A program made the position numbers and the translations under genes. The notes below the pieces were generated by a model. The model was not told the DNA's origin and made no database searches. It saw only the letters and a list, made by a program, of their open reading frames with translations. From assembly GCF_002009425.1 (NCBI RefSeq), contig NZ_CP019936.1, positions 1,287,001-1,351,000 on the forward strand: a stretch of DNA of 64,000 nucleotides. The letters are read 5' to 3'. Source of the DNA: Thiosocius teredinicola. Lineage in GTDB: Bacteria > Pseudomonadota > Gammaproteobacteria > Chromatiales > Chromatiaceae. Positions 1 to 64,000 of this stretch are shown here, piece after piece; the first letter of the stretch is position 1; every line of letters starts with the position of its first letter.

Positions 1-1174
1 CGGTATCGTCGCTATGCACCGCATCGCGCAGGCGTTGTGCAACCACCTGCAACAGTTCGTCGCCCGCCTGGTGACCAAGCGAGTCATTGATGTTCTTGAA
101 ACGGTCGAGGTCGATGAACAACACGGCGGCCTGCGAACCGGCACGCTGTGCGCGGGCAATCGCGTGTTCGAGACGGATGTTGAGCAACAGGCGATTGGGC
201 AGGTTGCTTAGCGCATCGTAGTGCGCCATCTGCCACAGTTTCTTCTCCGAGTCCTTGGTGTCGGTGATGTCGGCGAAGACCGCGACATGGGTATGTGCCC
301 GGCCATCGGCGTCGGTAACCGATTTCACCGACAGCCATTGCGGATAGATATCGCCGTTCTTGCGGCGGTTCCAGATCTCGCCCCGCCATTCGCCGGTACG
401 CTCGAGCGTACGAAAGAAGTCTCGGTAAAACTCGCGTGGCTGCCGGCCCGACTGCAGAATCTTGGGCGTCTGACCGATCGCTTCTGCCGCGCTGAAACCG
501 GTGATGCGTTCGAACGCGCGATTGACCTGGATGATCCGATAGTTGGCGTCGGTCACCATAACGCCTTCGCGCATATGCTCGAACGCGATGTTGGCCGATA
601 GCAGTTGCTGCGACTGCAGTTCGCGTTCGATCACGATGCCGGCAAGATAACTGGCGGTGTCGAGCAGGCGCTTGTGAAACGCGTCGGGCGGGCGCTTCTC
701 GAAGCTGGTCAGGGCGAACGAGCCGACCACCTCGTTGTCCCAGATGGCGATCGGCATCGACCAGCAGGCGTGCAGATCGAACTGAGTGGCGAAATCGAGC
801 AGACCTGCCCAGCGGGCATCTTCGTAGACGTTGGTGACATACACCGGTTTGCGGCCGAATACCGCGGTGCCGCACGAACCTGCCTGTGGCCCGGGTTGCA
901 GGCCGTTGAGCGCGGCGACGCCGGCCGCCGGGATGCTCGGTGCGGCGCGCACCTCGAGGTGCAGGCCCTGCTCATCGAGCAGCATGATCGACGCCACCGA
1001 GTTCGGCACCATGGCCTCGGACAGGCGGCACAATTGGTCGAGGATGTCGCTGCTCGGGCTGCCGAGCGCGATCATTTTCAGCACGTCGCGCTGCAACTGG
1101 AGCAGCTGCTCCATGCGCGCAATCGAAATTGTAGGGTGCGTATCGTTGAACGCTTTTCTCGGCGAAGTGCTCAT
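1..1174 (-). CDS. GAF-PAS-GGDEF signalling protein (3' end outside window)
   Basis: Reading the minus strand from an ATG at 1174 gives an uninterrupted frame to the window edge, so only the N-terminal ~391 residues are seen. Residues ~20-180 fit a GAF sensor domain, followed by a PAS domain (~185-310, with the typical 'ITDTKDSEKKL' PAS exit helix). The start of a GGDEF domain follows (LSNLPNRLLLNIRLEHA, then LFIDLDRFKNINDSLGH, the usual substrate/metal-binding region). The GGDEF signature itself and any EAL domain lie beyond position 1, so cyclase activity cannot be judged. No signal peptide or membrane segment is visible, so it is probably a cytoplasmic c-di-GMP metabolism protein. It stands alone behind the nrd operon terminator and so probably has its own promoter in 1175-1298. 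Confidence 0.9.
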   Translation of the reverse strand, partial: MSTSPRKAFNDTHPTISIARMEQLLQLQRDVLKMIALGSPSSDILDQLCRLSEAMVPNSVASIMLLDEQGLHLEVRAAPSIPAAGVAALNGLQPGPQAGSCGTAVFGRKPVYVTNVYEDARWAGLLDFATQFDLHACWSMPIAIWDNEVVGSFALTSFEKRPPDAFHKRLLDTASYLAGIVIERELQSQQLLSANIAFEHMREGVMVTDANYRIIQVNRAFERITGFSAAEAIGQTPKILQSGRQPREFYRDFFRTLERTGEWRGEIWNRRKNGDIYPQWLSVKSVTDADGRAHTHVAVFADITDTKDSEKKLWQMAHYDALSNLPNRLLLNIRLEHAIARAQRAGSQAAVLFIDLDRFKNINDSLGHQAGDELLQVVAQRLRDAVHSDDT

Positions 1175-1290
1175 GGCGTGGTGGCATCGCTGGCGGTCTA
1201 TGCGTCGAATAGCGGCCGATTGGCGCGAAAAATAAGTGGAAATGTCGTCGGCAGGCGGCCGACCGATAGGCGTTGGATTCGTTTCAGGCA

Positions 1291-1320
1291 AAGAAAAAGC
1301 CACGCCCGGAAAGGCGTGGC
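1291..1320 (-). terminator. Intrinsic terminator of the nrd operon
   Basis: Perfect 8-bp stem GCCACGCC/GGCGTGGC (arms 1299-1306 and 1313-1320). Read on the minus strand it is followed by a T-rich run (GCTTTTTCTTT). It lies 90 bases after the last gene of the nrdA-nrdB-nrdB-zinc-ribbon operon and is the natural end of that transcript. Confidence 0.85.
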
Positions 1321-1410
1321 CAATAGATACAGCTTTTCTAGTGGCGACCGTCCGTGTCGCTTATTTCCCGATGCCCACGCCTTCTGCTGGAGAAGTCGGT
1401 AGAAACCAGA

Positions 1411-1620
1411 TCAGGTGAAGTTGCGTACCAGTCGCGCCGGCTGCGGCCATTCGCTGCTGCAGCGTTGCAGGTTGCCGATGCGTTTGAGGCATGCCTCATG
1501 CGGTTGCGAGATCGTATGGTGTGCGGCACACACCGGGCACTGATACCAGCGCTGTTCGGCACGGCCTTCGGCAACTCGTTCAGTCAGTTGCATCTCGCTA
1601 TGGCATTGATGGCACTGCAT
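1411..1620 (-). CDS. Small zinc-ribbon protein at the end of the nrd operon
   Basis: 69-residue protein with an N-terminal CHQC pair and a second CPVC pair about 25 residues later, the spacing of a one-zinc ribbon, followed by HH and a basic C-terminus. It starts 28 bases after the stop of the upstream nrdB and ends just before the operon terminator, so it should be co-transcribed with the RNR genes. No function is known to me. The conserved position suggests a role linked to RNR or metal handling, but that is inference. Confidence 0.7.
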   Translation of the reverse strand: MQCHQCHSEMQLTERVAEGRAEQRWYQCPVCAAHHTISQPHEACLKRIGNLQRCSSEWPQPARLVRNFT

Positions 1621-1648
1621 GACTCACCCCGCGTTGTTCGTATTTGGA

Positions 1649-2965
1649 TCAATCCCAGTTCAGCGCGCCGCCGGTCTGGTATTCGGTTACCCGTGTTTCG
1701 AAGAAATTCTTTTCCTTCTTCAGGTCGAGCACTTCCGACATCCATGGGAAGGGGTTGGTCGCGCCGGGAAACTGTTCCGGCAGACCGATCTGGGCGCAGC
1801 GGCGATTGGCGATGAACTGCAGGTACTCCTCGAACATCGGGGCGTTCAGGCCGAGGATGCCGCGCGGCATTGTGTCGTAGGCGTACTGGGTTTCGAGCGC
1901 GACGGCGTCGCGGATCATCTCGACGATCTCGTGCTTGAACGAGTCGCTCCACAACTGCGGGTTTTCCAGCTTGATCTGGTTGATCACATCGATGCCGAAG
2001 TTCATGTGCATCGACTCGTCGCGCAGGATGTATTGAAACTGTTCCGCGGTGCCGGTCATCTTGTTGCGCCGGCCCATGCTCAGGATCTGGGTGAAGCCGA
2101 CATAGAAGAAGATGCCCTCGAAGATCACATAAAAGGCGACCAATTCACGCAGCAGTTTCTGATCGTTCTCCGGCGTACCGGTATTGAAGTTCGGATCGGC
2201 CAGGTGTTGGGTGAACGGCAGGGCCCACTCGGCTTTGCGCGCCACCGCAGGCACCTCGCGGTACATGTTGAAAACCTCGCCCTCATCGAGACCGAGCGAT
2301 TCGATCACGTACTGGTAGGCGTGGGTATGCAGTGCCTCTTCGAACGCCTGGCGCAGCAGGTACTGGCGGCATTCGGGATTGGTGATGTGGCGATAGACCG
2401 CCAGCACCAGGTTGTTGGCGACCAGCGAATCGGCGGTCGAGAAAAAGCCCAGGTTGCGTTTGATGATCGAGCGCTCGTCATCGGTCAGGCCATTGGGGTC
2501 TTTCCACAGATGGATGTCGGCGTTCATGTTGATCTCTTGCGGCATCCAGTGGTTGGCGCAACCGTCGAGATACTTCTGCCAGGCCCATTCGTATTTGAAC
2601 GGCACCAATTGATTCAGATCGGCGCGGCAGTTGATGATCTTCTTGTCGTCGACACGGATCCGGCCAGCGCCCATCTGCAGCGATTCGAGACCGGTGGCGC
2701 CGGTCTCTGCGTCGCCGTCGTAGTTGCCCGGCGGCTCGCTGACCACGCTCGGGTTGGGATCAACGGTCGGTGCCGCACCGGCGGTAGCCATCAAACGGGT
2801 GTTGTCGACCAGTCCGTCGCCGGCGTGCGGGCGCTGTTTGATAGCGACAGGTTCAGACCCCGAGTCCGCCACCGCAACATCGCTGGCTTCACTCGGTGGG
2901 GGTGGCGTGCGCTTCGGCTTCCGCGGTACGGCGCTGCTCTTGAGTGGGTCTTCCCAATTCAACAT
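1649..2965 (-). CDS. nrdB: Class I ribonucleotide reductase beta subunit, first paralogue
   Basis: 438 residues. Residues ~1-95 are a proline/acid-rich extension not found in the E. coli protein. The rest is the ferritin-like R2 fold. The di-iron ligands are visible in order: Asp in STADSL, Glu and His in EEALH, Glu in IFEGIF, and Glu and His in RDESMH. The radical tyrosine follows at the expected place (HTHAYQY). The C-terminal peptide ends [17 protein letters not shown], the type of tail that docks into NrdA. It generates the tyrosyl radical used by NrdA. It lies 210 bases downstream of the second nrdB (3176-4351), from which it differs through most of its length, so the two are old paralogues rather than a recent duplication. 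Confidence 0.95.
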
Positions 2966-3175
2966 TGTTCCCCCTGGTCGTTACACCTGTGTCGCTGCAC
3001 ACGTCGGCAGCGCCCTCTCATCGACCGGGCGTCGGCGACCCGGCCGCAATGTATGGTGCTGGAGTGACCGCAATCACCCTAGGGTGGTGGTCTATGACAT
3101 TACGTAAATGTCGGGCGAGGGTTCTCGAGGCCCCTCCAGCATTGACCTGTTATTTCCGTGTTATTGCGCGGGGTG
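2966..3175 (-). promoter_or_regulatory. Inter-nrdB gap with palindromes
   Basis: This 210-bp gap separates two genes of the same operon, much longer than the other junctions (33 and 28 bases). It holds a perfect 12-bp palindrome CACCCTAGGGTG (3075-3086) and an inverted repeat GACATT-N5-AATGTC (3096-3112). No coding frame is convincing. These could be operators for an internal promoter of the distal nrdB or a processing site; function is unknown. Confidence 0.4.
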
Positions 3176-4351
3176 TCAGTCCCACTTCAACCCGCCGGCC
3201 TGGTATTCCGTTACGCGGGTTTCGAAGAAGTTTTTCTCTTTGCGCAGGTTGGCCTGTTCGTCGAGCCAGCTCAGGGTCGGTTCGGCGCCCGGGTAGGGTT
3301 CGTCGAGACCGAGGCTGCGCGCACGTCGGTTGGCGATGAAGCGGAACTGGCCGACGTGATCCTCTTTGCTGTAACCGAGGATCGGGTCGCGCAGAATGTA
3401 ACCGGCGTAGGCCTCTTCGGCGGCCTCGCACTCGGCCCACATCTCGGCAATCGCCTTGGGTTCCGGCTTGATCTTTTCTTCGAGCATGATCTGCTTGGCG
3501 ACGCGGATACCGAACGAGGCATGCAGCACCTCGTCGCGCATGATGTATTGCAGCTGTTCGGCCGTGCCTTTCATCAGGCCACGACGCTGCAAGGCGAAGA
3601 TCGGGCTGAAGCCGTTGTAGAACCAGCAGCCTTCGAAGATGCCCGCAAAGAAGATGTAGGCCATCAGGAAGTTCTGCAACTCGTCACGATCGGTCAGATC
3701 GATGTCGTTGCGCAGGATCGAGTTCAGACGACGGTTGGCGATCTGGATCTTGCCGTTGATCTCCGGTACCACGCGGTAGCGGTTATAGATCTCGCTCTGG
3801 TTCAGGCCGATCGTCTCGATGCAGTGCTGGTAGGTCCAGGTATGCAGCGACTCTTCGTATACCTGACGCGCCTGATAGATCTGCAACTCGGGCGCCGACA
3901 TCTTTTCCATCACGGCCAGGCCGATGTTGCGCATCGCCAGGATGTCGGAGGTGGTCAGGTACGACAACACGTTCTCATACACATGGCGCTCTTCGAGCGT
4001 CAGCTTGTGGTGATAGTCGTGTACGTCCTGCGCCATGCTGATATCCAGCGGCGTCCAGTGGTTGCGGTTGGCGTTCAGGAAGTATTCCCACGCCCACGGG
4101 TACTTGAACGGCGCCAACTGATTGATGTCGGCCATGCCGTTGATCACGCGCTTGTCGTCCGGGTTGACCGGGCGCAGGTCGACCTGCGGTGCAGGCTTTT
4201 CGACCTTGATCGGTTTGGCCTTGGCTTTCTGCGGCTGAGGTTGTTCGACTGCTACCGCTTGATCGTCGACGTCGTCGAACACCGGGTTGATGGCCGGTGC
4301 GGGCGCCTTCGGCTGACTGACAGGTGCGAGTGGATCGTCCCAATTCAACAT
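3176..4351 (-). CDS. nrdB: Class I ribonucleotide reductase beta subunit, second paralogue
   Basis: 391 residues, starting 33 bases after nrdA with an AGGAG site upstream. It has a ~65-residue Pro/Ala/Lys-rich extension and then a full R2 fold. The ligand motifs are Asp in TTSDIL, Glu/His in EESLH, Glu in IFEGCW and Glu/His in RDEVLH, and the radical tyrosine is present (HTWTYQH). The C-terminal tail [17 protein letters not shown] is nearly the same as in the other NrdB, although the bodies differ strongly (for example FYNGFSPIF against FYVGFTQIL). Both copies therefore look catalytically competent and should compete for the same NrdA site or form a mixed dimer. Confidence 0.95.
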   Translation of the reverse strand: MLNWDDPLAPVSQPKAPAPAINPVFDDVDDQAVAVEQPQPQKAKAKPIKVEKPAPQVDLRPVNPDDKRVINGMADINQLAPFKYPWAWEYFLNANRNHWTPLDISMAQDVHDYHHKLTLEERHVYENVLSYLTTSDILAMRNIGLAVMEKMSAPELQIYQARQVYEESLHTWTYQHCIETIGLNQSEIYNRYRVVPEINGKIQIANRRLNSILRNDIDLTDRDELQNFLMAYIFFAGIFEGCWFYNGFSPIFALQRRGLMKGTAEQLQYIMRDEVLHASFGIRVAKQIMLEEKIKPEPKAIAEMWAECEAAEEAYAGYILRDPILGYSKEDHVGQFRFIANRRARSLGLDEPYPGAEPTLSWLDEQANLRKEKNFFETRVTEYQAGGLKWD

Positions 4352-4384
4352 GCTGTATGACTCCTGTTCGTTTCGCCGGGCGTG

Positions 4385-7297
4385 TTATTGGCAGGCTTCG
4401 CAATCCGGATCGAGGATGCTGCACGCCTTGGGTGCGCTGCTGCCTGCGTCACTCGATGCCATGACGAAGTTGCCGCCGACCGCATTGAGCTTGTTGGCCT
4501 TGCTGCTGTCGTCCATGGTCGATTTCTCGACATGGGTCGCGCCCATCGAGCGCAGGTAGTAGGTGGTTTTCAGGCCACGTACCCAGGCCAGCTTGTACAG
4601 GTTGTCGAGCTTCTTGCCGGACGGCTCCGACATGTACAGGTTCAGGCTCTGTGCCTGGTCGATCCACTTCTGGCGGCGGCTCGCGGCCTCGACCAGCCAG
4701 CGCGCATCGATCTCGAACGCCGAGGCGTACAGCGCTTTGAGGTCTTCAGGGATGCGATTGATCGGTTGTACCGAACCGTCGTAGTACTTGAGGTCGTTGA
4801 CCATCACCGAATCCCACAGATCGAGTTTCTTGAGGTCGTGCACCAGGTACGGGTTGACCACGGTGAACTCGCCCGACAGGTTCGATTTGACGAACAGGTT
4901 CTGGTAGGTCGGTTCGATCGACTGGCTGACACCGCAGATGTTCGAAATGGTTGCGGTCGGTGCGATCGCCATCGTGTTGCTGTTACGCATGCCGACCGTG
5001 GTGACGCGATTACGCAGGTTGTCCCAATCGAGGGTGCGGCTGTCATCGACCTGCAGGTAGTTGCCGCGTTCTTCGCCGAGACGCTCGAGCGAATCGATCG
5101 GCAGCACGCCCTGGCTCCACAGCGAGCCTTCGAAGCTGTGGTAACGGCCGCGCTCTTCGGCCAGATCGGTCGACGCCTTGATCGAGAAGTACGACACCGC
5201 TTCCATCGTGCGATCGGCGAAGTCGACCGCTTCCTGGCTGGCGTACGGCATGCGCACTTTGTACAGCGCGTCCTGGAAGCCCATGATGCCGAGACCGACC
5301 GGGCGGTGACGCAGGTTCGAGTTACGCGCCTGCGGCACACTGTAGTAGTTGTACTCGATAACGTTGTCGAGCATGCGCATCGCGGTGCTCACGGTCTTTT
5401 CGAGCTTGTCGATGTTCAGGCCGTTCTCGTCGACGTGAGCCGAGATGTTCACCGAGCCCAGGTTACATACCGCGATCTCGTTGTCGTTGGTGTGCAGCGT
5501 GATCTCGGTGCACAGGTTCGAGCTGTGCACGACACCGATGTGCTGGTTGGTGTAGCGGATGTTGCACGGGTCTTTGAAGGTGATCCATGGGTGGCCCGTC
5601 TCGAACAGCATGCCGAGCATTTTGCGCCACAGGTCGTTCGCCTTGATCTTCTTGGCGACGCGCATCTCGCCGCGTTCGGCCTTGTCTTCGTAACGCGTGT
5701 AGGCATCTTCGAAGGCGCGACCGGTCAGGTCGTGCAGGTCGGCGGTTTCGTCCGGCGAGAACAGCGTCCAGCTGCCGTCTTCGGCGACGCGTTTCATGAA
5801 CAGGTCCGGAATCCAGTTGGCGGTGTTCATGTCGTGCGTGCGGCGACGGTCGTCACCGGTGTTCTTGCGCAGGTCGAGGAATTCCTCGACATCGATGTGC
5901 CAGGTTTCGAGGTAGGCGCATACCGCGCCCTTGCGCTTGCCGCCCTGGTTGACCGCGACCGCGGTATCGTTGGCGACCTTCAAGAAGGGAACGACGCCCT
6001 GCGACTTGCCGTTGGTGCCTTTGATGTGGGCGCCCATACCGCGCACGCGGGTCCAGTCGTTGCCCAGGCCGCCGGCGAATTTCGACAGCAGCGCGTTGTC
6101 CTTGATCGAGCCGTAGATGCCGTCGAGGTTGTCCGGCACGGTGGTCAGGTAGCAGCTCGACAGCTGCGGGCGCAGCGTGCCCGAGTTGAACAGGGTTGGC
6201 GTCGAACTCATGAAGTCGAAGCTCGACAACAGGTTGTAGAACTCGATCGCACGGCCTTCACGGTCGATCTCGTTGATCGCCAGGCCCATCGCGACGCGCA
6301 TGAAGAACGCCTGCGGCAGTTCGAAGCGCACGTTGTCGGAATGGATGAAGTAGCGATCGTACAGCGTCTGCAGGCCGAGGTAGGTGAACTGCAGATCGCG
6401 CTCGGCGTTCAGTGCCGCGCCCAGGCGCTCGAGGTCGTATTGCGCGAGGCGCTTGTCGAGCAGTTCGAGGTCGGCGCCGCGCTTGATGTAGTTGCTGAAG
6501 TAGGTGCTGTAGCAGTCGCCCATCTCTTGCTGGGTGGCGACATTGGTATCCATCTGCAGGAAGCCGAGTGCCTCGCGGCGCAGCATGTCCATCAACAGGC
6601 GCGCGGCGGCGTAGGAGTAGTTCGGCTCTTTCTCGATCAGCGTGCGTGCACTCATCACCAGCGCCTGCGACACGTCACGTTCCTTGACGCCGTCGAACAG
6701 GTTGCGGCAGGTGTCGTCGAGGATCGATTCGACGGTTACGGCCTCGAGGCCGTTGCATGCCTCGGTGACCAGCTTGCGCAGGCGCTCGGTGTCCAGCGGA
6801 CGCTTGCTGCCGTCGTCGAGGGTGACGTTGATCAGGTGCTCGGCCGGGGCGTCGGCCTGTTTCTTGGCCTTTTCTTCGGCGCGCTTGCGTTTTTGTTCCT
6901 CGCGGTACAGCACGTAGGCGCGGGCCACCTTGTGTTCGCCCGAGCGCATCAGGGCCAGTTCGACCTGGTCCTGGATGTCTTCGATATGGATGGTGCCGCC
7001 AGCCGGATTACGGCGCACCACGGCATCGCTGAGCTGTTCGGTGAGTTGCTGCACCAAGTCGTGCACCCGGCGCGACGCGGCGGCGCTGCCACCCTCGACC
7101 GCGAGGAACGCCTTGGTCATCGCCACGGCGATCTTGTTGGCATCGAAGTTGGTGACCTTGCCGTTGCGTCGGATGACGCGCAGCTCGCCCGGCGCGTTGG
7201 CCTGGATATCCGGACCGGCGCTGACCTTATCGGCTTCACGCGGGGGAACAGCAATGCTCTCTGCACCGCCATTGGAATGCGTCACTTCGGTTGCCAT
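4385..7297 (-). CDS. nrdA: Class I ribonucleoside-diphosphate reductase alpha subunit
   Basis: 970 residues from the ATG at 7297, which sits behind AAGGAGGAG; the frame stays open upstream but that part has no ribosome site and contains the promoter. Two ATP-cone domains are visible (about 35-130 and 145-235), the allosteric activity sites. The catalytic core carries the redox cysteine in SSCYLTT (~380), the thiyl-radical cysteine in NLCTEI (~595) and its partner in AVCNLG (~611). The C-terminus ends DPDCEACQ, the CxxC pair that re-reduces the active site via thioredoxin or glutaredoxin. It converts NDPs to dNDPs with the radical delivered by the NrdB proteins. First gene of the operon, under the NrdR-box promoter at 7394-7441. 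Confidence 0.97.
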   Translation of the reverse strand: MATEVTHSNGGAESIAVPPREADKVSAGPDIQANAPGELRVIRRNGKVTNFDANKIAVAMTKAFLAVEGGSAAASRRVHDLVQQLTEQLSDAVVRRNPAGGTIHIEDIQDQVELALMRSGEHKVARAYVLYREEQKRKRAEEKAKKQADAPAEHLINVTLDDGSKRPLDTERLRKLVTEACNGLEAVTVESILDDTCRNLFDGVKERDVSQALVMSARTLIEKEPNYSYAAARLLMDMLRREALGFLQMDTNVATQQEMGDCYSTYFSNYIKRGADLELLDKRLAQYDLERLGAALNAERDLQFTYLGLQTLYDRYFIHSDNVRFELPQAFFMRVAMGLAINEIDREGRAIEFYNLLSSFDFMSSTPTLFNSGTLRPQLSSCYLTTVPDNLDGIYGSIKDNALLSKFAGGLGNDWTRVRGMGAHIKGTNGKSQGVVPFLKVANDTAVAVNQGGKRKGAVCAYLETWHIDVEEFLDLRKNTGDDRRRTHDMNTANWIPDLFMKRVAEDGSWTLFSPDETADLHDLTGRAFEDAYTRYEDKAERGEMRVAKKIKANDLWRKMLGMLFETGHPWITFKDPCNIRYTNQHIGVVHSSNLCTEITLHTNDNEIAVCNLGSVNISAHVDENGLNIDKLEKTVSTAMRMLDNVIEYNYYSVPQARNSNLRHRPVGLGIMGFQDALYKVRMPYASQEAVDFADRTMEAVSYFSIKASTDLAEERGRYHSFEGSLWSQGVLPIDSLERLGEERGNYLQVDDSRTLDWDNLRNRVTTVGMRNSNTMAIAPTATISNICGVSQSIEPTYQNLFVKSNLSGEFTVVNPYLVHDLKKLDLWDSVMVNDLKYYDGSVQPINRIPEDLKALYASAFEIDARWLVEAASRRQKWIDQAQSLNLYMSEPSGKKLDNLYKLAWVRGLKTTYYLRSMGATHVEKSTMDDSSKANKLNAVGGNFVMASSDAGSSAPKACSILDPDCEACQ

Positions 7298-7393
7298 CAG
7301 GCTCCTCCTTGGGTGTGTGTTCTTGTATGCGGACAGACCGCTTTGCGCGATCGGGCAGGGACACCGCCGACGTACTGCATGCATCCGCACGAA

Positions 7394-7441
7394 GCACAAT
7401 ATATACGCTGATTCCCAAGTGTCAACCACAACATCTTGTGT
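7394..7441 (-). promoter_or_regulatory. nrdA promoter with two NrdR boxes
   Basis: On the minus strand a perfect -35 TTGACA (plus-strand 7420-7425) is followed after 16 bp by -10 TATATT (7398-7403), placing the start near 7391, about 94 bases before the nrdA ATG. Two 16-bp NrdR-type boxes flank and overlap it: 7394-7409 (GCACAATATATACGCT) covers the -10, and 7426-7441 (CCACAACATCTTGTGT) abuts the -35. They are 32 bp apart start to start, three helical turns, as is usual for the ATP/dATP-sensing repressor NrdR. Confidence 0.85.
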
Positions 7442-7449
7442 ATAAAAGC

Positions 7450-7490
7450 TGTGGAAAAGGGTGTGGAATATGTGTGTTGCCTGTGGAAAA
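7450..7490. promoter_or_regulatory. Cluster of DnaA-box-like sequences upstream of nrdA
   Basis: Two copies of TGTGGAAAA (7450-7458 and 7482-7490) match the relaxed DnaA box TTWTNCACA on the opposite strand. A near match TGTGGAATA lies between them (7462-7470). DnaA boxes upstream of nrdAB are known in E. coli, so cell-cycle control is plausible here; binding is inferred. Confidence 0.5.
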
Positions 7491-7713
7491 ACGGCTAAGA
7501 AGTAGAGCTTTTCCAAGCCATTCAGGAACTTAAAGATGCCCAATGTTTGTGCATCGGCAAACACAAGATATTGGGGTGTGATTCACACATCGGCACTAGG
7601 AGAAAAATTCGGGAAAATCCTTCCCGCTGCACAAATAAATGCTGATGCACGAATATTCGGATGGGCTGGCGAGTGACTGGCGATTACCTGTCCGCGAGCG
7701 ACGGCGCGACGGC
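7491..7713. other. Non-coding stretch between the nrdA control region and the tlpA-like gene
   Basis: No convincing gene. It contains an inverted repeat TGTTTG/CAAACA with an 8-base loop near 7544-7563 and a 13-bp palindrome GTGTGA-T-TCACAC at 7576-7588, of unknown role. No T-tailed terminator for the thioredoxin-like gene was found. Confidence 0.4.
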
Positions 7714-8193
7714 TCAGTATCGGTGCAGCCGATCGAAGATGTGCTGTAGCGATTCGCTGGTCAACGGTCCGGTGTGCCGCTCGATCATCTCGCCATCCGG
7801 GTCGACGATCACCGTGGTCGGCAGACCTTCCAGGGGTTCGAACGGCACCAGCGGCTGGGTACCGATCTTGAGATTGGTAAAACCGATACCCATGCCCTGC
7901 AGAAACCGACGTGACGCCTCGGCCGTTGTCGCTTCGAAATTGATCCCCAAGACCGTGACCTGCGGATTGGCTTTTTGGAAGTCGGCAAGTTCCGCCAACT
8001 CGCGCACGCAGGGGCTGCACCAGGCTGCCCAGAAATTCACGAAGACCCAGTCGCCGCGGTAGTCGGACAGTTTTACGGGTTTGCCGTCGATGTCGCTGAG
8101 TGTGAAGTCCACGGGCTCGGCAGGGGCCGACGATGTGATCGTCAGCAGCATCAAGCCGATCGTGGACAGCAGAAGGCGTTTCACCATGGTCAT
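7714..8193 (-). CDS. TlpA/ResA-type thiol-disulfide oxidoreductase
   Basis: 159 residues from the ATG at 8193, chosen because AAGG lies 8 bases upstream and the product starts with a clean signal sequence (hydrophobic residues ~6-22, cleavage near SAPAEP). The thioredoxin fold follows, with the redox motif WCSPC after NFWAAW. The cis-proline is in GLPTTVIVDPDG. A periplasmic thioredoxin of this type usually reduces cytochrome-c or other envelope thiols. No cytochrome maturation gene is adjacent, so the substrate is unknown. It may be co-transcribed with the upstream gene, 168 bp away. Confidence 0.88.
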   Translation of the reverse strand: MTMVKRLLLSTIGLMLLTITSSAPAEPVDFTLSDIDGKPVKLSDYRGDWVFVNFWAAWCSPCVRELAELADFQKANPQVTVLGINFEATTAEASRRFLQGMGIGFTNLKIGTQPLVPFEPLEGLPTTVIVDPDGEMIERHTGPLTSESLQHIFDRLHRY

Positions 8194-8361
8194 GCCGACC
8201 TTAGGCAGATCGCCGTCGGGAAAGTTTTTGCCGCGCGCTACCTTTTTTGCCGATCGGCAGTGAGGTGACGCGGTTCGCACATCATCCGCCTTCGACCGCG
8301 GTCGGCATAGGCCGCAGCTTGGTTGAACAAGGCGATCGAAACCATGCGTATTACCAGGCAA

Positions 8362-9402
8362 TCAACCGGCGACGCCGTTGGGCGAGATGGCGTCCGCGTA
8401 GTCGGCATGGAAGGCCTCGACCTCTTCGGCCACGTCGTCGATGTCATCGCTGAACCGGGCGATGTGGTACACGGCGTCGCCTTCGTGCACCAAGGGGAGT
8501 TCGAGCTTGCCGATAACCACGCCTTCGGCATTCGACTGGACCTGGTAGCGGTTGCCGCCGTAGGGGTCGTCGATATAGCCGAGCGTCTCGCCCTTGCTGA
8601 CGCGCGTGCCCAACGCCACGATCGCGCTCAGCATGCCGCTCTGCGGCGCGCGTACCCAACCGCTGCGGCGTGCAACGAACGGCTCGCGCGACGCACCGCG
8701 GCGTCGTTTGGACGCGGGCAACATGCCCAGTTCGCGCATCACGTTGATGACGCCGACCACCCCGGCGCGTATCGATACCTCGTCGAAGCGCAGTGCTTCG
8801 CCGGCTTCGTACAACAACATGGGGATGCCCAGTTCGCTCGCCGACGCACGCAGCGATCCATCGCGGATCTGCGCGTTGAGCACCACCGGAACGCCGAATG
8901 CGTGCGCCAACCGGGCCGTGTCCGCATCATCCAGGTTGGCGCGGATCTGCGGCAGATTGGTGCGGTGAATCGCACCGGTGTGCAGATCGATTCCGTGCGT
9001 GCAGCGCTTGACGATCTCCTCCATGAACAGATTCGCCAGTCGCGCCGCCAGCGAGCCCTGCTCCGAGCCAGGAAACGAGCGGTTCAGATCCCGTCGATCG
9101 GGCAGGTAGCGGCTTTCATGGATCACGCCGTAGGCGTTGACCACGGGCACCGCCACCAGCGTGCCCTTGAGCTTGTTGACGGATTTGTTCGCGAGCACGC
9201 GACGGATGACCTCGATACCGTTCAACTCGTCGCCGTGCACCGCCGCGCTGACGAACAGCGTCGGACCGTCGCGTCTGCCATGCACCACGTGCACCGGCAT
9301 GCTCAGATTGGTATGCGAACTGAGCTTGGGCATCGGCAGGTCGATCAGGTCGCGCGCGCCGGGCGCAACCCGGGTGCCGGCAATTTCAAACGCCTTACGC
9401 AC
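8362..9402 (-). CDS. Succinylglutamate desuccinylase/aspartoacylase family zinc hydrolase
   Basis: 346 residues, GTG start 5 bases after the rimK stop. Zinc-carboxypeptidase-like fold: HGDELNG (His and Glu ligands), RDLNRSFPG (substrate arginine/asparagine) and DLHTG (second His ligand). The C-terminal ~100 residues resemble a lipoyl/barrel-sandwich element (RAPQSGMLSAIVALGTRVSKGETLG), common in this subfamily. Such genes are frequently coupled to rimK, which adds glutamates to ribosomal protein S6. Removal or trimming of such tails, or hydrolysis of a small N-acyl amino acid, is possible but not shown. Confidence 0.88.
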   Translation of the reverse strand: MRKAFEIAGTRVAPGARDLIDLPMPKLSSHTNLSMPVHVVHGRRDGPTLFVSAAVHGDELNGIEVIRRVLANKSVNKLKGTLVAVPVVNAYGVIHESRYLPDRRDLNRSFPGSEQGSLAARLANLFMEEIVKRCTHGIDLHTGAIHRTNLPQIRANLDDADTARLAHAFGVPVVLNAQIRDGSLRASASELGIPMLLYEAGEALRFDEVSIRAGVVGVINVMRELGMLPASKRRRGASREPFVARRSGWVRAPQSGMLSAIVALGTRVSKGETLGYIDDPYGGNRYQVQSNAEGVVIGKLELPLVHEGDAVYHIARFSDDIDDVAEEVEAFHADYADAISPNGVAG

Positions 9403-9407
9403 CTTGT

Positions 9408-10328
9408 TCAGCCTCGTCCCCGCGTCTTGGTCAGGCTGCCGGATTTGCCGGCCTCGGCCAGACGTTTCTCGATGAACTGGATCTGGATCGCGGCGATGTC
9501 CTTTTCGGTGGCCTTTTCGATGCCTTCGAGGCCGGGCGAGGAGTTGACCTCCATGACGACAGGGCCATGGTTCGAACGCAACAGGTCTACACCGGCAACG
9601 TTGAGCCCCATGGTCTTGGCCGCACGCACCGCGGTTGAGCGTTCTTCCGGGGTGATCCGGATCAGGCTGGCCGATCCGCCGCGATGCAGGTTGGAACGGA
9701 ACTCACCTTCTTTGCCCTGGCGCTTCATCGCCGCCACGACCTTGTCGCCGATAACGAAGCAACGAATGTCGGCACCGCCGGCCTCTTTGATGAACTCCTG
9801 CACCAGGATGTTCGCCTGCAGGCCCATGAAGGCCTCGATAACGCTTTCGGCAGCCTTGTGCGTTTCCGCCAGCACCACGCCGATACCCTGTGTGCCTTCG
9901 AGCAGCTTGATGACCAGGGGTGCGCCGCCGACCATCTTGATCAGGTCTTCGACGTCGTCGGGCTTGTGGGCAAATCCGGTGACCGGCAGGCCGACACCCT
10001 TGCGCGACAGCAGCTGCAGCGAGCGCAGTTTGTCGCGCGAGCGTGAAATTGCCACGGACTCGTTCAGCGGAAAGGTGCCCATCATCTCGAATTGGCGCAG
10101 TACCGCCGTGCCGTAGAAGGTCACCGAAGCACCGATACGCGGGATGACCGCATCGAACCCGGAGATCTCCTGGCCCTTGTAATGCACGCCGGGTTTGTTC
10201 GACGTGATGTTCATGTAACAGCGCAACACGTCGAGCACCTCGACCTCATGTCCGCGTTGTTGCGCTGCCTCGACCAGGCGTCGCGTGGAGTACAGCTTGG
10301 GGTTGCGGGAAAGGATTGCGATTTTCAT
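9408..10328 (-). CDS. rimK: RimK-type ATP-grasp ligase (S6 glutamylase)
   Basis: 306 residues, close to the E. coli length of 300. N-terminal preATP-grasp domain ([18 protein letters not shown]), then the ATP-grasp core with the glycine-rich loop EGTQGIGV, the nucleotide-base strand [16 protein letters not shown], and the metal site [14 protein letters not shown]. It ligates glutamate to the C-terminus of ribosomal protein S6 in well-studied members. Upstream (74 bp) lies an ECF sigma gene and downstream (5 bp) the acylase-like gene, so the latter is certainly co-transcribed. Confidence 0.93.
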
Positions 10329-10401
10329 CGTTGCTTGCTCCTCTGTGGTTTTAAGGCTTAGACCCTTCGCGTTCGCTCGGCGTCACATGCCGGGCGCAGT
10401 G

Positions 10402-10998
10402 TTACGCCGGCATCTCATTGACGCCGGCGCAGATCAGCGACCTGAAAAGCGCAATCGAGCGATAAAGACGCATCTTCGCCGCGCTCAGTCCGATGCCGAG
10501 CGTGGTGGCGATGTCCTCGATCGAGAGGTCGCTGTAGAAGCGCAACAGCAGCACATCAGACGCCCCGTGCGGCAACTCGTCGAGCGTTTCGCGCACCGTG
10601 TCGATCAGGCCGGTGTCGTGCCGTGCGGCCTCGTCGTGCGACTCGTAATCGAGCGCAATCAGCGCACGTACGTGATCGCTGAGCATGCGGTTCGCGCGGC
10701 GTCTGTAGAGCGTGTTGCACTGGTTGTCGGCGATCGCGTACAGCCAGGTTCGAAAGCAGGCATCACCGCGAAATCGCAGGGCGCCGCGAAACGCCCGCAC
10801 CAGCGTCTCCTGCACGGCGTCCTCGGCGTCGGCGCGATTGCCCAGGCGGGCGTTGCAACGTCGCAACAGGTCGGCCCGGTAGCGCCCGATCAGTGCGGCG
10901 AACGCGGTCTGCGTCTGCCCCGTCCTGGCCTGCAGAATGGCCACCAGTTCGTTGTCTGATTTGCTGCCAAGGCTCTGATTATTCTTGTTTTGTGTCAT
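10402..10998 (-). CDS. ECF-type RNA polymerase sigma factor
   Basis: 198 residues with region 2 (FAALIGRYRADLLRRCNARLGN..AEDAVQETLVRAFR, then FRTWLYAIADNQ) and region 4 (ETLDELPHGASDVLLLRFYSDLSIEDIATTLGIGLSAAKMRLYRS). Region 3 is absent, as in ECF factors. No anti-sigma factor gene is next to it; the neighbours are rimK and a divergent LysR gene. Its regulon and signal are unknown. It may share an operon with rimK (74 bp gap, no terminator seen). Confidence 0.92.
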   Translation of the reverse strand: MTQNKNNQSLGSKSDNELVAILQARTGQTQTAFAALIGRYRADLLRRCNARLGNRADAEDAVQETLVRAFRGALRFRGDACFRTWLYAIADNQCNTLYRRRANRMLSDHVRALIALDYESHDEAARHDTGLIDTVRETLDELPHGASDVLLLRFYSDLSIEDIATTLGIGLSAAKMRLYRSIALFRSLICAGVNEMPA

Positions 10999-11064
10999 CC
11001 CGCCTCCCCGGTTCTGCGTTAAAGGGGCGGTATCCTAGGCGGGATCTTTCGATCAATCTAACTA

Positions 11065-11082
11065 TTAATAATTGTCGATTAA
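11065..11082. promoter_or_regulatory. Possible LysR-type operator
   Basis: Inverted repeat TTAAT-N8-ATTAA of the T-N11-A class, 25 bp before the LysR-type gene and in the AT-rich gap shared with the divergent sigma gene. Position and form suit an autoregulatory LysR box; no binding evidence. Confidence 0.4.
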
Positions 11083-11106
11083 GAAAATAATTTTTATCAT
11101 GACGGC

Positions 11107-11949
11107 ATGGATATCGAGCTGTTCAGAACCTTTCTCGAAGTCGCCCGGTTGCGTCATTTCGGTCAGGCCGCTGAAGCCCTGCACCTGACGCAGGCCGCCG
11201 TCAGCGCGCGTATCAAGTCATTGGAAACGACCCTCGGCGTCAGGCTGTTCGACCGCATCAAGCGCGACATCCGCCTGACGCCCGAAGGCCACCGTTTTGC
11301 ACGCCACGCCGACCTCATGATCTCGGCGTGGCGCAAGGCGCGGCAGGACGTCACGGCCGGCGGCGCCGACCGCCAGTTGTCGTTCGGCGGTGGTCTGCGG
11401 TTGTGGGACATGTTTCTGCACGACTGGCTGTGGGCGGTGCGTGCGCGCCATCCGCAGCTGGCCATCATCGCCGAGTCACAGACCCCCGACGTGCTGGCAC
11501 GTCGCATCCTCGACGGCATCCTCGATCTCGGCTTCACTCTCGAACCGGCGCAACTCGACGTGCTCAACATTCGCCAAGTGGCGACTGTCGATCTGAGGCT
11601 GGTCTCCAGTCGTCCGCAACAGCGCGTGGACGATGCGCTCGGGGAGGGTTACCTGATGGTCGATTGGGGACTCGCGCATGCGCTCACCCACCGCCGCCTG
11701 TTTCCCGACGCGCCCGAGCCGCATACCCGGCTGGCGACGGCCAGCATGGCATTGGGCTATCTGCGCGCACTGGGTGGCAGCGCCTATCTGCCCGACAACA
11801 TGGCGGCCGACGAGATCGCTGCCGGGCGCTTGTATGCAGTTGCCGATGCGCCGCGCATCGAACACCCGGCCTATGCCGTCTACCTGGTGCGCGGACCGCG
11901 CAACCACTTGATCGAAGACATCCTGCCGATCGTCGCCGAGGTGACTTGA
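11107..11949 (+). CDS. LysR-family regulator, HdfR-like
   Basis: 280 residues. The N-terminal winged helix-turn-helix (FLEVARLRHFGQAAEALHLTQAAVSARIKSLE) closely follows the E. coli HdfR pattern. An effector-binding domain follows (~90-280), with a GLRLWDMFLHDWL strand typical of this branch. E. coli HdfR represses flhDC, but no flagellar gene is near here, so the target is unknown. It is divergent from the sigma gene and converges with mgtE, stop to stop 5 bases apart. Confidence 0.88.
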   Translation: MDIELFRTFLEVARLRHFGQAAEALHLTQAAVSARIKSLETTLGVRLFDRIKRDIRLTPEGHRFARHADLMISAWRKARQDVTAGGADRQLSFGGGLRLWDMFLHDWLWAVRARHPQLAIIAESQTPDVLARRILDGILDLGFTLEPAQLDVLNIRQVATVDLRLVSSRPQQRVDDALGEGYLMVDWGLAHALTHRRLFPDAPEPHTRLATASMALGYLRALGGSAYLPDNMAADEIAAGRLYAVADAPRIEHPAYAVYLVRGPRNHLIEDILPIVAEVT

Positions 11950-11954
11950 GCGGC

Positions 11955-13310
11955 TCACAGCAGGAAGGTCGACGCCAGCCCCAGGAAGCTCAGAAAGCCG
12001 ATCACGTCGGTTACCGTGGTCAGCACCACGGCGCCCGACAGCGCCGGGTCGATGCCCATGCGTTGCAGGATCAGCGGCACGCCGACCCCGGACAGAGAGG
12101 CGGCCAGCAGGTTGAGCACCATGGCGACCGCGATAACCGCCGAGATGCCCGGATCGCGAAACCAGAGAAACGACACCAGGGCGACGATCAGCGCCCAGAC
12201 CGTGCCGTTGAGCCCGCCGACGGCGAGTTCCTTGAGCGTGAGCCAGCGCACGTTGCCGCTGCCGATCTGATCGAGCGCCATGCCGCGAATCGTCAGGGTG
12301 AGCGTCTGGCTGCCGGCGATGCCGCCCATGCTGGCGACCACCGGCATCAACACGGCCAGTGCGACCAGTTTGTCGAGCGCCTCTTCGAACTGCCCGATGA
12401 CCCAGGCTGCCGCGAATACCGTGATCAGATTGACGCCCAGCCACACGCCGCGCCGCTTGGCGCTCGGGATGATAGGCGCAAACAGGTCTTCTTCTTCGTC
12501 GAGACCGGCGCTCGCGAGCAGCACGTGGTCGGCTTCCTCGCGGATGATGTCGACGACGTCATCGATCGTGATGCGGCCCAGCAGCTGGCGTTGATCGTCG
12601 AGCACGGCCACCGAGATCAGATCGCGCCGGTCGAACAACGAGGCCACCTCGTGCAGCGAGGCGGTTACGCCCACCACTTCGGCGGCATCTTCCATCACCG
12701 ATTCGACCATGGCGTCCGGATCGCCGGTGACCACTGCCTCCAATGACAGCTTGCCCAGATAAACGCCGTCGCCGGCGGTCACCATCAGCGCATCGGTGTG
12801 CGGCGGCAGGCTCGCATGCCGGCGCAGCCAGCGCAGCACGACGGCCAGGCTGACGTCCGGGCGGATGCTGAGTACGTCGGTGCTCATCAATCGACCCGCG
12901 GTGCCGTCGTCGTAGGCCAGCACCGCTTCGAGGCGTTCGCGATGATCGCGGTCGAGTGCCTCGATGATGGTGTCGCTCAGGTCTTGCGGCAGCTCCTCGA
13001 TGACCACGGCGAGGTCTTCGACCTCCATGCGTTCGGCGGCCGCGACCAGCTCGGCGTCATCCATTTCATCGATGATGCCGGCACGCGCCTCGTCGTGCAG
13101 GTAGGGCAGGATCTCGCCTTCCAGATCCGGTGGCACCGCATTCCACAGGGCAGTGCGTTGCTCCGGCGGTAGCGCTTCGAGCAGGTCGGCGATGTCGGCC
13201 GGGTACATCTCGGCCAACGCCGCGCGCAGTTCGTCGACCCGCCCGGCATCCAGGTCGGCCAGAACCCACGACACATAGTCGTTGATCGAGATATCGCTCA
13301 CGGTTTCCAT
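11955..13310 (-). CDS. mgtE: MgtE-type magnesium channel
   Basis: 451 residues with the family's full layout. An N-terminal MgtE_N superhelix carries acidic repeats (MYPADIADLLEALPPEQR). Two CBS domains follow (~140-260), then a five-helix membrane channel from ~285 containing the selectivity region (LMPVVASMGGIAGSQTLTLTIRG). The Mg2+-sensing acidic surface is well represented. It imports Mg2+ when cytosolic levels fall. Next to it upstream (36 bp) is a CNNM/CorB-type protein, so the pair may form a magnesium homeostasis unit. Confidence 0.95.
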   Translation of the reverse strand: METVSDISINDYVSWVLADLDAGRVDELRAALAEMYPADIADLLEALPPEQRTALWNAVPPDLEGEILPYLHDEARAGIIDEMDDAELVAAAERMEVEDLAVVIEELPQDLSDTIIEALDRDHRERLEAVLAYDDGTAGRLMSTDVLSIRPDVSLAVVLRWLRRHASLPPHTDALMVTAGDGVYLGKLSLEAVVTGDPDAMVESVMEDAAEVVGVTASLHEVASLFDRRDLISVAVLDDQRQLLGRITIDDVVDIIREEADHVLLASAGLDEEEDLFAPIIPSAKRRGVWLGVNLITVFAAAWVIGQFEEALDKLVALAVLMPVVASMGGIAGSQTLTLTIRGMALDQIGSGNVRWLTLKELAVGGLNGTVWALIVALVSFLWFRDPGISAVIAVAMVLNLLAASLSGVGVPLILQRMGIDPALSGAVVLTTVTDVIGFLSFLGLASTFLL

Positions 13311-13346
13311 CTATTACTCCAGCGTCGGCGGTTCGGGGAGGGCGGG

Positions 13347-14729
13347 TTACTGGTTGTCGGCGGGCGTGTCGCGCCCCGAGATATCGCGCGGATCGGCAAC
13401 CGTGTCGTCTGGCATATCATCGGCACCGACGTACTCGATCGAGGTCAGGCCCACGCGGTGCGCGTCGATGCTCAACACGCGCAGTTTGAAACCCTGCTGC
13501 TCGATGGTGTCGCCGATCTCGGGCATGCGCGCCAGCCGGTCCATGAACAGGCCGGACAGCGTGTTGGCATCGAGTTCGGGGGGGATGGTCAGGCCGGTGG
13601 CGCGCGCCACGTCGCCGAGCGACACCAGGCCGTCGGCCTCCCAACGCTGCGCATCGATCTGGCGGACCGCGTTCGGCGCGTCGTCATCGTCGGTTTCGTC
13701 GTGGATCTCGCCGACGATCTCTTCGATCAGATCTTCGAGCGTGACCAGGCCGACGAAGGCGCCGTATTCATCGACGACGAACGCCATGTGCGCGCGCCGC
13801 TGCCGCATCAACTCGAACAATTTCGATACTCGCTGGGTTTCCGGCACGATCAGCGGTTCACGGCAAAAGCGTCGCAGCTCACGCCACGGTTCGGATTCGC
13901 CTTCCAACAAGGCGCGGTGCAGGTCCCTGGCCAGCAGGATGCCGACGATGGCATCGTCCCTGCCGCTCTCGATCACCGGGAAGCGCGAGTGCTCGGTGTC
14001 TTTGATAATGCCGAGGTTGGCATCCGGCGCGCCGTCGATATCGAGGCAATGCACCAGGTTGCGCGGCACCATTACCCGGCCGACCTGGCGTTGATCGAAT
14101 TCGAACAGGTTGTGCAACATGTCGGCATGCTCTTCCTGCAACTCGCCGTGTTCCTTCGACGTCGCCACCATGCCTTTGAGCTCGTCGCCGCTGAACACCT
14201 CGGCATGCGAGGCCTCCTGAACGCCGAACATCGACAGGATTGAGCCCGAGGCCTTGTTCAGCAGCCAGTTCAGTGGCCATACCGCGAGATAGGAAAGATG
14301 CAGCGGGTAGGCGACCCACAGCGACACCGGTTCGGCCTTGCGGATCGCGAATGTCTTCGGCACCTGTTCGCCCACCACGATGTGCAGTGACGAGAACAGC
14401 AGAAAGCCGACCACGAAGGCTGCCGTATGCAGCACCGCATCGGGTACGCCCAGCATGACGAACAGCGGTTCGAGCAATCCGGCGACGGCAGGCTCACCCA
14501 CCCAGCCCAGTCCGAGCGATGCCATCGTGATGCCGAGTTGGCAGGCCGCGAGGTAGGCCTCGAGATTGTCCTGTATGCGCAGGGTCAAACGTGCCGCGCC
14601 GCTGCCTTCCTGGGCCAGCGTATCGATGCGAAAACGGCGCGCCTTCACCAGCGCGAACTCGGCGGCCACAAAAAAACCGTTGGCAATCAGGAGCAGTAGG
14701 ACCGCCAGGAGGCTGGTTGAGGTATTCAT
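13347..14729 (-). CDS. CNNM/CorB-type (hemolysin-related) CBS membrane protein
   Basis: 460 residues. DUF21/CNNM membrane domain (~1-200; first helix LLAVLLLLIANGFFVAAEFALVK split across the start, later GLGWVGEPAVAGLLEP). A CBS pair follows (~220-345; VMVPRNLVHCLDID), then a C-terminal CorC/HlyC domain (~360-440; ERWEADGLVSLGDV class). Members are Mg2+/Co2+ efflux or homeostasis proteins rather than toxins. Located immediately upstream of mgtE on the same strand. Confidence 0.9.
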   Translation of the reverse strand: MNTSTSLLAVLLLLIANGFFVAAEFALVKARRFRIDTLAQEGSGAARLTLRIQDNLEAYLAACQLGITMASLGLGWVGEPAVAGLLEPLFVMLGVPDAVLHTAAFVVGFLLFSSLHIVVGEQVPKTFAIRKAEPVSLWVAYPLHLSYLAVWPLNWLLNKASGSILSMFGVQEASHAEVFSGDELKGMVATSKEHGELQEEHADMLHNLFEFDQRQVGRVMVPRNLVHCLDIDGAPDANLGIIKDTEHSRFPVIESGRDDAIVGILLARDLHRALLEGESEPWRELRRFCREPLIVPETQRVSKLFELMRQRRAHMAFVVDEYGAFVGLVTLEDLIEEIVGEIHDETDDDDAPNAVRQIDAQRWEADGLVSLGDVARATGLTIPPELDANTLSGLFMDRLARMPEIGDTIEQQGFKLRVLSIDAHRVGLTSIEYVGADDMPDDTVADPRDISGRDTPADNQ

Positions 14730-15271
14730 TAAGCTGGTTCTCTCAAAGACCCATGTAAAAGTGGATATGTGGGTTTGACGCCGGCCGCCGCACGAAAGTC
14801 ACATTGCGCGATGACAGGGTGGTGGCCACGATCTGTCGGGGGTGTGGTGGCGACTGCGATACGCTCGTGAACCGACGACATGAAACGCGCGCACGACAAT
14901 TAATTTGCTTCGCATGTGCACGAAGTTCGTGCACCGAAGGCAAAATGTTGCCGATGCTGGTGCAATTTTCGCTGCCGCACCGGCGTCATTTCACCCATTG
15001 TCGCCGCCAAGGCCGCAAGAACAGGGGCTGCAGGAGCATTGGCACATCATGTGCTACTCATCCAGTGAAATCGCTTCGCGGTGATTTCTCCTAACTCTCT
15101 GTCGATATTGCCAGAATGGCCTATGCCGCCGTCCCATCCCAAACTGTGGTGCGGCGGCTTTTTTTTACCGCGGCCCTACTCAGCAGTTTCAGTAGTCCGT
15201 ATGATGCGCGCCGTTTTTGTGATCGTAGGGATCGCGCGGCGAGTCGACTGGAGACGTAAACGCGAACACGC
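14730..15271. other. 540-bp gap without a convincing protein gene
   Basis: Lies between the divergent CNNM-type gene and nasT. Open frames here have no ribosome site and no recognisable product. The only clear signal is the plus-strand terminator at 15125-15166. A -10-like TATGAT at 15200-15205 could serve nasT but lacks a good -35. Confidence 0.5.
15125..15166 (+). terminator. Orphan intrinsic terminator
   Basis: 7-bp stem GCCGCCG (15125-15131) / CGGCGGC (15152-15158) followed directly by eight T (15159-15166). No plus-strand protein gene ends upstream, so it either closes an unannotated small RNA from 14.8-15.1 kb or attenuates a long nasT leader. Confidence 0.75.
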
Positions 15272-15874
15272 ATGGTGGACAACGGAAAACCACATAAAAA
15301 GCTGCGCGTACTGCTGGTTGACGACAGCCCAGAGCGGCGGGCATCGGTAGAGAAATCGCTGGCCGAGGTCGGATGCGAGGTTGTCGGTTTTGCATTCAGC
15401 AGCGAGAACCTATTGCGTCGCGTCGAGAAAGAAAATCCTGACGTGGTGATTATCGACCTGGAGTCGCCGGGCCGCGATACCCTCGAGAGCCTGCAGACCG
15501 TGCAGACCGCCGCCCCAAAACCCATCGTGATGTTTACCCAGGACGACGATGGGGCAACCATCTCGCGCGCCACACGTGCCGGCGTCAGCGCCTACGTGGT
15601 CGACGGCATCAGCCAGAAGCGCGTGCGTCCGATCCTCGATGCCGCCATCGAACGCTTTCAGCAGTTCCATACCCTTTCGCAAGAGCTCGAAAAAACCCGC
15701 GCGCAACTGGCGGAGCGCAAGGTGGTCGACAAGGCCAAGGGCATCCTGATGAAACAGCGCGGCATGAGCGAAGACGAGGCCTACAAGGCGATGCGCAAAC
15801 TCGCGATGAGCACCAACAAGCGCCTCGTCGACATTGCCGAAGCCATCGTCAATGCCGCCGACCTGCTGATCTGA
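15272..15874 (+). CDS. nasT: NasT-type ANTAR antiterminator of nitrate assimilation
   Basis: 200 residues: receiver-like domain (~10-125, VLLVDDSPERRASVEK; Asp in VVIIDLES), coiled-coil linker (QELEKTRAQLAERKVVDKA) and C-terminal ANTAR domain (KGILMKQRGMSEDEAY, LVDIAEAIVNAADLL). ANTAR proteins bind paired hexaloop hairpins in nascent mRNA and stop terminator formation. The expected target RNA is found 300 bp downstream, before nrtA. In studied bacteria NasT is held inactive by the nitrate sensor NasS; here the nasS-like gene is not adjacent but lies behind nrtC. Start at 15272 has no strong ribosome site. Confidence 0.93.
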   Translation: MVDNGKPHKKLRVLLVDDSPERRASVEKSLAEVGCEVVGFAFSSENLLRRVEKENPDVVIIDLESPGRDTLESLQTVQTAAPKPIVMFTQDDDGATISRATRAGVSAYVVDGISQKRVRPILDAAIERFQQFHTLSQELEKTRAQLAERKVVDKAKGILMKQRGMSEDEAYKAMRKLAMSTNKRLVDIAEAIVNAADLLI

Positions 15875-15877
15875 AAA

Positions 15878-15936
15878 CGCACCAACATGATCTCTGAATA
15901 ACACCGGGATTCGGTTTCTCGCACGCTGTTGGTGCG
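15878..15936 (+). repeat. Long inverted repeat after nasT
   Basis: Perfect 10-bp arms CGCACCAACA (15878-15887) and TGTTGGTGCG (15927-15936) enclosing 39 bases that can form a small inner hairpin. It begins 3 bases after the nasT stop. There is no T-run, so it may be an mRNA 3' end stabiliser or a factor-dependent stop. Confidence 0.5.
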
Positions 15937-16091
15937 GTCTTGGTCGGTGTACTAATAGGCGGTGAGGGGCTTGGCTGCGATCACCAACGTCGCCCGGCTT
16001 CAGCTGGCTACGTTAGAAGTCTCTAAATTACAGCGACTTAACAACTTGGCCAGGAGCTTAAGCGGCAGCGCGACAAAATCACAAGGCTAAT

Positions 16092-16107
16092 TGGCACAAG
16101 CGTTGCT
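16092..16107 (+). promoter_or_regulatory. Sigma54 promoter of the nrt-nir-nas operon
   Basis: TGGCAC-N5-TTGCT, a close match to the RpoN consensus, with GG and GC exactly 10 bp apart. Predicted start near 16118. This implies NtrC-type nitrogen control; upstream enhancer sites were not identified with confidence. Confidence 0.8.
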
Positions 16108-16142
16108 CTAGGGTTTCTCAACTTTGTCATGTCTGCAATCAA

Positions 16143-16197
16143 GTCGACCCAACGGCGGGCTGACCGGCAGATGTGACCGACAAGGCCAAAGTAGGCC
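16143..16197 (+). promoter_or_regulatory. Paired-hexaloop ANTAR target RNA
   Basis: Hairpin 1 (16143-16164): CCC/GGG stem extended by GTCG/TGAC with one A-C mismatch, loop AACGGC. Hairpin 2 (16184-16197): GGCC/GGCC stem, loop AAAGTA. Both six-base loops have A at position 1 and G at position 4, the established signature of ANTAR-protein binding. They lie in the transcribed leader, after the sigma54 start and before the terminator, matching NasT encoded just upstream. Confidence 0.75.
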
Positions 16198-16209
16198 AAC
16201 CACGACAAT

Positions 16210-16260
16210 GGCGTCCTGTCCGAACGGAGAAGTTCTCGTTCGATGCAGTGCGCCTTTTTT
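16210..16260 (+). terminator. Leader terminator controlled by NasT
   Basis: Outer arms GGCG (16210-16213) / CGCC (16251-16254), inner 3-bp CTG/CAG and 6-bp CGAACG/CGTTCG helices, then six T (16255-16260). It ends 38 bases before the nrtA start, so read-through is needed for operon expression. Confidence 0.7.
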
Positions 16261-16298
16261 GTTGCCTGAAATTTTTGGAAGTGACGAGGTCCCGATTG

Positions 16299-17699
16299 AT
16301 GAAAAAACAACTCGACTCCATGACCCGCCGAGGGTTCTTGAAGCGCACGGTTCTGGCCACCGGTTTGGCCATGGTGATCGGTGCGTTCGGCGGCACCGCA
16401 AGTGCAGCGGTGGGTGAGCCGGAAAAGGAAGACCTGAAGTTCGGTTTCATCAAGCTGACCGACATGGCGCCCTTGGCGATTGCCTATGAGAAGGGCTACT
16501 TCGAAGACGAAGGCCTGTATGTAACGCTCGAAGCACAGGCCAACTGGAAGGTGCTGTTGGACGGCGTTATCGACGGCCAACTCGACGGTGCGCACATGCT
16601 GGCCGGTCAACCGCTGGCCGCGACCATCGGCTTCGGTACCAAGGCTCACATCGTCACGCCATTTTCGATGGACCTCAACGGCAACGGCATCACCGTGTCG
16701 AACGAGGTATGGGAACAGATGAAACCGCATGTGCCGAAGCAGGCCGACGGCAAGCCGCAGCACCCGATCAAGGCCGACTACCTCAAGCCGGTGGTCGATG
16801 ACTACAAGGCCAAGGGCAAGCCGTTCAAGATGGGTATGGTGTTCCCGGTGTCGACGCACAACTACGAGCTGCGTTACTGGCTGGCGGCCGGCGGCATCCA
16901 CCCCGGATATTACGCACCGCACAAGGGTGACATCACCGGCACGTTGCAGGCCGATGCGCTGTTGTCGGTAACGCCGCCGCCGCAAATGCCGGCCACGCTC
17001 GAAGCTGGCACCATTTATGGATACTGCGTAGGTGAGCCCTGGAACCAGCAGGCTGTGTTCAAAGGGATCGGCGTACCGGTGATCACCGACTACGAGATCT
17101 GGAAGGACAACCCGGAAAAAGTCTTTGGTATGAACAAAGAATTTACCGAGAAGTATCCGAACACCACGGTACGTGTCGTCAAGGCCTTGCTGCGCGCAGC
17201 CAAGTGGCTGGATGCGAATGACAACGGCAATCGCCCTGAAGCAGTGAAGATCCTGTCGCAGTCGAACTATGTTGGTGCAGATTATGAAGTCATCGCCAAC
17301 TCGATGACCGGTACCTTCGAATACGAAAAGGGCGACAAGCGCGCAGTGCCGGACTTCAACGTGTTCTTCCGCTACAACGCAACTTATCCCTATTACTCGG
17401 ATGCGGTCTGGTACCTGACCCAGATGCGTCGCTGGGGCCAGATTGCCGAGCCGAAAGCCGATAGCTGGTACGACGAAGTTGCCAAGTCGGTCTACCGCCC
17501 GGACATCTACAAGCAGGCAGCCATGGAGCTGATTGCCGAAGGCCACATGACGGCGGATGAGTTTCCGAACTTCGATGGCGAAACTGGCTACCGCGCACCG
17601 CAGACCGAGTTCATCGACGGCGTGACCTTCGATGGCACCAAGCCGAACGACTATCTGAAGGCGTTCGAGATCGGCCTGAAGGGCGACGAAGTCCTGTAA
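16299..17699 (+). CDS. nrtA: Periplasmic nitrate-binding protein of an ABC importer
   Basis: 466 residues from the ATG at 16299 (GAGG ~10 bases upstream). The N-terminus carries a twin-arginine signal (TRRGFLKR then a hydrophobic stretch, cleavage after ASA), so the folded protein is exported by Tat. The body is the NrtA/CmpA fold: [21 protein letters not shown], then [13 protein letters not shown]. It captures nitrate (possibly nitrite) and hands it to NrtB/NrtC. First structural gene of the operon after the leader. Confidence 0.93.
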
Positions 17700-17706
17700 G
17701 ACTGAA

Positions 17707-17732
17707 GCGGGGCAGGCAATCGCCTGCCCCGC
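17707..17732 (+). repeat. Strong hairpin between nrtA and nrtB
   Basis: Perfect 11-bp stem with loop AATC (arms 17707-17717 and 17722-17732), starting 7 bases after the nrtA stop and not followed by a T-run. It probably protects the nrtA message or partly stops transcription, giving more binding protein than permease. Confidence 0.7.
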
Positions 17733-17764
17733 CATGAATACGCGAACATAGTTTTTAGGAGCAC

Positions 17765-18799
17765 ATGATGATCAGTGCTATTCGCAACCGTAAAACCTTC
17801 GAGTTCGGCCCGCTTAGCCGATTCCTCGATTTCCTCGCCGGCGACAGCCTATCGAAGGCGACCGGTGGCATTGCGCGCAATGTCCTGGTGCCAATGGCGG
17901 CGATCCTGGTATTCCTGGTGCTGTGGACCGCAGGCGCCAAGCAGGTGCAGACCTCGTTGGGTGAACTGCCTGGGCCGGGCAAGGTTTGGGAGCAGAGTGT
18001 CGCACTGTATGACGAGCACAGCGCCGAGCGCGTGCGCGAAGGCGAGTTTTATGACCGCATGCAGGCGCGTATCGACAAAGCGGTCGCCGCCGGCAAACCG
18101 GCAGAACGCATCGAAAAGATGAAGGCGCGTCAGTACACCGGCAAGGCCACGTTCATCGATCAGATCTTCACCAGCCTGTGGACGGTAATGGCTGGCTTCA
18201 TCATCGCCTCGTTGATCGCTATCCCGGTGGGGATCGTCATCGGCATGAGCCAGACGCTGTACCAGGCATTCAATCCGATCATTCAGATCTTCAAGCCGGT
18301 ATCGCCGCTGGCCTGGTTGCCGTTGGTCACGATGGTCGTGTCCGCGGTGTATGTCAGCCAGGATCCGATGTTCTCCAAGTCGTTTGTGAATTCGGCAATT
18401 ACGGTAACCCTGTGCTGCCTGTGGCCGACCATCATCAACACCGCCGTCGGTGTGTCGGGCGTCAGCAAGGACCTGATCAACGTCAGCCGGGTGCTGCGCC
18501 TGAACTGGTGGACCAAGACCGTGAAGATCGTACTGCCGTCGGCCATTCCGATGATGTTCACCGGCCTGCGTCTGTCGCTCGGTATCGGTTGGATGGTGCT
18601 GATCGCGGCCGAGATGCTGGCGCAAAACCCGGGACTGGGCAAGTTTGTCTGGGACGAGTTCCAGAACGGCAGCTCCAACTCGCTGGCGCGCATCATGGTG
18701 GCGGTGATCGTCATCGGTTTTATCGGATTCCTGCTCGATCGCGGCATGCTGGCTCTGCAGCGTGCATTCAGCTGGGATAAATCTGCGGTATTGCGCTGA
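17765..18799 (+). CDS. nrtB: Nitrate ABC transporter permease
   Basis: 344 residues, TAGGAG site before the start (ATG 17765 or 17768). One N-terminal helix (~40-58) is followed by a ~75-residue soluble charged stretch, then the binding-protein-dependent permease domain from ~130 with about five more helices. The EAA-like loop is seen as GVSKDLINVSRVLRLN. It forms the membrane channel with NrtC. The soluble insertion after helix 1 is a regular feature of NrtB relatives. Confidence 0.92.
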   Translation: MMISAIRNRKTFEFGPLSRFLDFLAGDSLSKATGGIARNVLVPMAAILVFLVLWTAGAKQVQTSLGELPGPGKVWEQSVALYDEHSAERVREGEFYDRMQARIDKAVAAGKPAERIEKMKARQYTGKATFIDQIFTSLWTVMAGFIIASLIAIPVGIVIGMSQTLYQAFNPIIQIFKPVSPLAWLPLVTMVVSAVYVSQDPMFSKSFVNSAITVTLCCLWPTIINTAVGVSGVSKDLINVSRVLRLNWWTKTVKIVLPSAIPMMFTGLRLSLGIGWMVLIAAEMLAQNPGLGKFVWDEFQNGSSNSLARIMVAVIVIGFIGFLLDRGMLALQRAFSWDKSAVLR

Positions 18800-18820
18800 G
18801 CGCGGCCCGAGGAGTAATTG

Positions 18821-19693
18821 ATGAATACCTATCTCAACATCGATCACGTGGGCATCACCTTTCCGACCGACAATGGCCCGCTGAACGTACTCAATGACGT
18901 CAACCTGAAGGTCGAGAAGGGTGAGTTCATCTCGCTGATCGGTCATTCGGGTTGCGGTAAATCGACCGTGCTGAACATCGTCGCCGGTCTGTTGCGCGCC
19001 AGCAAAGGTGGCGTGTTGCTCGAGAATCGCGAGGTCGGTGAACCCGGACCGGATCGGGCCGTGGTGTTCCAGAACCACTCGCTGCTGCCGTGGTTGACGG
19101 TTTATGACAACGTCCGCCTGGCGGTCGACCAGGTCTTTAAGAAAACCAAGAGCAGGGCCGAACGCGATGAGTGGACGCGGCACAACCTTGAGCTGGTGCA
19201 CATGTCGCATGCGCTCGATCGCAAGCCCGATGAGATCTCCGGCGGTATGAAACAGCGCGTGGGTATCGCGCGTGCCTTGTCGATGGAGCCGAAGGTGCTG
19301 TTGATGGACGAGCCGTTCGGCGCACTGGACTCGCTGACACGCACGCACATGCAGGACTCGCTGATGGAGATCCAGGCGCGCCTGAACAATACCGTCGTCA
19401 TGATCACCCATGACGTCGACGAGGCGGTGCTGTTGTCCGACCGCATCATCATGATGACCAACGGCCCGTCGGCCACGGTCGGCGAGATCTTGCACATCGA
19501 TATCGAACGTCCGCGCGATCGCCTCGCGTTGGCCGAGGACCCCTCGTACAACCACTACCGCGCCGAGGTCGTGCGCTTCCTGCACGAGCGTCATGTGACG
19601 CAAGGCGCTGAGGAAGCCAAACCGACCGTTCAGAAAGCGGATGACGACAGTAGCGATGACGACGATGCGTCAAAGCTTCGCCTTGCGGGTTGA
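18821..19693 (+). CDS. nrtC: Nitrate ABC transporter ATPase (single-domain)
   Basis: 290 residues from the ATG at 18821, six bases after GAGGAG. Walker A GHSGCGKST, Q-loop VVFQNHSLLPW, signature ISGGMKQRVGIARAL, Walker B VLLMDEPFGALD and switch His in ITHDVDEAV are all intact. It ends with an acidic tail (DDDSSDDDDAS). In cyanobacteria NrtC carries a fused NrtA-like regulatory domain; here that domain is missing and a separate NrtA-like gene follows 11 bases later. Confidence 0.94.
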   Translation: MNTYLNIDHVGITFPTDNGPLNVLNDVNLKVEKGEFISLIGHSGCGKSTVLNIVAGLLRASKGGVLLENREVGEPGPDRAVVFQNHSLLPWLTVYDNVRLAVDQVFKKTKSRAERDEWTRHNLELVHMSHALDRKPDEISGGMKQRVGIARALSMEPKVLLMDEPFGALDSLTRTHMQDSLMEIQARLNNTVVMITHDVDEAVLLSDRIIMMTNGPSATVGEILHIDIERPRDRLALAEDPSYNHYRAEVVRFLHERHVTQGAEEAKPTVQKADDDSSDDDDASKLRLAG

Positions 19694-19704
19694 ACGGTAA
19701 AACG

Positions 19705-21036
19705 ATGAATGACAATTCGCTACCAGCGGGTTTCGACCCCTTGACGCTGGAGAAACCGAACCTGGCCTTGGGCTTTGTCGCGCTCAGCGATTGCGCGCCG
19801 CTGATCGTCGCCCAGGAGAAGGGCATCTTTGGCAAATATGGCCTGGACGTCACGCTGTCGAAAGAGACCTCGTGGGCCAATGTGCGCGACAAGGTGGCAG
19901 TGGGCATCCTGGATGCAGCGCAGATGCTTGCGACCATGCCGCTTGCGTCCACCTTGGGTTTGGGGCCGATCGAAAAGCCGATGATCACGGCGCTGAGCCT
20001 GGATCTCAACGGCAATGCGATCACGGTGTCGGAGGCCCTTTACCAGCGGCTGCTGGAGGCCGACCGCGACGCTATGAAGCGCTCACCGGTCACCGCCACG
20101 GCCTTGAAAAAGCTGGTCGATGCCGACAAGCAGGCCGGCCGCAAGCCGTTGACGTTTGCCGTAGTCTTTCCGACCTCGACGCATACCTATGAGTTGCGTT
20201 ACTGGATGGCCTCCGCCGGCATTGACCCGGATCGCGACATCAAGCTGGTGGTTGTGCCGCCGCCGCAGATGGTTGATGCCTTGCGCTCCGGCCAGATCGA
20301 CGGTTGCTGCGTCGGTGAACCCTGGAACCAACTCGCGGTGCGCGAAGGTCTGGGCCGCGTTCTGATCACGAAGTACGAGCTGTGGAACAACAGCCCGGAG
20401 AAGGTGCTGGGTGTCAGCGAAGAGTGGGCGCTGCAGCATCCGAATACCCACCAGGCACTGTTGATGGCCCTGATGGAGGCCGCAAAGTGGGTCGACCTTC
20501 CGGAGAACCGCATGGAGGTCGTCGACATGATCGCGCGGCCACGTTATGTCAACGCGCCGGTGGATGTCGTGCGCATGTCGATGCTCGGTACTTTCCAATA
20601 CGCGCGCACCGAGTTTTCGCGCAGCCTGTCCGACTTCAACGTGTTTCACCGCTATGCGGCCAATTTCCCGTGGCGCTCACACGCCGTGTGGTTTCTGACG
20701 CAGATGATTCGCTGGGGACAGGTGGATACGGCGATCGATATCCGCGCCACCGCCGAACGCGTCTATCGCAGCGATCTGTATCGGCAGGCTGCGAAGGCCC
20801 TGGGCATGGAGGCGCCTGCGTCTGACTACAAAACCGAGGGGACGCACGCGGCCAATTGGCGCGCGGGTGGCATCGAACTGGGCGCAGACCGCTTTTTCGA
20901 TGGCGGCAGATTCGACCCCGACGATCCAATAACTTATCTGACGGCATTCGACGTGGTCGATCGTGCCGCTTTATCACCTGAATTGGCCGCGGCCAATCCG
21001 GTCCACACCCCGGCGTCCACGACGGCCGCCGGCTAG
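19705..21036 (+). CDS. nasS: Cytoplasmic NrtA-like protein, probable nitrate sensor NasS
   Basis: 443 residues with the same fold as nrtA ([46 protein letters not shown]). It has no Tat or Sec signal, so it stays in the cytoplasm. That, and NasT in the same locus, fit NasS, which binds NasT without nitrate and releases it with nitrate. Alternatively it is the detached regulatory domain of a cyanobacterial-type NrtC, suggested by its place right after the ATPase. ATG at 19705 is preferred over an in-frame TTG at 19690. Confidence 0.78.
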   Translation: MNDNSLPAGFDPLTLEKPNLALGFVALSDCAPLIVAQEKGIFGKYGLDVTLSKETSWANVRDKVAVGILDAAQMLATMPLASTLGLGPIEKPMITALSLDLNGNAITVSEALYQRLLEADRDAMKRSPVTATALKKLVDADKQAGRKPLTFAVVFPTSTHTYELRYWMASAGIDPDRDIKLVVVPPPQMVDALRSGQIDGCCVGEPWNQLAVREGLGRVLITKYELWNNSPEKVLGVSEEWALQHPNTHQALLMALMEAAKWVDLPENRMEVVDMIARPRYVNAPVDVVRMSMLGTFQYARTEFSRSLSDFNVFHRYAANFPWRSHAVWFLTQMIRWGQVDTAIDIRATAERVYRSDLYRQAAKALGMEAPASDYKTEGTHAANWRAGGIELGADRFFDGGRFDPDDPITYLTAFDVVDRAALSPELAAANPVHTPASTTAAG

Positions 21037-21062
21037 TGCAGAACGACATCTGAGGTATGACG

Positions 21063-23507
21063 ATGGCGAAAGAAAAACTCATTCTCGTCGGCAACGGCAT
21101 GGCCGGTGTACGCACGCTCGAAGAGCTCCTGAAGCTGGCGCCCGAGCACTACGAGATCACGGTGTTCGGTGCTGAGCCGCATCCGAACTACAACCGCATC
21201 ATGCTGTCGCCGGTGTTGGCCGGTGAGAAGACGATCGACGATATCGTTCTGAACAGCCGCGAATGGTATGCAGAGAACGGCATCGAGCTGATCACGGGCG
21301 ATCCGGTCGTCGAGATCGATCGCGTCAAGTGCAAAGTGGTCACCGAAAGCGGCATGAGCGCCGACTACGATCGCCTGTTGATCACCACCGGTTCGAACCC
21401 GTTCATCATTCCGGTGCCGGGTCACGACAAGCAGGGTGTGATCGGTTTCCGCGACATTGCCGACGTCGACGCCATGCTGGATGCAGCAAAGAACTATAAG
21501 AATGCTGTCGTGATCGGTGGCGGTCTGCTTGGTCTGGAGGCGGCGAACGGACTGATGAAGCAGGGTATGGACGTCACCGTCGTCCACCTGCTCGACAGCC
21601 TGATGGAGCGCCAGCTGGACAAGCCGGCTTCTGCCTTGCTGAAGGCTTCGCTCGAACAGCGGGGCATGAAGTTTTTGATGGAGGCACAGACGGCCGAGCT
21701 GCTCGGCGACGGTCGTGTCAGCGGTGTGCGTTTTGCCGACGGTTCCGAGGTGCCCGCCGACCTGGTCGTGATGGCTGTAGGCATCCGGCCGAACATGGCG
21801 TTGGCGCAGAAGGCGGGCCTGCACTGCGAACGCGGTATCGTGGTCGACGATACGATGCAGACCTACGACCCGAAGATCTATGCGCTCGGCGAATGCGTGC
21901 AGCACCGCGGTAATTGCTACGGCTTGGTTGCGCCGTTGTTCGAGCAGGCCAAGGTGGCGGCGAACCATCTGGCACAGATGGGGATCGCGCGCTATGAAGG
22001 CTCTGTGACGTCGACCAAGCTGAAGGTCACCGGGATCGATCTGTTTTCGGCCGGCGAATTCAACGAAGGCGAGGGCGACGAGACCCTGGTGCTGCAGGAC
22101 CCGTCGCAGGGTGTTTATAAAAAGCTCGTCATCCGCGACAACAAGGTAAAGGGCGCGGTGTTGTACGGCGATACGCTCGATGGCACTTGGTACTTCACCC
22201 TGTTGCGCGAAGGCACGGACATCTCGGCGTTTCGCAGCACCATTCTGTTCGGTCAACATGACCTGGGCGATGCCGGGCATGGTGACACCTCCGCTGCGGT
22301 GATGGCCTTGCCGGACAGTGCCGAGATCTGTGGTTGCAACGGCGTCTGCAAGGGCGACATCGTCGATGCAATCACCAAAAAGGGGCTGTTCACACTCGAG
22401 GATGTACGCGCGCATACCAAGGCATCCGGCTCCTGCGGTTCGTGCACCGGCCTGGTCGAGTCGATTCTGGCCAGCACCATGGGCGAGGGTTACGACAAGG
22501 CGCCGAGTAAGAAGGGCATGTGCGGTTGCACCGAGCACAGCCACGACGACGTGATCACTGCGATTAAGAAGCAGAAACTGAAATCAATGCCGGCGGTTCG
22601 CGAGGCACTGGGTTGGAAAACACCCGACGGTTGTGCAAGTTGCCGTCCGGCTCTGAACTACTACCTGCTGGCCAATTGGCCTGCCGAGTACGAAGACGAC
22701 GCACAGTCGCGTTTCATCAACGAGCGCGCTCACGGCAATATCCAGAAGGACGGTACCTACTCGGTCGTGCCGCGCATGTTCGGCGGTCTGTGCACCGCCA
22801 ATGACCTGCGCGCGATCGCCGATGTGTCGGACAAGTACAAGGTACCGGAGATGAAGGTGACCGGCGGTCAGCGCATCGACCTGTTCGGCGTCAAGAAAGA
22901 AGACCTGCCGGCGATGTGGAAAGACCTGTCGGATGCCGGCTTTGTCAGTGGTCATGCGTATGGCAAGGCGCTGCGTACGGTTAAGACCTGTGCCGGCAAG
23001 AACTGGTGCCGCTTCGGTACGCAGGATTCAACCGGCCTGGGCGTCAAGCTCGAAGAACTCACCTGGGGTTCGTGGATGCCGCACAAGTTCAAGCTGGCGG
23101 TATCGGGATGCCCGCGCAACTGCGCCGAGGCAACCATCAAGGACTTCGGCGTGGTGTGTGTCGACTCCGGCTACGAGTTGCATGTGGGCGGCAACGGCGG
23201 CATCAAGGTGCGTATCACCGACCTGTTGTGTCGTGTCGAGACCGAAGAAGAGGTCATGGAGTACTGCGGCGCATTCGTTCAGTTGTACCGCGAAGAGGCT
23301 CACTACCTTGAGCGCACGGCGCCCTGGGTCGAGCGCGTCGGGCTCAACCATGTGAAGCAGAAGGTGTTGGAAGACGCCGACAATCGCAAGGCACTGTACG
23401 AGCGTTTCAAATTCAGTCAGCAGTTTGCCCAGATTGATCCGTGGAAGGCGCGCGCCGAAGGCGAGGCCGGCCATGAATTCAAGAAGATCGAGATCTCTGC
23501 GGCCTAG
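21063..23507 (+). CDS. nirB: Assimilatory NADH-dependent nitrite reductase large subunit
   Basis: 814 residues. The ATG at 21063 is chosen because TGAGG lies 7 bases upstream and MAKEKLILVGNGMAG aligns with the E. coli start. Order: FAD/NAD(H) domains (~1-400), a BFD-like [2Fe-2S] domain with CGCNGVCKG and CGSC, a second cysteine-rich stretch (CGCTEH, CASCRP), then the siroheme/[4Fe-4S] half with CAGKNWC and CPRNC. It reduces nitrite to ammonium with six electrons, together with NirD. All cofactor cysteines are present. Confidence 0.96.
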   Translation: MAKEKLILVGNGMAGVRTLEELLKLAPEHYEITVFGAEPHPNYNRIMLSPVLAGEKTIDDIVLNSREWYAENGIELITGDPVVEIDRVKCKVVTESGMSADYDRLLITTGSNPFIIPVPGHDKQGVIGFRDIADVDAMLDAAKNYKNAVVIGGGLLGLEAANGLMKQGMDVTVVHLLDSLMERQLDKPASALLKASLEQRGMKFLMEAQTAELLGDGRVSGVRFADGSEVPADLVVMAVGIRPNMALAQKAGLHCERGIVVDDTMQTYDPKIYALGECVQHRGNCYGLVAPLFEQAKVAANHLAQMGIARYEGSVTSTKLKVTGIDLFSAGEFNEGEGDETLVLQDPSQGVYKKLVIRDNKVKGAVLYGDTLDGTWYFTLLREGTDISAFRSTILFGQHDLGDAGHGDTSAAVMALPDSAEICGCNGVCKGDIVDAITKKGLFTLEDVRAHTKASGSCGSCTGLVESILASTMGEGYDKAPSKKGMCGCTEHSHDDVITAIKKQKLKSMPAVREALGWKTPDGCASCRPALNYYLLANWPAEYEDDAQSRFINERAHGNIQKDGTYSVVPRMFGGLCTANDLRAIADVSDKYKVPEMKVTGGQRIDLFGVKKEDLPAMWKDLSDAGFVSGHAYGKALRTVKTCAGKNWCRFGTQDSTGLGVKLEELTWGSWMPHKFKLAVSGCPRNCAEATIKDFGVVCVDSGYELHVGGNGGIKVRITDLLCRVETEEEVMEYCGAFVQLYREEAHYLERTAPWVERVGLNHVKQKVLEDADNRKALYERFKFSQQFAQIDPWKARAEGEAGHEFKKIEISAA

Positions 23508-23591
23508 CGCAAACGGGCCGGCTGACGCGATCGTGCGCAGCGGTGTTGGACGTAAACCCGCCCCAAGGGCGGTACTAAGATGGGTAGAACA

Positions 23592-23921
23592 ATGAGCAAT
23601 TGGCTTGAAGTTGTGGCGCTGGACGAGATCCCTCGCCTGGGTAGTCGTGTCATCAAAACCGATACGATGGATGTTGCCGTGTTTCGCACCAGCGACGACC
23701 AGGTGTTCGCCTTGCGCGATGCCTGCCCGCATCGCGGCGGTCCCTTGTCGCAAGGCATCGTGCATGGCACCTCGGTAACCTGCCCGCTGCATAATTGGAA
23801 GATCGATTTGGCCTCCGGCGAGGCACTCGGCCCGGACGAGGGTTGCACCAATGTGTTCGCCACCAAGATCGAAAACGGCAAGGTCTATCTCGCGCTGAAA
23901 GCCGGCGAGGCAGCGGCGTGA
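23592..23921 (+). CDS. nirD: Nitrite reductase small subunit, Rieske type
   Basis: 109 residues from the ATG at 23592 (MSNWLEV, as MSQW in E. coli); an in-frame ATG at 23580 is possible. Rieske-like fold with both ligand pairs: CPHRGG and CPLHNWKIDL, so unlike the E. coli NirD, which lost them, it probably binds a [2Fe-2S] cluster. Partner of NirB in the cytoplasm; 84 bases separate the two genes. Confidence 0.93.
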   Translation: MSNWLEVVALDEIPRLGSRVIKTDTMDVAVFRTSDDQVFALRDACPHRGGPLSQGIVHGTSVTCPLHNWKIDLASGEALGPDEGCTNVFATKIENGKVYLALKAGEAAA

Positions 23922-23941
23922 GTTCGGGAGCGGGCGGCGCC

Positions 23942-24298
23942 ATGGCCGATGACGTCTATGCGATTGAAGCCGATGGACGGGTGATTGCCACCGACCTGCT
24001 CGGCTATCTGCTGGATCCTTCAGAGTGGAATCCGACGGTTGGTGTGGCGCTTGCGCAACGCGAAGGCATCACGCTCGGTCCCGATCATTGGACGATGATC
24101 GAGTTCGTGCGCGATTGGTACGAAGACCGCCAGGCCGTGCCGGAGGCGCGTTGGCTGCTGAAGGGCATGAAGCAGCAGCTGGGAGAAGACAAGGGAACGC
24201 GAAAGTACCTGCACAAGCTGTTCCCGCACGGCTACGGCCCCGAGTTGTGCAAGATCGCCGGTATGACCATGCCCCGCAAGGTCATGCTGGACGTCTGA
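23942..24298 (+). CDS. DsrC/TusE-family protein with only the inner cysteine
   Basis: 118 residues, ATG behind GGGAG, 20 bases after nirD. The DsrC fold is clear: DWYEDRQAVPEARWLLK, KYLHKLFPHGYGPELCKIAGM. DsrC uses two C-terminal cysteines 11 residues apart, and TusE keeps only the last one. Here Cys103 occupies the inner (CysA) site, and the position of the last cysteine (CysB) is Val114, with the chain continuing MLDV. Thus it cannot form the usual intramolecular disulfide. DsrC docks on siroheme sulfite reductase; its place between nirD and nasA suggests contact with the siroheme enzyme NirB or with NasA. Function otherwise unknown. Confidence 0.85.
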   Translation: MADDVYAIEADGRVIATDLLGYLLDPSEWNPTVGVALAQREGITLGPDHWTMIEFVRDWYEDRQAVPEARWLLKGMKQQLGEDKGTRKYLHKLFPHGYGPELCKIAGMTMPRKVMLDV

Positions 24299-24379
24299 TT
24301 GCTGTCGCCTTGGCGCATGGTGTCAGGGCCGCAAACGGTACCACCCGCGTGCTTGTCCGGGTAACCGCCGGTGAAGGAT

Positions 24380-27100
24380 ATGTCTGAAATGAGCGTGCCG
24401 ATGACGGTCGATTCAAACCCGCAGAACAGCCAACAGGCGCAAAACAAGGTGCGCACGACCTGTCCGTACTGCGGTGTCGGCTGTGGCGTGGTGGTTACCC
24501 TGGAGGATCAGGGGCGCATCGATGTGAAGGGTGACCGCGAACATCCGGCGAACTTCGGCCGTATGTGTTCGAAGGGCACGGCGCTTGGCGAAACCATCGA
24601 TCTCGACGGTCGCCTGCTGCATCCGATGGTAGATGGTCAGCAGACGGACTGGACGTCGGCCTTGGATACGGTCGCCGAGAGGTTCAGTCGAATCATCGAT
24701 CGGCACGGACCGGATGCGGTCGCGTTTTACGTCTCGGGTCAGTTGCTGACGGAAGATTACTATGTAGCCAACAAACTGATGAAGGGCTTCATCGGTTCGG
24801 CGAATATCGATACCAACTCGCGCCTGTGCATGTCGTCGGCGGTTGCCGCCTACAAGCGTGCGTTCGGCAGCGATACGGTGCCCAACTGCTACGATGATCT
24901 GGAACTCGCCGACCTTGTGGTGCTGGTCGGTTCCAATCTGGCTTGGTGTCACCCGGTGCTCTATCAGCGCCTGCTCGGCGCGCGTAAGACGCGTCCCGAC
25001 ATGCGCCTGGTTGTCATCGACCCACGGCGCACGGCGACCTGCGATGCTGCCGATCTCCACCTGCCGATTCGACCGGGCTCGGATGCGGTTCTGTTCAGTG
25101 GGCTGCTCAACTGGTTGCAGCAAAACGGCTATGCGGATGATGCCTTTCTCGGTGAGCACACCGAAGGCCTGGATGAGGCATTGCGCCAGGCCGCATGGTA
25201 TGCGTCATCGATCGATTCAATCGCAGCGCAGTGCGGTCTCGAAGAACAGCGCGTTCTTGAGTTCTTTCACCTGTTTGCATCCACCGACAAGACGGTAACG
25301 ATGTTCTCCCAGGGGGTTAATCAGTCGACCAGCGGAACCGACAAGGGCAACGCGATCATCAACTGCCACCTGTTGACCGGCCGCATAGGCAAACTCGGTG
25401 CCGGCCCTTTTTCAATCACCGGCCAGCCCAATGCGATGGGCGGACGGGAAGTGGGCGGGCTGGCGAACCAGCTGGCGGCGCACATGGATATCGACAATCC
25501 GGGACATCGCGATCTGGTGGGGCGTTTCTGGCGCAGCGACAGGGTGGCATCGACAGCCGGGTTGAAAGCGGTCGATTTGTTTCGCGCGATGGAGAATGGC
25601 GACGTCAAAGCCGTATGGATCATGGCGACCAATCCTGCAGTGAGCCTGCCAGACACCGCTCAGGTGCGTCGGGCATTGGCGAAATGCGATTGCGTGGTAG
25701 TTTCCGATTGCATGGCGTTGACGGATACGCAGTCGTTCGCCGACATCCGGCTGCCGGCACAGGCATGGGGAGAGAAAGACGGCACGGTGACCAATTCGGA
25801 GCGCCGTATCTCGCGCCAACGTGCCTTCTTGCCTTCGCCGGGCGAGGCTAAGCCGGACTGGTGGATACTGGGCGAAGTCGCCAAGCGCCTGGGCTATGAG
25901 GGGTTCGACTATAGCTCGCCGAAAGATATCTTCATCGAACACGCGCAGCTGAGCGGCTTTGAGAACGATGGCAGCCGCGACTTCGATATTTCCGGGTTGG
26001 CGGGTCTTGACGCTACCGGGTATGAACAACTCGAGCCGGTGCAATGGCCATGTTCCGGCAGCGGTTCGCCGCGTGCCCGGATGTTTGATGAAGGCCGCTT
26101 CTACACCGACAACCGAAAGGCGAAGTTTGTCGCCGTGATTCCGCGACCGCCGGCGAATGTGGTCGATGCGGACTATCCATTGATCATGAACACCGGGCGG
26201 GTGCGCGATCATTGGCACACGATGACGCGCACCGGTAAGTCGCCGCGCCTTTCGGGTCACATCGGCGAGCCTTTCGTAGCGATTCATCCCGTCGATGCAT
26301 TGCGATTCGGTATCGCCAACAAAGGTCTTGCGGCCGTCAGCAGTCGATGGGGACGTGCAGTGTTGCGTGCCGAGGTGACCGAGGCACAGCAGCCGGGCCA
26401 GGTTTTCTCACCGATCCACTGGAATGATCAGTTCGCCTCACAGGCGTGCATCGGCGGCGTGGTCAATCCGGCCGTCGACCCGGTTTCCGGGCAACCCGAG
26501 TTCAAGCATACCCCGGTCAAGGTGGAGGCCTGTCGCGCGAAGTGGTACGGCTTTCTGTTGTCGCGCCGCAACTTGAATCCGCAGCAGGCAACCTATTGGT
26601 CGAAAGCCCGACGCAAAAGCGTATGGCATATCGAGATGGCGGGTGACGATACGCCCGAACAATGGGCGTCATTCGCGCGGCAGCTGTTGTGTGTCGAAGG
26701 CGAGCAACCCGATTGGCGTGAGCTGCACGACTCAACTCAGGCCAATTACCGTGCGGCACGCATTGTCGACGGACGGTTGGATGCCGTATTGATCGTCGGC
26801 CCTGTCGAGCATCTGCCGCCGCGTGACTGGCTGGCGGCACTCTTCGAGAAGGAGTCGCTCGATGTAACCGAGAGGGCCCGGTTGCTGCGTGGCACGCCGC
26901 CGTCGGGCGCACACGATGCCGGTCCGGTCGTCTGCGCCTGTTTCAGTGTGGGCCTGAACACACTGACCGAAGCGATTCGCAAGCAGGGCCTGGATACCCC
27001 CGAGGCGATAGGGCGAGCCTTGAGCGCCGGCACAAATTGCGGTTCGTGTGTGCCCGAAATCAAACGCTTGATTGCCGACTGCAAAGCCAAGTCGAACTGA
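24380..27100 (+). CDS. nasA: Assimilatory nitrate reductase, catalytic subunit
   Basis: About 906 residues. N-terminal [4Fe-4S] motif CPYCGVGCGV...CSKG, then the molybdopterin oxidoreductase domains (FYVSGQLLTEDYYVANKLMKG split, NSRLCMSSAV, FSQGVNQSTSGTDKGNAI) and the dinucleotide-binding domain (~600-740). The last ~55 residues form a BFD-like [2Fe-2S] domain (CACFSVG, CGSCVPEI), as in Klebsiella NasA. It reduces nitrate to nitrite in the cytoplasm. The start is uncertain: GTG 24371, ATG 24380 or ATG 24389. Confidence 0.95.
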   Translation: MSEMSVPMTVDSNPQNSQQAQNKVRTTCPYCGVGCGVVVTLEDQGRIDVKGDREHPANFGRMCSKGTALGETIDLDGRLLHPMVDGQQTDWTSALDTVAERFSRIIDRHGPDAVAFYVSGQLLTEDYYVANKLMKGFIGSANIDTNSRLCMSSAVAAYKRAFGSDTVPNCYDDLELADLVVLVGSNLAWCHPVLYQRLLGARKTRPDMRLVVIDPRRTATCDAADLHLPIRPGSDAVLFSGLLNWLQQNGYADDAFLGEHTEGLDEALRQAAWYASSIDSIAAQCGLEEQRVLEFFHLFASTDKTVTMFSQGVNQSTSGTDKGNAIINCHLLTGRIGKLGAGPFSITGQPNAMGGREVGGLANQLAAHMDIDNPGHRDLVGRFWRSDRVASTAGLKAVDLFRAMENGDVKAVWIMATNPAVSLPDTAQVRRALAKCDCVVVSDCMALTDTQSFADIRLPAQAWGEKDGTVTNSERRISRQRAFLPSPGEAKPDWWILGEVAKRLGYEGFDYSSPKDIFIEHAQLSGFENDGSRDFDISGLAGLDATGYEQLEPVQWPCSGSGSPRARMFDEGRFYTDNRKAKFVAVIPRPPANVVDADYPLIMNTGRVRDHWHTMTRTGKSPRLSGHIGEPFVAIHPVDALRFGIANKGLAAVSSRWGRAVLRAEVTEAQQPGQVFSPIHWNDQFASQACIGGVVNPAVDPVSGQPEFKHTPVKVEACRAKWYGFLLSRRNLNPQQATYWSKARRKSVWHIEMAGDDTPEQWASFARQLLCVEGEQPDWRELHDSTQANYRAARIVDGRLDAVLIVGPVEHLPPRDWLAALFEKESLDVTERARLLRGTPPSGAHDAGPVVCACFSVGLNTLTEAIRKQGLDTPEAIGRALSAGTNCGSCVPEIKRLIADCKAKSN

Positions 27101-27231
27101 TCCCGTATTCGTCTTTGTCACTGATCGACTTGGCGAACGGTGTGTTTCCGTGTTAACAACAGGTTCGACAAACGGTTTCCCAAAGGCGAAAAGGTATCGC
27201 TGCCCGGCTCGGGACGCGATGCTTCAGAATA

Positions 27232-27762
27232 ATGAACACAAGCGCTTTGCAGATCCCGGTGCTGGGTTTTGTTGCCTATTCCGGCACGGGTAAAACCACC
27301 TTGTTGACGAAAGTCGTTCCGCTGTTGCGCGATCAAGGCCTACGGCTCGCCGTCATCAAACATTCGCACCATGACTTCGAGATAGACAAACCCGGCAAGG
27401 ACTCGCACCGCTTGCGCGAAGCGGGGGCGCAGCAGGTGCTGCTGGCTTCGCCTTACCGCACCTTCTGGGTAACCGAAGGGGATGGGGCGAGCGAGCCGGT
27501 ATTGGCGGATCTGGTTGCGAGGTTGGATCTGAGTATCCTGGATCTCGTGTTGGTCGAAGGATTCCGGCAAGAGGCGATCGCCAAGATCGAGGTGCATCGT
27601 CCGAGCCTTGCCACTCCGCTGCTGTGCACGGACGACGAACGGGTGATTGCGGTCGCGAGCGATAGTCCCTTGTCTCAGGAAATATCGATTCCCTGCCTGC
27701 CGTTGAATGAGCCTGAAAAGGTCGCGACGTTTGTCGGCGATTGGCTGCGATCGGTTAGCTGA
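27232..27762 (+). CDS. mobB: Molybdopterin-guanine dinucleotide biosynthesis protein B
   Basis: 176 residues, P-loop GTPase with GYSGTGKTTLL-type Walker A (seen as AYSGTGKTT), conserved VIKHSHHDFEIDKPGKDS and DLVLVEGFR. MobB aids attachment of GMP to molybdopterin, making the cofactor NasA needs, which explains its place 131 bp after nasA. It converges on the CHASE2 gene, 18 bp apart. Confidence 0.93.
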   Translation: MNTSALQIPVLGFVAYSGTGKTTLLTKVVPLLRDQGLRLAVIKHSHHDFEIDKPGKDSHRLREAGAQQVLLASPYRTFWVTEGDGASEPVLADLVARLDLSILDLVLVEGFRQEAIAKIEVHRPSLATPLLCTDDERVIAVASDSPLSQEISIPCLPLNEPEKVATFVGDWLRSVS

Positions 27763-27780
27763 CAGCGATTGCCCGCCGGG

Positions 27781-30300
27781 TCAGAGATTGGTGTTGAGCG
27801 TGCTTTTTCCGGGTTGCCCCGCTTTGACGGGTCGGCCCGCGGCACTGGCGTCGAGCAGGTCGGCCAGTTCCACTGCAGGCAACGGGTGACCAAAGAAGTA
27901 ACCCTGCAGTTCGTCGCAGCCATGCTGGCCGAGAAAGTCCGCCTGTGACTCGGTTTCGACACCCTCGGCGATGACCTCGAGGCGCAGCTTCTTTGCCATC
28001 GTGATGATGGTCAATGTGATCTCCCGAACGTTCGGGTTGTTGTTGATCTCGCGCGTGAACGACTGGTCGATCTTGATGCGGTCGAGTGGGAAGTGTTGCA
28101 GATTGCTCAGCGACGAGTAGCCAGTGCCGAAGTCGTCGATCGCCAGTTTCACGCCTTCCTCTTTCAGCAGGCGCATGGCCTCGGTTGCCAGCTCCATGTT
28201 CTGCATCAGCGCGCTCTCGGTGATCTCCAGTTCAAGGCTGCGTGGGTCGAGTCCGCTTTCGGTCAAGGCCGAGCGCACCTCGGCCACGATATTGCCGTCG
28301 GCGAACTGCAGCGGCGAAAGGTTGACCGCAAGTCGCAGCGGACCGAGCCCCTGTTCGTTCCAGCGCTGCACCTGCATGCAGGCAGTTCGCAGTACCCAAC
28401 CGCCAATGGCCTGGATCAAGCCGTTGTGTTCGGCGACGGGAATGAAGGTGCCGGGATACACCAGCCCGAGTTCGGGATTCTGCCAGCGCAATAGCGCCTC
28501 GACACCGACGATGCGTCCGGACTGAGTGACCACCTGGGGTTGGTAATAGACCTCGAACTCGCCGCGTTCCATCGCCGAGACCAGCGCCTGTTCGAGCTGC
28601 GAGTGCGCCTGCACCTCTTCGGCAATCGCTTCGGAATAGACGCAGGTCATCCCGGATTGCTCGACGCGCGCGCGGTACATCGCGATGTAGGCATTGCGTA
28701 GCAGGGTGTTGCCGTCCTGGCCGTCGCGCGGCCACAGGCTCAGTCCCATGCGCGGCGACAGGAAGATCTGTTTGTTATCGACCTCGACCGGTTGCTGCAA
28801 GGCGGTCATCAGGTTGTGAGCGATGCGCAGCGCACTGTCGGGATCGGTCAGATTCTGTATCAGCACGGCGAAGTCGTCGCCGTTGAGATGCGCCACCAGG
28901 TCGTCCGTGCGGACCGCGTCGCTGAGCCTGCGGGCAACGGCGCGCAACAAGCGGTCGCCGGATGAATGGCCGACCAGATTATTGATGCCGCCCGGCCACT
29001 TGGTATGGACGATCATCAGCGCGGCGACTGGGTCGCCGTCGGCCGTGCCGGAACTCAGCTTGCGCAGGCGTTCTTCCAACACATACTGATTGGGCAGGTC
29101 GGTCGTCGAGTGATGCAGCGCCTGGTGCTGCATGCGGTCGGTCAGCGAGCGGTTGATCTGTTTTTCGGCCAACAGTGACCAGGCGCCCCATACCGGCAGG
29201 CCGATCACCAGCGGCGCGATCGCCGCTGCCGGGGGAAACCACTGGTGGCCGACGAACAGCCACAGCGCGGTGAATGCCAGGATGCCGGCGACGCTGGTAA
29301 CGAAGCTCAACATGGCGACCGGGAAGCTGACCGAGACCATCCACAGTGCGGCCAGGCCGACCAGGATGACTGTCAGCACCCTGTACGTCAGGCCATCCAT
29401 CTGGCGGACGAGCTGTTCCTGCAGCAAACCGCTCAAGATGTGCGCGGTCAGCTCTACGCCGGGCATTCGCTGGTGATTCGTCGATACCGGTGTCGAGATC
29501 ACATCGCCCAGGCCGGTAGCGGTCGAACCGACGATAACGAATTTGTCTTTGATGCGTGCCGCGACGGCGTCGTCGTTCAGAACCTTGTGATAGGGGATGA
29601 CCTCGAGCGCGTCGTCGCTCGGATCGAACGGTACGAAGTACCGGCCCGAGCGAGTCCAGCCGAGACTCGGCCCGCGCGCATCGATCAATTTGGGATCGTA
29701 GTCGGGCGTGACGTTCTCGCCGCCGACGCGCAACAGCGCCAACGCGAACGACGGCCAATGCGGTTCACCGAGACCGGCGAACAGGTAGAAGCTGCGGCAC
29801 ACGCCATCGGTATCCACCTCGATATCGACGTGGCCGATACCGGCTGCCTCCGCCGCAAAGATCGGCAGCGGCATGACTTCGGTGATCGCAGAGTTCGGCA
29901 GCGGGTTGCTTGGCGCGACCGCCATGATGGTCTTGCCGTTGCGTGCCATGGCCTCGGCGAATTGCCAATCGGCTTCGGGGTCGCTCGATTGGGATTCGGA
30001 GAACAGGATGTCGAAGCCGACTGCGCGGGCCTGCATGGCGGTCAGACGGTCGAGCAATTGCGCGTGGCGTGCGCGCGACCAGGGCCATCGGCCGAGCCGC
30101 TTCAGGCTGCTGTCATCGACGGCGACGATGACGATGCGTTCATCGGCGTGGTACTGCTGTGCACTGAGAAAATGATCGTAGATCAGGTGATCTACGCGTT
30201 CCAATGCCTCGCCGCCGGCGAGCAGGTAGCCGCAGACAGTCAGCACGGCGACCATCAACAACCCGCTTTCGCGGGACCGGCTTGTCAATGCCTCAAACAT
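27781..30300 (-). CDS. CHASE2-GGDEF-EAL membrane protein, probable c-di-GMP phosphodiesterase
   Basis: 839 residues. N-terminal helix, periplasmic CHASE2 sensor (~30-330, IVIVAVDDSSLKRLGRWPW and later PGVELTAHILSGLLQ), then three membrane helices (~330-400). The GGDEF domain is degenerate: its signature reads NGDDF instead of GGDEF. The EAL domain looks active: VEALLRW, NLSPLQF, LELEITES, IDDFGTGYSS, DRIKIDQ and AEGVET are all intact. So it probably degrades c-di-GMP in response to an envelope signal. Its start lies 4 bases after the stop of the LysM-FecR gene, which suggests a working pair. Confidence 0.92.
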   Translation of the reverse strand: MFEALTSRSRESGLLMVAVLTVCGYLLAGGEALERVDHLIYDHFLSAQQYHADERIVIVAVDDSSLKRLGRWPWSRARHAQLLDRLTAMQARAVGFDILFSESQSSDPEADWQFAEAMARNGKTIMAVAPSNPLPNSAITEVMPLPIFAAEAAGIGHVDIEVDTDGVCRSFYLFAGLGEPHWPSFALALLRVGGENVTPDYDPKLIDARGPSLGWTRSGRYFVPFDPSDDALEVIPYHKVLNDDAVAARIKDKFVIVGSTATGLGDVISTPVSTNHQRMPGVELTAHILSGLLQEQLVRQMDGLTYRVLTVILVGLAALWMVSVSFPVAMLSFVTSVAGILAFTALWLFVGHQWFPPAAAIAPLVIGLPVWGAWSLLAEKQINRSLTDRMQHQALHHSTTDLPNQYVLEERLRKLSSGTADGDPVAALMIVHTKWPGGINNLVGHSSGDRLLRAVARRLSDAVRTDDLVAHLNGDDFAVLIQNLTDPDSALRIAHNLMTALQQPVEVDNKQIFLSPRMGLSLWPRDGQDGNTLLRNAYIAMYRARVEQSGMTCVYSEAIAEEVQAHSQLEQALVSAMERGEFEVYYQPQVVTQSGRIVGVEALLRWQNPELGLVYPGTFIPVAEHNGLIQAIGGWVLRTACMQVQRWNEQGLGPLRLAVNLSPLQFADGNIVAEVRSALTESGLDPRSLELEITESALMQNMELATEAMRLLKEEGVKLAIDDFGTGYSSLSNLQHFPLDRIKIDQSFTREINNNPNVREITLTIITMAKKLRLEVIAEGVETESQADFLGQHGCDELQGYFFGHPLPAVELADLLDASAAGRPVKAGQPGKSTLNTNL

Positions 30301-30304
30301 TCCG

Positions 30305-31963
30305 TTACAGCAGAATCAGCCCCAATACGCCGAGTGCGGGGATGAGCCAGGCGGTCGGGTCGGGTGCGGGATCGACGCGTTGCACGGTGCCCCAAGGGCC
30401 CTGGTAACCGTCAGGCTCGATGACGCGGACGCGCAGGTAACGAACCTGTCCGCCGATCTGCTCGAAGGCGATCTTCGGTTCCTCCGTAACACGGTCGATT
30501 TCCATTTCCTTAAAACTTCGATCATACGCCAACTGCACGTGGTACCGCCGACCCGGTCCGGCGTCGTTCCACGAGGCGGTCAGCGAATCTTCGTCGGCCT
30601 CGAGCGCGGGCTCGACCTTCTCGGGTTCGGGTTTGAGTTCCCATTTGCGCGCGGCCCCGGGTGGGCCGATCTCGCCGTCGGCAGCGATGCTCGTCAGCCG
30701 CCAGTGGTAGGTGCCCGGCTCGGTGATTTCGTCTACCGTGTAACGTGTCGTGTCCAGGTCTTTCTGTTCGACCAACAGGTTGCTGAATGCCGCGTCCGAC
30801 GCGATTTCGAGTACGTAGCGTGCAGCTTCTTCCGAAGCGGTCCATTGCAGCTCGGCTGGTTTGCCGCGCAACACCCGTCCGTCGGGCGGGTTGAGAGCGA
30901 CCGGCGGCTGCGGGTGTGCGTCCAGGACAATCGGGGCGACCGCGTCCTGGCCCTCGAGCCCGAGGTCGTCGATGCCACGTACGCGCACGAAGTAGCTGCC
31001 GTCGGGCAGGTCGGGCAACGCAGACTTGGCGTACTGCGATTTCTGTTCCCAAAGCAACAGCTTGAAGTCGCGCGTTGCGCTGATCTCCATCCGATAGGTC
31101 TTGGCGCCGGGCAGGGCTCCCCAGCCGAGCGTCCATTGCAACTGACGTATCGGTTGAGGGATGTCGTCGAAGGCGGGTGCGGCCAACAGCTTGCGTGGTT
31201 TGATCGGCGGTTTACCGGCGGCGACCTGTGTACCGAAGCCCGATGGCACCAGACGTCGTTTGCTGGAGCCGGATACCTGCACCTTGCCTTCGAGCACCTC
31301 GACATTGGAAATACCACCGCCGTCGGTTACCGCAGCCCGATATACGGTGCCGCGTACCGCGCTGATCGCTGAAGGTGTTTCGATCTCGAACCGCGACCCC
31401 GGTCCGACAGCAGGAGTGACCTTGGTATCCAGGCGGCCGTCTATCAGGTGCAGCCGCGAATCGACCATCCCGGTCTCGCCGTGTGCGCTGAGGTGATTGA
31501 AGCGCATCTCGCCGTTGCTGTAGAGCGTCAGCAGGGTGCTGTCGGCGAACTTGACGGCGACCGTGCTGTCAGCGCCGGTTTTGATCGTGTCGCCGAGCTG
31601 TAGCAAGGTGCCTGGCGTGGCGGCGACCGGTGGCGAGCCATCCGCGCGAATGATGTTGGCCTGGCCCTGCACCGCTTCGATTTTGGCCGGTACCGGGTTG
31701 TTGCGGATCCAGGCCATCGGCACGCGCAGACGCGTGCCCGGTTTCATCCGCTTGGGAAATTGAACGTTGTTGAGCCGGCGAAGCTTTTCGTAACGTAGGG
31801 GGCTGTCCAGATACTTTTGGCTGAAGTCCCAGAGGTTGTCGCCATCGACGACCGAATAAATCCATTCATCTGCGACCGCGGCGCCGGACAACAAGCAAAT
31901 CGACGTCAGCAACAAAAACGAACGCATCAGACGATGCTTTAGCTTGGACACTGTGCTCTCCAT
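30305..31963 (-). CDS. LysM-FecR envelope protein paired with the CHASE2 enzyme
   Basis: 552 residues from ATG 31963 (an internal ATG at 31927 gives a neater signal peptide). Signal peptide to VADEW, LysM peptidoglycan-binding domain (~30-85, YSVVDGDNLWDFSQKYL), FecR domain (~105-225, IKTGADSTVAVKFADSTLLTL split, ISAVRGTVYRAAV), then two or three fibronectin-like repeats (LQWTLGWG, ELQWTASEEA). The C-terminus ends in a hydrophobic stretch (WLIPALGVLGLILL) that could anchor it. FecR-domain proteins often sit next to CHASE2 enzymes; the pair likely senses cell-wall or envelope state and sets c-di-GMP. Confidence 0.87.
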   Translation of the reverse strand: MESTVSKLKHRLMRSFLLLTSICLLSGAAVADEWIYSVVDGDNLWDFSQKYLDSPLRYEKLRRLNNVQFPKRMKPGTRLRVPMAWIRNNPVPAKIEAVQGQANIIRADGSPPVAATPGTLLQLGDTIKTGADSTVAVKFADSTLLTLYSNGEMRFNHLSAHGETGMVDSRLHLIDGRLDTKVTPAVGPGSRFEIETPSAISAVRGTVYRAAVTDGGGISNVEVLEGKVQVSGSSKRRLVPSGFGTQVAAGKPPIKPRKLLAAPAFDDIPQPIRQLQWTLGWGALPGAKTYRMEISATRDFKLLLWEQKSQYAKSALPDLPDGSYFVRVRGIDDLGLEGQDAVAPIVLDAHPQPPVALNPPDGRVLRGKPAELQWTASEEAARYVLEIASDAAFSNLLVEQKDLDTTRYTVDEITEPGTYHWRLTSIAADGEIGPPGAARKWELKPEPEKVEPALEADEDSLTASWNDAGPGRRYHVQLAYDRSFKEMEIDRVTEEPKIAFEQIGGQVRYLRVRVIEPDGYQGPWGTVQRVDPAPDPTAWLIPALGVLGLILL

Positions 31964-32234
31964 TAACGAAAGTCGCGGTGACGCCCTTGTTGTCGTTTTT
32001 GGCCGGCCGGGCGCCGTATGTCGCAATGGGTTTGCATCGACCTGGACGACTGGTTGATCGAACCCGCTTTCGTTCAGGCGGTTGGCCGCCGTTATACTTT
32101 CTTCGTCAGGGGGAATGGCGTTCGCGATCGATTGAAGACTGTCATGGCGTCCGTATCATCCCACCGGGCTATCCTAGGTCACGTCATCTTCGTGACCATA
32201 ACTTTTTTTAGCATATGTTTAAACAGGAGGCCTG
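31964..32234. other. Divergent intergenic region
   Basis: 271 bp between the LysM-FecR gene and the cytochrome gene. Contains a -10-like TATACT at 32093-32098 with a poor -35, and the hairpin/T-run at 32177-32209. No protein gene is supported. Confidence 0.5.
32177..32209 (+). terminator. Hairpin with T-run in the cytochrome leader
   Basis: 7-bp stem GGTCACG/CGTGACC with loop TCATCTT (32177-32197), five bases, then seven T (32203-32209), only 18 bp before the AGGAGG of the next gene. It could attenuate the cytochrome gene or end a short upstream transcript. Confidence 0.5.
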
Positions 32235-32894
32235 ATGGCGCAGCAGATTCGCCGAGTTCTGGTCTGGAGTGGCTGGCTGCGGTTTACCCATGGCATCGTG
32301 GTCTTCGCCGTGCTGCTGATGCTCGCGACCGGTTGGTTGATCGGGCATTCGCCGACGGTCGCCGAAGATGCGCTCGAAGTTCACTACCTGGGTGCGAGCC
32401 TGTTGTTGTTCGCGATCGCGGTTCGCGGGTTTCTCGGTTTCTTCGGCAAAGGGGCCGAGCGCTTTGAACATATGTTGCCGCGTGCCGCCGAGCTGCCGGC
32501 AATTCGCGCCAGCCTGCTGTTCTATCTTTCACTGGGCAAAGCGCCATTGCCCAACTGGTTCTCGCACAATCCGTTGTGGAAAGCGCTCTATCTCTTGCTG
32601 TGGCTTGCGCTGCTGGCGCTGGCTTTCACCGGCTGGCTGATGTCGGGGAGGCCGATCCTGTTCGGCATCTATCTGCCGCATTTTCATGGAGGGCTGGCAA
32701 CGCTGGTTGCCGTGTGGGTCGCAGCGCATGTCTACTGCGTCATTCTGCAGGACGTGAAAGGCGACAATGCCGACGTATCGGCGATGTTGAACGGCAATCG
32801 CTATTTCACCATCGACAAGGCCGGGCTGGTTAAACCCGACGTGCCGCAGGTGTCGATCAAGCTCGACGATATCGATCCATCAAAACGTCGGTAA
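32235..32894 (+). CDS. Cytochrome b561-type membrane protein
   Basis: 219 residues after a strong AGGAGG. Four membrane helices with histidines suited to bind two b-hemes: FTHGIVV (helix 1), VHYLGAS (helix 2), LPHFHGG (loop/helix 3) and AAHVYCVI (helix 4). It resembles the cytochrome subunit of Ni/Fe-hydrogenases and related b-type proteins that pass electrons between the quinone pool and a periplasmic partner. No partner gene is next to it. Its 3' end overlaps the convergent SirB2 gene by 15 bases. Confidence 0.87.
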   Translation: MAQQIRRVLVWSGWLRFTHGIVVFAVLLMLATGWLIGHSPTVAEDALEVHYLGASLLLFAIAVRGFLGFFGKGAERFEHMLPRAAELPAIRASLLFYLSLGKAPLPNWFSHNPLWKALYLLLWLALLALAFTGWLMSGRPILFGIYLPHFHGGLATLVAVWVAAHVYCVILQDVKGDNADVSAMLNGNRYFTIDKAGLVKPDVPQVSIKLDDIDPSKRR

Positions 32895-33272
32895 CGATGG
32901 CCACGGCGTTTTGGCCTTGGCGACCGCGAGCATATAGCCGAAGCACGCGATGGCGAGCAGGAAAGCGACGATGCGCGTGCGCAGGGTGCGCCCGTGACGC
33001 AGCGCGATGAAGCCGAGTGCGATATACGCCAGCAGGGCGATGATCTTGGCTAGCAACCAGTGACTATAGAGCGGATTGAGGTGCAGGTTGACGGCCATCC
33101 ATACGCCGGTCACCAGCAATACCGTGTCGATAAAGTGCGGCCAGGTGCGCATCCAGGGTTTGCGCAACAGTTTGGGCGAGACAATCATCATGCCGCCGCG
33201 CAACACGAAACCGGCGATGGACAACAGCACGGTGGCGTAGTGGATGAGTTTCAGCGTGGCGTGATCGGGCAT
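32880..33272 (-). CDS. SirB2-family membrane protein
   Basis: 130 residues, four predicted helices (KLIHYATVLLSIAGFVLRGG at the start, HFIDTVLLVTGVWM, LLAKIIALLAYIALGFIAL, VAFLLAIACFGYMLAVA). Conserved HY, RG and HFIDT motifs fit the SirB2 family, small inner-membrane proteins of unknown mechanism. Convergent with the cytochrome gene and possibly co-transcribed after the polyphosphate phosphotransferase gene (46 bp gap). Confidence 0.85.
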   Translation of the reverse strand: MPDHATLKLIHYATVLLSIAGFVLRGGMMIVSPKLLRKPWMRTWPHFIDTVLLVTGVWMAVNLHLNPLYSHWLLAKIIALLAYIALGFIALRHGRTLRTRIVAFLLAIACFGYMLAVAKAKTPWPSLPTF

Positions 33273-33318
33273 GGTGGTACAGCGAAGCCTACGGCGTTAG
33301 TTGGGTAAGGGGACTGGA

Positions 33319-34824
33319 TCAGGACTTTAACGCATTACGCAACGCCTTGGTGACGATCTCCAGCACCTGAATACGGGCAAACCGTTTGTCGTTGCCGGCG
33401 ATCAGGTTCCACGGCGCATGCTTGGCGCTGGTGCGCGCCAGCATCTCGTTGACCGCCGAGCGGTAATCGTCCCACTTCTCGCGGTTGCGCCAGTCCTCGT
33501 CGGTGATCTTGTAGGCCTTGTAGGGCGTGTTGGCCCGGGCTTCGAAGCGCGCGAGTTGTTCTTCCTTGCTGATCTGCAACCAGAACTTCTGCACGATAAC
33601 GCCGGCGCTTGTCAGCTGCGCCTCGAAGTCGTTGATCTCGAGATAGGCCCGCGCCCAGTTGGCGTGGCTGGTAAAGCCTTCGACCCGTTCGACCAACACC
33701 CGGCCATACCACGAGCGATCGAAGACGGTCATGCGCCCGGCCCGCGGCACATGCCGCCAGAAACGCCACAGATAATGATGTGCCGCCTCCTCGTCGGTAG
33801 GCGCCGCCACCGGGATGACTTCGCGCAAGCGTGAATCGACCGCCTGGGTCACACGGCGAATGGCACCACCTTTGCCGGCGGCATCGACACCTTCGAAGAC
33901 CAGGACGGTCGAGATCTTGCGGGTGTAGGCCTCCCAGGCAAGATCGTTCAGTTCGGTCTGCAGTTCGTCGAGCCGCCTGCGGTAGTGATCGCGGTCGATC
34001 GTCTGCGCGAGATCGACGCGGTCGAGCAGGGTGATGCGGGCCTCTGGCGCCTCAGGCAGTAGCTCGCCATTGAGTTTGGGTGGCGAGTCGTCGACGCGGC
34101 GATCGACGACGGATGGCTGGCCGAGCGCCTCCTGCATCGCGCGCAGCAGGATGCGGCCGGTGGTCATGTCGCGGTAGCGGTGGTCGGTAGCCTCGATGAT
34201 GTGCCAAGGCGCGCGGCCGATATCGGTGCTGCGCACGACGCGGTCGGCGACGTCTTCGAAGCGTTGGTATTGCTGGCTGAACTTGGACTTCTTCGGCAGC
34301 ATCTTCCAGCGGCTGCGGTCGCTGCGCGCCAGTGACTTCAGACGGTTGCGCTGCACCTTTTCGGAAAAGTGGTACCAGCATTTGACGATGACGGCGCCGT
34401 CGTTGATCAGCATACGTTCCATCTCGCGAATGCTGCGCAGACATTGATCCAGATCGGCATCGTCCCAACGCTTTGCATATCGTTGTTCGAGTGGGTGCAG
34501 ATACCAGCCACCGAAGAAGATGCCGATCTCGCCGCGTCGCGGCATTGCGCGCCAGAAGCGCCATGCACGCGGGCGCAGGCGTTCTTCGTCGGTCTCTTCC
34601 CAGAAGGCGTAGACATTCACGCCACGCGCATCCAGCCATTCGTCGAGTCGGTTGACCACCTCGCCTTTGCCGGCACCCTCGATACCGGCAATGATCACGT
34701 ACACCGGCACTTGCTGTTCGCGCAACGCCAGCTGGGCTTCGAGCAACTGTGTGCGCAGTTCCTCGACCTCGGCCTTATAGGCCGACTTGCTAAGGCTTCT
34801 TCCAATCTTGGCGGTTGCGAACAT
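33319..34824 (-). CDS. pap: Polyphosphate:AMP phosphotransferase, two PPK2 domains
   Basis: 501 residues made of two PPK2 domains in tandem. The first (~35-245) has Walker A GIEGAGKGEVV, WRFWRAMPRRG and FFGGWY. The second (~280-495) has GVDAAGKGGAIRR, WRFWRHVPRAGRM and FDRSWYGR, with lid motifs. Two-domain (class II) PPK2 enzymes make ADP from AMP using polyphosphate; in them mainly the C-terminal domain is catalytic, and the first-domain FFGGWY in place of FDRSWY fits an inactive half. Cytoplasmic; links polyphosphate stores to nucleotide charge. Confidence 0.93.
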   Translation of the reverse strand: MFATAKIGRSLSKSAYKAEVEELRTQLLEAQLALREQQVPVYVIIAGIEGAGKGEVVNRLDEWLDARGVNVYAFWEETDEERLRPRAWRFWRAMPRRGEIGIFFGGWYLHPLEQRYAKRWDDADLDQCLRSIREMERMLINDGAVIVKCWYHFSEKVQRNRLKSLARSDRSRWKMLPKKSKFSQQYQRFEDVADRVVRSTDIGRAPWHIIEATDHRYRDMTTGRILLRAMQEALGQPSVVDRRVDDSPPKLNGELLPEAPEARITLLDRVDLAQTIDRDHYRRRLDELQTELNDLAWEAYTRKISTVLVFEGVDAAGKGGAIRRVTQAVDSRLREVIPVAAPTDEEAAHHYLWRFWRHVPRAGRMTVFDRSWYGRVLVERVEGFTSHANWARAYLEINDFEAQLTSAGVIVQKFWLQISKEEQLARFEARANTPYKAYKITDEDWRNREKWDDYRSAVNEMLARTSAKHAPWNLIAGNDKRFARIQVLEIVTKALRNALKS

Positions 34825-34990
34825 GCGTCCAGGTCCTTTTTATACTGTGTGTTGCACAGCCGCGGCGTGCCTGCTTGCCGATTGCGCTGCAATGCGAGTT
34901 ACTCGGTGTCGCTGCGGGCATATCGGCCATCGCGGCATCGTGCCCAGCGTGGTGCCCATGAGCCCAGGGCAGGTCGACAACCTAATAAGT

Positions 34991-36064
34991 TTAGCCTTTG
35001 GGCAGCGCACCGCTGATGTTGTGCTCGGCGGCGAAGTCGAGCATGCGCTGAATCGACCTGACCGCCTTGCGGCGTATCTCCGGTTCGATCGTGATCGTGT
35101 TGCTGCCGTCGATCAGCACCTGTTCGAGATTCTGCAGCGAGTTCATCGCCATCCACGGGCAGTGCGCGCAGGATTCACAGGTCGCGCCGGCACCCGCCGT
35201 GGGTGCCGATATCAGTTTTTTACCTGGCGCCAGTTGGTGCATCTTCCAGAAGATGCCGTCGTCGGTGGCAACGATGAACTCGTCGTTCGGCATCTGCTTG
35301 ACGGCCTTGATCAAGGTGGTCGTCGAACCGACCACGTCGGCATATTGCAGCACATCTTCCGGCGACTCGGGGTGCACCAGCACGGCGGCCTCCGGGTGCA
35401 GGCGCTTCAGGCGCTCGAGGGCGAATCCCTTGAATTCTTCGTGCACCACGCAGCTGCCGTCCCACAACAGGATGTCGGCGCCGGTCTTTTGCTGTACGTA
35501 ATGCCCCAAGTGCTTGTCGGGCGCCCACAGGATCTTCTGTCCCTGCGCATGCAGGTGTTCGACGATCGGCAGCGCGATACCCGAGGTCACCATCCAGTCG
35601 GCGCGCGCCTTCACGGCCGCACTGGTGTTGGCATAGACGACCACGGTGCGATCCGGGTGGGCATCGCAGAAGTCGCTGAACACGTCGGCCGGGCAGCCTT
35701 CGTCGAGCGAACAGGTGGCGCCCAGTTCCGGCATCAGCACGCGCTTTTCCGGATTGAGGATCTTCGCCGTCTCGCCCATGAAGCGCACGCCGCAGACCAC
35801 CAGCGTGTCGGCGTCGGTGGTAGTGCCGTAACGCGCCATCTCCAACGAATCGGCGACGCAGCCGCCGGTTTCTTCGGCCAGTGCCTGCAGTTCACCGTCG
35901 ACATAGTAGTGCGCGACCAACACGGCGTTCTGTTCACGCAGCAGGGCTTTGATGCGCGTCTTCAACGCATCCTTTTCAGCGTTGCTCAGTGGCGGCGTCT
36001 TCGGGTGCGGCGGCACCTTTACCCGCGGCAGGATCGGCTGTACTGGAACGGCATGTGTACTCAT
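34991..36064 (-). CDS. nadA: Quinolinate synthase A
   Basis: 357 residues. Makes quinolinate from iminoaspartate and dihydroxyacetone phosphate in NAD synthesis, using an oxygen-labile [4Fe-4S] cluster. Visible: [48 protein letters not shown] and the C-terminal [13 protein letters not shown] motif. Its ATG overlaps the stop of the upstream Nudix regulator (ATGA), so the two are translated from one message, and NAD control of that message is indicated by the two operators at 36759-36798. Confidence 0.96.
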
Positions 36065-36747
36065 TTGATGATCTCCACCCGTCGGGGGTGTTTGACCCGG
36101 TATTCACGCGCGGGTCGGTGTTTGCCAGTGCGGCGTAACTTGCCGGTCTCGTCGATCATGTCGAGAGACAGGATACGTTTGCGGAAATTGCGTTTGTCCA
36201 GGGTTTGGTTGAGCAGGGTTTCGTAGACGCCCTGCAGTTCACTGAGGGTGAACGCCTCGGGCATGAACTGAAACGCGATCGTCGAATACTCGAGCTTGGC
36301 GACCAGGCGTTGGTGCGCCATCTTGATGATCTGCGCGTGATCGAATGCGAGTTTTGGCAGCCGGTCGAACGCATGCCAGCCGACATCGGCGGCATCGCTG
36401 GCCGCACGCGGCGTGGTCAGGGTGTGCTGCGGAACCAGCGCATAGTAGGTCACGCTGATCACGCGCTCGCGCGGGTCGCGGTGGGTTGCGCCGAAGGTAT
36501 ACAGCTGTTCGAGATAGACGCCGCTGACGCCGGTTTCTTCTTCGAGCTCGCGCGCGGCGCAGGTATCCAGATCTTCGTCGATATCGAGAAACCCGCCGGG
36601 CAGGGCCCAGTCGCCTTTGAACGGCGGATTCGCGCGCTTCACCAGCAACAGCTTCAGGCGGCCGTCGAGCAGGGTGAAAATCACCACGTCAGTGGTCACC
36701 GCCGGATGCGGGTAGCGATAGCTGAATGTCTCTTGAGGTGCTCGCAT
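36061..36747 (-). CDS. nrtR: NrtR-type Nudix regulator of NAD synthesis
   Basis: 228 residues: N-terminal Nudix domain with a complete Nudix box (G-x5-E-x7-REL-EEE-TGV around residues 50-75), then a C-terminal winged helix (~160-228; [23 protein letters not shown] split across helices). NrtR proteins repress NAD genes and release DNA when ADP-ribose binds. Because the catalytic box is intact it may also hydrolyse its ligand. First gene of the nrtR-nadA operon, and probably represses itself. Confidence 0.9.
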
Positions 36748-36758
36748 TGGGATACTAA

Positions 36759-36806
36759 GTGTCGGTAGTACACCAGCAAGATAGTGTTATTTTTACACCT
36801 TGTCAA
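36759..36806 (-). promoter_or_regulatory. nrtR-nadA promoter with two operators
   Basis: Minus-strand promoter: -35 TTGACA (plus-strand 36801-36806), 17-bp spacer, -10 TATCTT (36778-36783). One GTGT-N7-ACAC element (36784-36798) fills the spacer, and a second (36759-36773) covers the start site. Both have the form of NrtR sites, giving a clear repression design. Confidence 0.85.
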
Positions 36807-36951
36807 ATGCCTGTCGCGAAGCTGCACTACACTTGAAACATACGCCTGGACGATGTGAAGCAGCTCGCGGACGAACCACGAAAACCTCCACAGCGCTCGG
36901 TGAGCCACAATTGAGGAAGTAGATTCAGGTGTCAGTTTTCGAGCGTGCCCC

Positions 36952-37812
36952 GTGAACTCGGACGACCCGTTCTACAACGAACTGATCGCCGTGGAGTCGA
37001 TACCCCCGTTGCCGGGTGCCGCGGCCGAGCTGCTCGCGCTTGCCACCGATCCCGATGTCGATATCGCCAAGCTCGCCGAGGTCATCGAGCGTGATCCGCC
37101 GCTGACCGCCCGCCTGATCGGTATCGCCAACTCGGCGTTCTACGCGCCGCGCCAGCCGGTGGTTACGGTCAAGAACGCCATCGTCAGTGTGCTGGGGCTC
37201 GATATGGTGCGCAACATGTCGCTGGGCATGGCATTGGCCGGCGGCTTTTCCACCACCGGCTGCCCGAGTTTCGACCTTACCGAGTACTGGATCATGGCCC
37301 TGGGTACCGCCGATCTGGCCAGTGGCTTGGCGCGTGCTGCAACTGTCGCCGATGCTCCCGATCCCGATGTGACCTATCTGGTCGGCCTGTTGCACAACCT
37401 GGGATTGTTGTTGCTGGTGCATGTCCGTCCCAAGGATATGGAACGGGCGCTGAAACTAGCCGGTGACAACCCCGGTACGCGGCTCATCGAACACGAACGC
37501 GACTTGATTGGTACGGATCATTGGGCGGCGGGTGCCTTTTTATGTCGCCACTGGCAATTGCCTGCCGTTGTCGCTGACTGTATCGAGCAGTTGGATGACA
37601 CGGTGCTGGTAGACCGACACGCGAGGCTGGTCGAACTGTTACGTTCGACTCGACGCTGGCTGTTGACCGTTATCGCAGGCCGGCCCGACGTTTTGCGGGC
37701 GACCAGCGTGGACGATGTGTACACGGATTATCGATCGCAACAGTTTCTCGATCGCTACGATGCACTGAAGATGCTGGCGCGTTTTCTCGGCGGAGAAGGC
37801 GCGAAGGGCTGA
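36952..37812 (+). CDS. HDOD-domain protein
   Basis: 286 residues, GTG start. The HDOD fold covers most of it: LPGAAAELLALATDPDVDIAKLAEVIERDPPL (two parts), ANSAFYAPRQPV, SVLGLDMVRNMSLGMAL, GLLHNLGLLLL, LIGTDHWAAGAFLCRHWQLP. HD phosphohydrolase residues are incomplete, as usual for HDOD, so it is likely a non-catalytic signalling protein, often tied to c-di-GMP or stress networks. Stand-alone gene, divergent from nrtR. Confidence 0.9.
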   Translation: MNSDDPFYNELIAVESIPPLPGAAAELLALATDPDVDIAKLAEVIERDPPLTARLIGIANSAFYAPRQPVVTVKNAIVSVLGLDMVRNMSLGMALAGGFSTTGCPSFDLTEYWIMALGTADLASGLARAATVADAPDPDVTYLVGLLHNLGLLLLVHVRPKDMERALKLAGDNPGTRLIEHERDLIGTDHWAAGAFLCRHWQLPAVVADCIEQLDDTVLVDRHARLVELLRSTRRWLLTVIAGRPDVLRATSVDDVYTDYRSQQFLDRYDALKMLARFLGGEGAKG

Positions 37813-37860
37813 CTTGTTCATGCGCTTCGATTTTGCTGCACGTGTGTCGCGGGCGGCGTT

Positions 37861-38766
37861 TCAATCCGTCTCGTCACAATGCCAAAGCCAGGCGGCGCCA
37901 CGCACGCCGCTGCTGTCGCCGTGGGCAGCAGCCAAGAGCTTGGTGTTAACAACATCGGAAAAGACAAAGCGTTGCCACAGTCGTGGCACGGTCTCGTACA
38001 GTCGTTCGACATTCGACAGGCCACCGCCGAGCACGATCACGTCCGGATCGAGGATGTTGATGACAGCGGCGAGGGCGCGCGCCATGCGGTCTTCGTAGCG
38101 CGCCAGGCAGGCCGACGCTTCACTGTCGCCGCGCATTGCCGCCGCCACGATCTGCTGTGCGGTGATCTCGCGGTCGTCGCCAAAGTCATGGGCCATCCCC
38201 GGCCCGGATAAAAAGGTCTCGATGCAGCCGTGCTTGCCGCAATAGCAAGCCGGGCCGGGACGTTCCTGGTCGGTCGGCCAGGGCAGGGGGTTATGGCCCC
38301 ATTCGCCGGCGATGGCGTTTGGGCCGTGCAGCAGTTTTCCATCGACCGCAATGCCGCCGCCGGTGCCGGTGCCGACGATCACACCGAACACACAGCGCGC
38401 ACCAGCAGCCGCTCCGTCGACGGCCTCCGACAAGGTCAGGCAGTCGGCGTCGTTGGCAATGCGGACCTCGCGTTGCAATAGCGAAGCCAAGTCGCGATCC
38501 AGCGGGCGACCGTTAAGACAGGTTGAATTGGCGTTACGCAACTTGCCGTTGGCCGGCGACAGCGCGCCCGGGGTGCCGACGCCGACCGTGCAGGTGGCAG
38601 CGCAGCGCTGTTCGAGCGAATCGACCAGGTCGCCGATGGCTTGCAGCGTGCCTGTGTAATCGCCTGCGGGCGTGGGGATCCGCTGACGCGCGATGATGTC
38701 GCCGCGGCGATCAAGAACGACGCCCTCGATCTTGGTGCCGCCGAGATCGATGCCGATACGCGGCAT
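37861..38766 (-). CDS. ROK-family sugar kinase, fructokinase/N-acetylhexosamine kinase type
   Basis: 301 residues. ATP site IGIDLGGTKIEGVV, catalytic base region ANDADCLTLSEA, second phosphate loop GTGTGGGIAVDG, and the ROK zinc site GHNPLPW...CYCGKHGCIETFLSGP. Phosphorylates a hexose in the cytoplasm; the E. coli relatives Mak and NagK share these motifs, so the exact sugar cannot be chosen. Located 9 bases after the GTPase gene on the same strand. Confidence 0.92.
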   Translation of the reverse strand: MPRIGIDLGGTKIEGVVLDRRGDIIARQRIPTPAGDYTGTLQAIGDLVDSLEQRCAATCTVGVGTPGALSPANGKLRNANSTCLNGRPLDRDLASLLQREVRIANDADCLTLSEAVDGAAAGARCVFGVIVGTGTGGGIAVDGKLLHGPNAIAGEWGHNPLPWPTDQERPGPACYCGKHGCIETFLSGPGMAHDFGDDREITAQQIVAAAMRGDSEASACLARYEDRMARALAAVINILDPDVIVLGGGLSNVERLYETVPRLWQRFVFSDVVNTKLLAAAHGDSSGVRGAAWLWHCDETD

Positions 38767-38775
38767 GTGTGGGCG

Positions 38776-40305
38776 TTAGCTACCCTGGTTGGCGGTCAAC
38801 GCTGCCGGCGGCTGCTCGAATGCGCTGTCGTCGCCCACGTTCATCGCCTTTTCGACTTCGATCGCCGGTGTTCCCGAGGGGTTGGTGAAGCGATCGTTCA
38901 GATCCTGTACGTAGCGATCGGCATCTTCCAAGGCGCGCTGAATACGCTTGCGACTGCGCCGCGTCCAGCCGGCCGGATTGCGGCTGAAGATGCTGCGCCA
39001 GGGTTTGGTATTCGTCAGGAAGGCTGCGCTGAGGTTGCCGCGGATACCCAGGCGCTGACCGATCTTGTCTGCCGTGTGCTTGAGCGACTTGGCCGCGAGG
39101 TGACGATTGCCGTAGTGGATCGCCAGCCAGACGATGAACGTGACCAGTGCGGTCAGGTAGATGCTGATCGGCGTTGCGGTAATGGTGTTCCACCATTCGG
39201 CATTGAGTTTGAAACCATCCCATTGTCCCAGGCGCGTCGTGATACCGATGAATCCGCCGATCAGCAGCAGGGCTGCGATGGCGTCGCCGATCAGCGTGCG
39301 TTTGCGCCAGCGCGTATTCAGATCGGTCACGGCAGGAACTACTTTCTCTTCGAAGGCGCGTGCGGCTTTCTCCAGCGATCCGACGATGCGATAGGCACGT
39401 TCGATCTCGACCTGTTCCATACGCTCGTGGATCTCTGCCAGGTCGACGTCGCGTTTGCTCTCGAAGCGCCGGCGCAGTGCCTCATCGGGTATCGGGTTGG
39501 CCGCTTCGTCGTTGTAGATGGTAAAGAAACGTCCGGCGGTCAGACCGCGTTCTCCCAGCGCGCGCTGCCACGCGGCGACGACCTCTTCGGGGTTGTCTTC
39601 GCGCGCGGTGGTGTCGATCTGGTTCAGGATGTAGAGGAACTTGCCCGAGTCCTGGCGCGTAATGGTTTTCGAGACGAGGTGGTCAAGCGTGTCGCGCATT
39701 GCGCCCGGTTCCGGGTGGCGGGCATCGAAGAACACCAGCACCAGGTCGGACAAACCGATGATGTGGTCGGTGATTTTCAGCGTCGATGTGCGTTGTGCGT
39801 CGGCGTCGAACCCGGGTGAGTCGATCAGTATCTTGCCTTTGAGTGCCGGGCTGGTGCTGGTCTTGAGCTGCAGGTAGGCGTCGATGCGCGAACCTTCGCC
39901 GACCGCGACCTTTTCGATCTCGCCGCTGACCTTGTAGAACGGGAAGCGAGGGTCGGAATCGAGCGCGATGCCCGGTAGGGCATGACTGGTCGACTGGTTG
40001 CTGTAGCACAGCACGGTGAACTTGTCGTCGACCGCCTGGTTGCCACAGCGCTGCAACTTGACGCCCAGATACTGATTGATAAACGACGACTTGCCGGCAG
40101 AAAACGTCCCCAGTATCGAGACCAGCGGCCACCACGGAATCTGCGTCGCAAACGACTGTTCTGCATCGAACAACCCCATCTTGTAGGCCACGGTGTCGAG
40201 TTCGCGGAAACTCTGCACGGTCGTCAACAACACCGGGTTTTCTTGCTCGAGATGGGCTTCGAGTTGTTTGAGACGGGTCTCGATGACCGGGCCTGCGCCA
40301 CGCAT
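38776..40305 (-). CDS. Dynamin-like membrane-associated GTPase
   Basis: 509 residues from ATG 40305 (GAGGAG 9-10 bases upstream). G1 GTFSAGKSS (~66-74), G3 DSPGFDAD, and G4 NQID as NKxD variant. The middle part is helical with charged runs. Two hydrophobic segments (IAALLLIGGFIGITT and IYLTALVTFIVWLAIHY) lie near 310-385. This layout (GTPase, helices, membrane hairpin) is that of bacterial dynamin-like or YjdA-type proteins acting on membranes. Specific role unknown. Confidence 0.85.
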   Translation of the reverse strand: MRGAGPVIETRLKQLEAHLEQENPVLLTTVQSFRELDTVAYKMGLFDAEQSFATQIPWWPLVSILGTFSAGKSSFINQYLGVKLQRCGNQAVDDKFTVLCYSNQSTSHALPGIALDSDPRFPFYKVSGEIEKVAVGEGSRIDAYLQLKTSTSPALKGKILIDSPGFDADAQRTSTLKITDHIIGLSDLVLVFFDARHPEPGAMRDTLDHLVSKTITRQDSGKFLYILNQIDTTAREDNPEEVVAAWQRALGERGLTAGRFFTIYNDEAANPIPDEALRRRFESKRDVDLAEIHERMEQVEIERAYRIVGSLEKAARAFEEKVVPAVTDLNTRWRKRTLIGDAIAALLLIGGFIGITTRLGQWDGFKLNAEWWNTITATPISIYLTALVTFIVWLAIHYGNRHLAAKSLKHTADKIGQRLGIRGNLSAAFLTNTKPWRSIFSRNPAGWTRRSRKRIQRALEDADRYVQDLNDRFTNPSGTPAIEVEKAMNVGDDSAFEQPPAALTANQGS

Positions 40306-40807
40306 AGGAAGGCACTCCTCGTGTTCGGAACGTGTTGATGGCCGCATGGTAACCCGACGTCGTACGACGCGTGTAGCCGCAGTGCGATGGAGCGGTGCAG
40401 TTAGGCAAATCAAATAGATGCGAAAATACTGATGTAGATCGTTGTTTTTTGGAAAAACGCCGTTGGCGGGGTAAAGCTTTATTGCAATGCGGACCCCGGA
40501 TATCGGATAATTGCGCGACTCAAATATGCTCGAAACCGGGTTCGTAGACTGTTACAAGTCGCTGTGCCAGAGCATATTTCGCGCTCGGTCGGAGGTGAGA
40601 GCAGTGGTTGATTACTTCACCTGTAGCAGACCGGAAAAGTCGTATCGCGCGTCTGGGGGAGGGTGCCCGGAAGACCTGTATGGTCCGCTGTTTCTGTGTC
40701 CTCGTCCCGAAATCTCGCATAAGCTACTGAAAGTCCCGGCGGATCTGTGCGTTGTATTCGCCAAGCTTTCAGGCTGCCTGACGCAACAACAGGTTTTATA
40801 GAACAGA
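40306..40807. other. 500-bp gap upstream of the RND genes
   Basis: No convincing gene. A minus-strand mini-terminator (CGCC-GTT-GGCG at 40458-40468 beside five A at 40453-40457 on the plus strand) and an inverted repeat AGGTGA/TCACCT near 40593-40622 are the only structures. The promoter for the RND operon should be in the right half, but no good sigma70 match stands out. Confidence 0.4.
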
Positions 40808-41965
40808 ATGCAAAGAACATTGATTGCCACGGTGACCGCAGCAGCGCTCGCGTTAGCCGTACCGGTGTTTGGCGCCGACACCCCCCCCAGCACAGGCAAT
40901 AGCGAAGATATCTTTGTCGTAAAAGAGTCTTCGGAGACGCCGACGATCGTGGTCAGTGGCAGCGTCGTGCCATTTAAAGAAGTGACGCTGGCCGCGCAGT
41001 TGCCCGGGCGGGTCAAATACATGTCCGGCATCGAGGGCGACAAATTCGACGCCGGAACGACGCTGGTGGCGCTGGATGAAACGGAACTGCTGGCCAAGCG
41101 CAGCGCCGCTTATGCGCAGCTGGCAGCGGCAGACGCTGAGATGCGCAATGCCAACGTGCAGTACTCGCGCGAGTTGTGGTCGCCGCAGTCGAAAAACGCA
41201 CCCGGTGGAATGGGAATCCCCAATCTGTTCGATCAGATGTTCACCCGTCCGGCCGAAGATATGTTCGGCGGGCGCGACCGCACCGCTGAGCGCAGTGCCG
41301 ATCTCTACGCCTCCAGCACCCGCATGGAACAGGCACGCAGTTCGATCCTGCGCGCCCAGTCGGAGATTCGCGCAATCGATGCGAAATTGCGCGACGCCAA
41401 GAGTCTTGCGCCCTTCGACGGGGTGATCGTCGAGAAGTTTGTCGAAGAAGGCGACACGGTTCAGCCTGGTCTGCCGATGCTGAAGTTCGCCGACGTGACC
41501 TGGCTGCAGATCGAAATGGATGTACCGGCACGTCTCGCCCAAGGGCTCGAGCCGATGGAAGTCCTCGAGAAGGCCGCAACGTTCGATGATCATCGCGAGC
41601 CGGTCGACGTGCGTGTCGCCCAGGTGTTTCCGATGGCCGATGTGCAGCGCCACACCATCAGGGTGAAGTTCGACATCCCGCAGGGTGTTTCCAAGCCGGG
41701 CATGTACGCACGGATTCAGATTCCGGATCGCACCGGCCCGGTCAAGAGCCAGTTGCCGGTCATTCCCAGCACGGCAATCCGTTACCGCGGCAGTCTGCCG
41801 GTGGTGTATATCCAGAACGACGAAGGACGCCCCGAACTGCGAATGATTCGCCAGGGAAAACGCCTGGGTAACGGGATGACGATGGTACTGTCGGGTGTCG
41901 CACCCGGCGACCGCGTATACCCGAATCCAGGCCCCGACATGATGAGTCGAAGCCGCGGCGAATAA
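40808..41965 (+). CDS. RND efflux periplasmic adaptor (membrane fusion protein)
   Basis: 385 residues: Sec signal peptide (MQRTLIATVTAAALALAVPVF-GA split), lipoyl/barrel halves (VTLAAQLPGRVKYMSGIEGD and LAPFDGVIVEKFVEEGDTV), helical hairpin (~90-190, unusually Met/Arg-rich in RPAEDMFGGRDRTAER), beta-barrel (VRVKFDIPQGVSKPGMYARI) and proximal domain. It couples the inner-membrane pump 67 bp downstream to an outer-membrane channel that is not encoded nearby. Confidence 0.9.
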   Translation: MQRTLIATVTAAALALAVPVFGADTPPSTGNSEDIFVVKESSETPTIVVSGSVVPFKEVTLAAQLPGRVKYMSGIEGDKFDAGTTLVALDETELLAKRSAAYAQLAAADAEMRNANVQYSRELWSPQSKNAPGGMGIPNLFDQMFTRPAEDMFGGRDRTAERSADLYASSTRMEQARSSILRAQSEIRAIDAKLRDAKSLAPFDGVIVEKFVEEGDTVQPGLPMLKFADVTWLQIEMDVPARLAQGLEPMEVLEKAATFDDHREPVDVRVAQVFPMADVQRHTIRVKFDIPQGVSKPGMYARIQIPDRTGPVKSQLPVIPSTAIRYRGSLPVVYIQNDEGRPELRMIRQGKRLGNGMTMVLSGVAPGDRVYPNPGPDMMSRSRGE

Positions 41966-42032
41966 GTTTGCCGCCTTTCCGGGTGCCGCTCGTGCACGGC
42001 ACCCGCCAAGCACAACGGATTAGAAAACTGGC

Positions 42033-45000
42033 ATGAGCGAGAACGACACGCGCCCCTCCGAATCGCCGGAACCGGTCGATAGTCCGAACCTCGGGCTCGC
42101 CGGCAGCATGGCGCGCTTTTTCATCAAATCCCCGTTGTCGCCGCTGTTGTATCTGGCGATGTTGTTGCTCGGTATCCTCGGGCTGTTCGCCACGCCGCGA
42201 CAGGAAGACCCGCAGATATCGGTGCCGATGGTCGACCTGATTGTTCAGTACCCCGGTGCCGAACCTGAGCAGGTTGCCTCGCTGGCGGTGCAGCCGCTCG
42301 AGCGCATCATGTACGAGATCGAGGGTGTCGATCACGTCTACTCGGCGAGCCAGCGCGGCATGGGCATCGTGACCGTGCAGTTCGATGTCGGCGAGGAGAT
42401 GGAGAACTCGCTGGTCAAGGTCAACGACAAGCTCGAATCAAACATGGATCGCATCCCACCGGGTGTGATGCCGCCGTTGGTTAAAGCCAAGGGTATCGAC
42501 GACGTGCCGGTGGTGACGCTGACCTTCTGGTCGGAGAAAGACTATAACAGCGACGGTATCCCCGACGTCGACGATTCGCAGTTGCGTCGCCTGGCGCAAT
42601 CGGTGCTGCAGCATATCAAGGAGATTCCGGACACCGGTGACAGCTTCGTCGTCGGTGGGCGTGCCGAACAGGTCACGATCGAGGTCTATCCGGAACGCTT
42701 GGCCGGTTATGGGTTGAGCCTCGGGCAGGTTGCCGACGCCATTCAGAAGTCCAATGTCGAGATGCAGATGGGCGGGGTCGAGTCCGGCGGCACCCACATG
42801 ATGGTGGTGTCCGGTGCCTTCCTCGAAACGGTCGAGGACATCAATCGTCTGCAGGTGGGGGTGCATAACGGCGCGCCGGTTTACGTGCACGATGTCGCCG
42901 ATGTGCGCCAGGGGCCCGAAGACGCCAACCAGACGGTGGCCTATTACACGGGTGCTGCTGCCGAGAATCCCGACCTGGCGATCAGTGTGCCGGCGGTCAC
43001 TATCGCTGTCGCCAAGAAAAAAGGTACTAACGGCGTCAGCGTCGCCGAGGCGATTCTCAAGCGTGTAGAGAGCCTGCGCGGCCAACTCATTCCGAACGAT
43101 GTGCACGTCAGCACGACGCGTAACTACGGCAAGACGGCGGAGCAGAAGGTCAATGACCTGATCTTCAAACTGTTCATCGCGACCTTGTTCGTGTTCGTGC
43201 TGGTATGGATAGCGTTCCGTGCATTGAAGCCGGCGTTCGTCGTGTTGTTCGTTGTGCCGGTCGTGCTGCTGTTCACGATCCTGTGCGCCATGTTGCTCGA
43301 CTTTACGATCGACCGCGTGTCGTTGTTCGCGTTGATTTTCTCGATCGGTATCCTGGTCGACGATGCGATCGTGGTCGTTGAGAACATCTACCGGCGATGG
43401 CTCGAACAGGGGCAGACCGATGAGGACACCGCGGTGGACGCGGTGCGCGAGGTCGGCAACCCGACGATACTGGCCACGCTGACGGTTATCGGCGCGCTGC
43501 TGCCGATGGGCGCGGTTACCGGCATGATGGGGCCGTATATGTTGCCGATCCCGGTGCTGGGCTCGGTCGCGATGGGTATCTCATTGTTCGCCGCGTTCGT
43601 GTTTACACCGTGGTTCGCGATCCATGGTCTGTTCCGGCCGACGATGCACTATCTGGAGAGCGCCGAGAAACGCGAGCATCGTGAGGCGGAGTGGCTGGAA
43701 GGCCTGTATCGCAGGGTGCTGATGCCGCTGATCTCCGATCGGCGCAAAGCGCGCCTGTTCAAGCTCGCGATGTGGGGAACGCTGCTGCTCGCCTGCTCCT
43801 TCTTCTATTTCAAATGGGTGGCGGTGAAGATGCTGCCGCTCGACAACAAGCCGGAGTTCTCGGTGGTGTTGGATATGCCGGAAGGCACGCCGCTGCCCGA
43901 GACCGGCAACATGGCGCACATCATTGCCGAGCGCCTGCGTCGTATGCCCGAAGTGACGGCGGCGCAGATCTATGTCGGCACTGCGCGGCCATTCGATTTC
44001 AACGGCATGGTCCGCCATTACTATCTGCGTCAGTCGCCGTGGCAGGCCGAAGTGCAATTGCAACTGCTCGACAAGACCGAGCGTTCCCGTTCAAGCCACG
44101 AGATTGCCGTCGACGCACGCGAACAGGTGAAGGCGCTGGTTGCGGGCAGTGGAGCAAGGTTCTCCGTGGTCGAGATGCCACCCGGCCCACCGGTGTTGCA
44201 GTCGGTCGTTGCAGAGGTGCATGGGCCGGATCCGAAGACGCGGCGCGAGGTCGCGCGTTATCTCACCGACATCTTCGGCCAGACGGAGAGCTTGCGCGAT
44301 GTCGACAACTACATGCGCGAACCGTACGACTACTGGCACTTCGAGGTCGATAACGAAAAAGCCCAGCGACGCGGAATCTCGGTTGACGCGATAAACGGCG
44401 AACTGCGGATGGCTCTGGGGGGATTCGTGCTCGGTGACGTCAAGCAACGCGCCGGCCATGAGCCGATCAATATCGTGATCCAGGTGCCGCTTGCCGAGCG
44501 TTCGCAGATCAACCGACTCGGCGACATCCTTGTGCAGTCACCGTTGTCAGGTGTCGGTGTGCCATTGCGCGAACTTGGCGACTTCCAGCGTCGTACCGAG
44601 GCCGACATCATTTACAACAAGGATCTGCGGCCCGTCGAGTACGTGGTGGCCGACGTCGGCGGTCGCCTGGCGGCGCCGATCTACGGCATGTTGCAGGTTG
44701 AGGACAAGCTGGCTGAATTGGGCTGCGAGACTCCGGACAAGGTCTCGTTGTGCGAGAACATCCATTACACCGGGCCGCCGCCGAACGACAATGTTTCCTC
44801 GATCGAGTGGGCCGGTGAATGGACAGTGACATATGAAACGTTCCGCGATATGGGTATCGCGTTCGGCGCCGCGCTGATTCTGATCTACATCCTGGTTGTC
44901 TGGGAGTTCGGCAACTTCCGCATTCCTGCGTTGATCATGGCGCCGATCCCATTGACCCTGCTTGGCATCATTCCGGCGCACATGCTGTTCTTCCAGATGG

Positions 45001-46247
45001 GGTGGGGCGGCGAGTTCACCGCGACGTCGATGATCGGGTGGATCGCATTGGCCGGCATCATCGTGCGCAACTCGATTCTGCTGGTCGACTTTTCCGTACA
45101 CCGGATCCAGGAGGGTGATTCGGTTGTCGATGCCGTCATCAGCGCCTGTAAGACACGGACACGGCCGATCCTGATTACCGCATTTGCCCTGGTGTGCGGC
45201 TCGTCGGTGATCTTCTTCGATCCGATCTTCCAGGGCATGGCCATTTCGTTGGCCTCGGGTGTGTTGGTGTCGACCATTCTGACCCTGGTTGTAATTCCGC
45301 TGGGATGCGTTGCTGCCGCCGATTCGCTGTGCGCCGTTGCCGGTGGTACGGCGTGCCGCAAGTTCTCGGACGGTGACGAACCCGAGCCCGGTCCCGATGG
45401 CCCTGCCGGTGGGCCGCGCGTCGGTGATCCCCTGTGGGTGCGCGCCTGGAGTGGTTTTGCCGGTGTCCTGTTTACTGTGGTCGGCGCCGTATCCGGTGCG
45501 GTCGGTTGGCTCATTGGTCTGTTCAAGAGCAAACGCGAGCAATCCCCGCGACCCAGTTACGCGACCCCTACACCTGCACCTGCAACGAATGTGGCCGCAC
45601 CATCGACCGCCGCCACTGTGCAACCCGTACGCACTGCGCCGGTGCCGGCGGGACCTGAAAAGCCGAATGTTGATGCGGTGAGCGACAAGCCACCCGCGTC
45701 GGCGAGCGAAGAAGCAAAGCCCGCAGCGCCCGTTACGCCGCCGGTTACGGCCAAACGCGAAACCAGCGTTGCTCAGAGTGCGAAAACGACGCCTGCCAAG
45801 GCGGCGGTCAAACCGAAGGTCACAGCCAAGCGGGCCGAGACGGCGGGCAAAACGCAGGCGACCGAAACGGCCAAGGTCGAAGACGCGCCGGCGACTGCCG
45901 AGAAGGCGCCCGACGTCGCTAATCGCGCTGAGCCGGCCAAGAAGGTTGCTGCCGAGAAGGCGGATACCAAGGCGCGCAAGCCGGCCAAGAAACGCGTCGT
46001 GGTCAAGAAAGTCGAGCCCGAAGAAGCCAAAGCCAAGACCGACGACAGCGCGAGCACAGTCGGCAAGCGCACGGTCACGCGCAAGACGGCCAAGAAGAAG
46101 ACCTCTGCTGCCAAGTCGAACGGCACCAAGAAGACAGCCGCTAAAAAGCCGAAACCACCGGTCGTCGGCGCGCGTAAGAAGGCTTCAGGAAGGAGAGGCA
46201 TTCAATTGAAAACCCTCGGAAAGCCGGGCGGCGACGGTCTAAACTGA
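42033..46247 (+). CDS. RND transporter permease with long histone-like C-terminal tail
   Basis: 1404 residues, about 330 longer than a normal RND pump. The core (~25-1105) is complete: first helix after ARFFIKSPLSPLLYLAMLLL, the Asp pair of helix 4 in GILVDDAIVVVENI, porter domains, and helix 10-12 with NSILLVDFSV. After it come an acidic/proline linker, one extra hydrophobic segment (~1140-1163) and about 240 residues of Lys/Ala/Pro-rich sequence with KKTAAKKPKPP-type runs like histone H1 or AlgP. The tail is cytoplasmic if the extra segment crosses the membrane. Cargo is unknown; no outer-membrane factor gene is nearby. Confidence 0.9.
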   Translation: MSENDTRPSESPEPVDSPNLGLAGSMARFFIKSPLSPLLYLAMLLLGILGLFATPRQEDPQISVPMVDLIVQYPGAEPEQVASLAVQPLERIMYEIEGVDHVYSASQRGMGIVTVQFDVGEEMENSLVKVNDKLESNMDRIPPGVMPPLVKAKGIDDVPVVTLTFWSEKDYNSDGIPDVDDSQLRRLAQSVLQHIKEIPDTGDSFVVGGRAEQVTIEVYPERLAGYGLSLGQVADAIQKSNVEMQMGGVESGGTHMMVVSGAFLETVEDINRLQVGVHNGAPVYVHDVADVRQGPEDANQTVAYYTGAAAENPDLAISVPAVTIAVAKKKGTNGVSVAEAILKRVESLRGQLIPNDVHVSTTRNYGKTAEQKVNDLIFKLFIATLFVFVLVWIAFRALKPAFVVLFVVPVVLLFTILCAMLLDFTIDRVSLFALIFSIGILVDDAIVVVENIYRRWLEQGQTDEDTAVDAVREVGNPTILATLTVIGALLPMGAVTGMMGPYMLPIPVLGSVAMGISLFAAFVFTPWFAIHGLFRPTMHYLESAEKREHREAEWLEGLYRRVLMPLISDRRKARLFKLAMWGTLLLACSFFYFKWVAVKMLPLDNKPEFSVVLDMPEGTPLPETGNMAHIIAERLRRMPEVTAAQIYVGTARPFDFNGMVRHYYLRQSPWQAEVQLQLLDKTERSRSSHEIAVDAREQVKALVAGSGARFSVVEMPPGPPVLQSVVAEVHGPDPKTRREVARYLTDIFGQTESLRDVDNYMREPYDYWHFEVDNEKAQRRGISVDAINGELRMALGGFVLGDVKQRAGHEPINIVIQVPLAERSQINRLGDILVQSPLSGVGVPLRELGDFQRRTEADIIYNKDLRPVEYVVADVGGRLAAPIYGMLQVEDKLAELGCETPDKVSLCENIHYTGPPPNDNVSSIEWAGEWTVTYETFRDMGIAFGAALILIYILVVWEFGNFRIPALIMAPIPLTLLGIIPAHMLFFQMGWGGEFTATSMIGWIALAGIIVRNSILLVDFSVHRIQEGDSVVDAVISACKTRTRPILITAFALVCGSSVIFFDPIFQGMAISLASGVLVSTILTLVVIPLGCVAAADSLCAVAGGTACRKFSDGDEPEPGPDGPAGGPRVGDPLWVRAWSGFAGVLFTVVGAVSGAVGWLIGLFKSKREQSPRPSYATPTPAPATNVAAPSTAATVQPVRTAPVPAGPEKPNVDAVSDKPPASASEEAKPAAPVTPPVTAKRETSVAQSAKTTPAKAAVKPKVTAKRAETAGKTQATETAKVEDAPATAEKAPDVANRAEPAKKVAAEKADTKARKPAKKRVVVKKVEPEEAKAKTDDSASTVGKRTVTRKTAKKKTSAAKSNGTKKTAAKKPKPPVVGARKKASGRRGIQLKTLGKPGGDGLN

Positions 46248-46334
46248 CGGATAGAGCAGGCGGTCGCAGAACCGCTTCGCCGATGCTTACCGCGCGGCGC
46301 AGTCGGTCGCCGTACATAAAGAGGGTTTTGAAGT

Positions 46335-46919
46335 TTGATCAGCCGGACATTCCCCTTAGGCGTGGCGTTGAGGCTGCTGGCTTCAGCGTCTCTGGGGCTA
46401 TGCCTGTCTGGTTTTGCCAATGCCGACCATCCGGCAGGTTTTGCTGCCGCGCACTATCAGTACCTGCCTGCCAACTCATTCCGAGGGGCGAAATCGGCGC
46501 CTTCGATGCGCTGGCGACCGCACGCCGCCGCCGGGCATTCGCGGCCGTCGCCTTCGATCAAGAGAGACAATCGCCAGGAACACCCTTCGGCGTTTCGCGG
46601 TTCGTATTCTCAGCTTCCCGATCGTGCAGGCGCGCGCAAAGCGGTACCGATTACGCGTGGTCAGGGTCAGGGGCAACGATTCCGTCCTGACGACAGGTAT
46701 GATCTGGGTGAACGGATCGAACCGCGTGCCGAACCCGGCGACGATGCCGCCGCTGCGCGCTTGCAGTCGCAGTTTCGTCCACCGCGTTCCAACGATCGTC
46801 CAAGCTACGAAGAGTTGCAGCGCGGAACTGATCTGCAGGGCCCCTACGGCGCGCCGCTGCCGCCCTATCCAATGACGCCGGGCTTTCCAGGTTATGGTGG
46901 TTATGTCCCACCCTGGTGA
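46335..46919 (+). CDS. Exported Arg/Pro/Gly-rich protein of unknown function
   Basis: 194 residues, TTG start (GAGGG ~10 bases upstream; an internal GTG is possible). Signal peptide with a hydrophobic core and cleavage near GFANA. The mature chain is low in hydrophobic residues, rich in Arg, Pro, Ser and Gln in the middle and ends in a Pro/Gly/Tyr-rich stretch (PPYPMTPGFPGYGGYVPPW). Likely disordered or matrix-forming. No family recognised. It begins 87 bp after the RND pump gene and precedes a second exported low-complexity protein. Confidence 0.7.
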   Translation: MISRTFPLGVALRLLASASLGLCLSGFANADHPAGFAAAHYQYLPANSFRGAKSAPSMRWRPHAAAGHSRPSPSIKRDNRQEHPSAFRGSYSQLPDRAGARKAVPITRGQGQGQRFRPDDRYDLGERIEPRAEPGDDAAAARLQSQFRPPRSNDRPSYEELQRGTDLQGPYGAPLPPYPMTPGFPGYGGYVPPW

Positions 46920-47024
46920 GGTATCGTTGCCAGCATTCAGCCATCCAGTGCCGCGCATTCCCAAGATGTGACGCGACAAGCTAATCGGCGCGACATGGCA
47001 AACAGCAGTTTTTCGAGGAGCAGT

Positions 47025-47975
47025 ATGAAGTATCAAATACGAGCGGCCACGATGGTGGGTCTAGTGTTGTTGGGCGTTGGCGTTATCGCCAGCGGCCAGG
47101 CGATCGCCTATGGTCCGCAATGGCGTCCGATCGACCCGCCACCGAATGCTATGCAGCAGCCGGCCGCGGCGGCAGCGAACGCGGTCCCTGGCGGGCCGGT
47201 GTTTCGTCCGGCGAGCATGCCGCGCAATCCGTTTTCTTATGCCAACCCCTACACGTATTCGGCCTATGGACCGGCAGCCTATGCGCCAGCCTATCCGTAT
47301 CGTGGCCGTTCCGACTGGCGCAGTCGTGCGCCGGCAGTGAACATGCCGATGGCCGGTATGCAGTATCAGCCGGGAGCCTATCAACCGCCGGCGTTTACCC
47401 AGCAATACGGCTGGCGCGCTGCACCACAGCCCTGGATCGCCGATCGTGCGATGTATCCCGGGCAGATGTTCCACACGCCGTTCGATGCCTACCAGCAGAT
47501 GTATCCTGCGTCATTCGCTTGGGCCAATCCGTTTACCGGCCCACAGCCGGTTGCCTACGGCGGTAGTCAATGGCCGGGACACTCAACGTTCGCAGGCTAC
47601 TATCCTGATCCGCGCTGGTTGGCAAACGGATACGCGGCAGCAATGTCACGCTATCCGTCGGCTTGGTCGAATGCTTATGGTTGGGGAGCGCCCGGTGGGC
47701 AGTGGCCGATGCCGCAAATGGCCATGGCCAATCCGTGGTCGCCGTCGCGTGCAGCGCCGCAAGGTTACGGTTATCGGGGTATGCCCCAGCCGCAACCGTG
47801 GTTGGGCAGGATGGCATTCAGGCCACCGGTTTATGGCACGGAGTCGCGCGCTGCTTACACGGCAGAGACATCACGCAACGAAGAGCAGTTTACTCGCGAC
47901 AATCTCCCGGGTTGGGTGACAACCTATCAGGAGAGCGAGCAGTTGGACTATTGTGCGTGGTGTGGTGGGAGTTAA
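47025..47975 (+). CDS. Exported Tyr/Pro/Ala/Trp-rich, lysine-free protein
   Basis: 316 residues from the ATG at 47025, chosen for GAGGAG seven bases upstream and a good signal peptide (cleavage near GQAIA). The mature part is built of irregular Tyr-Pro-Ala-Gly-Trp-Met-Gln blocks (SYANPYTYSAYGPAAYAPA split, QPQPWLGR) and contains no lysine. The last ~45 residues are normal in composition and end YCAWCGGS, holding the only two cysteines. Such composition suits a self-assembling envelope or globule-coat protein, but this is inference. Stop is 25 bases before the ParA-type gene. Confidence 0.75.
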   Translation: MKYQIRAATMVGLVLLGVGVIASGQAIAYGPQWRPIDPPPNAMQQPAAAAANAVPGGPVFRPASMPRNPFSYANPYTYSAYGPAAYAPAYPYRGRSDWRSRAPAVNMPMAGMQYQPGAYQPPAFTQQYGWRAAPQPWIADRAMYPGQMFHTPFDAYQQMYPASFAWANPFTGPQPVAYGGSQWPGHSTFAGYYPDPRWLANGYAAAMSRYPSAWSNAYGWGAPGGQWPMPQMAMANPWSPSRAAPQGYGYRGMPQPQPWLGRMAFRPPVYGTESRAAYTAETSRNEEQFTRDNLPGWVTTYQESEQLDYCAWCGGS

Positions 47976-48000
47976 ATAAAAACCCAGAAAAGGGGATTTG

Positions 48001-48636
48001 ATGGTCACCGTAATCGGGAGTCTGAAAGGCGGGTCGGGAAAGAGCACCGTAACGTTCAACCTAGCGATCTGGTTGGCAATGGCCGAACAGAATGTCGCTG
48101 TCGTCGACGCCGATCCGCAGGCGACACTGACGGACGTGCTCGAGGTTCGCCGCGAAGAGGGTTTTCAGCCAGACGTCGAACGCTTAGGCGCCGCGATACT
48201 CACCAACCACGATGAACTGAAGCAGCATGGCGAGGTGTTGATCGACGTCGGCACTGCGTCGATGGACAACCTGAAAGCCGCGATCGCGGTCGCCGACCGA
48301 ATTATCGTCCCCGTTCCCCCCAGTCAAGCCGATATCTGGTCGACACAACGCTTCCTGCGTTTCGTCGATGCCCAGGTGGGCGATCGTCAGCCCGAGATTG
48401 TCGGGTTCATCAATCGGGGCGACACGCACCGTGCGGTGCGCGAATCCGATGAAGCAGCTGCGGCGCTGGTGTCGTTGCCGGGGATCCGTTTTCTCAAACC
48501 GCGGCTGTCGCAACGCACGGTGTATCGCCGCTCGTTCAGTGAGGGCTTGGCGGTCTTCGAACAGGAACCGCGCGGCAAGGGCGCGGCCGAATGGAATGCC
48601 CTGGCCGCAGTGCTCTACGCCGACGTACTGAGCTGA
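48001..48636 (+). CDS. Orphan ParA/MinD-type ATPase
   Basis: 211 residues. Deviant Walker A KGGSGKST at the N-terminus, AVVDADPQATLTDVL, Walker B region VLIDVGTA, and IIVPVPPSQADIWST. Complete core but no DNA-binding N-terminal extension, and no parB-like gene follows, so it belongs to the cargo-positioning type (VirC1, BcsQ, McdA, ParC relatives) rather than plasmid partition. It is tightly linked to the next gene (7-base gap), pointing to the TPR membrane protein as partner or cargo adaptor. Confidence 0.88.
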   Translation: MVTVIGSLKGGSGKSTVTFNLAIWLAMAEQNVAVVDADPQATLTDVLEVRREEGFQPDVERLGAAILTNHDELKQHGEVLIDVGTASMDNLKAAIAVADRIIVPVPPSQADIWSTQRFLRFVDAQVGDRQPEIVGFINRGDTHRAVRESDEAAAALVSLPGIRFLKPRLSQRTVYRRSFSEGLAVFEQEPRGKGAAEWNALAAVLYADVLS

Positions 48637-48643
48637 GCACCAG

Positions 48644-49441
48644 ATGCCCGGCAACCTGATACTGGCGTTCGTCCGCTGGCTGGCTACACATCTCGTTGTG
48701 ATCACATTTGCAGGCTTTGCGGTTACCGGGCTGTGGGTGTTCGGACTCGTGGATCTCGAGGACCTTGCCGCGACCTTGCGCGGTCAGCCGCGACCTTCGG
48801 CAACGGCCGCCGTCGACAGTACCGGCCAGCCGCTTAAGAGCGCTGCGCCAACAGGGCCGAGCGCGCCGCTCGAAGACCCCGCGGGGGTGCAGAAATCTGC
48901 ACCGGATGGTGATACAGCGGGAGGCGAGGGTGCGCCCAAGCCTGATCACCGGCCGGATCTGGACGAATCCCCCATCTCGCTCCCCGACGAGCCACCGCAG
49001 CCGAAGATGATCGGTGGCAGTATCCCGGTGTTCAAGGAGCACGCCGAACAACCGCCATCGTCGACTGCAACACCGGCAGAAAGCGAGACCGATCCCGCGG
49101 TTTCGACCTTTCGTCCGCCCGAGGTCGTCGCCGACGAGGTGCCGGTGCAGCCGAGTCGGGCCGACATGTTGCAGCAGGCGCGCCGTGCTTTCTGGAACGG
49201 CGACTACGAGGCCGCCGAAGCCGCCTACATGGCGCTGATTTCGGAGTATCCGGGCGATGCGGACGGGTTTGGCGAGTTGGGGAACCTCTACCGGAAAACG
49301 GGGCGTAACGCCCGCTCCCTGGACGCCTACTACGAGGCGGGCCGTCGCCTGAAAGCGATGGGCGAGGGTGAAAAATTGCAACGGATCATTGATTTGCTGG
49401 TCGAAGCAGGGGACGATCGAGCAGATAGGCTAAAGCAATAG
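48644..49441 (+). CDS. Membrane-anchored protein with Pro-rich linker and TPR domain
   Basis: 265 residues. One N-terminal membrane helix (~10-32), a ~130-residue Pro/Ala/Asp/Ser-rich linker predicted to be disordered, then two TPR-like repeats (~175-240: QARRAFWNGDYEAAEAAYMAL and GFGELGNLYRKTGRNARSL split). A scaffold that could link an envelope structure to the ParA-type ATPase encoded just before it. No homologue recognised by name. Confidence 0.78.
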   Translation: MPGNLILAFVRWLATHLVVITFAGFAVTGLWVFGLVDLEDLAATLRGQPRPSATAAVDSTGQPLKSAAPTGPSAPLEDPAGVQKSAPDGDTAGGEGAPKPDHRPDLDESPISLPDEPPQPKMIGGSIPVFKEHAEQPPSSTATPAESETDPAVSTFRPPEVVADEVPVQPSRADMLQQARRAFWNGDYEAAEAAYMALISEYPGDADGFGELGNLYRKTGRNARSLDAYYEAGRRLKAMGEGEKLQRIIDLLVEAGDDRADRLKQ

Positions 49442-49521
49442 ATGAACGACACGAGGGTACGACGTATGACGGGCATGGGGTTACTTGACCTAACTCAGAA
49501 TTAAATGCCGGTTGCATCGTA

Positions 49522-49569
49522 TATAATTACATTAGAAAATTCGGATACACCGAATTAAAGGGGCGGCCT
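49522..49569 (+). promoter_or_regulatory. -10 element and 5' hairpin before the coiled-coil gene
   Basis: Perfect -10 TATAAT (49522-49527) without a clear -35, followed by a perfect 7-bp hairpin AATTCGG/CCGAATT with loop ATACA (49538-49556) placed directly against the AAAGGGG ribosome site. If transcribed, the hairpin would modulate translation or mRNA stability. Confidence 0.5.
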
Positions 49570-50067
49570 GTGAGTAACAATAACGATGCCACTGACGTTG
49601 TAGCGGACGCGAACGCAGGGTATGCGCGACTCTCAGAAGTTTTTGAGTCGAGTGCCAAGCGATGGGAACTGATTGTTTATCCATCGCTTTTTGCCTTCAT
49701 CATCCTGGCTGCCTACGGCTTTTACCTGATCTACAACCTCGCCAAGGATGTTCACTACCTGGCGATCAGTGTCGACACCAATATGCAGCTTGTGGCCGGC
49801 AACATGCAGAGCGTTTCGAACAATATGAGTCAGTTGACGGCGAACGTACGCGCAATGACCGTCACAATGGATTCGATCGACAACCGTGTGGCCATACTCG
49901 AGCCGATGCTCTCCAATCTCGACTCGATGGATAACGCCATCCAGTCCATGACCTACGCAACGCACACGATGGGGCAGGCAACCCAGTACATGCAGACGGA
50001 TATGTCGCGCCTGAACCACAACATCGGTCGGCCGATGTCGTTCATGAACGCCTTCATGCCGTGGTGA
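49570..50067 (+). CDS. Membrane-anchored coiled-coil protein of unknown function
   Basis: 165 residues, GTG start behind AAAGGGG. Short polar N-terminus, amphipathic helix, one membrane helix (~38-60, SLFAFIILAAYGFYLIYNL), then ~85 residues of heptad-like helix rich in Met, Asn and Ser (MQSVSNNMSQLTANV, MTVTMDSIDNRVAIL), similar in style to the periplasmic or HAMP-adjacent helices of chemoreceptors. It ends RPMSFMNAFMPW. No enzyme motif. Probably an oligomeric envelope component of the preceding gene set. Confidence 0.72.
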   Translation: MSNNNDATDVVADANAGYARLSEVFESSAKRWELIVYPSLFAFIILAAYGFYLIYNLAKDVHYLAISVDTNMQLVAGNMQSVSNNMSQLTANVRAMTVTMDSIDNRVAILEPMLSNLDSMDNAIQSMTYATHTMGQATQYMQTDMSRLNHNIGRPMSFMNAFMPW

Positions 50068-50160
50068 TTACCCGCTAGGAAAAGCTGGCGCGTCAGACTG
50101 CGCCGAGTACGTGCCCATCTTCGCCACTTCGGCGACTGATTTCAGATCGAGCAATTGAAT

Positions 50161-50190
50161 CCCCGAGCGTTCCGCCCGGGGCTTGGTTTT
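50161..50190 (+). terminator. Terminator after the coiled-coil gene
   Basis: CCCCGAGCG-TTC-CGCCCGGGG, nine-pair stem with one mismatch (50161-50181), followed by CTTGGTTTT. Lies between the convergent coiled-coil gene and the fimX-like gene and best serves the plus strand. Confidence 0.6.
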
Positions 50191-50195
50191 GCGGC

Positions 50196-52310
50196 TTACT
50201 GCTGGTGTTCTTCGTCGAACGAGATCGTGCTCGACGGTTCCTGCAGGAAGTAACCCTGGATGTAGTTGATCCCGGTATTCCACAAGATGGCCAGGCTGTT
50301 GGCGTCTTCGACGCCGCTGGCGATGGTCTTGTAGCCATCTGCCTGTAGCTTCTGATTCACCGCGTTCATCTTGTCCTGCTGTCCGGATTGCGTCGCGAGG
50401 TCGCGCATGTATTCCGGTGCCAGCTTGACGACATCGATCGTAAACTGCTTGATCAGCGCCTGATTGGCCTCGTTGTCGACGTAGTTGTTGATCGCGATGT
50501 TGCAGTTGATCTTCTTCAGGCCGTCGATCAACTCACGCGCGGGTTGAATCGCGCTGCGCAGATCGGTCTCGCGGAACTGGAACACCAGCCAGGCGCCCTT
50601 GGCGCGGAATTCACGCAGGCAATCACAGATCCACAACAGCATCGAGTCGTCTTCGATGCCGGCGCGTGACAGGATCACGTAGAAAATCACCTTCTTGCCG
50701 TTGCGCCGGTGGCTGGCTAATTCGCGGATGGCGTTGCGGACCACCCAACGATCGATCTCGGCGAGCCGGTTGGCGTCGTGTGCCTGCGACAGGAAGGTTT
50801 CGGGTTCGAGTTCTTTGCCGTCTTCGCCAACCATGCGCAGGTAAACGGAGTAGTTCTCGCGCGTATCTCCCTGCAGACTGACGATCGGCTGGTACTTCAA
50901 GCGGAAGCCGTCGTTGGCCAGCGACTGGTCGATCTGCTTGACCATGGCCGCATCGGTCTCGGCCATGTGCGTGGTGTCGCCGGGGATCTGGTCGCTGTAG
51001 AAAACGACGCGATTCTCGCCTTCGGTGCGGGCGATACCGGTAGCGCGGCACGAGCGGTTGATCAGTTCATGCGCCGTGATATCCATGCCTTTCTCGGCAC
51101 GCGTTACGCCGACCGAATAGATCGGGGTAACCGGGGAATCCTTGATGCTGTTGAACGCGTGGCTGCGCAGACTTTGCAGACAGCGTTCGGCGACCTGCAG
51201 CGCCGGTTCTTCCTCGCTGCTGACGATCATGAAGTCGTGGTCACCAAAGCGAGCGATCGTATAGGCCTGCGGTACGGTCGACGACAACACGCCGGCGACC
51301 TCGCCGAGCATCTCTTCGGCGCAATCGAAGCCGCAGTTTTCGCGCATGTCGGCGTAGTTGGTGATGGACAGTTGGATCAACGAATGGTCGGAATCGCTGT
51401 CTTCCGAGCCGGAGACCAGGCCTTCGAGGCGCTCCATGAACGCCTGACGGTTGAGGAAACCGGTCTGTGCGTCTTTGCTGGTCAGTTCTTCGATGCGTTT
51501 TTGCAGTTCGAGACTCTGGCTCTGGTCATAAACCACGACCTGCGTGCATTGCTCGTCGTCGATACTGGCCGGCGAGAATTCCATGCGGGCACTGAACGTC
51601 TCGCCGTCGCCTGTTACGCAGTGGAAGTCCTCACTGTGTTTGCCCGTCTCGGTGAGCTTGCGCAGGGCGTCCTTGAACTCGGTCCGCGACTCGGCGTCGA
51701 TCATGTCCATGATCGGCAAACCATCGATCTCGTCGAACGAGTCGTAGCCGAACAGTTCCAGGTAGGCCTGGTTGACTTTCAGGTACATGCCTTCGTGGAT
51801 GTAGGCAATGGCGTCGCGCGAGCTTTCGACCAGCAGGTTGTTGGTTTCTTCAGCCTCATTCAGCATGCGGCTGAGACGCTCGACGTCGCGTCGCAACGTC
51901 AGCGTTTGGTGTTCACGCTGAATGGCAAGCGCAAGGTGTTCGACGTCTTCGATGTTGACCAGGTCTTGCAGGCGATGCTCGATCGCCATCTTCTTGTGCG
52001 ACAGCGGATCGGCGGCGACCAGCACGATGCTCGACGTTGGCAGCAAAGCGCGGATCTTGCCGATTGCCTGGATGCACGGCGGCGAGTCGGCATCGGCGTT
52101 GATAACGACGATCTCGCAAGGATCGGTTGCCATCTGCTGATCGAGCGAGTCGAGACTGTCAGCGATCTTTACGTGGGCTGCCTGTCCCTGGTTGCGCAGG
52201 GCATTGGCGTAACTGTCGGCGGTCGCCAGCGGGCAACCGACAACCAGCATCTCTACCGGGTTGTCGCCAAGCTCTGGATTCTGCATTGCCAATTCAGCGT
52301 ATGCGGCCAT
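50196..52310 (-). CDS. fimX: FimX-like c-di-GMP receptor (REC-PAS-degenerate GGDEF-EAL)
   Basis: 704 residues: receiver-like domain (~15-135) lacking a clear phospho-acceptor, PAS (~155-285), GGDEF whose signature is replaced by FGDHDF, and EAL where the EAL motif reads SVYLRM and the DDFG catalytic pair is NNYV. Both enzyme domains are therefore inactive, as in Pseudomonas/Xanthomonas FimX, which binds c-di-GMP through the EAL domain and promotes type IV pilus assembly. Downstream of a 638-residue PilZ-like protein on the same strand. Confidence 0.88.
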   Translation of the reverse strand: MAAYAELAMQNPELGDNPVEMLVVGCPLATADSYANALRNQGQAAHVKIADSLDSLDQQMATDPCEIVVINADADSPPCIQAIGKIRALLPTSSIVLVAADPLSHKKMAIEHRLQDLVNIEDVEHLALAIQREHQTLTLRRDVERLSRMLNEAEETNNLLVESSRDAIAYIHEGMYLKVNQAYLELFGYDSFDEIDGLPIMDMIDAESRTEFKDALRKLTETGKHSEDFHCVTGDGETFSARMEFSPASIDDEQCTQVVVYDQSQSLELQKRIEELTSKDAQTGFLNRQAFMERLEGLVSGSEDSDSDHSLIQLSITNYADMRENCGFDCAEEMLGEVAGVLSSTVPQAYTIARFGDHDFMIVSSEEEPALQVAERCLQSLRSHAFNSIKDSPVTPIYSVGVTRAEKGMDITAHELINRSCRATGIARTEGENRVVFYSDQIPGDTTHMAETDAAMVKQIDQSLANDGFRLKYQPIVSLQGDTRENYSVYLRMVGEDGKELEPETFLSQAHDANRLAEIDRWVVRNAIRELASHRRNGKKVIFYVILSRAGIEDDSMLLWICDCLREFRAKGAWLVFQFRETDLRSAIQPARELIDGLKKINCNIAINNYVDNEANQALIKQFTIDVVKLAPEYMRDLATQSGQQDKMNAVNQKLQADGYKTIASGVEDANSLAILWNTGINYIQGYFLQEPSSTISFDEEHQQ

Positions 52311-52384
52311 AACTACGTGTTTCCTCGCGCTTCAAAGCTGGCGATAACGTGAATGCTGAATCCCTTGAGTTGCGAACACAACAT

Positions 52385-54301
52385 TTAAAGATTACCCCAC
52401 AGATCACTGAATTCATCACCGGGGCGTTCGTCTTCATCGTTGGTTGGTTTTTCTTCCGTTTCGACGAAGACGAAATGATAACGCGCAAACGCGCTATTGA
52501 ATTCCACCAATTTGGTCAATCGGACGAGTTGGTCCTTGTTGTCGATGGTCAACCACAGATCGACGCCGGTCTGCAGGCTCATCGTGCCCATCACCAGGCT
52601 GGCGGTTGCATTGCTCGCCGGATCGGTGTCGTTGATCACCAGGCACTTGAATGACGGTGCGCGCTTGCGCTTCGAATCCGAGGCGGCTTCGCGCACATCG
52701 GCCGCGCCGCAACGCGTCGCGATCACCTCAAGACCAAGGTCTAGGCTATGGTCGTCGAGCTGTTTCATCCAGCGGATCACACCCAGACCGTATTTTCGCC
52801 GATCCGACGGTGACTCGATACCGATCAATTCACCGATTTTGACGCGTGGAATATGCAATCCATGCCAACGGATGCAATAACCGCCCGCGCTCTCGTTGAT
52901 CGTGGTAACCGTGTGCGACGCCGTCTCGTTGGGCAGTGGCTCGCGTGGCTTTTCTTCAACCGCCGGTTGCGGTTGTGCCGGCGGATCCACCGGCGTCAGC
53001 AGGGTGCTGTCGATCAGGATCGAATCCGACGTCAACTCGCTGTCGAGCGGCGCCAGTGAAACCTGTTCCAGGCTGCCGGCGCTCCACTGCGGTTTGCGGC
53101 GGCGCGGATTCGGTTCGGTTTCCTGGAGTGTGAACAGCGGCGCACGCGTTGTACTGTAGGGACGCTCGTCCATTGCCAGCAGGTTGCCGTGCACGGCATG
53201 CAGGCCGGCGACCACGTGCAGATCGAAATTGAGCTTGGTGCGCACAAAGCGCCGATCCGGCGGCCGACTCCACGCCATGATCAGCAGGCGCAGCAGCGGA
53301 CGGGTCACGACCGGTTTGCCGGATTGCACGCCGGCGTTGGTTTCCCACGGCGCCTGTTCGAAATCGCTGCGCAGCTTCTTCAACAGCTCGCGTACGTCGA
53401 GTATGGCGACGCGTCGCCCGACCACCGGGGTGCGCAGTGAATTGTGCATCGGCGGCAAATCGCTCCACAGGTCGACATTGAAGCGACCCAGGCTGGTTCC
53501 GCCGTCGTCTTTGGCCAGAATCTCGGTGTAATGCGACCACTCGAGCAGACGCGAGTACAGCAAGCGCACATGGCTCTGGCGCAAGCGGTGCGGCGTCGCG
53601 CTGGCAAACAGCATCAGCGAGCGGAAGGTGTCCTCGATGGTCGACAGGGCGCCGGCTTCTTTGCTGTCGTCCGGCTTGACCGGCACCTGGTGAACGTTGT
53701 TTTGCGAGGCATAGGCATAGATGTTGTTGATCTCGCGCCAGATGCCTTCCGGCCAAGCGACGTAGATCAAGGCGCACTGCATCAGGGTTTCGCCGAGATA
53801 GTGCAGGGCGCGATGCAGGGCGATGACCAGCAGGCGGCGATCGAAGTGCTCGCTCTTACCGGCGACCATGCGCTCGATAATGATCTTGTAGGAGTTCGCC
53901 AGTTCCTTGAGTAACTCACGCGCCAGCGAGGCGGTCTTCCAGCCCTTGGGCGACAACGGTAGGCCGACGTCGACGTAGTGCCGCTGCAGGTTGATGATGA
54001 TGTATTCGACCGGCGGGCGGAATTTTTCGATGATCTTGGCGCGCAGCAGGTCGGGGACTTCGATGCGGTTGAACTCGACCAGCATGCCGAATACCCGGCG
54101 CGCGGTCTCGCCGATGTTGGCCATCGGTAGCGTCTCGAACCAAGCTTCGGTCTCCTTGAGATCCAACAGCATGCTGTCGGCACTGGGTGGCGACTGCTTT
54201 GGGATCTTCAGGCCGAGCAGGGGAAGCTGAGAGGCGTCGTTGCCGTTGGACGAATGATTCACATCCGAATTGTTGCTTGAATCGTTCAATTTAGCCGCCA
54301 A
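52385..54301 (-). CDS. Large protein with PilZ-like C-terminal part
   Basis: 638 residues with TTG at 54301 (a later ATG near residue 44 would remove a Ser/Asn-rich head). Residues ~45-400 are helical and unlike a family I can name. About 475-545 resembles a PilZ beta-barrel (GGYCIRWHGLHI..IGELIGIES..GLGVIRWMKQL..LGLEVIA), although the RxxxR c-di-GMP arm is not obvious. Being 74 bp upstream of fimX it is likely a partner in the same pilus/c-di-GMP pathway. Confidence 0.68.
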   Translation of the reverse strand: MAAKLNDSSNNSDVNHSSNGNDASQLPLLGLKIPKQSPPSADSMLLDLKETEAWFETLPMANIGETARRVFGMLVEFNRIEVPDLLRAKIIEKFRPPVEYIIINLQRHYVDVGLPLSPKGWKTASLARELLKELANSYKIIIERMVAGKSEHFDRRLLVIALHRALHYLGETLMQCALIYVAWPEGIWREINNIYAYASQNNVHQVPVKPDDSKEAGALSTIEDTFRSLMLFASATPHRLRQSHVRLLYSRLLEWSHYTEILAKDDGGTSLGRFNVDLWSDLPPMHNSLRTPVVGRRVAILDVRELLKKLRSDFEQAPWETNAGVQSGKPVVTRPLLRLLIMAWSRPPDRRFVRTKLNFDLHVVAGLHAVHGNLLAMDERPYSTTRAPLFTLQETEPNPRRRKPQWSAGSLEQVSLAPLDSELTSDSILIDSTLLTPVDPPAQPQPAVEEKPREPLPNETASHTVTTINESAGGYCIRWHGLHIPRVKIGELIGIESPSDRRKYGLGVIRWMKQLDDHSLDLGLEVIATRCGAADVREAASDSKRKRAPSFKCLVINDTDPASNATASLVMGTMSLQTGVDLWLTIDNKDQLVRLTKLVEFNSAFARYHFVFVETEEKPTNDEDERPGDEFSDLWGNL

Positions 54302-54347
54302 ATCGAGGGTTTTACTTTTTCTAAACCGGTCTCCGCACGTCCCGGGA

Positions 54348-54382
54348 GGTTATGTGACCCAGTTGAGCAAATCGACATAACC
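54348..54382. repeat. Inverted repeat upstream of the PilZ-like gene
   Basis: Perfect 8-bp arms GGTTATGT (54348-54355) and ACATAACC (54375-54382), 19 bases apart, between epmB and the PilZ-like gene. Could be an operator or an RNA hairpin for the fimX operon; no T-run. Confidence 0.4.
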
Positions 54383-54444
54383 CCTTGTCCCCCGGACATT
54401 CTAGCCTTAGACATACAACAAGTGCAGTCTCCCGTCGAGTCCGC

Positions 54445-55455
54445 CTAGAGCCGCGTTATCGGCATTTTGTAGGGTTTTCCCGGCAGTTCACGCACCATTC
54501 GCGGCACCAGATACCCTGGCAGCCGTTCGCGCAGCGCATCCAGCAGAGACTTCGCGCGTTCCAGAGGGACGTCGAAATGCGCTGCACCGGCCACCGGGTC
54601 GAGCAGATGCAGGTAATACGGCATCACCCCGATTCCGAGTAGCGAGTCACTGAGCTTCGCAAGGGTATCGGCATCATCGTTGATGGACTTGAGTAATACC
54701 GATTGGTTCAGCAGGTGTATGCCGGCAGTGCGCAGCGGTTCGAGCGCCTGGGCCAGGGTGTCGCTGACCTCGTTCGGATGGTTGATGTGGAGCACGATCA
54801 CGGTTTGAAGTCGGCTATCGGCCAATCGTCCGACGAGCCCGGCGGTGATCCGTGACGGCAGCACGACCGGCGTTCGCGTGTGCACCCGCAGGCGGCGGAC
54901 ATGCGCGAGCCCTTCCAGCCGGCTGACGATATCGGCGAATCGTTCGTCGGACAGGCTCAGTGGGTCGCCGCCGCTCAGAATCACCTCGTCGATATCGGGG
55001 CGTTGTGCCAGATGATCGATCGCCGCCTGCGATTGCTGCCGTCCGGTCAGGTCCACGTAGGGAAAATGCCGGCGGAAACAGTAGCGGCAGTGCACCGCGC
55101 AGGCCCCGGTGGTGACCAGCAGCGCGCGCCGCGCGTATTTCTGCAACAGGCCATCCTGTTGCGCGGCGTCGAGATCGCCGACCGGGTCGCTGACGTAGCC
55201 TTCGCTGGTTTCGGTTTCCTGTACCCGGGGCAGCACCTGCAGCAGCAGCGGATCATCCGGATCGCCGCGGCGCATCAGTTCGATGAAATAGCGCGGCACG
55301 CGCAGCGTGAAATCGTTGCCCAGCAGCTGGGTGTCGGGCCGATCGGCGGGCGACAGCCCGATCAGGCGCAACAGCTCGGCTGGATCGGTCACGGCCTGGG
55401 CCAGCTCGCGTTGCCATGCTGCCGATTCCAAGCGTGAGGGGGAACAGGTTATCAT
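54445..55455 (-). CDS. epmB: EF-P-(R)-beta-lysine synthase, radical SAM lysine 2,3-aminomutase
   Basis: 336 residues from ATG 55455. Radical SAM motif CAVHCRYC with FRRHFPY, PLP-lysine region and the conserved GGDPLSLSD and HINHPNEV motifs. It turns L-alpha-lysine into (R)-beta-lysine, which EpmA attaches to EF-P. It is transcribed divergently from efp with only 38 bp between start codons, so the two promoters must overlap or sit inside the genes. Confidence 0.95.
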   Translation of the reverse strand: MITCSPSRLESAAWQRELAQAVTDPAELLRLIGLSPADRPDTQLLGNDFTLRVPRYFIELMRRGDPDDPLLLQVLPRVQETETSEGYVSDPVGDLDAAQQDGLLQKYARRALLVTTGACAVHCRYCFRRHFPYVDLTGRQQSQAAIDHLAQRPDIDEVILSGGDPLSLSDERFADIVSRLEGLAHVRRLRVHTRTPVVLPSRITAGLVGRLADSRLQTVIVLHINHPNEVSDTLAQALEPLRTAGIHLLNQSVLLKSINDDADTLAKLSDSLLGIGVMPYYLHLLDPVAGAAHFDVPLERAKSLLDALRERLPGYLVPRMVRELPGKPYKMPITRL

Positions 55456-55493
55456 TGCGCGCTTCGGTTGCTCAGTGAATTGATGAGGATTGG

Positions 55494-56066
55494 ATGGCGA
55501 CGTACAGCACAAACGAATTCAAGGGTGGACTCAAGATTCTGCTCGACGGTGATCCATGCACCATTATTGAAAACGAATTCGTCAAACCCGGCAAAGGCCA
55601 GGCGTTCAACCGGGTCAAGATTCGCAATCTCAAGACCGGCCGCGTGCTGGAGAAAACCTTCCGCTCCGGTGAATCGGTCGAAGCAGCCGACGTCGTCGAT
55701 CGTGATCTGCAATACCTGTACAACGATGGCGAGTTTTACCACTTCATGGATCCCGATTCGTTCGAGCAGACGCAGGCCGATGCGAATGCGATGGGCGAGG
55801 CGATCAAGTGGATCAAGGAGCAGGACGTCTGCATGGTAACCCTGTGGAACGGTTCGCCGATCGCCGTTGAGGCACCGAATTTCGTCCACCTCGAGATCAC
55901 CGAGACCGACCCGGGCCTCAAGGGCGACACCTCGGGCGGCGGCGGCAAGCCGGCAACGCTCGAAACCGGTGCTGTGGTGCGCGTTCCGCTGTTCATCCAG
56001 ACCGGTGAGAAGATCCGGGTCGACACTCGCACCGGCGAATACGTCAGCCGCGTCAAAGACGAATGA
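55494..56066 (+). CDS. efp: Translation elongation factor P
   Basis: 190 residues, three OB-like barrels. The modified lysine sits in PGKGQAF (residue ~34), the loop that reaches the ribosomal P site to relieve polyproline stalling. Followed after 10 bases by epmA and divergent from epmB, so substrate and both modifying enzymes are in one place. Polyproline stretches occur in window products such as the RND tail. Confidence 0.97.
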
Positions 56067-56076
56067 CATCGCGCCG

Positions 56077-57051
56077 ATGAGCACGGAGTGGCAGCCGGGG
56101 GCCGACCTCGACGTGCTCCGCGCCCGGGCAGCGATGCTGGCGGACATCCGCCGGTATTTTGCCGACCGGGATGTGCTCGAGGTTGAAACCCCTCTCGCCT
56201 GTCTGAGCGCCGGCACCGATCCCGCGCTGAGCGTCATGCGCGCACGCTACACCGGCCCGGTGTTTGCGCACGGCGTGGATCTGTACCTGCAGACCTCGCC
56301 GGAATTCGCAATGAAACGCCTGCTGGCCGACGGCAGCGGCGCCATCTATCAGATCTGCAAGGCGTTCCGTGATGGCGAAGCCGGGCGACTGCATAATCCC
56401 GAGTTCACGATACTGGAGTGGTACCGACCGGGCTTCGATGTCGACCGGCTGATCGATGAGGTCGCCAATGTCGCGCGCCTCGCTTTGCTGCGGAGCGAAC
56501 TCGCGGCCGAGCAAATCACCTACGCGAGCCTGTTCGACATGCGCTTGGGTATCGACATCTTCGGTGCCGACACGCAGTCATTGCGCGAGCGTGCGCTGGC
56601 GCAAAACATCATCGGCGCCGAACAACTCGAGCTCGACAAAGACGCCTGGCTCGATCTGTTGTTGAGTCACCTGATCCAGCCACAGCTCGGCAAGGATACC
56701 CTGTGCTTCGTCACCGATTACCCGGTGAGTCAGGCTGCATTGGCGCGTACCAACCCGGACGGCACGACGGCGGCGCGCTTTGAGCTGTTCCATCAGGGTA
56801 TCGAGCTGGCGAACGGCTTCCACGAGTTGATCGATGCCGGCGAACAGGCGGCCCGTTTCGAGGCGGACAACTGCAAGCGCCGCGGACAGCGACAACCGCC
56901 GGTCCGTGTCGATCGCCGTCTGTTGGCGGCGATGGAAAGTGGCCTGCCTGATTGCGCCGGCGTAGCGGTGGGTCTCGATCGGATGTTGATGTTGCGACTC
57001 GGAGTCGACGATATCGACGACGTACTGGCGTTTTCCCTGCAGCGCTGTTGA
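56077..57051 (+). CDS. epmA: EF-P lysine lysyltransferase
   Basis: 324 residues (E. coli 325). Class II lysyl-tRNA synthetase catalytic core without anticodon domain: motif 1 region VLEVETPLACLSAGTDP, motif 2 AIYQICKAFRDGEAGRLHNPEF (split), motif 3 GVAVGLDRMLML. It loads beta-lysine onto Lys34 of EF-P. ATG 56077 begins 10 bases after the efp stop. Confidence 0.96.
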   Translation: MSTEWQPGADLDVLRARAAMLADIRRYFADRDVLEVETPLACLSAGTDPALSVMRARYTGPVFAHGVDLYLQTSPEFAMKRLLADGSGAIYQICKAFRDGEAGRLHNPEFTILEWYRPGFDVDRLIDEVANVARLALLRSELAAEQITYASLFDMRLGIDIFGADTQSLRERALAQNIIGAEQLELDKDAWLDLLLSHLIQPQLGKDTLCFVTDYPVSQAALARTNPDGTTAARFELFHQGIELANGFHELIDAGEQAARFEADNCKRRGQRQPPVRVDRRLLAAMESGLPDCAGVAVGLDRMLMLRLGVDDIDDVLAFSLQRC

Positions 57052-57114
57052 TCGCAGTCGGCCGATTGTCGAATCGCAATGCATGCCAAATGCGTTCGGC
57101 GGCAATCTATCCTA

Positions 57115-57654
57115 ATGATTCGCTACCTCTGCTTGGTGCTTGCCGTGTTGCTGACCGGCTGCGACCGTGCCGACAAGGCTGACACGGCGCCCGACGTGCT
57201 GCACAGCCTTGCCGAGCAGGGCGATACGCAGGGCCTGATGCAGGCCATCGTATCGCCGGCGCAGGTCGATCAACGTGATGTCTGCTACCGCACCCCGCTG
57301 ATGCTGGCCGCACAATTCGGCCACCGCGATACCGTGCGGCAGTTGTTGGCGGCGGGCGCACAGGTCGACCTGCATGAAAAAGGCTACTACACCGCGTTGA
57401 TGCTGGCCGCCGGCAATGGCCACGCCGAGGTCGTGTCCGACCTCGCGGATGCGGGTGCGAACGTCAACGAAGTCGAGATCAGCCGCGGCTGGACCGCGTT
57501 GATCTGGGCGGCCAAACGCGGTCATCGTGAGACCGTGGCGGTGTTGCTGGATCGCGGCGCGGATCGTTCACATCGCGACGACCAGGGGCGCACCGCGCGC
57601 GACTGGGCGTTGTCGCAGAAACACCGTCAGATCGCCGACCTGATCGGTTCGTAG
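57115..57654 (+). CDS. Ankyrin-repeat lipoprotein
   Basis: 179 residues. The ATG at 57115 gives a lipoprotein signal with lipobox LLTGC, so the mature chain starts at Cys17. Four ankyrin repeats follow (TPLMLAAQFGHRDTVRQLLAAGA, YTALMLAAGNGHAEVV, WTALIWAAKRGHRETVAVLL, each seen in part). A periplasm-facing protein-binding scaffold of unknown partner. 63 bp after epmA, convergent with psd. Confidence 0.88.
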   Translation: MIRYLCLVLAVLLTGCDRADKADTAPDVLHSLAEQGDTQGLMQAIVSPAQVDQRDVCYRTPLMLAAQFGHRDTVRQLLAAGAQVDLHEKGYYTALMLAAGNGHAEVVSDLADAGANVNEVEISRGWTALIWAAKRGHRETVAVLLDRGADRSHRDDQGRTARDWALSQKHRQIADLIGS

Positions 57655-57662
57655 CGGGGCGT

Positions 57663-58541
57663 CTAGCGGCCGATCAGCGGCGTTGCGAGCGCCTGGCCCA
57701 TACGCACGCTGCTGCCCGCGGTCACGTCGGTCGACCAGCTTGCGGCGCCGGCCGGCAACAGCACGATGACCGTCGAGCCCATATTGAACCGGCCGATCTC
57801 GTCGCCGGCGGCGAACACGGCTTGTTGCTCGCCCTGGTAGGTCCACTTGGTCGGCTGACCGCGAGCGGCGCGCACCTCACCGTGCCACACGGTTTCCATG
57901 CTGCCGACGAAGATTGCGCCGACCAGGATGACGGCCATCGGGCCGAGCTCGGTGTCGAAGTGGCAGATCACGCGCTCGTTACGCGCGAACAGGTTGGGGA
58001 CCAGCTGCGTGGTTGCCTCGCTCACACTGAACAGGTCGCCCGGCACGAACACCATCGAGGTCAGTGTGCCGCCGTAGGGAATGTGCACCCGGTGGTAATC
58101 CTTGGGAGACAGATACACGGTGGCGAACAGACCGTTCTCGAACAGGTGGGCCGCCTGCTTGTCACCGCCGAGCAACGCCGTCAGGTCGAAGCTGTGCCCT
58201 TTTGCCTGCAGCAGGTTTTCGCCATCGATCGCGCCGATCTGGCTTACCTTGCCGTCGGCTGGCGACAGGATCGCATTGTCGGCCAGCGGTCGCGCGTCTT
58301 CCTTCAGCTCACGGGTGAAGAAGGCGTTGAAGCTCGGGTAGGCGTCGAGATCCGGGTTGGCTGCTTCGCCCATGTCGACGCCGTACCGCCGACTGATCTT
58401 TTCGATCAGCAGCCGCTTCACCCAGGGTGTTTCGGCTCGCGCGAGCCGATGCATGCCGGCCGCCAGCAGATGCTGGGGCAGGATTCGCAACAGGTTTGTC
58501 GAAAGACGGTCGAGCAGCGAGGGGGCTGCGGGCGTCGACAT
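57663..58541 (-). CDS. psd: Phosphatidylserine decarboxylase
   Basis: 292 residues from ATG 58541. Makes phosphatidylethanolamine at the inner membrane. Conserved FNAFFTRELK, SPADGKVSQIG, YLSPKDYHRVHIP and the self-cleavage site, which reads MGST (FNMGSTVIVLL) instead of the usual LGST; the Gly-Ser-Thr needed for pyruvoyl formation is kept. Distal gene of a three-gene set with the aminotransferase and a membrane protein. Confidence 0.94.
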   Translation of the reverse strand: MSTPAAPSLLDRLSTNLLRILPQHLLAAGMHRLARAETPWVKRLLIEKISRRYGVDMGEAANPDLDAYPSFNAFFTRELKEDARPLADNAILSPADGKVSQIGAIDGENLLQAKGHSFDLTALLGGDKQAAHLFENGLFATVYLSPKDYHRVHIPYGGTLTSMVFVPGDLFSVSEATTQLVPNLFARNERVICHFDTELGPMAVILVGAIFVGSMETVWHGEVRAARGQPTKWTYQGEQQAVFAAGDEIGRFNMGSTVIVLLPAGAASWSTDVTAGSSVRMGQALATPLIGR

Positions 58542-58549
58542 GCGTTGAT

Positions 58550-59149
58550 TCACTCCACAAAATCGATAATGCCAATTAGAGTGCGCGCCATGATATCGGG
58601 TTCCCCGTGCGGAAGCAGCGCCCACTGGGTGTTATCCGGTCCGACGAGTGCCGCAGCGTCGTTGCCGAGTGAGCACCATGCGATGCCACTCGTTGACAGA
58701 CCGAGTTGCGAGGCCACGCTGTCCATCGCGTCGGGGTCGCCGATAAGCAGCTCGGCCCAGGTCACACCACCGGTGAAAGTGGACTGCTGGGCCAGGTCCG
58801 GGCGATCGTAGGCGAGTACTACTACTTTGAGTTTCGATTGCAGGTTGGGGCGTACCGCCAAGTGGTTGAACATCAGCGCATAGTCGCGCAGCAATCCGCG
58901 GCAGGCGTCGGTCGTTGTATCGGCGGTGATGAACAGCCGCCATGTCGGCGATTGCTCGTCGCCGGGCGAGGCCAGTCGCTCGGGAATCTGCAAACGCCTC
59001 TTTCCGTCGTAGACCTCGGCCGGCAGCTCAGACAGGGGTTGGCGTTGCCAATACTGGCCGAGGTAATAGCCGACAACCAGTGTCGCGATGGCGATGCTGA
59101 TCAGGATGAATCGCCGGACGGGGCGCTGCCGGCGACGCTGCACAACCAC
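58550..59149 (-). CDS. Single-pass membrane protein of unknown function
   Basis: 199 residues, GTG start 6 bases after the aminotransferase stop and 8 bases before psd. Basic N-terminus (VVQRRRQRPVRRF), one membrane helix (~15-31), then a periplasmic domain with alternating strands and helices (TWRLFITADTTTD, LKVVVLAYDRPDL, GTSGIAW-like) that could be a thioredoxin-type fold without a CxxC. No family recognised. Confidence 0.72.
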   Translation of the reverse strand: MVVQRRRQRPVRRFILISIAIATLVVGYYLGQYWQRQPLSELPAEVYDGKRRLQIPERLASPGDEQSPTWRLFITADTTTDACRGLLRDYALMFNHLAVRPNLQSKLKVVVLAYDRPDLAQQSTFTGGVTWAELLIGDPDAMDSVASQLGLSTSGIAWCSLGNDAAALVGPDNTQWALLPHGEPDIMARTLIGIIDFVE

Positions 59150-59155
59150 GGGCGA

Positions 59156-60340
59156 TCAGGCGGCGGCGAGGACTTTTTCCGCCGCCGGCAGAGCAACTCC
59201 GTGCTCGACCGGGGCGCCGAGATCGGCCAGCACGCCATCCAGTGCGGCCAGGCAACGCGTGATGTTCTCGATGCGGCTGCTGTAACCCATCAGGCCGATG
59301 CGCCAGACCTTGCCGGCCAGATCGCCGAGACCCGCACCGATCTCAAGGTGGTGCTCCTGCAGCAGGCGCGTGCGCACGGCCGCGTCGTCCACGCCTTCGG
59401 GAATGGCGATGGCATTGAGCTGCGGCAGGCGATGTGCCTCGTCGACGATAAAGCGGATGCCCATCGCATCCAGGCCGGCCTTGAGTGCCTCGTGGTTGCG
59501 GCGGTGACGCGCCCAGGCGTTTTCCAGGCCCTCTTCGTGCAGCATCAGCAGCGATTCGTGCAAGGCGTACATCGCGTTGACCGGTGCGGTGTGGTGGTAG
59601 GCGCGGCGCGCACCCGAGCCCCAGTAACCCATGATCAGGTTCATATCGAGGAACCAGCTCTGCACCTTGTGCGTGCGGTTGCTGATGCGATGTTGTGCGC
59701 GTTCACTGAAGCTGACCGGCGCGATGCCCGGTACGCACGACAGGCACTTCTGGGTGCCTGAGTACAACGCATCGATCTGCCATTCGTCGACCTTCAGCGG
59801 GCTGCCGGCGAGCGAGGTGACCGCGTCGACAATCGTCAGGCAGTCGTGCTTGTGGGCGAGTTCAACCAGGGTCTTGGCATCGGACTCGGCGCCGGTCGAG
59901 GTTTCGGCATGCACGAACGCCACGACCTTGGCGTCGGGGTTCGCGATCAAGGCATCTTCGAGTTTCTGCGGATCGACGGCCGTGCCCCAGGCGTCATGCA
60001 CCATGACCGCTTCGCCGCCACAGCGCTCGACGTTTTCCTTCATGCGCCCACCGAACACGCCGTTCTGGCAGACGATCACCTTGTCGCCCGGTTCGACCAG
60101 ATTGACGAAACAGGCCTCCATCCCCGCCGAACCCGGCGCTGAAATCGGCATGGTCAGGGCGTTCTCGGTCTGCATGGCGTACTGCAGCAGCGCCTTGACC
60201 TCGTCCATCAATTCAACGAACGTCGGATCCAGGTGACCGATGGTCGGCCGGCCCAACGCTTCCAGTATCCGCGGCGGCACGTCTGACGGTCCTGGTCCCA
60301 TAAGCGTGCGAATTGGCGGGTGAAAAGCGTTGAAAGTCAT
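59156..60340 (-). CDS. Class V aminotransferase, alanine/serine-glyoxylate type
   Basis: 394 residues. PLP enzyme with substrate loop GPGPSDVPPRILEALG, SAPGSAGMEA, PLP aspartate in TIVDAVTSLAG and the Schiff-base lysine in SGTQKCLS. C-terminal domain GLGDLAGKVWRIGLMG. Transfers an amino group from Ser or Ala to glyoxylate (or is the related phosphonate-type enzyme). Own promoter at 60378-60407; divergent from msrB. Confidence 0.92.
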   Translation of the reverse strand: MTFNAFHPPIRTLMGPGPSDVPPRILEALGRPTIGHLDPTFVELMDEVKALLQYAMQTENALTMPISAPGSAGMEACFVNLVEPGDKVIVCQNGVFGGRMKENVERCGGEAVMVHDAWGTAVDPQKLEDALIANPDAKVVAFVHAETSTGAESDAKTLVELAHKHDCLTIVDAVTSLAGSPLKVDEWQIDALYSGTQKCLSCVPGIAPVSFSERAQHRISNRTHKVQSWFLDMNLIMGYWGSGARRAYHHTAPVNAMYALHESLLMLHEEGLENAWARHRRNHEALKAGLDAMGIRFIVDEAHRLPQLNAIAIPEGVDDAAVRTRLLQEHHLEIGAGLGDLAGKVWRIGLMGYSSRIENITRCLAALDGVLADLGAPVEHGVALPAAEKVLAAA

Positions 60341-60377
60341 ATCAAAATCCGATGGCGAGTATTGATTCAGGCCCGCG

Positions 60378-60407
60378 AGTATAGTGACGGGTTGAAATCG
60401 CGATCAA
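60378..60407 (-). promoter_or_regulatory. Promoter of the aminotransferase gene
   Basis: Minus strand: -35 TTGATC (plus 60402-60407), 18-bp spacer, -10 TATACT (60378-60383), 38 bp before the start codon. Confidence 0.65.
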
Positions 60408-60459
60408 GCGCAACAAAAAAGGGTTTGACGCGGTCCGACAGGCGAGGATGACGAGAAAA

Positions 60460-60879
60460 ATGGCCGATAAGATCAAAAAAAGCGAGCAGGCATGGCGCGA
60501 AACGCTGACCGACGAGCAGTTTCACGTGTGCCGCGAGAAGGGCACCGAACGGGCGTTCAGCGGTGCCTACTGGGATACCAAAACCGCAGGTGTCTACAAG
60601 TGTTCGGCGTGTGGTGAGCCGTTGTTCAGCTCGCAGACCAAGTTCGATTCGGGCACCGGCTGGCCGAGTTTTTGGAAGCCGATGTCACCGGAGGCGGTCG
60701 AAACCGAGACCGACAGCTCTTACGGTATGACGCGCACCGAGGTGCACTGCCGCCGCTGCGGTTCCCATCTCGGCCATGTATTTCCCGACGGGCCACAGCC
60801 GACCGGGATGCGCTATTGCATCAATTCGCTTTCGTTGGATCTGCAGGCGGACGAAGCGGCCGAAGCCGGCGAGAAGTGA
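60460..60879 (+). CDS. msrB: Peptide-methionine (R)-S-oxide reductase
   Basis: 139 residues from ATG 60460; ATG 60448 in frame is also possible. Zinc CxxC pairs CSAC and [17 protein letters not shown], and catalytic cysteine in RYCINS. Repairs oxidised methionine in the cytoplasm. Convergent with the next gene, 30 bp apart. Confidence 0.95.
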
Positions 60880-60909
60880 GGCGAACCCGAATAGACCGGG
60901 GCGTTGCGC

Positions 60910-61440
60910 TCAGTATTGAAAGTTCACCAGGTCGTCGACCTTTTTCTTTGACCACAGGCCGCCGCCGGGTGCCGGACGCTTGGCGTCGTTCCACAGCTGG
61001 GCTGCCTGCTCGGCGGTAATGCGCTGCAGGCGGAATTCGACGGCTTCGCGCCGCAGGCACTCGAGATAGGGTTGTTCGCCGGCAAGCTGGATGAGCTGCA
61101 GCATACCCATATCCGCCTTGTGCTCTTCGCGCAGCACATCCAGTACATCCTCAGGCGGCATGGCGTCGAGCAACTCGATGGCGATCGCCTGCAGGTCCGG
61201 GCGGTTGTAGCCGACCGGCATCTTCAGTTCCATGTCTTTCAAGCGCTCGCGCACGAGAGGCACGACACTGCGCGTATCGGCACTCGACAGGTGGGGAAAC
61301 TGGTTGTTGAAGCGGTCGATGGCGTCCGCGACGACGTTCGCCGTCTCCAGTTTGTTCCAGACTTCGTGGGCAGGCAGCCACTCGCCGCCGAAACGGATCA
61401 TCGGTTGTTCGAACTGTTCGTTCTCTTTGTCTTCCGACAT
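60910..61440 (-). CDS. Conserved-looking hypothetical protein
   Basis: 176 residues, soluble, mostly helical, acidic N-terminus (MSEDKENEQFEQPM), core with WLPAHEVWNKLETANVV, EELLDAMPPEDVLDVL-like repeats and a basic tail (SKKKVDDLVNFQY). No domain recognised. Located between msrB and the PhoQ-like kinase, no operon partner. Confidence 0.7.
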   Translation of the reverse strand: MSEDKENEQFEQPMIRFGGEWLPAHEVWNKLETANVVADAIDRFNNQFPHLSSADTRSVVPLVRERLKDMELKMPVGYNRPDLQAIAIELLDAMPPEDVLDVLREEHKADMGMLQLIQLAGEQPYLECLRREAVEFRLQRITAEQAAQLWNDAKRPAPGGGLWSKKKVDDLVNFQY

Positions 61441-61539
61441 GACTCTGTTGGCGTTGCTGGTTATCAGTCAGTCGTAGCGGCGGCGGGCCGCGCAACTTGA
61501 GCGAAACGGTTCATAAAAGGGGTGGAATCCGCTTCGTAC

Positions 61540-62865
61540 TCAGGCCGGTATGGCGATCCGGATGCAGGCCCCGCCGAGGTCGGCACGAACGATATTCAGT
61601 TCGCCGCCGTATTGCTTGACGACCTCGTTGACCACCGATAAACCGATGCCTTCGCCCGGGTGCCGCTGGTCGGCGCGCTCGCCACGTTGCAGCAGGCGTT
61701 GGATGTCCTGATCGGCGATGCCGTCGCCATCGTCTTGGATACGGATCCGCACCTGGGCGGAATCCCGTTCCGCCTGGACCTCGACACGTGAGCGGCAGTG
61801 CTTGTAGGCGTTCTCCAGCAGGTTGCCGAACAGTTCGAACATGTCGCCCTCGTCAGCACGCAACCGCAGCCCGTCGTCGATCGACATGCTGCACTTCGGA
61901 TGTTTGTCGCGATAGACCTTGTCGAGGCTGGCGCACAGCCGCTTGACGATCGGCGCCAACTCGATGGGCCGGGTCACGCTGCTCGAACCGGCGACGGCGG
62001 CGCGCTGGCGCTGGTAGGTGACGATTTCATTGATGCGTTGCGTCTGTTCGTGGATCAGCTGGCGAACGCCGGAGTCGGATTCGCTGTCCGCCGCACCGCG
62101 CAGCACGGCCAGCGGCGTCTTCATGCTGTGCGCCAGGTCGGCAAGGCTGTTGCGCACCCGTTCCTGGCGGGTTTGGTTCTGCGTGATCAGCGAGTTCAGG
62201 TTGTCGGCCAGGCCGGTGAGCTCGCGCGGCACCCGGCCTTCGATCTGTGCACTCTCTCCCTGTTCGACACGACGTACGGCGTCGGTCATCTCGCGCAGCG
62301 GGCGCAGCCCCCAGCTCACCAGCAAGAGTTGCGACAGCAGGAGTAACACACCGACACCACCGAGCCACAACCACAGCGTATTGCGAAATCCTTCGAGTTC
62401 ATCGCGGAATGGCGTGATATCGGCCGCCACGGTGATCGAGTAATCAATCGGATTGCCGCGGTCGTCTTCCCACAAGATGCCCTGGTCGATCACGGCGAAT
62501 TCGCCGGAGAAGCGAAAACGCGTCTGCCCCGGGGCCTGTGGCGTCATGGTCGGTGCCTTGCGCCCGAGCAGTGAGCGCGAGCGCCATCGGTAGTTGCCGT
62601 TCTCGCCGGTGATCTTGGCGTACAGCCCCGAGTCGGGTTGGTTGAAATCGGGCGCGGCGAGAATCCCCGGCAGCCGCATGCGGCCCTGATCGTCCTCTTT
62701 GGCCGAGGTCAGCAGGGTGTAGACGTGCGCCTGCAGCCGGTCGCGCGCGGCGCTTTCGGCGCTGCTGCGGAATGCGCGGTCGAGCGCCGCGGCGGCGATG
62801 CCGAGAAACGCCACCAGAATCACCAGGCTGCTGATCAGCAATCGGCGCGCGATCGAGCGCCTCAC
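61540..62865 (-). CDS. PhoQ-like sensor histidine kinase
   Basis: 441 residues, GTG start overlapping the regulator's stop (GTGA). Two membrane helices (~10-30 and ~165-185) around a ~130-residue periplasmic sensor, HAMP (~190-240), HisKA with the phospho-His in LAHSMKTPLAVLRG, then HATPase with N box FGNLLENAYKHC, G1 DDGDGIAD and G2 GEGIGLSVV. The class resembles PhoQ. Pairs with the regulator immediately upstream. Confidence 0.92.
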   Translation of the reverse strand: MRRSIARRLLISSLVILVAFLGIAAAALDRAFRSSAESAARDRLQAHVYTLLTSAKEDDQGRMRLPGILAAPDFNQPDSGLYAKITGENGNYRWRSRSLLGRKAPTMTPQAPGQTRFRFSGEFAVIDQGILWEDDRGNPIDYSITVAADITPFRDELEGFRNTLWLWLGGVGVLLLLSQLLLVSWGLRPLREMTDAVRRVEQGESAQIEGRVPRELTGLADNLNSLITQNQTRQERVRNSLADLAHSMKTPLAVLRGAADSESDSGVRQLIHEQTQRINEIVTYQRQRAAVAGSSSVTRPIELAPIVKRLCASLDKVYRDKHPKCSMSIDDGLRLRADEGDMFELFGNLLENAYKHCRSRVEVQAERDSAQVRIRIQDDGDGIADQDIQRLLQRGERADQRHPGEGIGLSVVNEVVKQYGGELNIVRADLGGACIRIAIPA

Positions 62866-63545
62866 GCGGCCTCACCCTCCTTGACCAGCCGGTAGCCTCG
62901 GCCGCGCAGGGTTTCGATGGGTTTGCGGCTGCCGTCGGGGTCGATCTTCTTGCGGATACGCCCGACCAACACCTCGACCACGTTGCTGTCGCGGTCGAAA
63001 TCTTGATCATAAATGTGTTCGGTAAGCTCGGTCTTGGAGACGACCTTGCCAGCATGCACGATCAGGTATTCGAGAATGCGGTACTCATGACCGGTCAGCG
63101 AGATCTGCTCGCCGTCGCGATACACGGTTTGCTCGGCGGTGTTCACTTCTACGCCGGCCGCACTGAGCAGCGGCGAGCTATGCCCCGCCGCGCGACGCAG
63201 CAGGGCATTGATGCGCGCCAGCAGCTCTTCGGTGTGAAACGGTTTGGTCAGGTAATCGTCGGCGCCGCTTTCCAGCCCCTCGACCTTGTCCTGCCAGGCG
63301 TCGCGCGCGGTCAGGATCAGGATCGGGAAGTCGCGTTGCAGCTTGCGCAGTTCGCGGATCAATTCGATGCCCGACATCCCGGGCAGCCCCAGGTCGATGA
63401 CCGCCAGGTCCATCGGATATTCGCGTCCGAGAAACAGGCCGTTCTCGCCGTCTTCTGCAGCATCGACTGAATAGCCCTTGCTTTCGAGCTGGGTGCGCAG
63501 CTGTTCACGCAAGGTGGGTTCATCTTCGACAACCAGGATACGCAT
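62862..63545 (-). CDS. PhoP-like response regulator
   Basis: 227 residues, OmpR type: receiver (phospho-Asp in AVIDLGLPG, ILTARDAW, Lys in LTKPF) and winged helix (~130-225, LTGHEYRILEYLIVHAGKVV split, RGRGYRLV). First gene of the two-component operon. The terminator at 63622-63639 separates it from the PepSY gene. Confidence 0.95.
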   Translation of the reverse strand: MRILVVEDEPTLREQLRTQLESKGYSVDAAEDGENGLFLGREYPMDLAVIDLGLPGMSGIELIRELRKLQRDFPILILTARDAWQDKVEGLESGADDYLTKPFHTEELLARINALLRRAAGHSSPLLSAAGVEVNTAEQTVYRDGEQISLTGHEYRILEYLIVHAGKVVSKTELTEHIYDQDFDRDSNVVEVLVGRIRKKIDPDGSRKPIETLRGRGYRLVKEGEAA

Positions 63546-63621
63546 GGTCGTGGTTCCTCAAGCCATCGCTGCGCGTTTCAGCAGCGTGTGTCGGATATCT
63601 CGGTGGGATTGCGGGGGCGGC

Positions 63622-63639
63622 AAAAAAGCCGCGAACGGC
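63622..63639 (-). terminator. UUCG-tetraloop terminator after the PepSY gene
   Basis: Minus strand: GCCG-TTCG-CGGC followed by six T (plus-strand hairpin 63628-63639, A-run 63622-63627). Only 7 bp after the PepSY gene stop. Confidence 0.75.
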
Positions 63640-63645
63640 ACCTGC

Positions 63646-63918
63646 TCAACGCTTGCTGCGACGTTCGAATCGACCGGATTCGGCGTCCACGTTGAGACGT
63701 TTCACCCGACCGTCATTGGTCAGGATGCGAATCTTGTGCGACTCGCGCCCGCCGCGGTTCTTGGTTTCCGCCGACAACACTCTGCCGGGGTAGCGATCGC
63801 GTGCCTCTTCAACCGCCTGGTCGAGAGACTTGCGTCGATCGCCGGCCAGACTGGGTGCGCTCAATAGAATGGCGATCAGTGCGATCAACAGCGTTTTTGT
63901 GTAGTACCACCGCTTCAT
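63646..63918 (-). CDS. Small exported PepSY-domain protein
   Basis: 90 residues: signal peptide (cleavage near SLAGD) and one PepSY fold (SLDQAVEEARDRYPGRVLSAE split, SHKIRILTNDGRVKRLNVDAESG). PepSY proteins are often next to PhoPQ-like pairs and may act as periplasmic inhibitors or sensors. Start 18 bp after the partial gene upstream. Confidence 0.85.
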   Translation of the reverse strand: MKRWYYTKTLLIALIAILLSAPSLAGDRRKSLDQAVEEARDRYPGRVLSAETKNRGGRESHKIRILTNDGRVKRLNVDAESGRFERRSKR

Positions 63919-63935
63919 CTTCTGCTTCCACGACC

Positions 63936-64000
63936 TCAGAACACCATCGGGCGCAGGCCGGTTTCAATGCGGATGACCCGACCCGGTTTCTGGTCGGTGT
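63936..64000 (-). CDS. C-terminal end of a gene cut by the window edge
   Basis: The last ~20 residues read TDQKPGRVIRIETGLRPMVF then stop. The strand-rich ending resembles a PepSY domain tail and the gene is in line with the next PepSY gene, but too little is visible to name it. Confidence 0.45.
   Translation of the reverse strand, partial: TDQKPGRVIRIETGLRPMVF

Follow-up and report, generated by a model that had tools for sequence, protein, structure and literature searches.

Which partner and which cargo might a ParA-type ATPase have when its gene stands among genes for secreted and membrane-anchored proteins? The question is raised by a locus in Thiosocius teredinicola that lies within the window, that is, the whole stretch of 64,000 nucleotides that was analysed (positions 1287001-1351000 of a genome consisting of a single contig of 4.79 Mb). 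The original prediction described a unit of five same-strand genes, among them an ATPase with an intact deviant Walker A motif and no ParB-like neighbour. This description is borne out by ORF and domain checks, and the five reading frames on the plus strand are in good order. From comparison of genomes, we give a probability of roughly 0.6 to the reading that the locus encodes a positioning module of the ParA type that belongs to bacteria storing sulfur, and in which the tail of an RND permease would be the partner of the ATPase. The evidence consists of gene linkage, the co-occurrence of ParA with sulphur globule proteins (SGPs) and dsrA, and the co-occurrence of ParA with a motif in the RND permease. 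The features are as follows.

38776..40305, minus strand: dynamin-like GTPase, EHD-like by sequence (Pfam Dynamin_N, E 2e-12; nearest solved structures EHD4/EHD2)
40808..41965, plus strand: RND periplasmic adaptor, MFP (HlyD_D23, TIGR01730; syntenic in relatives)
42033..46247, plus strand: RND permease, 1404 aa, of which the C-terminal ~300 aa form a Lys/Ala/Pro-rich tail (ACR_tran, E 4e-148)
45432..45539, plus strand: helix H13, between TM12 and the RND tail (AlphaFold2 fragment residues 207-242; hydrophobic moment)
46191..46211, plus strand: RRGIQLK motif close to the C-terminus of the RND permease, putative contact peptide for ParA (sequence comparison)
46335..46919, plus strand: g1, secreted Pro/Arg-rich protein (signal peptide; three [FW]RP motifs; no Pfam/NCBIfam match)
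47025..47975, plus strand: g2, secreted Tyr/Pro/Ala-rich protein (signal peptide; three [FW]RP motifs)
48001..48636, plus strand: small ParA-type ATPase of ParF-like size (CbiA/AAA_31; alignment A2; nearest solved structure ParF, 4dzz)
48644..49441, plus strand: membrane-anchored TPR protein, its long linker with one FRP motif (TPR_16 below cut-off; relatives)
49570..50067, plus strand: g5, coiled-coil membrane anchor (alignment A1; AlphaFold2 model; family in 78/369 genomes)

Gene layout and conservation of the locus

The g1 gene has a TTG start, with an alternative GTG start at 46362, and its product is rich in Pro, Arg and Ala after the signal peptide; the start codon of g5 is GTG. The ATPase gene begins 25 bp after the end of g2, and its stop codon is followed after 7 bp by the start of the TPR gene. 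A gene caller based on codon usage missed g1 and g2, and both were handled by homology. Judging from sequence comparison, the upstream MFP-RND pair (40808-46247) and the minus-strand dynamin-like GTPase (38776-40305) are parts of the same module as the five genes.

The expectation that an orphan ParA is surrounded by conserved genes is supported by linked homologues across families. The anchor is matched in 32 of 56 relatives, and most genomes of the same family carry a full-length ParA orthologue (E < ~1e-60) that recurs together with the anchor on the same strand, a pattern that, by this comparison, is not due to chance. The linkage holds in about 70 loci of the Chromatiaceae/Sedimenticola type, and such loci are found in Allochromatium, Thiocapsa, Marichromatium, Thiocystis, Halochromatium, Lamprocystis, Thiohalocapsa, Thiorhodococcus, and Sedimenticola. 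A typical neighbourhood comprises the MFP, the RND pump, one to three secreted low-complexity proteins, DUF4412, ParA, TPR, DUF302, the anchor, and the dynamin-like GTPase; the TPR, DUF4412 and DUF302 proteins are frequent extra members of same-family loci. In several vent MAGs and in Thiolapillus the locus is reduced to MFP-RND-ParA-anchor and holds no coat genes. Judging from these minimal loci, the core of the module is four genes (MFP, RND, ParA and anchor), with g1, g2 and the TPR gene as accessory members.

An even sample of 369 Gammaproteobacteria genomes was used to quantify these associations, the ParA clade being defined by profile A2 at E < 1e-35. The clade is present in 65 genomes, with one copy in each, and the anchor family in 78; both are present in 62 (odds ratio 372, p 3e-51, shared ancestry disregarded). 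The same gene order recurs in about 30 further gammaproteobacterial families, often with the dynamin-like GTPase at the end, and in many other families this GTPase adjoins the coiled-coil anchor. A phylum-wide sample of 359 genomes yielded ParA in 39 genomes beyond the window's own, none of them in the window's class. In most of the 14 out-of-class neighbourhoods that were fetched, ParA is immediately preceded by one to three SGP-like genes and followed by the anchor; the tail motif is present in those RND genes that are readable to the end. By its distribution, the gene set is a widely conserved bacterial module, wider than five genes.

The boundaries drawn in the original prediction have to be revised. 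Genes g1 and g2 are variable, being replaced by SGP-like proteins in other families or absent from this locus in some vent relatives, and the RND-MFP pair, taken for a mere neighbour, emerges as a core part whose tail is the best candidate for the ParA partner. Nevertheless, ParA, TPR and anchor genes adjoin in many families, as would be expected if the five genes were the unit, ParA positioned a scaffold of the TPR and coiled-coil proteins, and the RND pair were unrelated. We consider this very improbable: the RND gene is syntenic almost everywhere, its tail motif follows ParA, and g1, g2 and TPR are often absent.

The ATPase and its candidate partner

The ATPase is 211 aa long and carries the deviant Walker A motif KGGSGKST at residues 9-16, of which K9, G10-11 and G13-T16 are invariant in alignment A2 of the ParA clade. 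Its ParA domain and its match to the pattern KGGxGK[ST] place it among the ParA/MinD ATPases. In size, fold family and deviant Walker A it is like ParF of the ParF-ParG system of plasmid TP228 and other small partition ParAs. With ParF as the nearest solved relative, one might suppose that the neighbourhood is conserved without joint function and that ParA serves chromosome or plasmid partition. In the neighbourhoods scanned, however, no ParB- or RHH-type gene lies beside parA, the neighbours being genes for secreted, TPR, coiled-coil and RND proteins. The single copy, the linkage seen in many families and in two groups of Pseudomonadota, and the co-occurrence with the RND motif also speak against partition, which we regard as extremely improbable.

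Known identities were compared as well. With the partition ATPase family NF041546, the window ParA scores 129.7 bits, below the cut-off of 180. Plasmid partition (ParABS or ParF-ParG) was rejected for want of a DNA-binding partner gene next to parA; BcsQ of cellulose loci, at 46.7 bits against 157.85 for TIGR03371 and with no bcs genes among the scanned neighbours; and the carboxysome system McdAB, as McdB and carboxysome genes are absent from these neighbours. The homologues proved to be linked and not dispersed, and neither a partition nor a cellulose locus was found.

The RND permease matches ACR_tran at 495 bits (cut-off 28), and its nearest solved structure is 6vej (TriABC). The whole RND core and the adaptor are like those of HAE/RND efflux pumps; what differs is a disordered tail of ~300 residues with a conserved RRGIRLK, and no outer-membrane channel gene was seen adjoining. 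The extra residues beyond TM12 are mainly Lys, Ala and Pro and are disordered in an AlphaFold2 fragment model, and RND paralogues within the same genomes are without the tail. Among relatives, the tails are unalignable apart from the terminal RRGI[R/Q]LK, the coding pattern of which matches once in the window's genome. In alignment A3 (38 sequences from many families), RGI (461-463) and K466 are invariant and R460 and L465 nearly so, with no invariant column over the ~295 tail positions ahead of them; the rows of A3 were picked for having the motif, and the unbiased figures are the locus and genome counts (70/70, 29/29 and 1/13).

According to these counts, the motif or a close variant is present in all 70 readable same-family ParA loci and in all 29 other ParA-bearing genomes, i.e., in 99/99 readable ParA-bearing cases overall. 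Among ParA-lacking genomes it occurs in 1 of 13, to which a decayed RKSVRIK in Ca. Thiobius can be added (1/14 in all). The association of the motif with ParA has a p of 1e-9, where the 14 ParA-lacking cases span only about eight families and the counts disregard shared ancestry. The sole motif keeper among the 13 is G122, an 88% complete genome, and its retention of the motif counts against the module reading. In G026 the motif is present and ParA was not detected, the contig stopping where ParA would be expected; in G090 the motif is located in a second frame beyond an apparent frameshift. The motif is also retained in G049 and G027, where the ParA and RND genes are unlinked.

ParA/MinD ATPases have a variety of partners, which reach the ATPase with a disordered, positively charged terminus (PMC10241942), and the contact motif of ParA partners consists of aliphatic and basic residues (PMC12462528). 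At the level of sequence, the RND tail has such a disordered basic segment with a conserved motif, and RRGIRLK within it fits the published pattern, though at a C-terminus. ParG, the partner of ParF, also uses a flexible tail; in contrast to ParF-ParG, there is no DNA-binding partner gene here, and the role of partner would fall to the C-terminal end of an RND permease. Because the motif follows the presence of ParA and partners with disordered basic termini are known, we favour the RND tail: the partner of this "orphan" ParA is most likely the cytoplasmic tail of the pump.

Direct contact with ParA requires that the tail be cytoplasmic. AlphaFold2 places H13, a confident 36-residue helix, after the TM helices and ahead of the disorder, and its core in the window protein is apolar. 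It could be a 13th membrane segment leading to a periplasmic tail, a possibility that counts against the module reading as proposed. The tail would then bind the globule coat, and ParA would contact the cytoplasmic N-termini of the coiled-coil or TPR anchors; Ala/Pro/Lys- or Pro/Glu-rich tails recall periplasmic spacers, and a conserved stretch precedes the TM helix of the coiled-coil anchor. On the other hand, the hydrophobic moment of H13 is the highest among the segments measured, a central Arg is often present, and H13 is absent or plainly polar in six homologues that keep the motif (L205, L262, L254, L258, L220 and L281). For these reasons we judge the tail to be probably cytoplasmic and read H13 as an amphipathic helix lying on the membrane. 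The anchor stretch is, moreover, intact in the ParA-lacking Thiobius, whose RND motif has decayed, which makes it less likely than the RND tail as the ParA contact. Altogether, a periplasmic tail seems quite unlikely.

In the comparison, the tightest signal joins ParA to the motif in the RND tail, and ParA might distribute or gate the RND-MFP pump itself. Globules would then be linked only through what the pump transports, which might be a hydrophobic or sulfur compound brought to the periplasm; they would not be positioned. The minimal MFP-RND-ParA-anchor loci without coat genes are in keeping with this, as is the retention in TM4 of the Asp-Asp typical of proton-driven RND pumps (DDAIVVVEN, read from the sequence). 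But in most families coat-type genes lie between pump and ParA, and ParA tracks SGP; we hold this explanation to be rather unlikely.

Secreted proteins and the link to sulfur globules

Sulfur globules are periplasmic and can make up a third of the cell dry mass. In other families, the secreted proteins encoded before ParA are SGP-like, with a signal peptide followed by AWWGPxNNxGW and Gly/Tyr/Pro repeats, and their genes occupy the position of g2. One ParA-adjoining secreted protein exceeds the Pfam SGP cut-off (34.4 vs 26.7 bits), and two others match with scores under it. A same-strand SGP gene is found at a distance of 81 to 2689 bp from ParA in 12 genomes, for which a rough chance estimate is 6e-16.

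In the sample of 369 genomes, PF17228 (SGP) occurs in 56, and 50 of these carry the ParA clade (odds ratio 166, p 2e-41; the p-values for SGP and dsrA disregard shared ancestry). The dsrA gene is found in 54/65 ParA-bearing and 64/304 ParA-lacking genomes and, counted by family, in 28 of 32 ParA families. This correlation is real, but dsrA was rejected as the main correlate of ParA: within dsrA-bearing genomes SGP explains ParA better, being present in 44/54 genomes with ParA vs 6/64 without (p 4e-16).

The co-occurrence and adjacency of SGP favour the predicted extracytoplasmic matrix in the form of a sulfur-globule coat; g1 and g2 themselves have no known domain in Pfam or NCBIfam and are not members of PF17228. 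The window's genome has dsrA and six PF17228 matches, all outside the window. The distance of these SGP copies from the ParA locus counts against the module reading, as does the place of g1 and g2 outside the family. SgpA-D, of which PF17228 covers a part, are likewise secreted, low in complexity and rich in aromatic residues, Pro and Gly, and in other families the same neighbourhood holds PF17228 proteins; instead of this membership, g1 and g2 share [FWY]RP motifs.

The motif [FW]RP is common to g1, g2 and the TPR linker (7 sites vs 0.87 expected by shuffling, p 5e-5), and 43 ORFs positioned before ParA have 136 sites vs 24 expected, these ORFs being chosen by position and including a few that are RND or doubtful ORFs. 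As the motif was noticed before being tested, the p-values should be taken as indicative. The secreted and anchored parts may have it in common as a binding motif. The TPR protein has one N-terminal TM helix, a disordered linker and a C-terminal TPR region (Pfam TPR_16, E 1e-4, under the curated cut-off). The g5 anchor has one N-terminal TM helix within a single long helix (residues 6-145; AlphaFold2, mean pLDDT 69), with a conserved RLSxxFExSAxRWE ahead of the TM helix and a C-terminal RPMxFMNxFMPW (alignment A1).

The SgpD gene is reported to adjoin an RND-type exporter (PMC10386293). Identity of g5 with SgpD was rejected, g5 being without the Pro-rich repeats described for SgpD. A search of Allochromatium palmeri for the published SgpD terminator (up to 3 mismatches) gave no match, and the FRP-type gene of the locus in this species was likewise not matched to SgpD. 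Globules stay normal upon loss of SgpD (PMC10386293), and SUP05 bacteria have periplasmic sulfur and sgp genes, reportedly without dynamin (PMC6509183); both reports count against the module reading. Storage itself thus needs neither dynamin nor SgpD, and a role of the module in placing globules and passing them on at division would agree better with these reports than one in storage.

Proposed mechanism and its significance

In the proposed mechanism, the ATP-bound ParA dimer probably rides the nucleoid, as other ParA systems do. Its partner would be not ParB but the RRGI[R/Q]LK peptide that ends the RND tail, whose binding to ParA in the cytoplasm would set off ATP hydrolysis. Spanning the inner membrane, the RND-MFP complex would pass the ParA-driven movement on to the periplasm; there, the globule coat would be organised by the coiled-coil anchor together with the TPR protein and the secreted Sgp-like or FRP-motif proteins. 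The dynamin-like GTPase may shape the membrane surrounding the globule. As a result, globules or the sites of their assembly would be spaced, and they would be inherited at division. McdA-McdB of carboxysomes and ParC/PpfA of chemoreceptors also have an orphan-type ParA beside genes of a protein cargo, whereas the cargo here would be periplasmic and need a membrane-crossing partner, and there are no McdB, carboxysome or che genes at the window locus.

No description of the module was found in the papers searched, including those on sulfur globules with dynamin, DUF302 or RND efflux, a literature that covers few subscription journals. In our view, the locus is a strong candidate for a positioning or inheritance system of sulfur globules, which would be the first one known. 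To the full version, in which ParA on the nucleoid grips the RND tail and thereby moves a cargo on the periplasmic side of the membrane, we would give slightly less than even odds. If it is true, it would represent a new type of ParA partner, extend the cargo of ParA beyond the membrane, show in what way a ParA in the cytoplasm is able to act on the other side, and provide the so-called orphan class of ParA with a partner. The named genes, the seven-residue motif and tractable hosts such as Allochromatium vinosum would make the question of how globules are placed and shared approachable, and the motif together with the ParA clade could mark the genomes of bacteria that store sulfur inside the cell.

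Genes flanking the module and its variable members

The genes next downstream of the module are arranged as follows:

50196-54262, minus strand, convergent with the module: EAL/GGDEF/PAS protein and a 625-aa protein
54448-57048: EpmB, elongation factor P (EF-P) and EpmA, the first and last being the lysylation genes for EF-P

The first pair adjoins the module in many relatives, including locus L205, and a Pfam search with the 625-aa protein returned no match. Linkage of EpmB to the module is maintained across Chromatiaceae. Within the module, DUF4412 and DUF302 genes are frequent members outside the genus of the window, whereas none was found in the modules of that genus (loci L041-L047; contrast L049, L051 and L157).

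The anchor and its C-terminal tryptophan

The coiled-coil anchor (49570-50067, plus strand) ends in NxFMPW, and a terminal Trp also closes many of the secreted low-complexity proteins of the module (SPFNW, PFGW, PSFSW and VPPW; loci L246, L248, L257, L262 and L276). It is possible that this ending is a sorting or binding signal common to both. The family to which the anchor belongs extends beyond the module, because solitary paralogues with the same N-terminal stretch and a PMxFMNxFxPW-like C-terminal end stand elsewhere in their respective genomes (L070, L071 and L076).

The RND tail and a natural loss

In genomes G043 and G196 (loci L168 and L280), a long run of KAAAE repeats forms the RND tail, continues past the contig end and has a TolA-like appearance. 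Ca. Thiobius zoothamnicola (L124) retains the MFP, RND and anchor genes, while ParA and the coat-type genes are gone and the RND tail motif, RRGI[R/Q]LK, is degraded to RKSVRIK. This locus is a natural loss experiment for the module.
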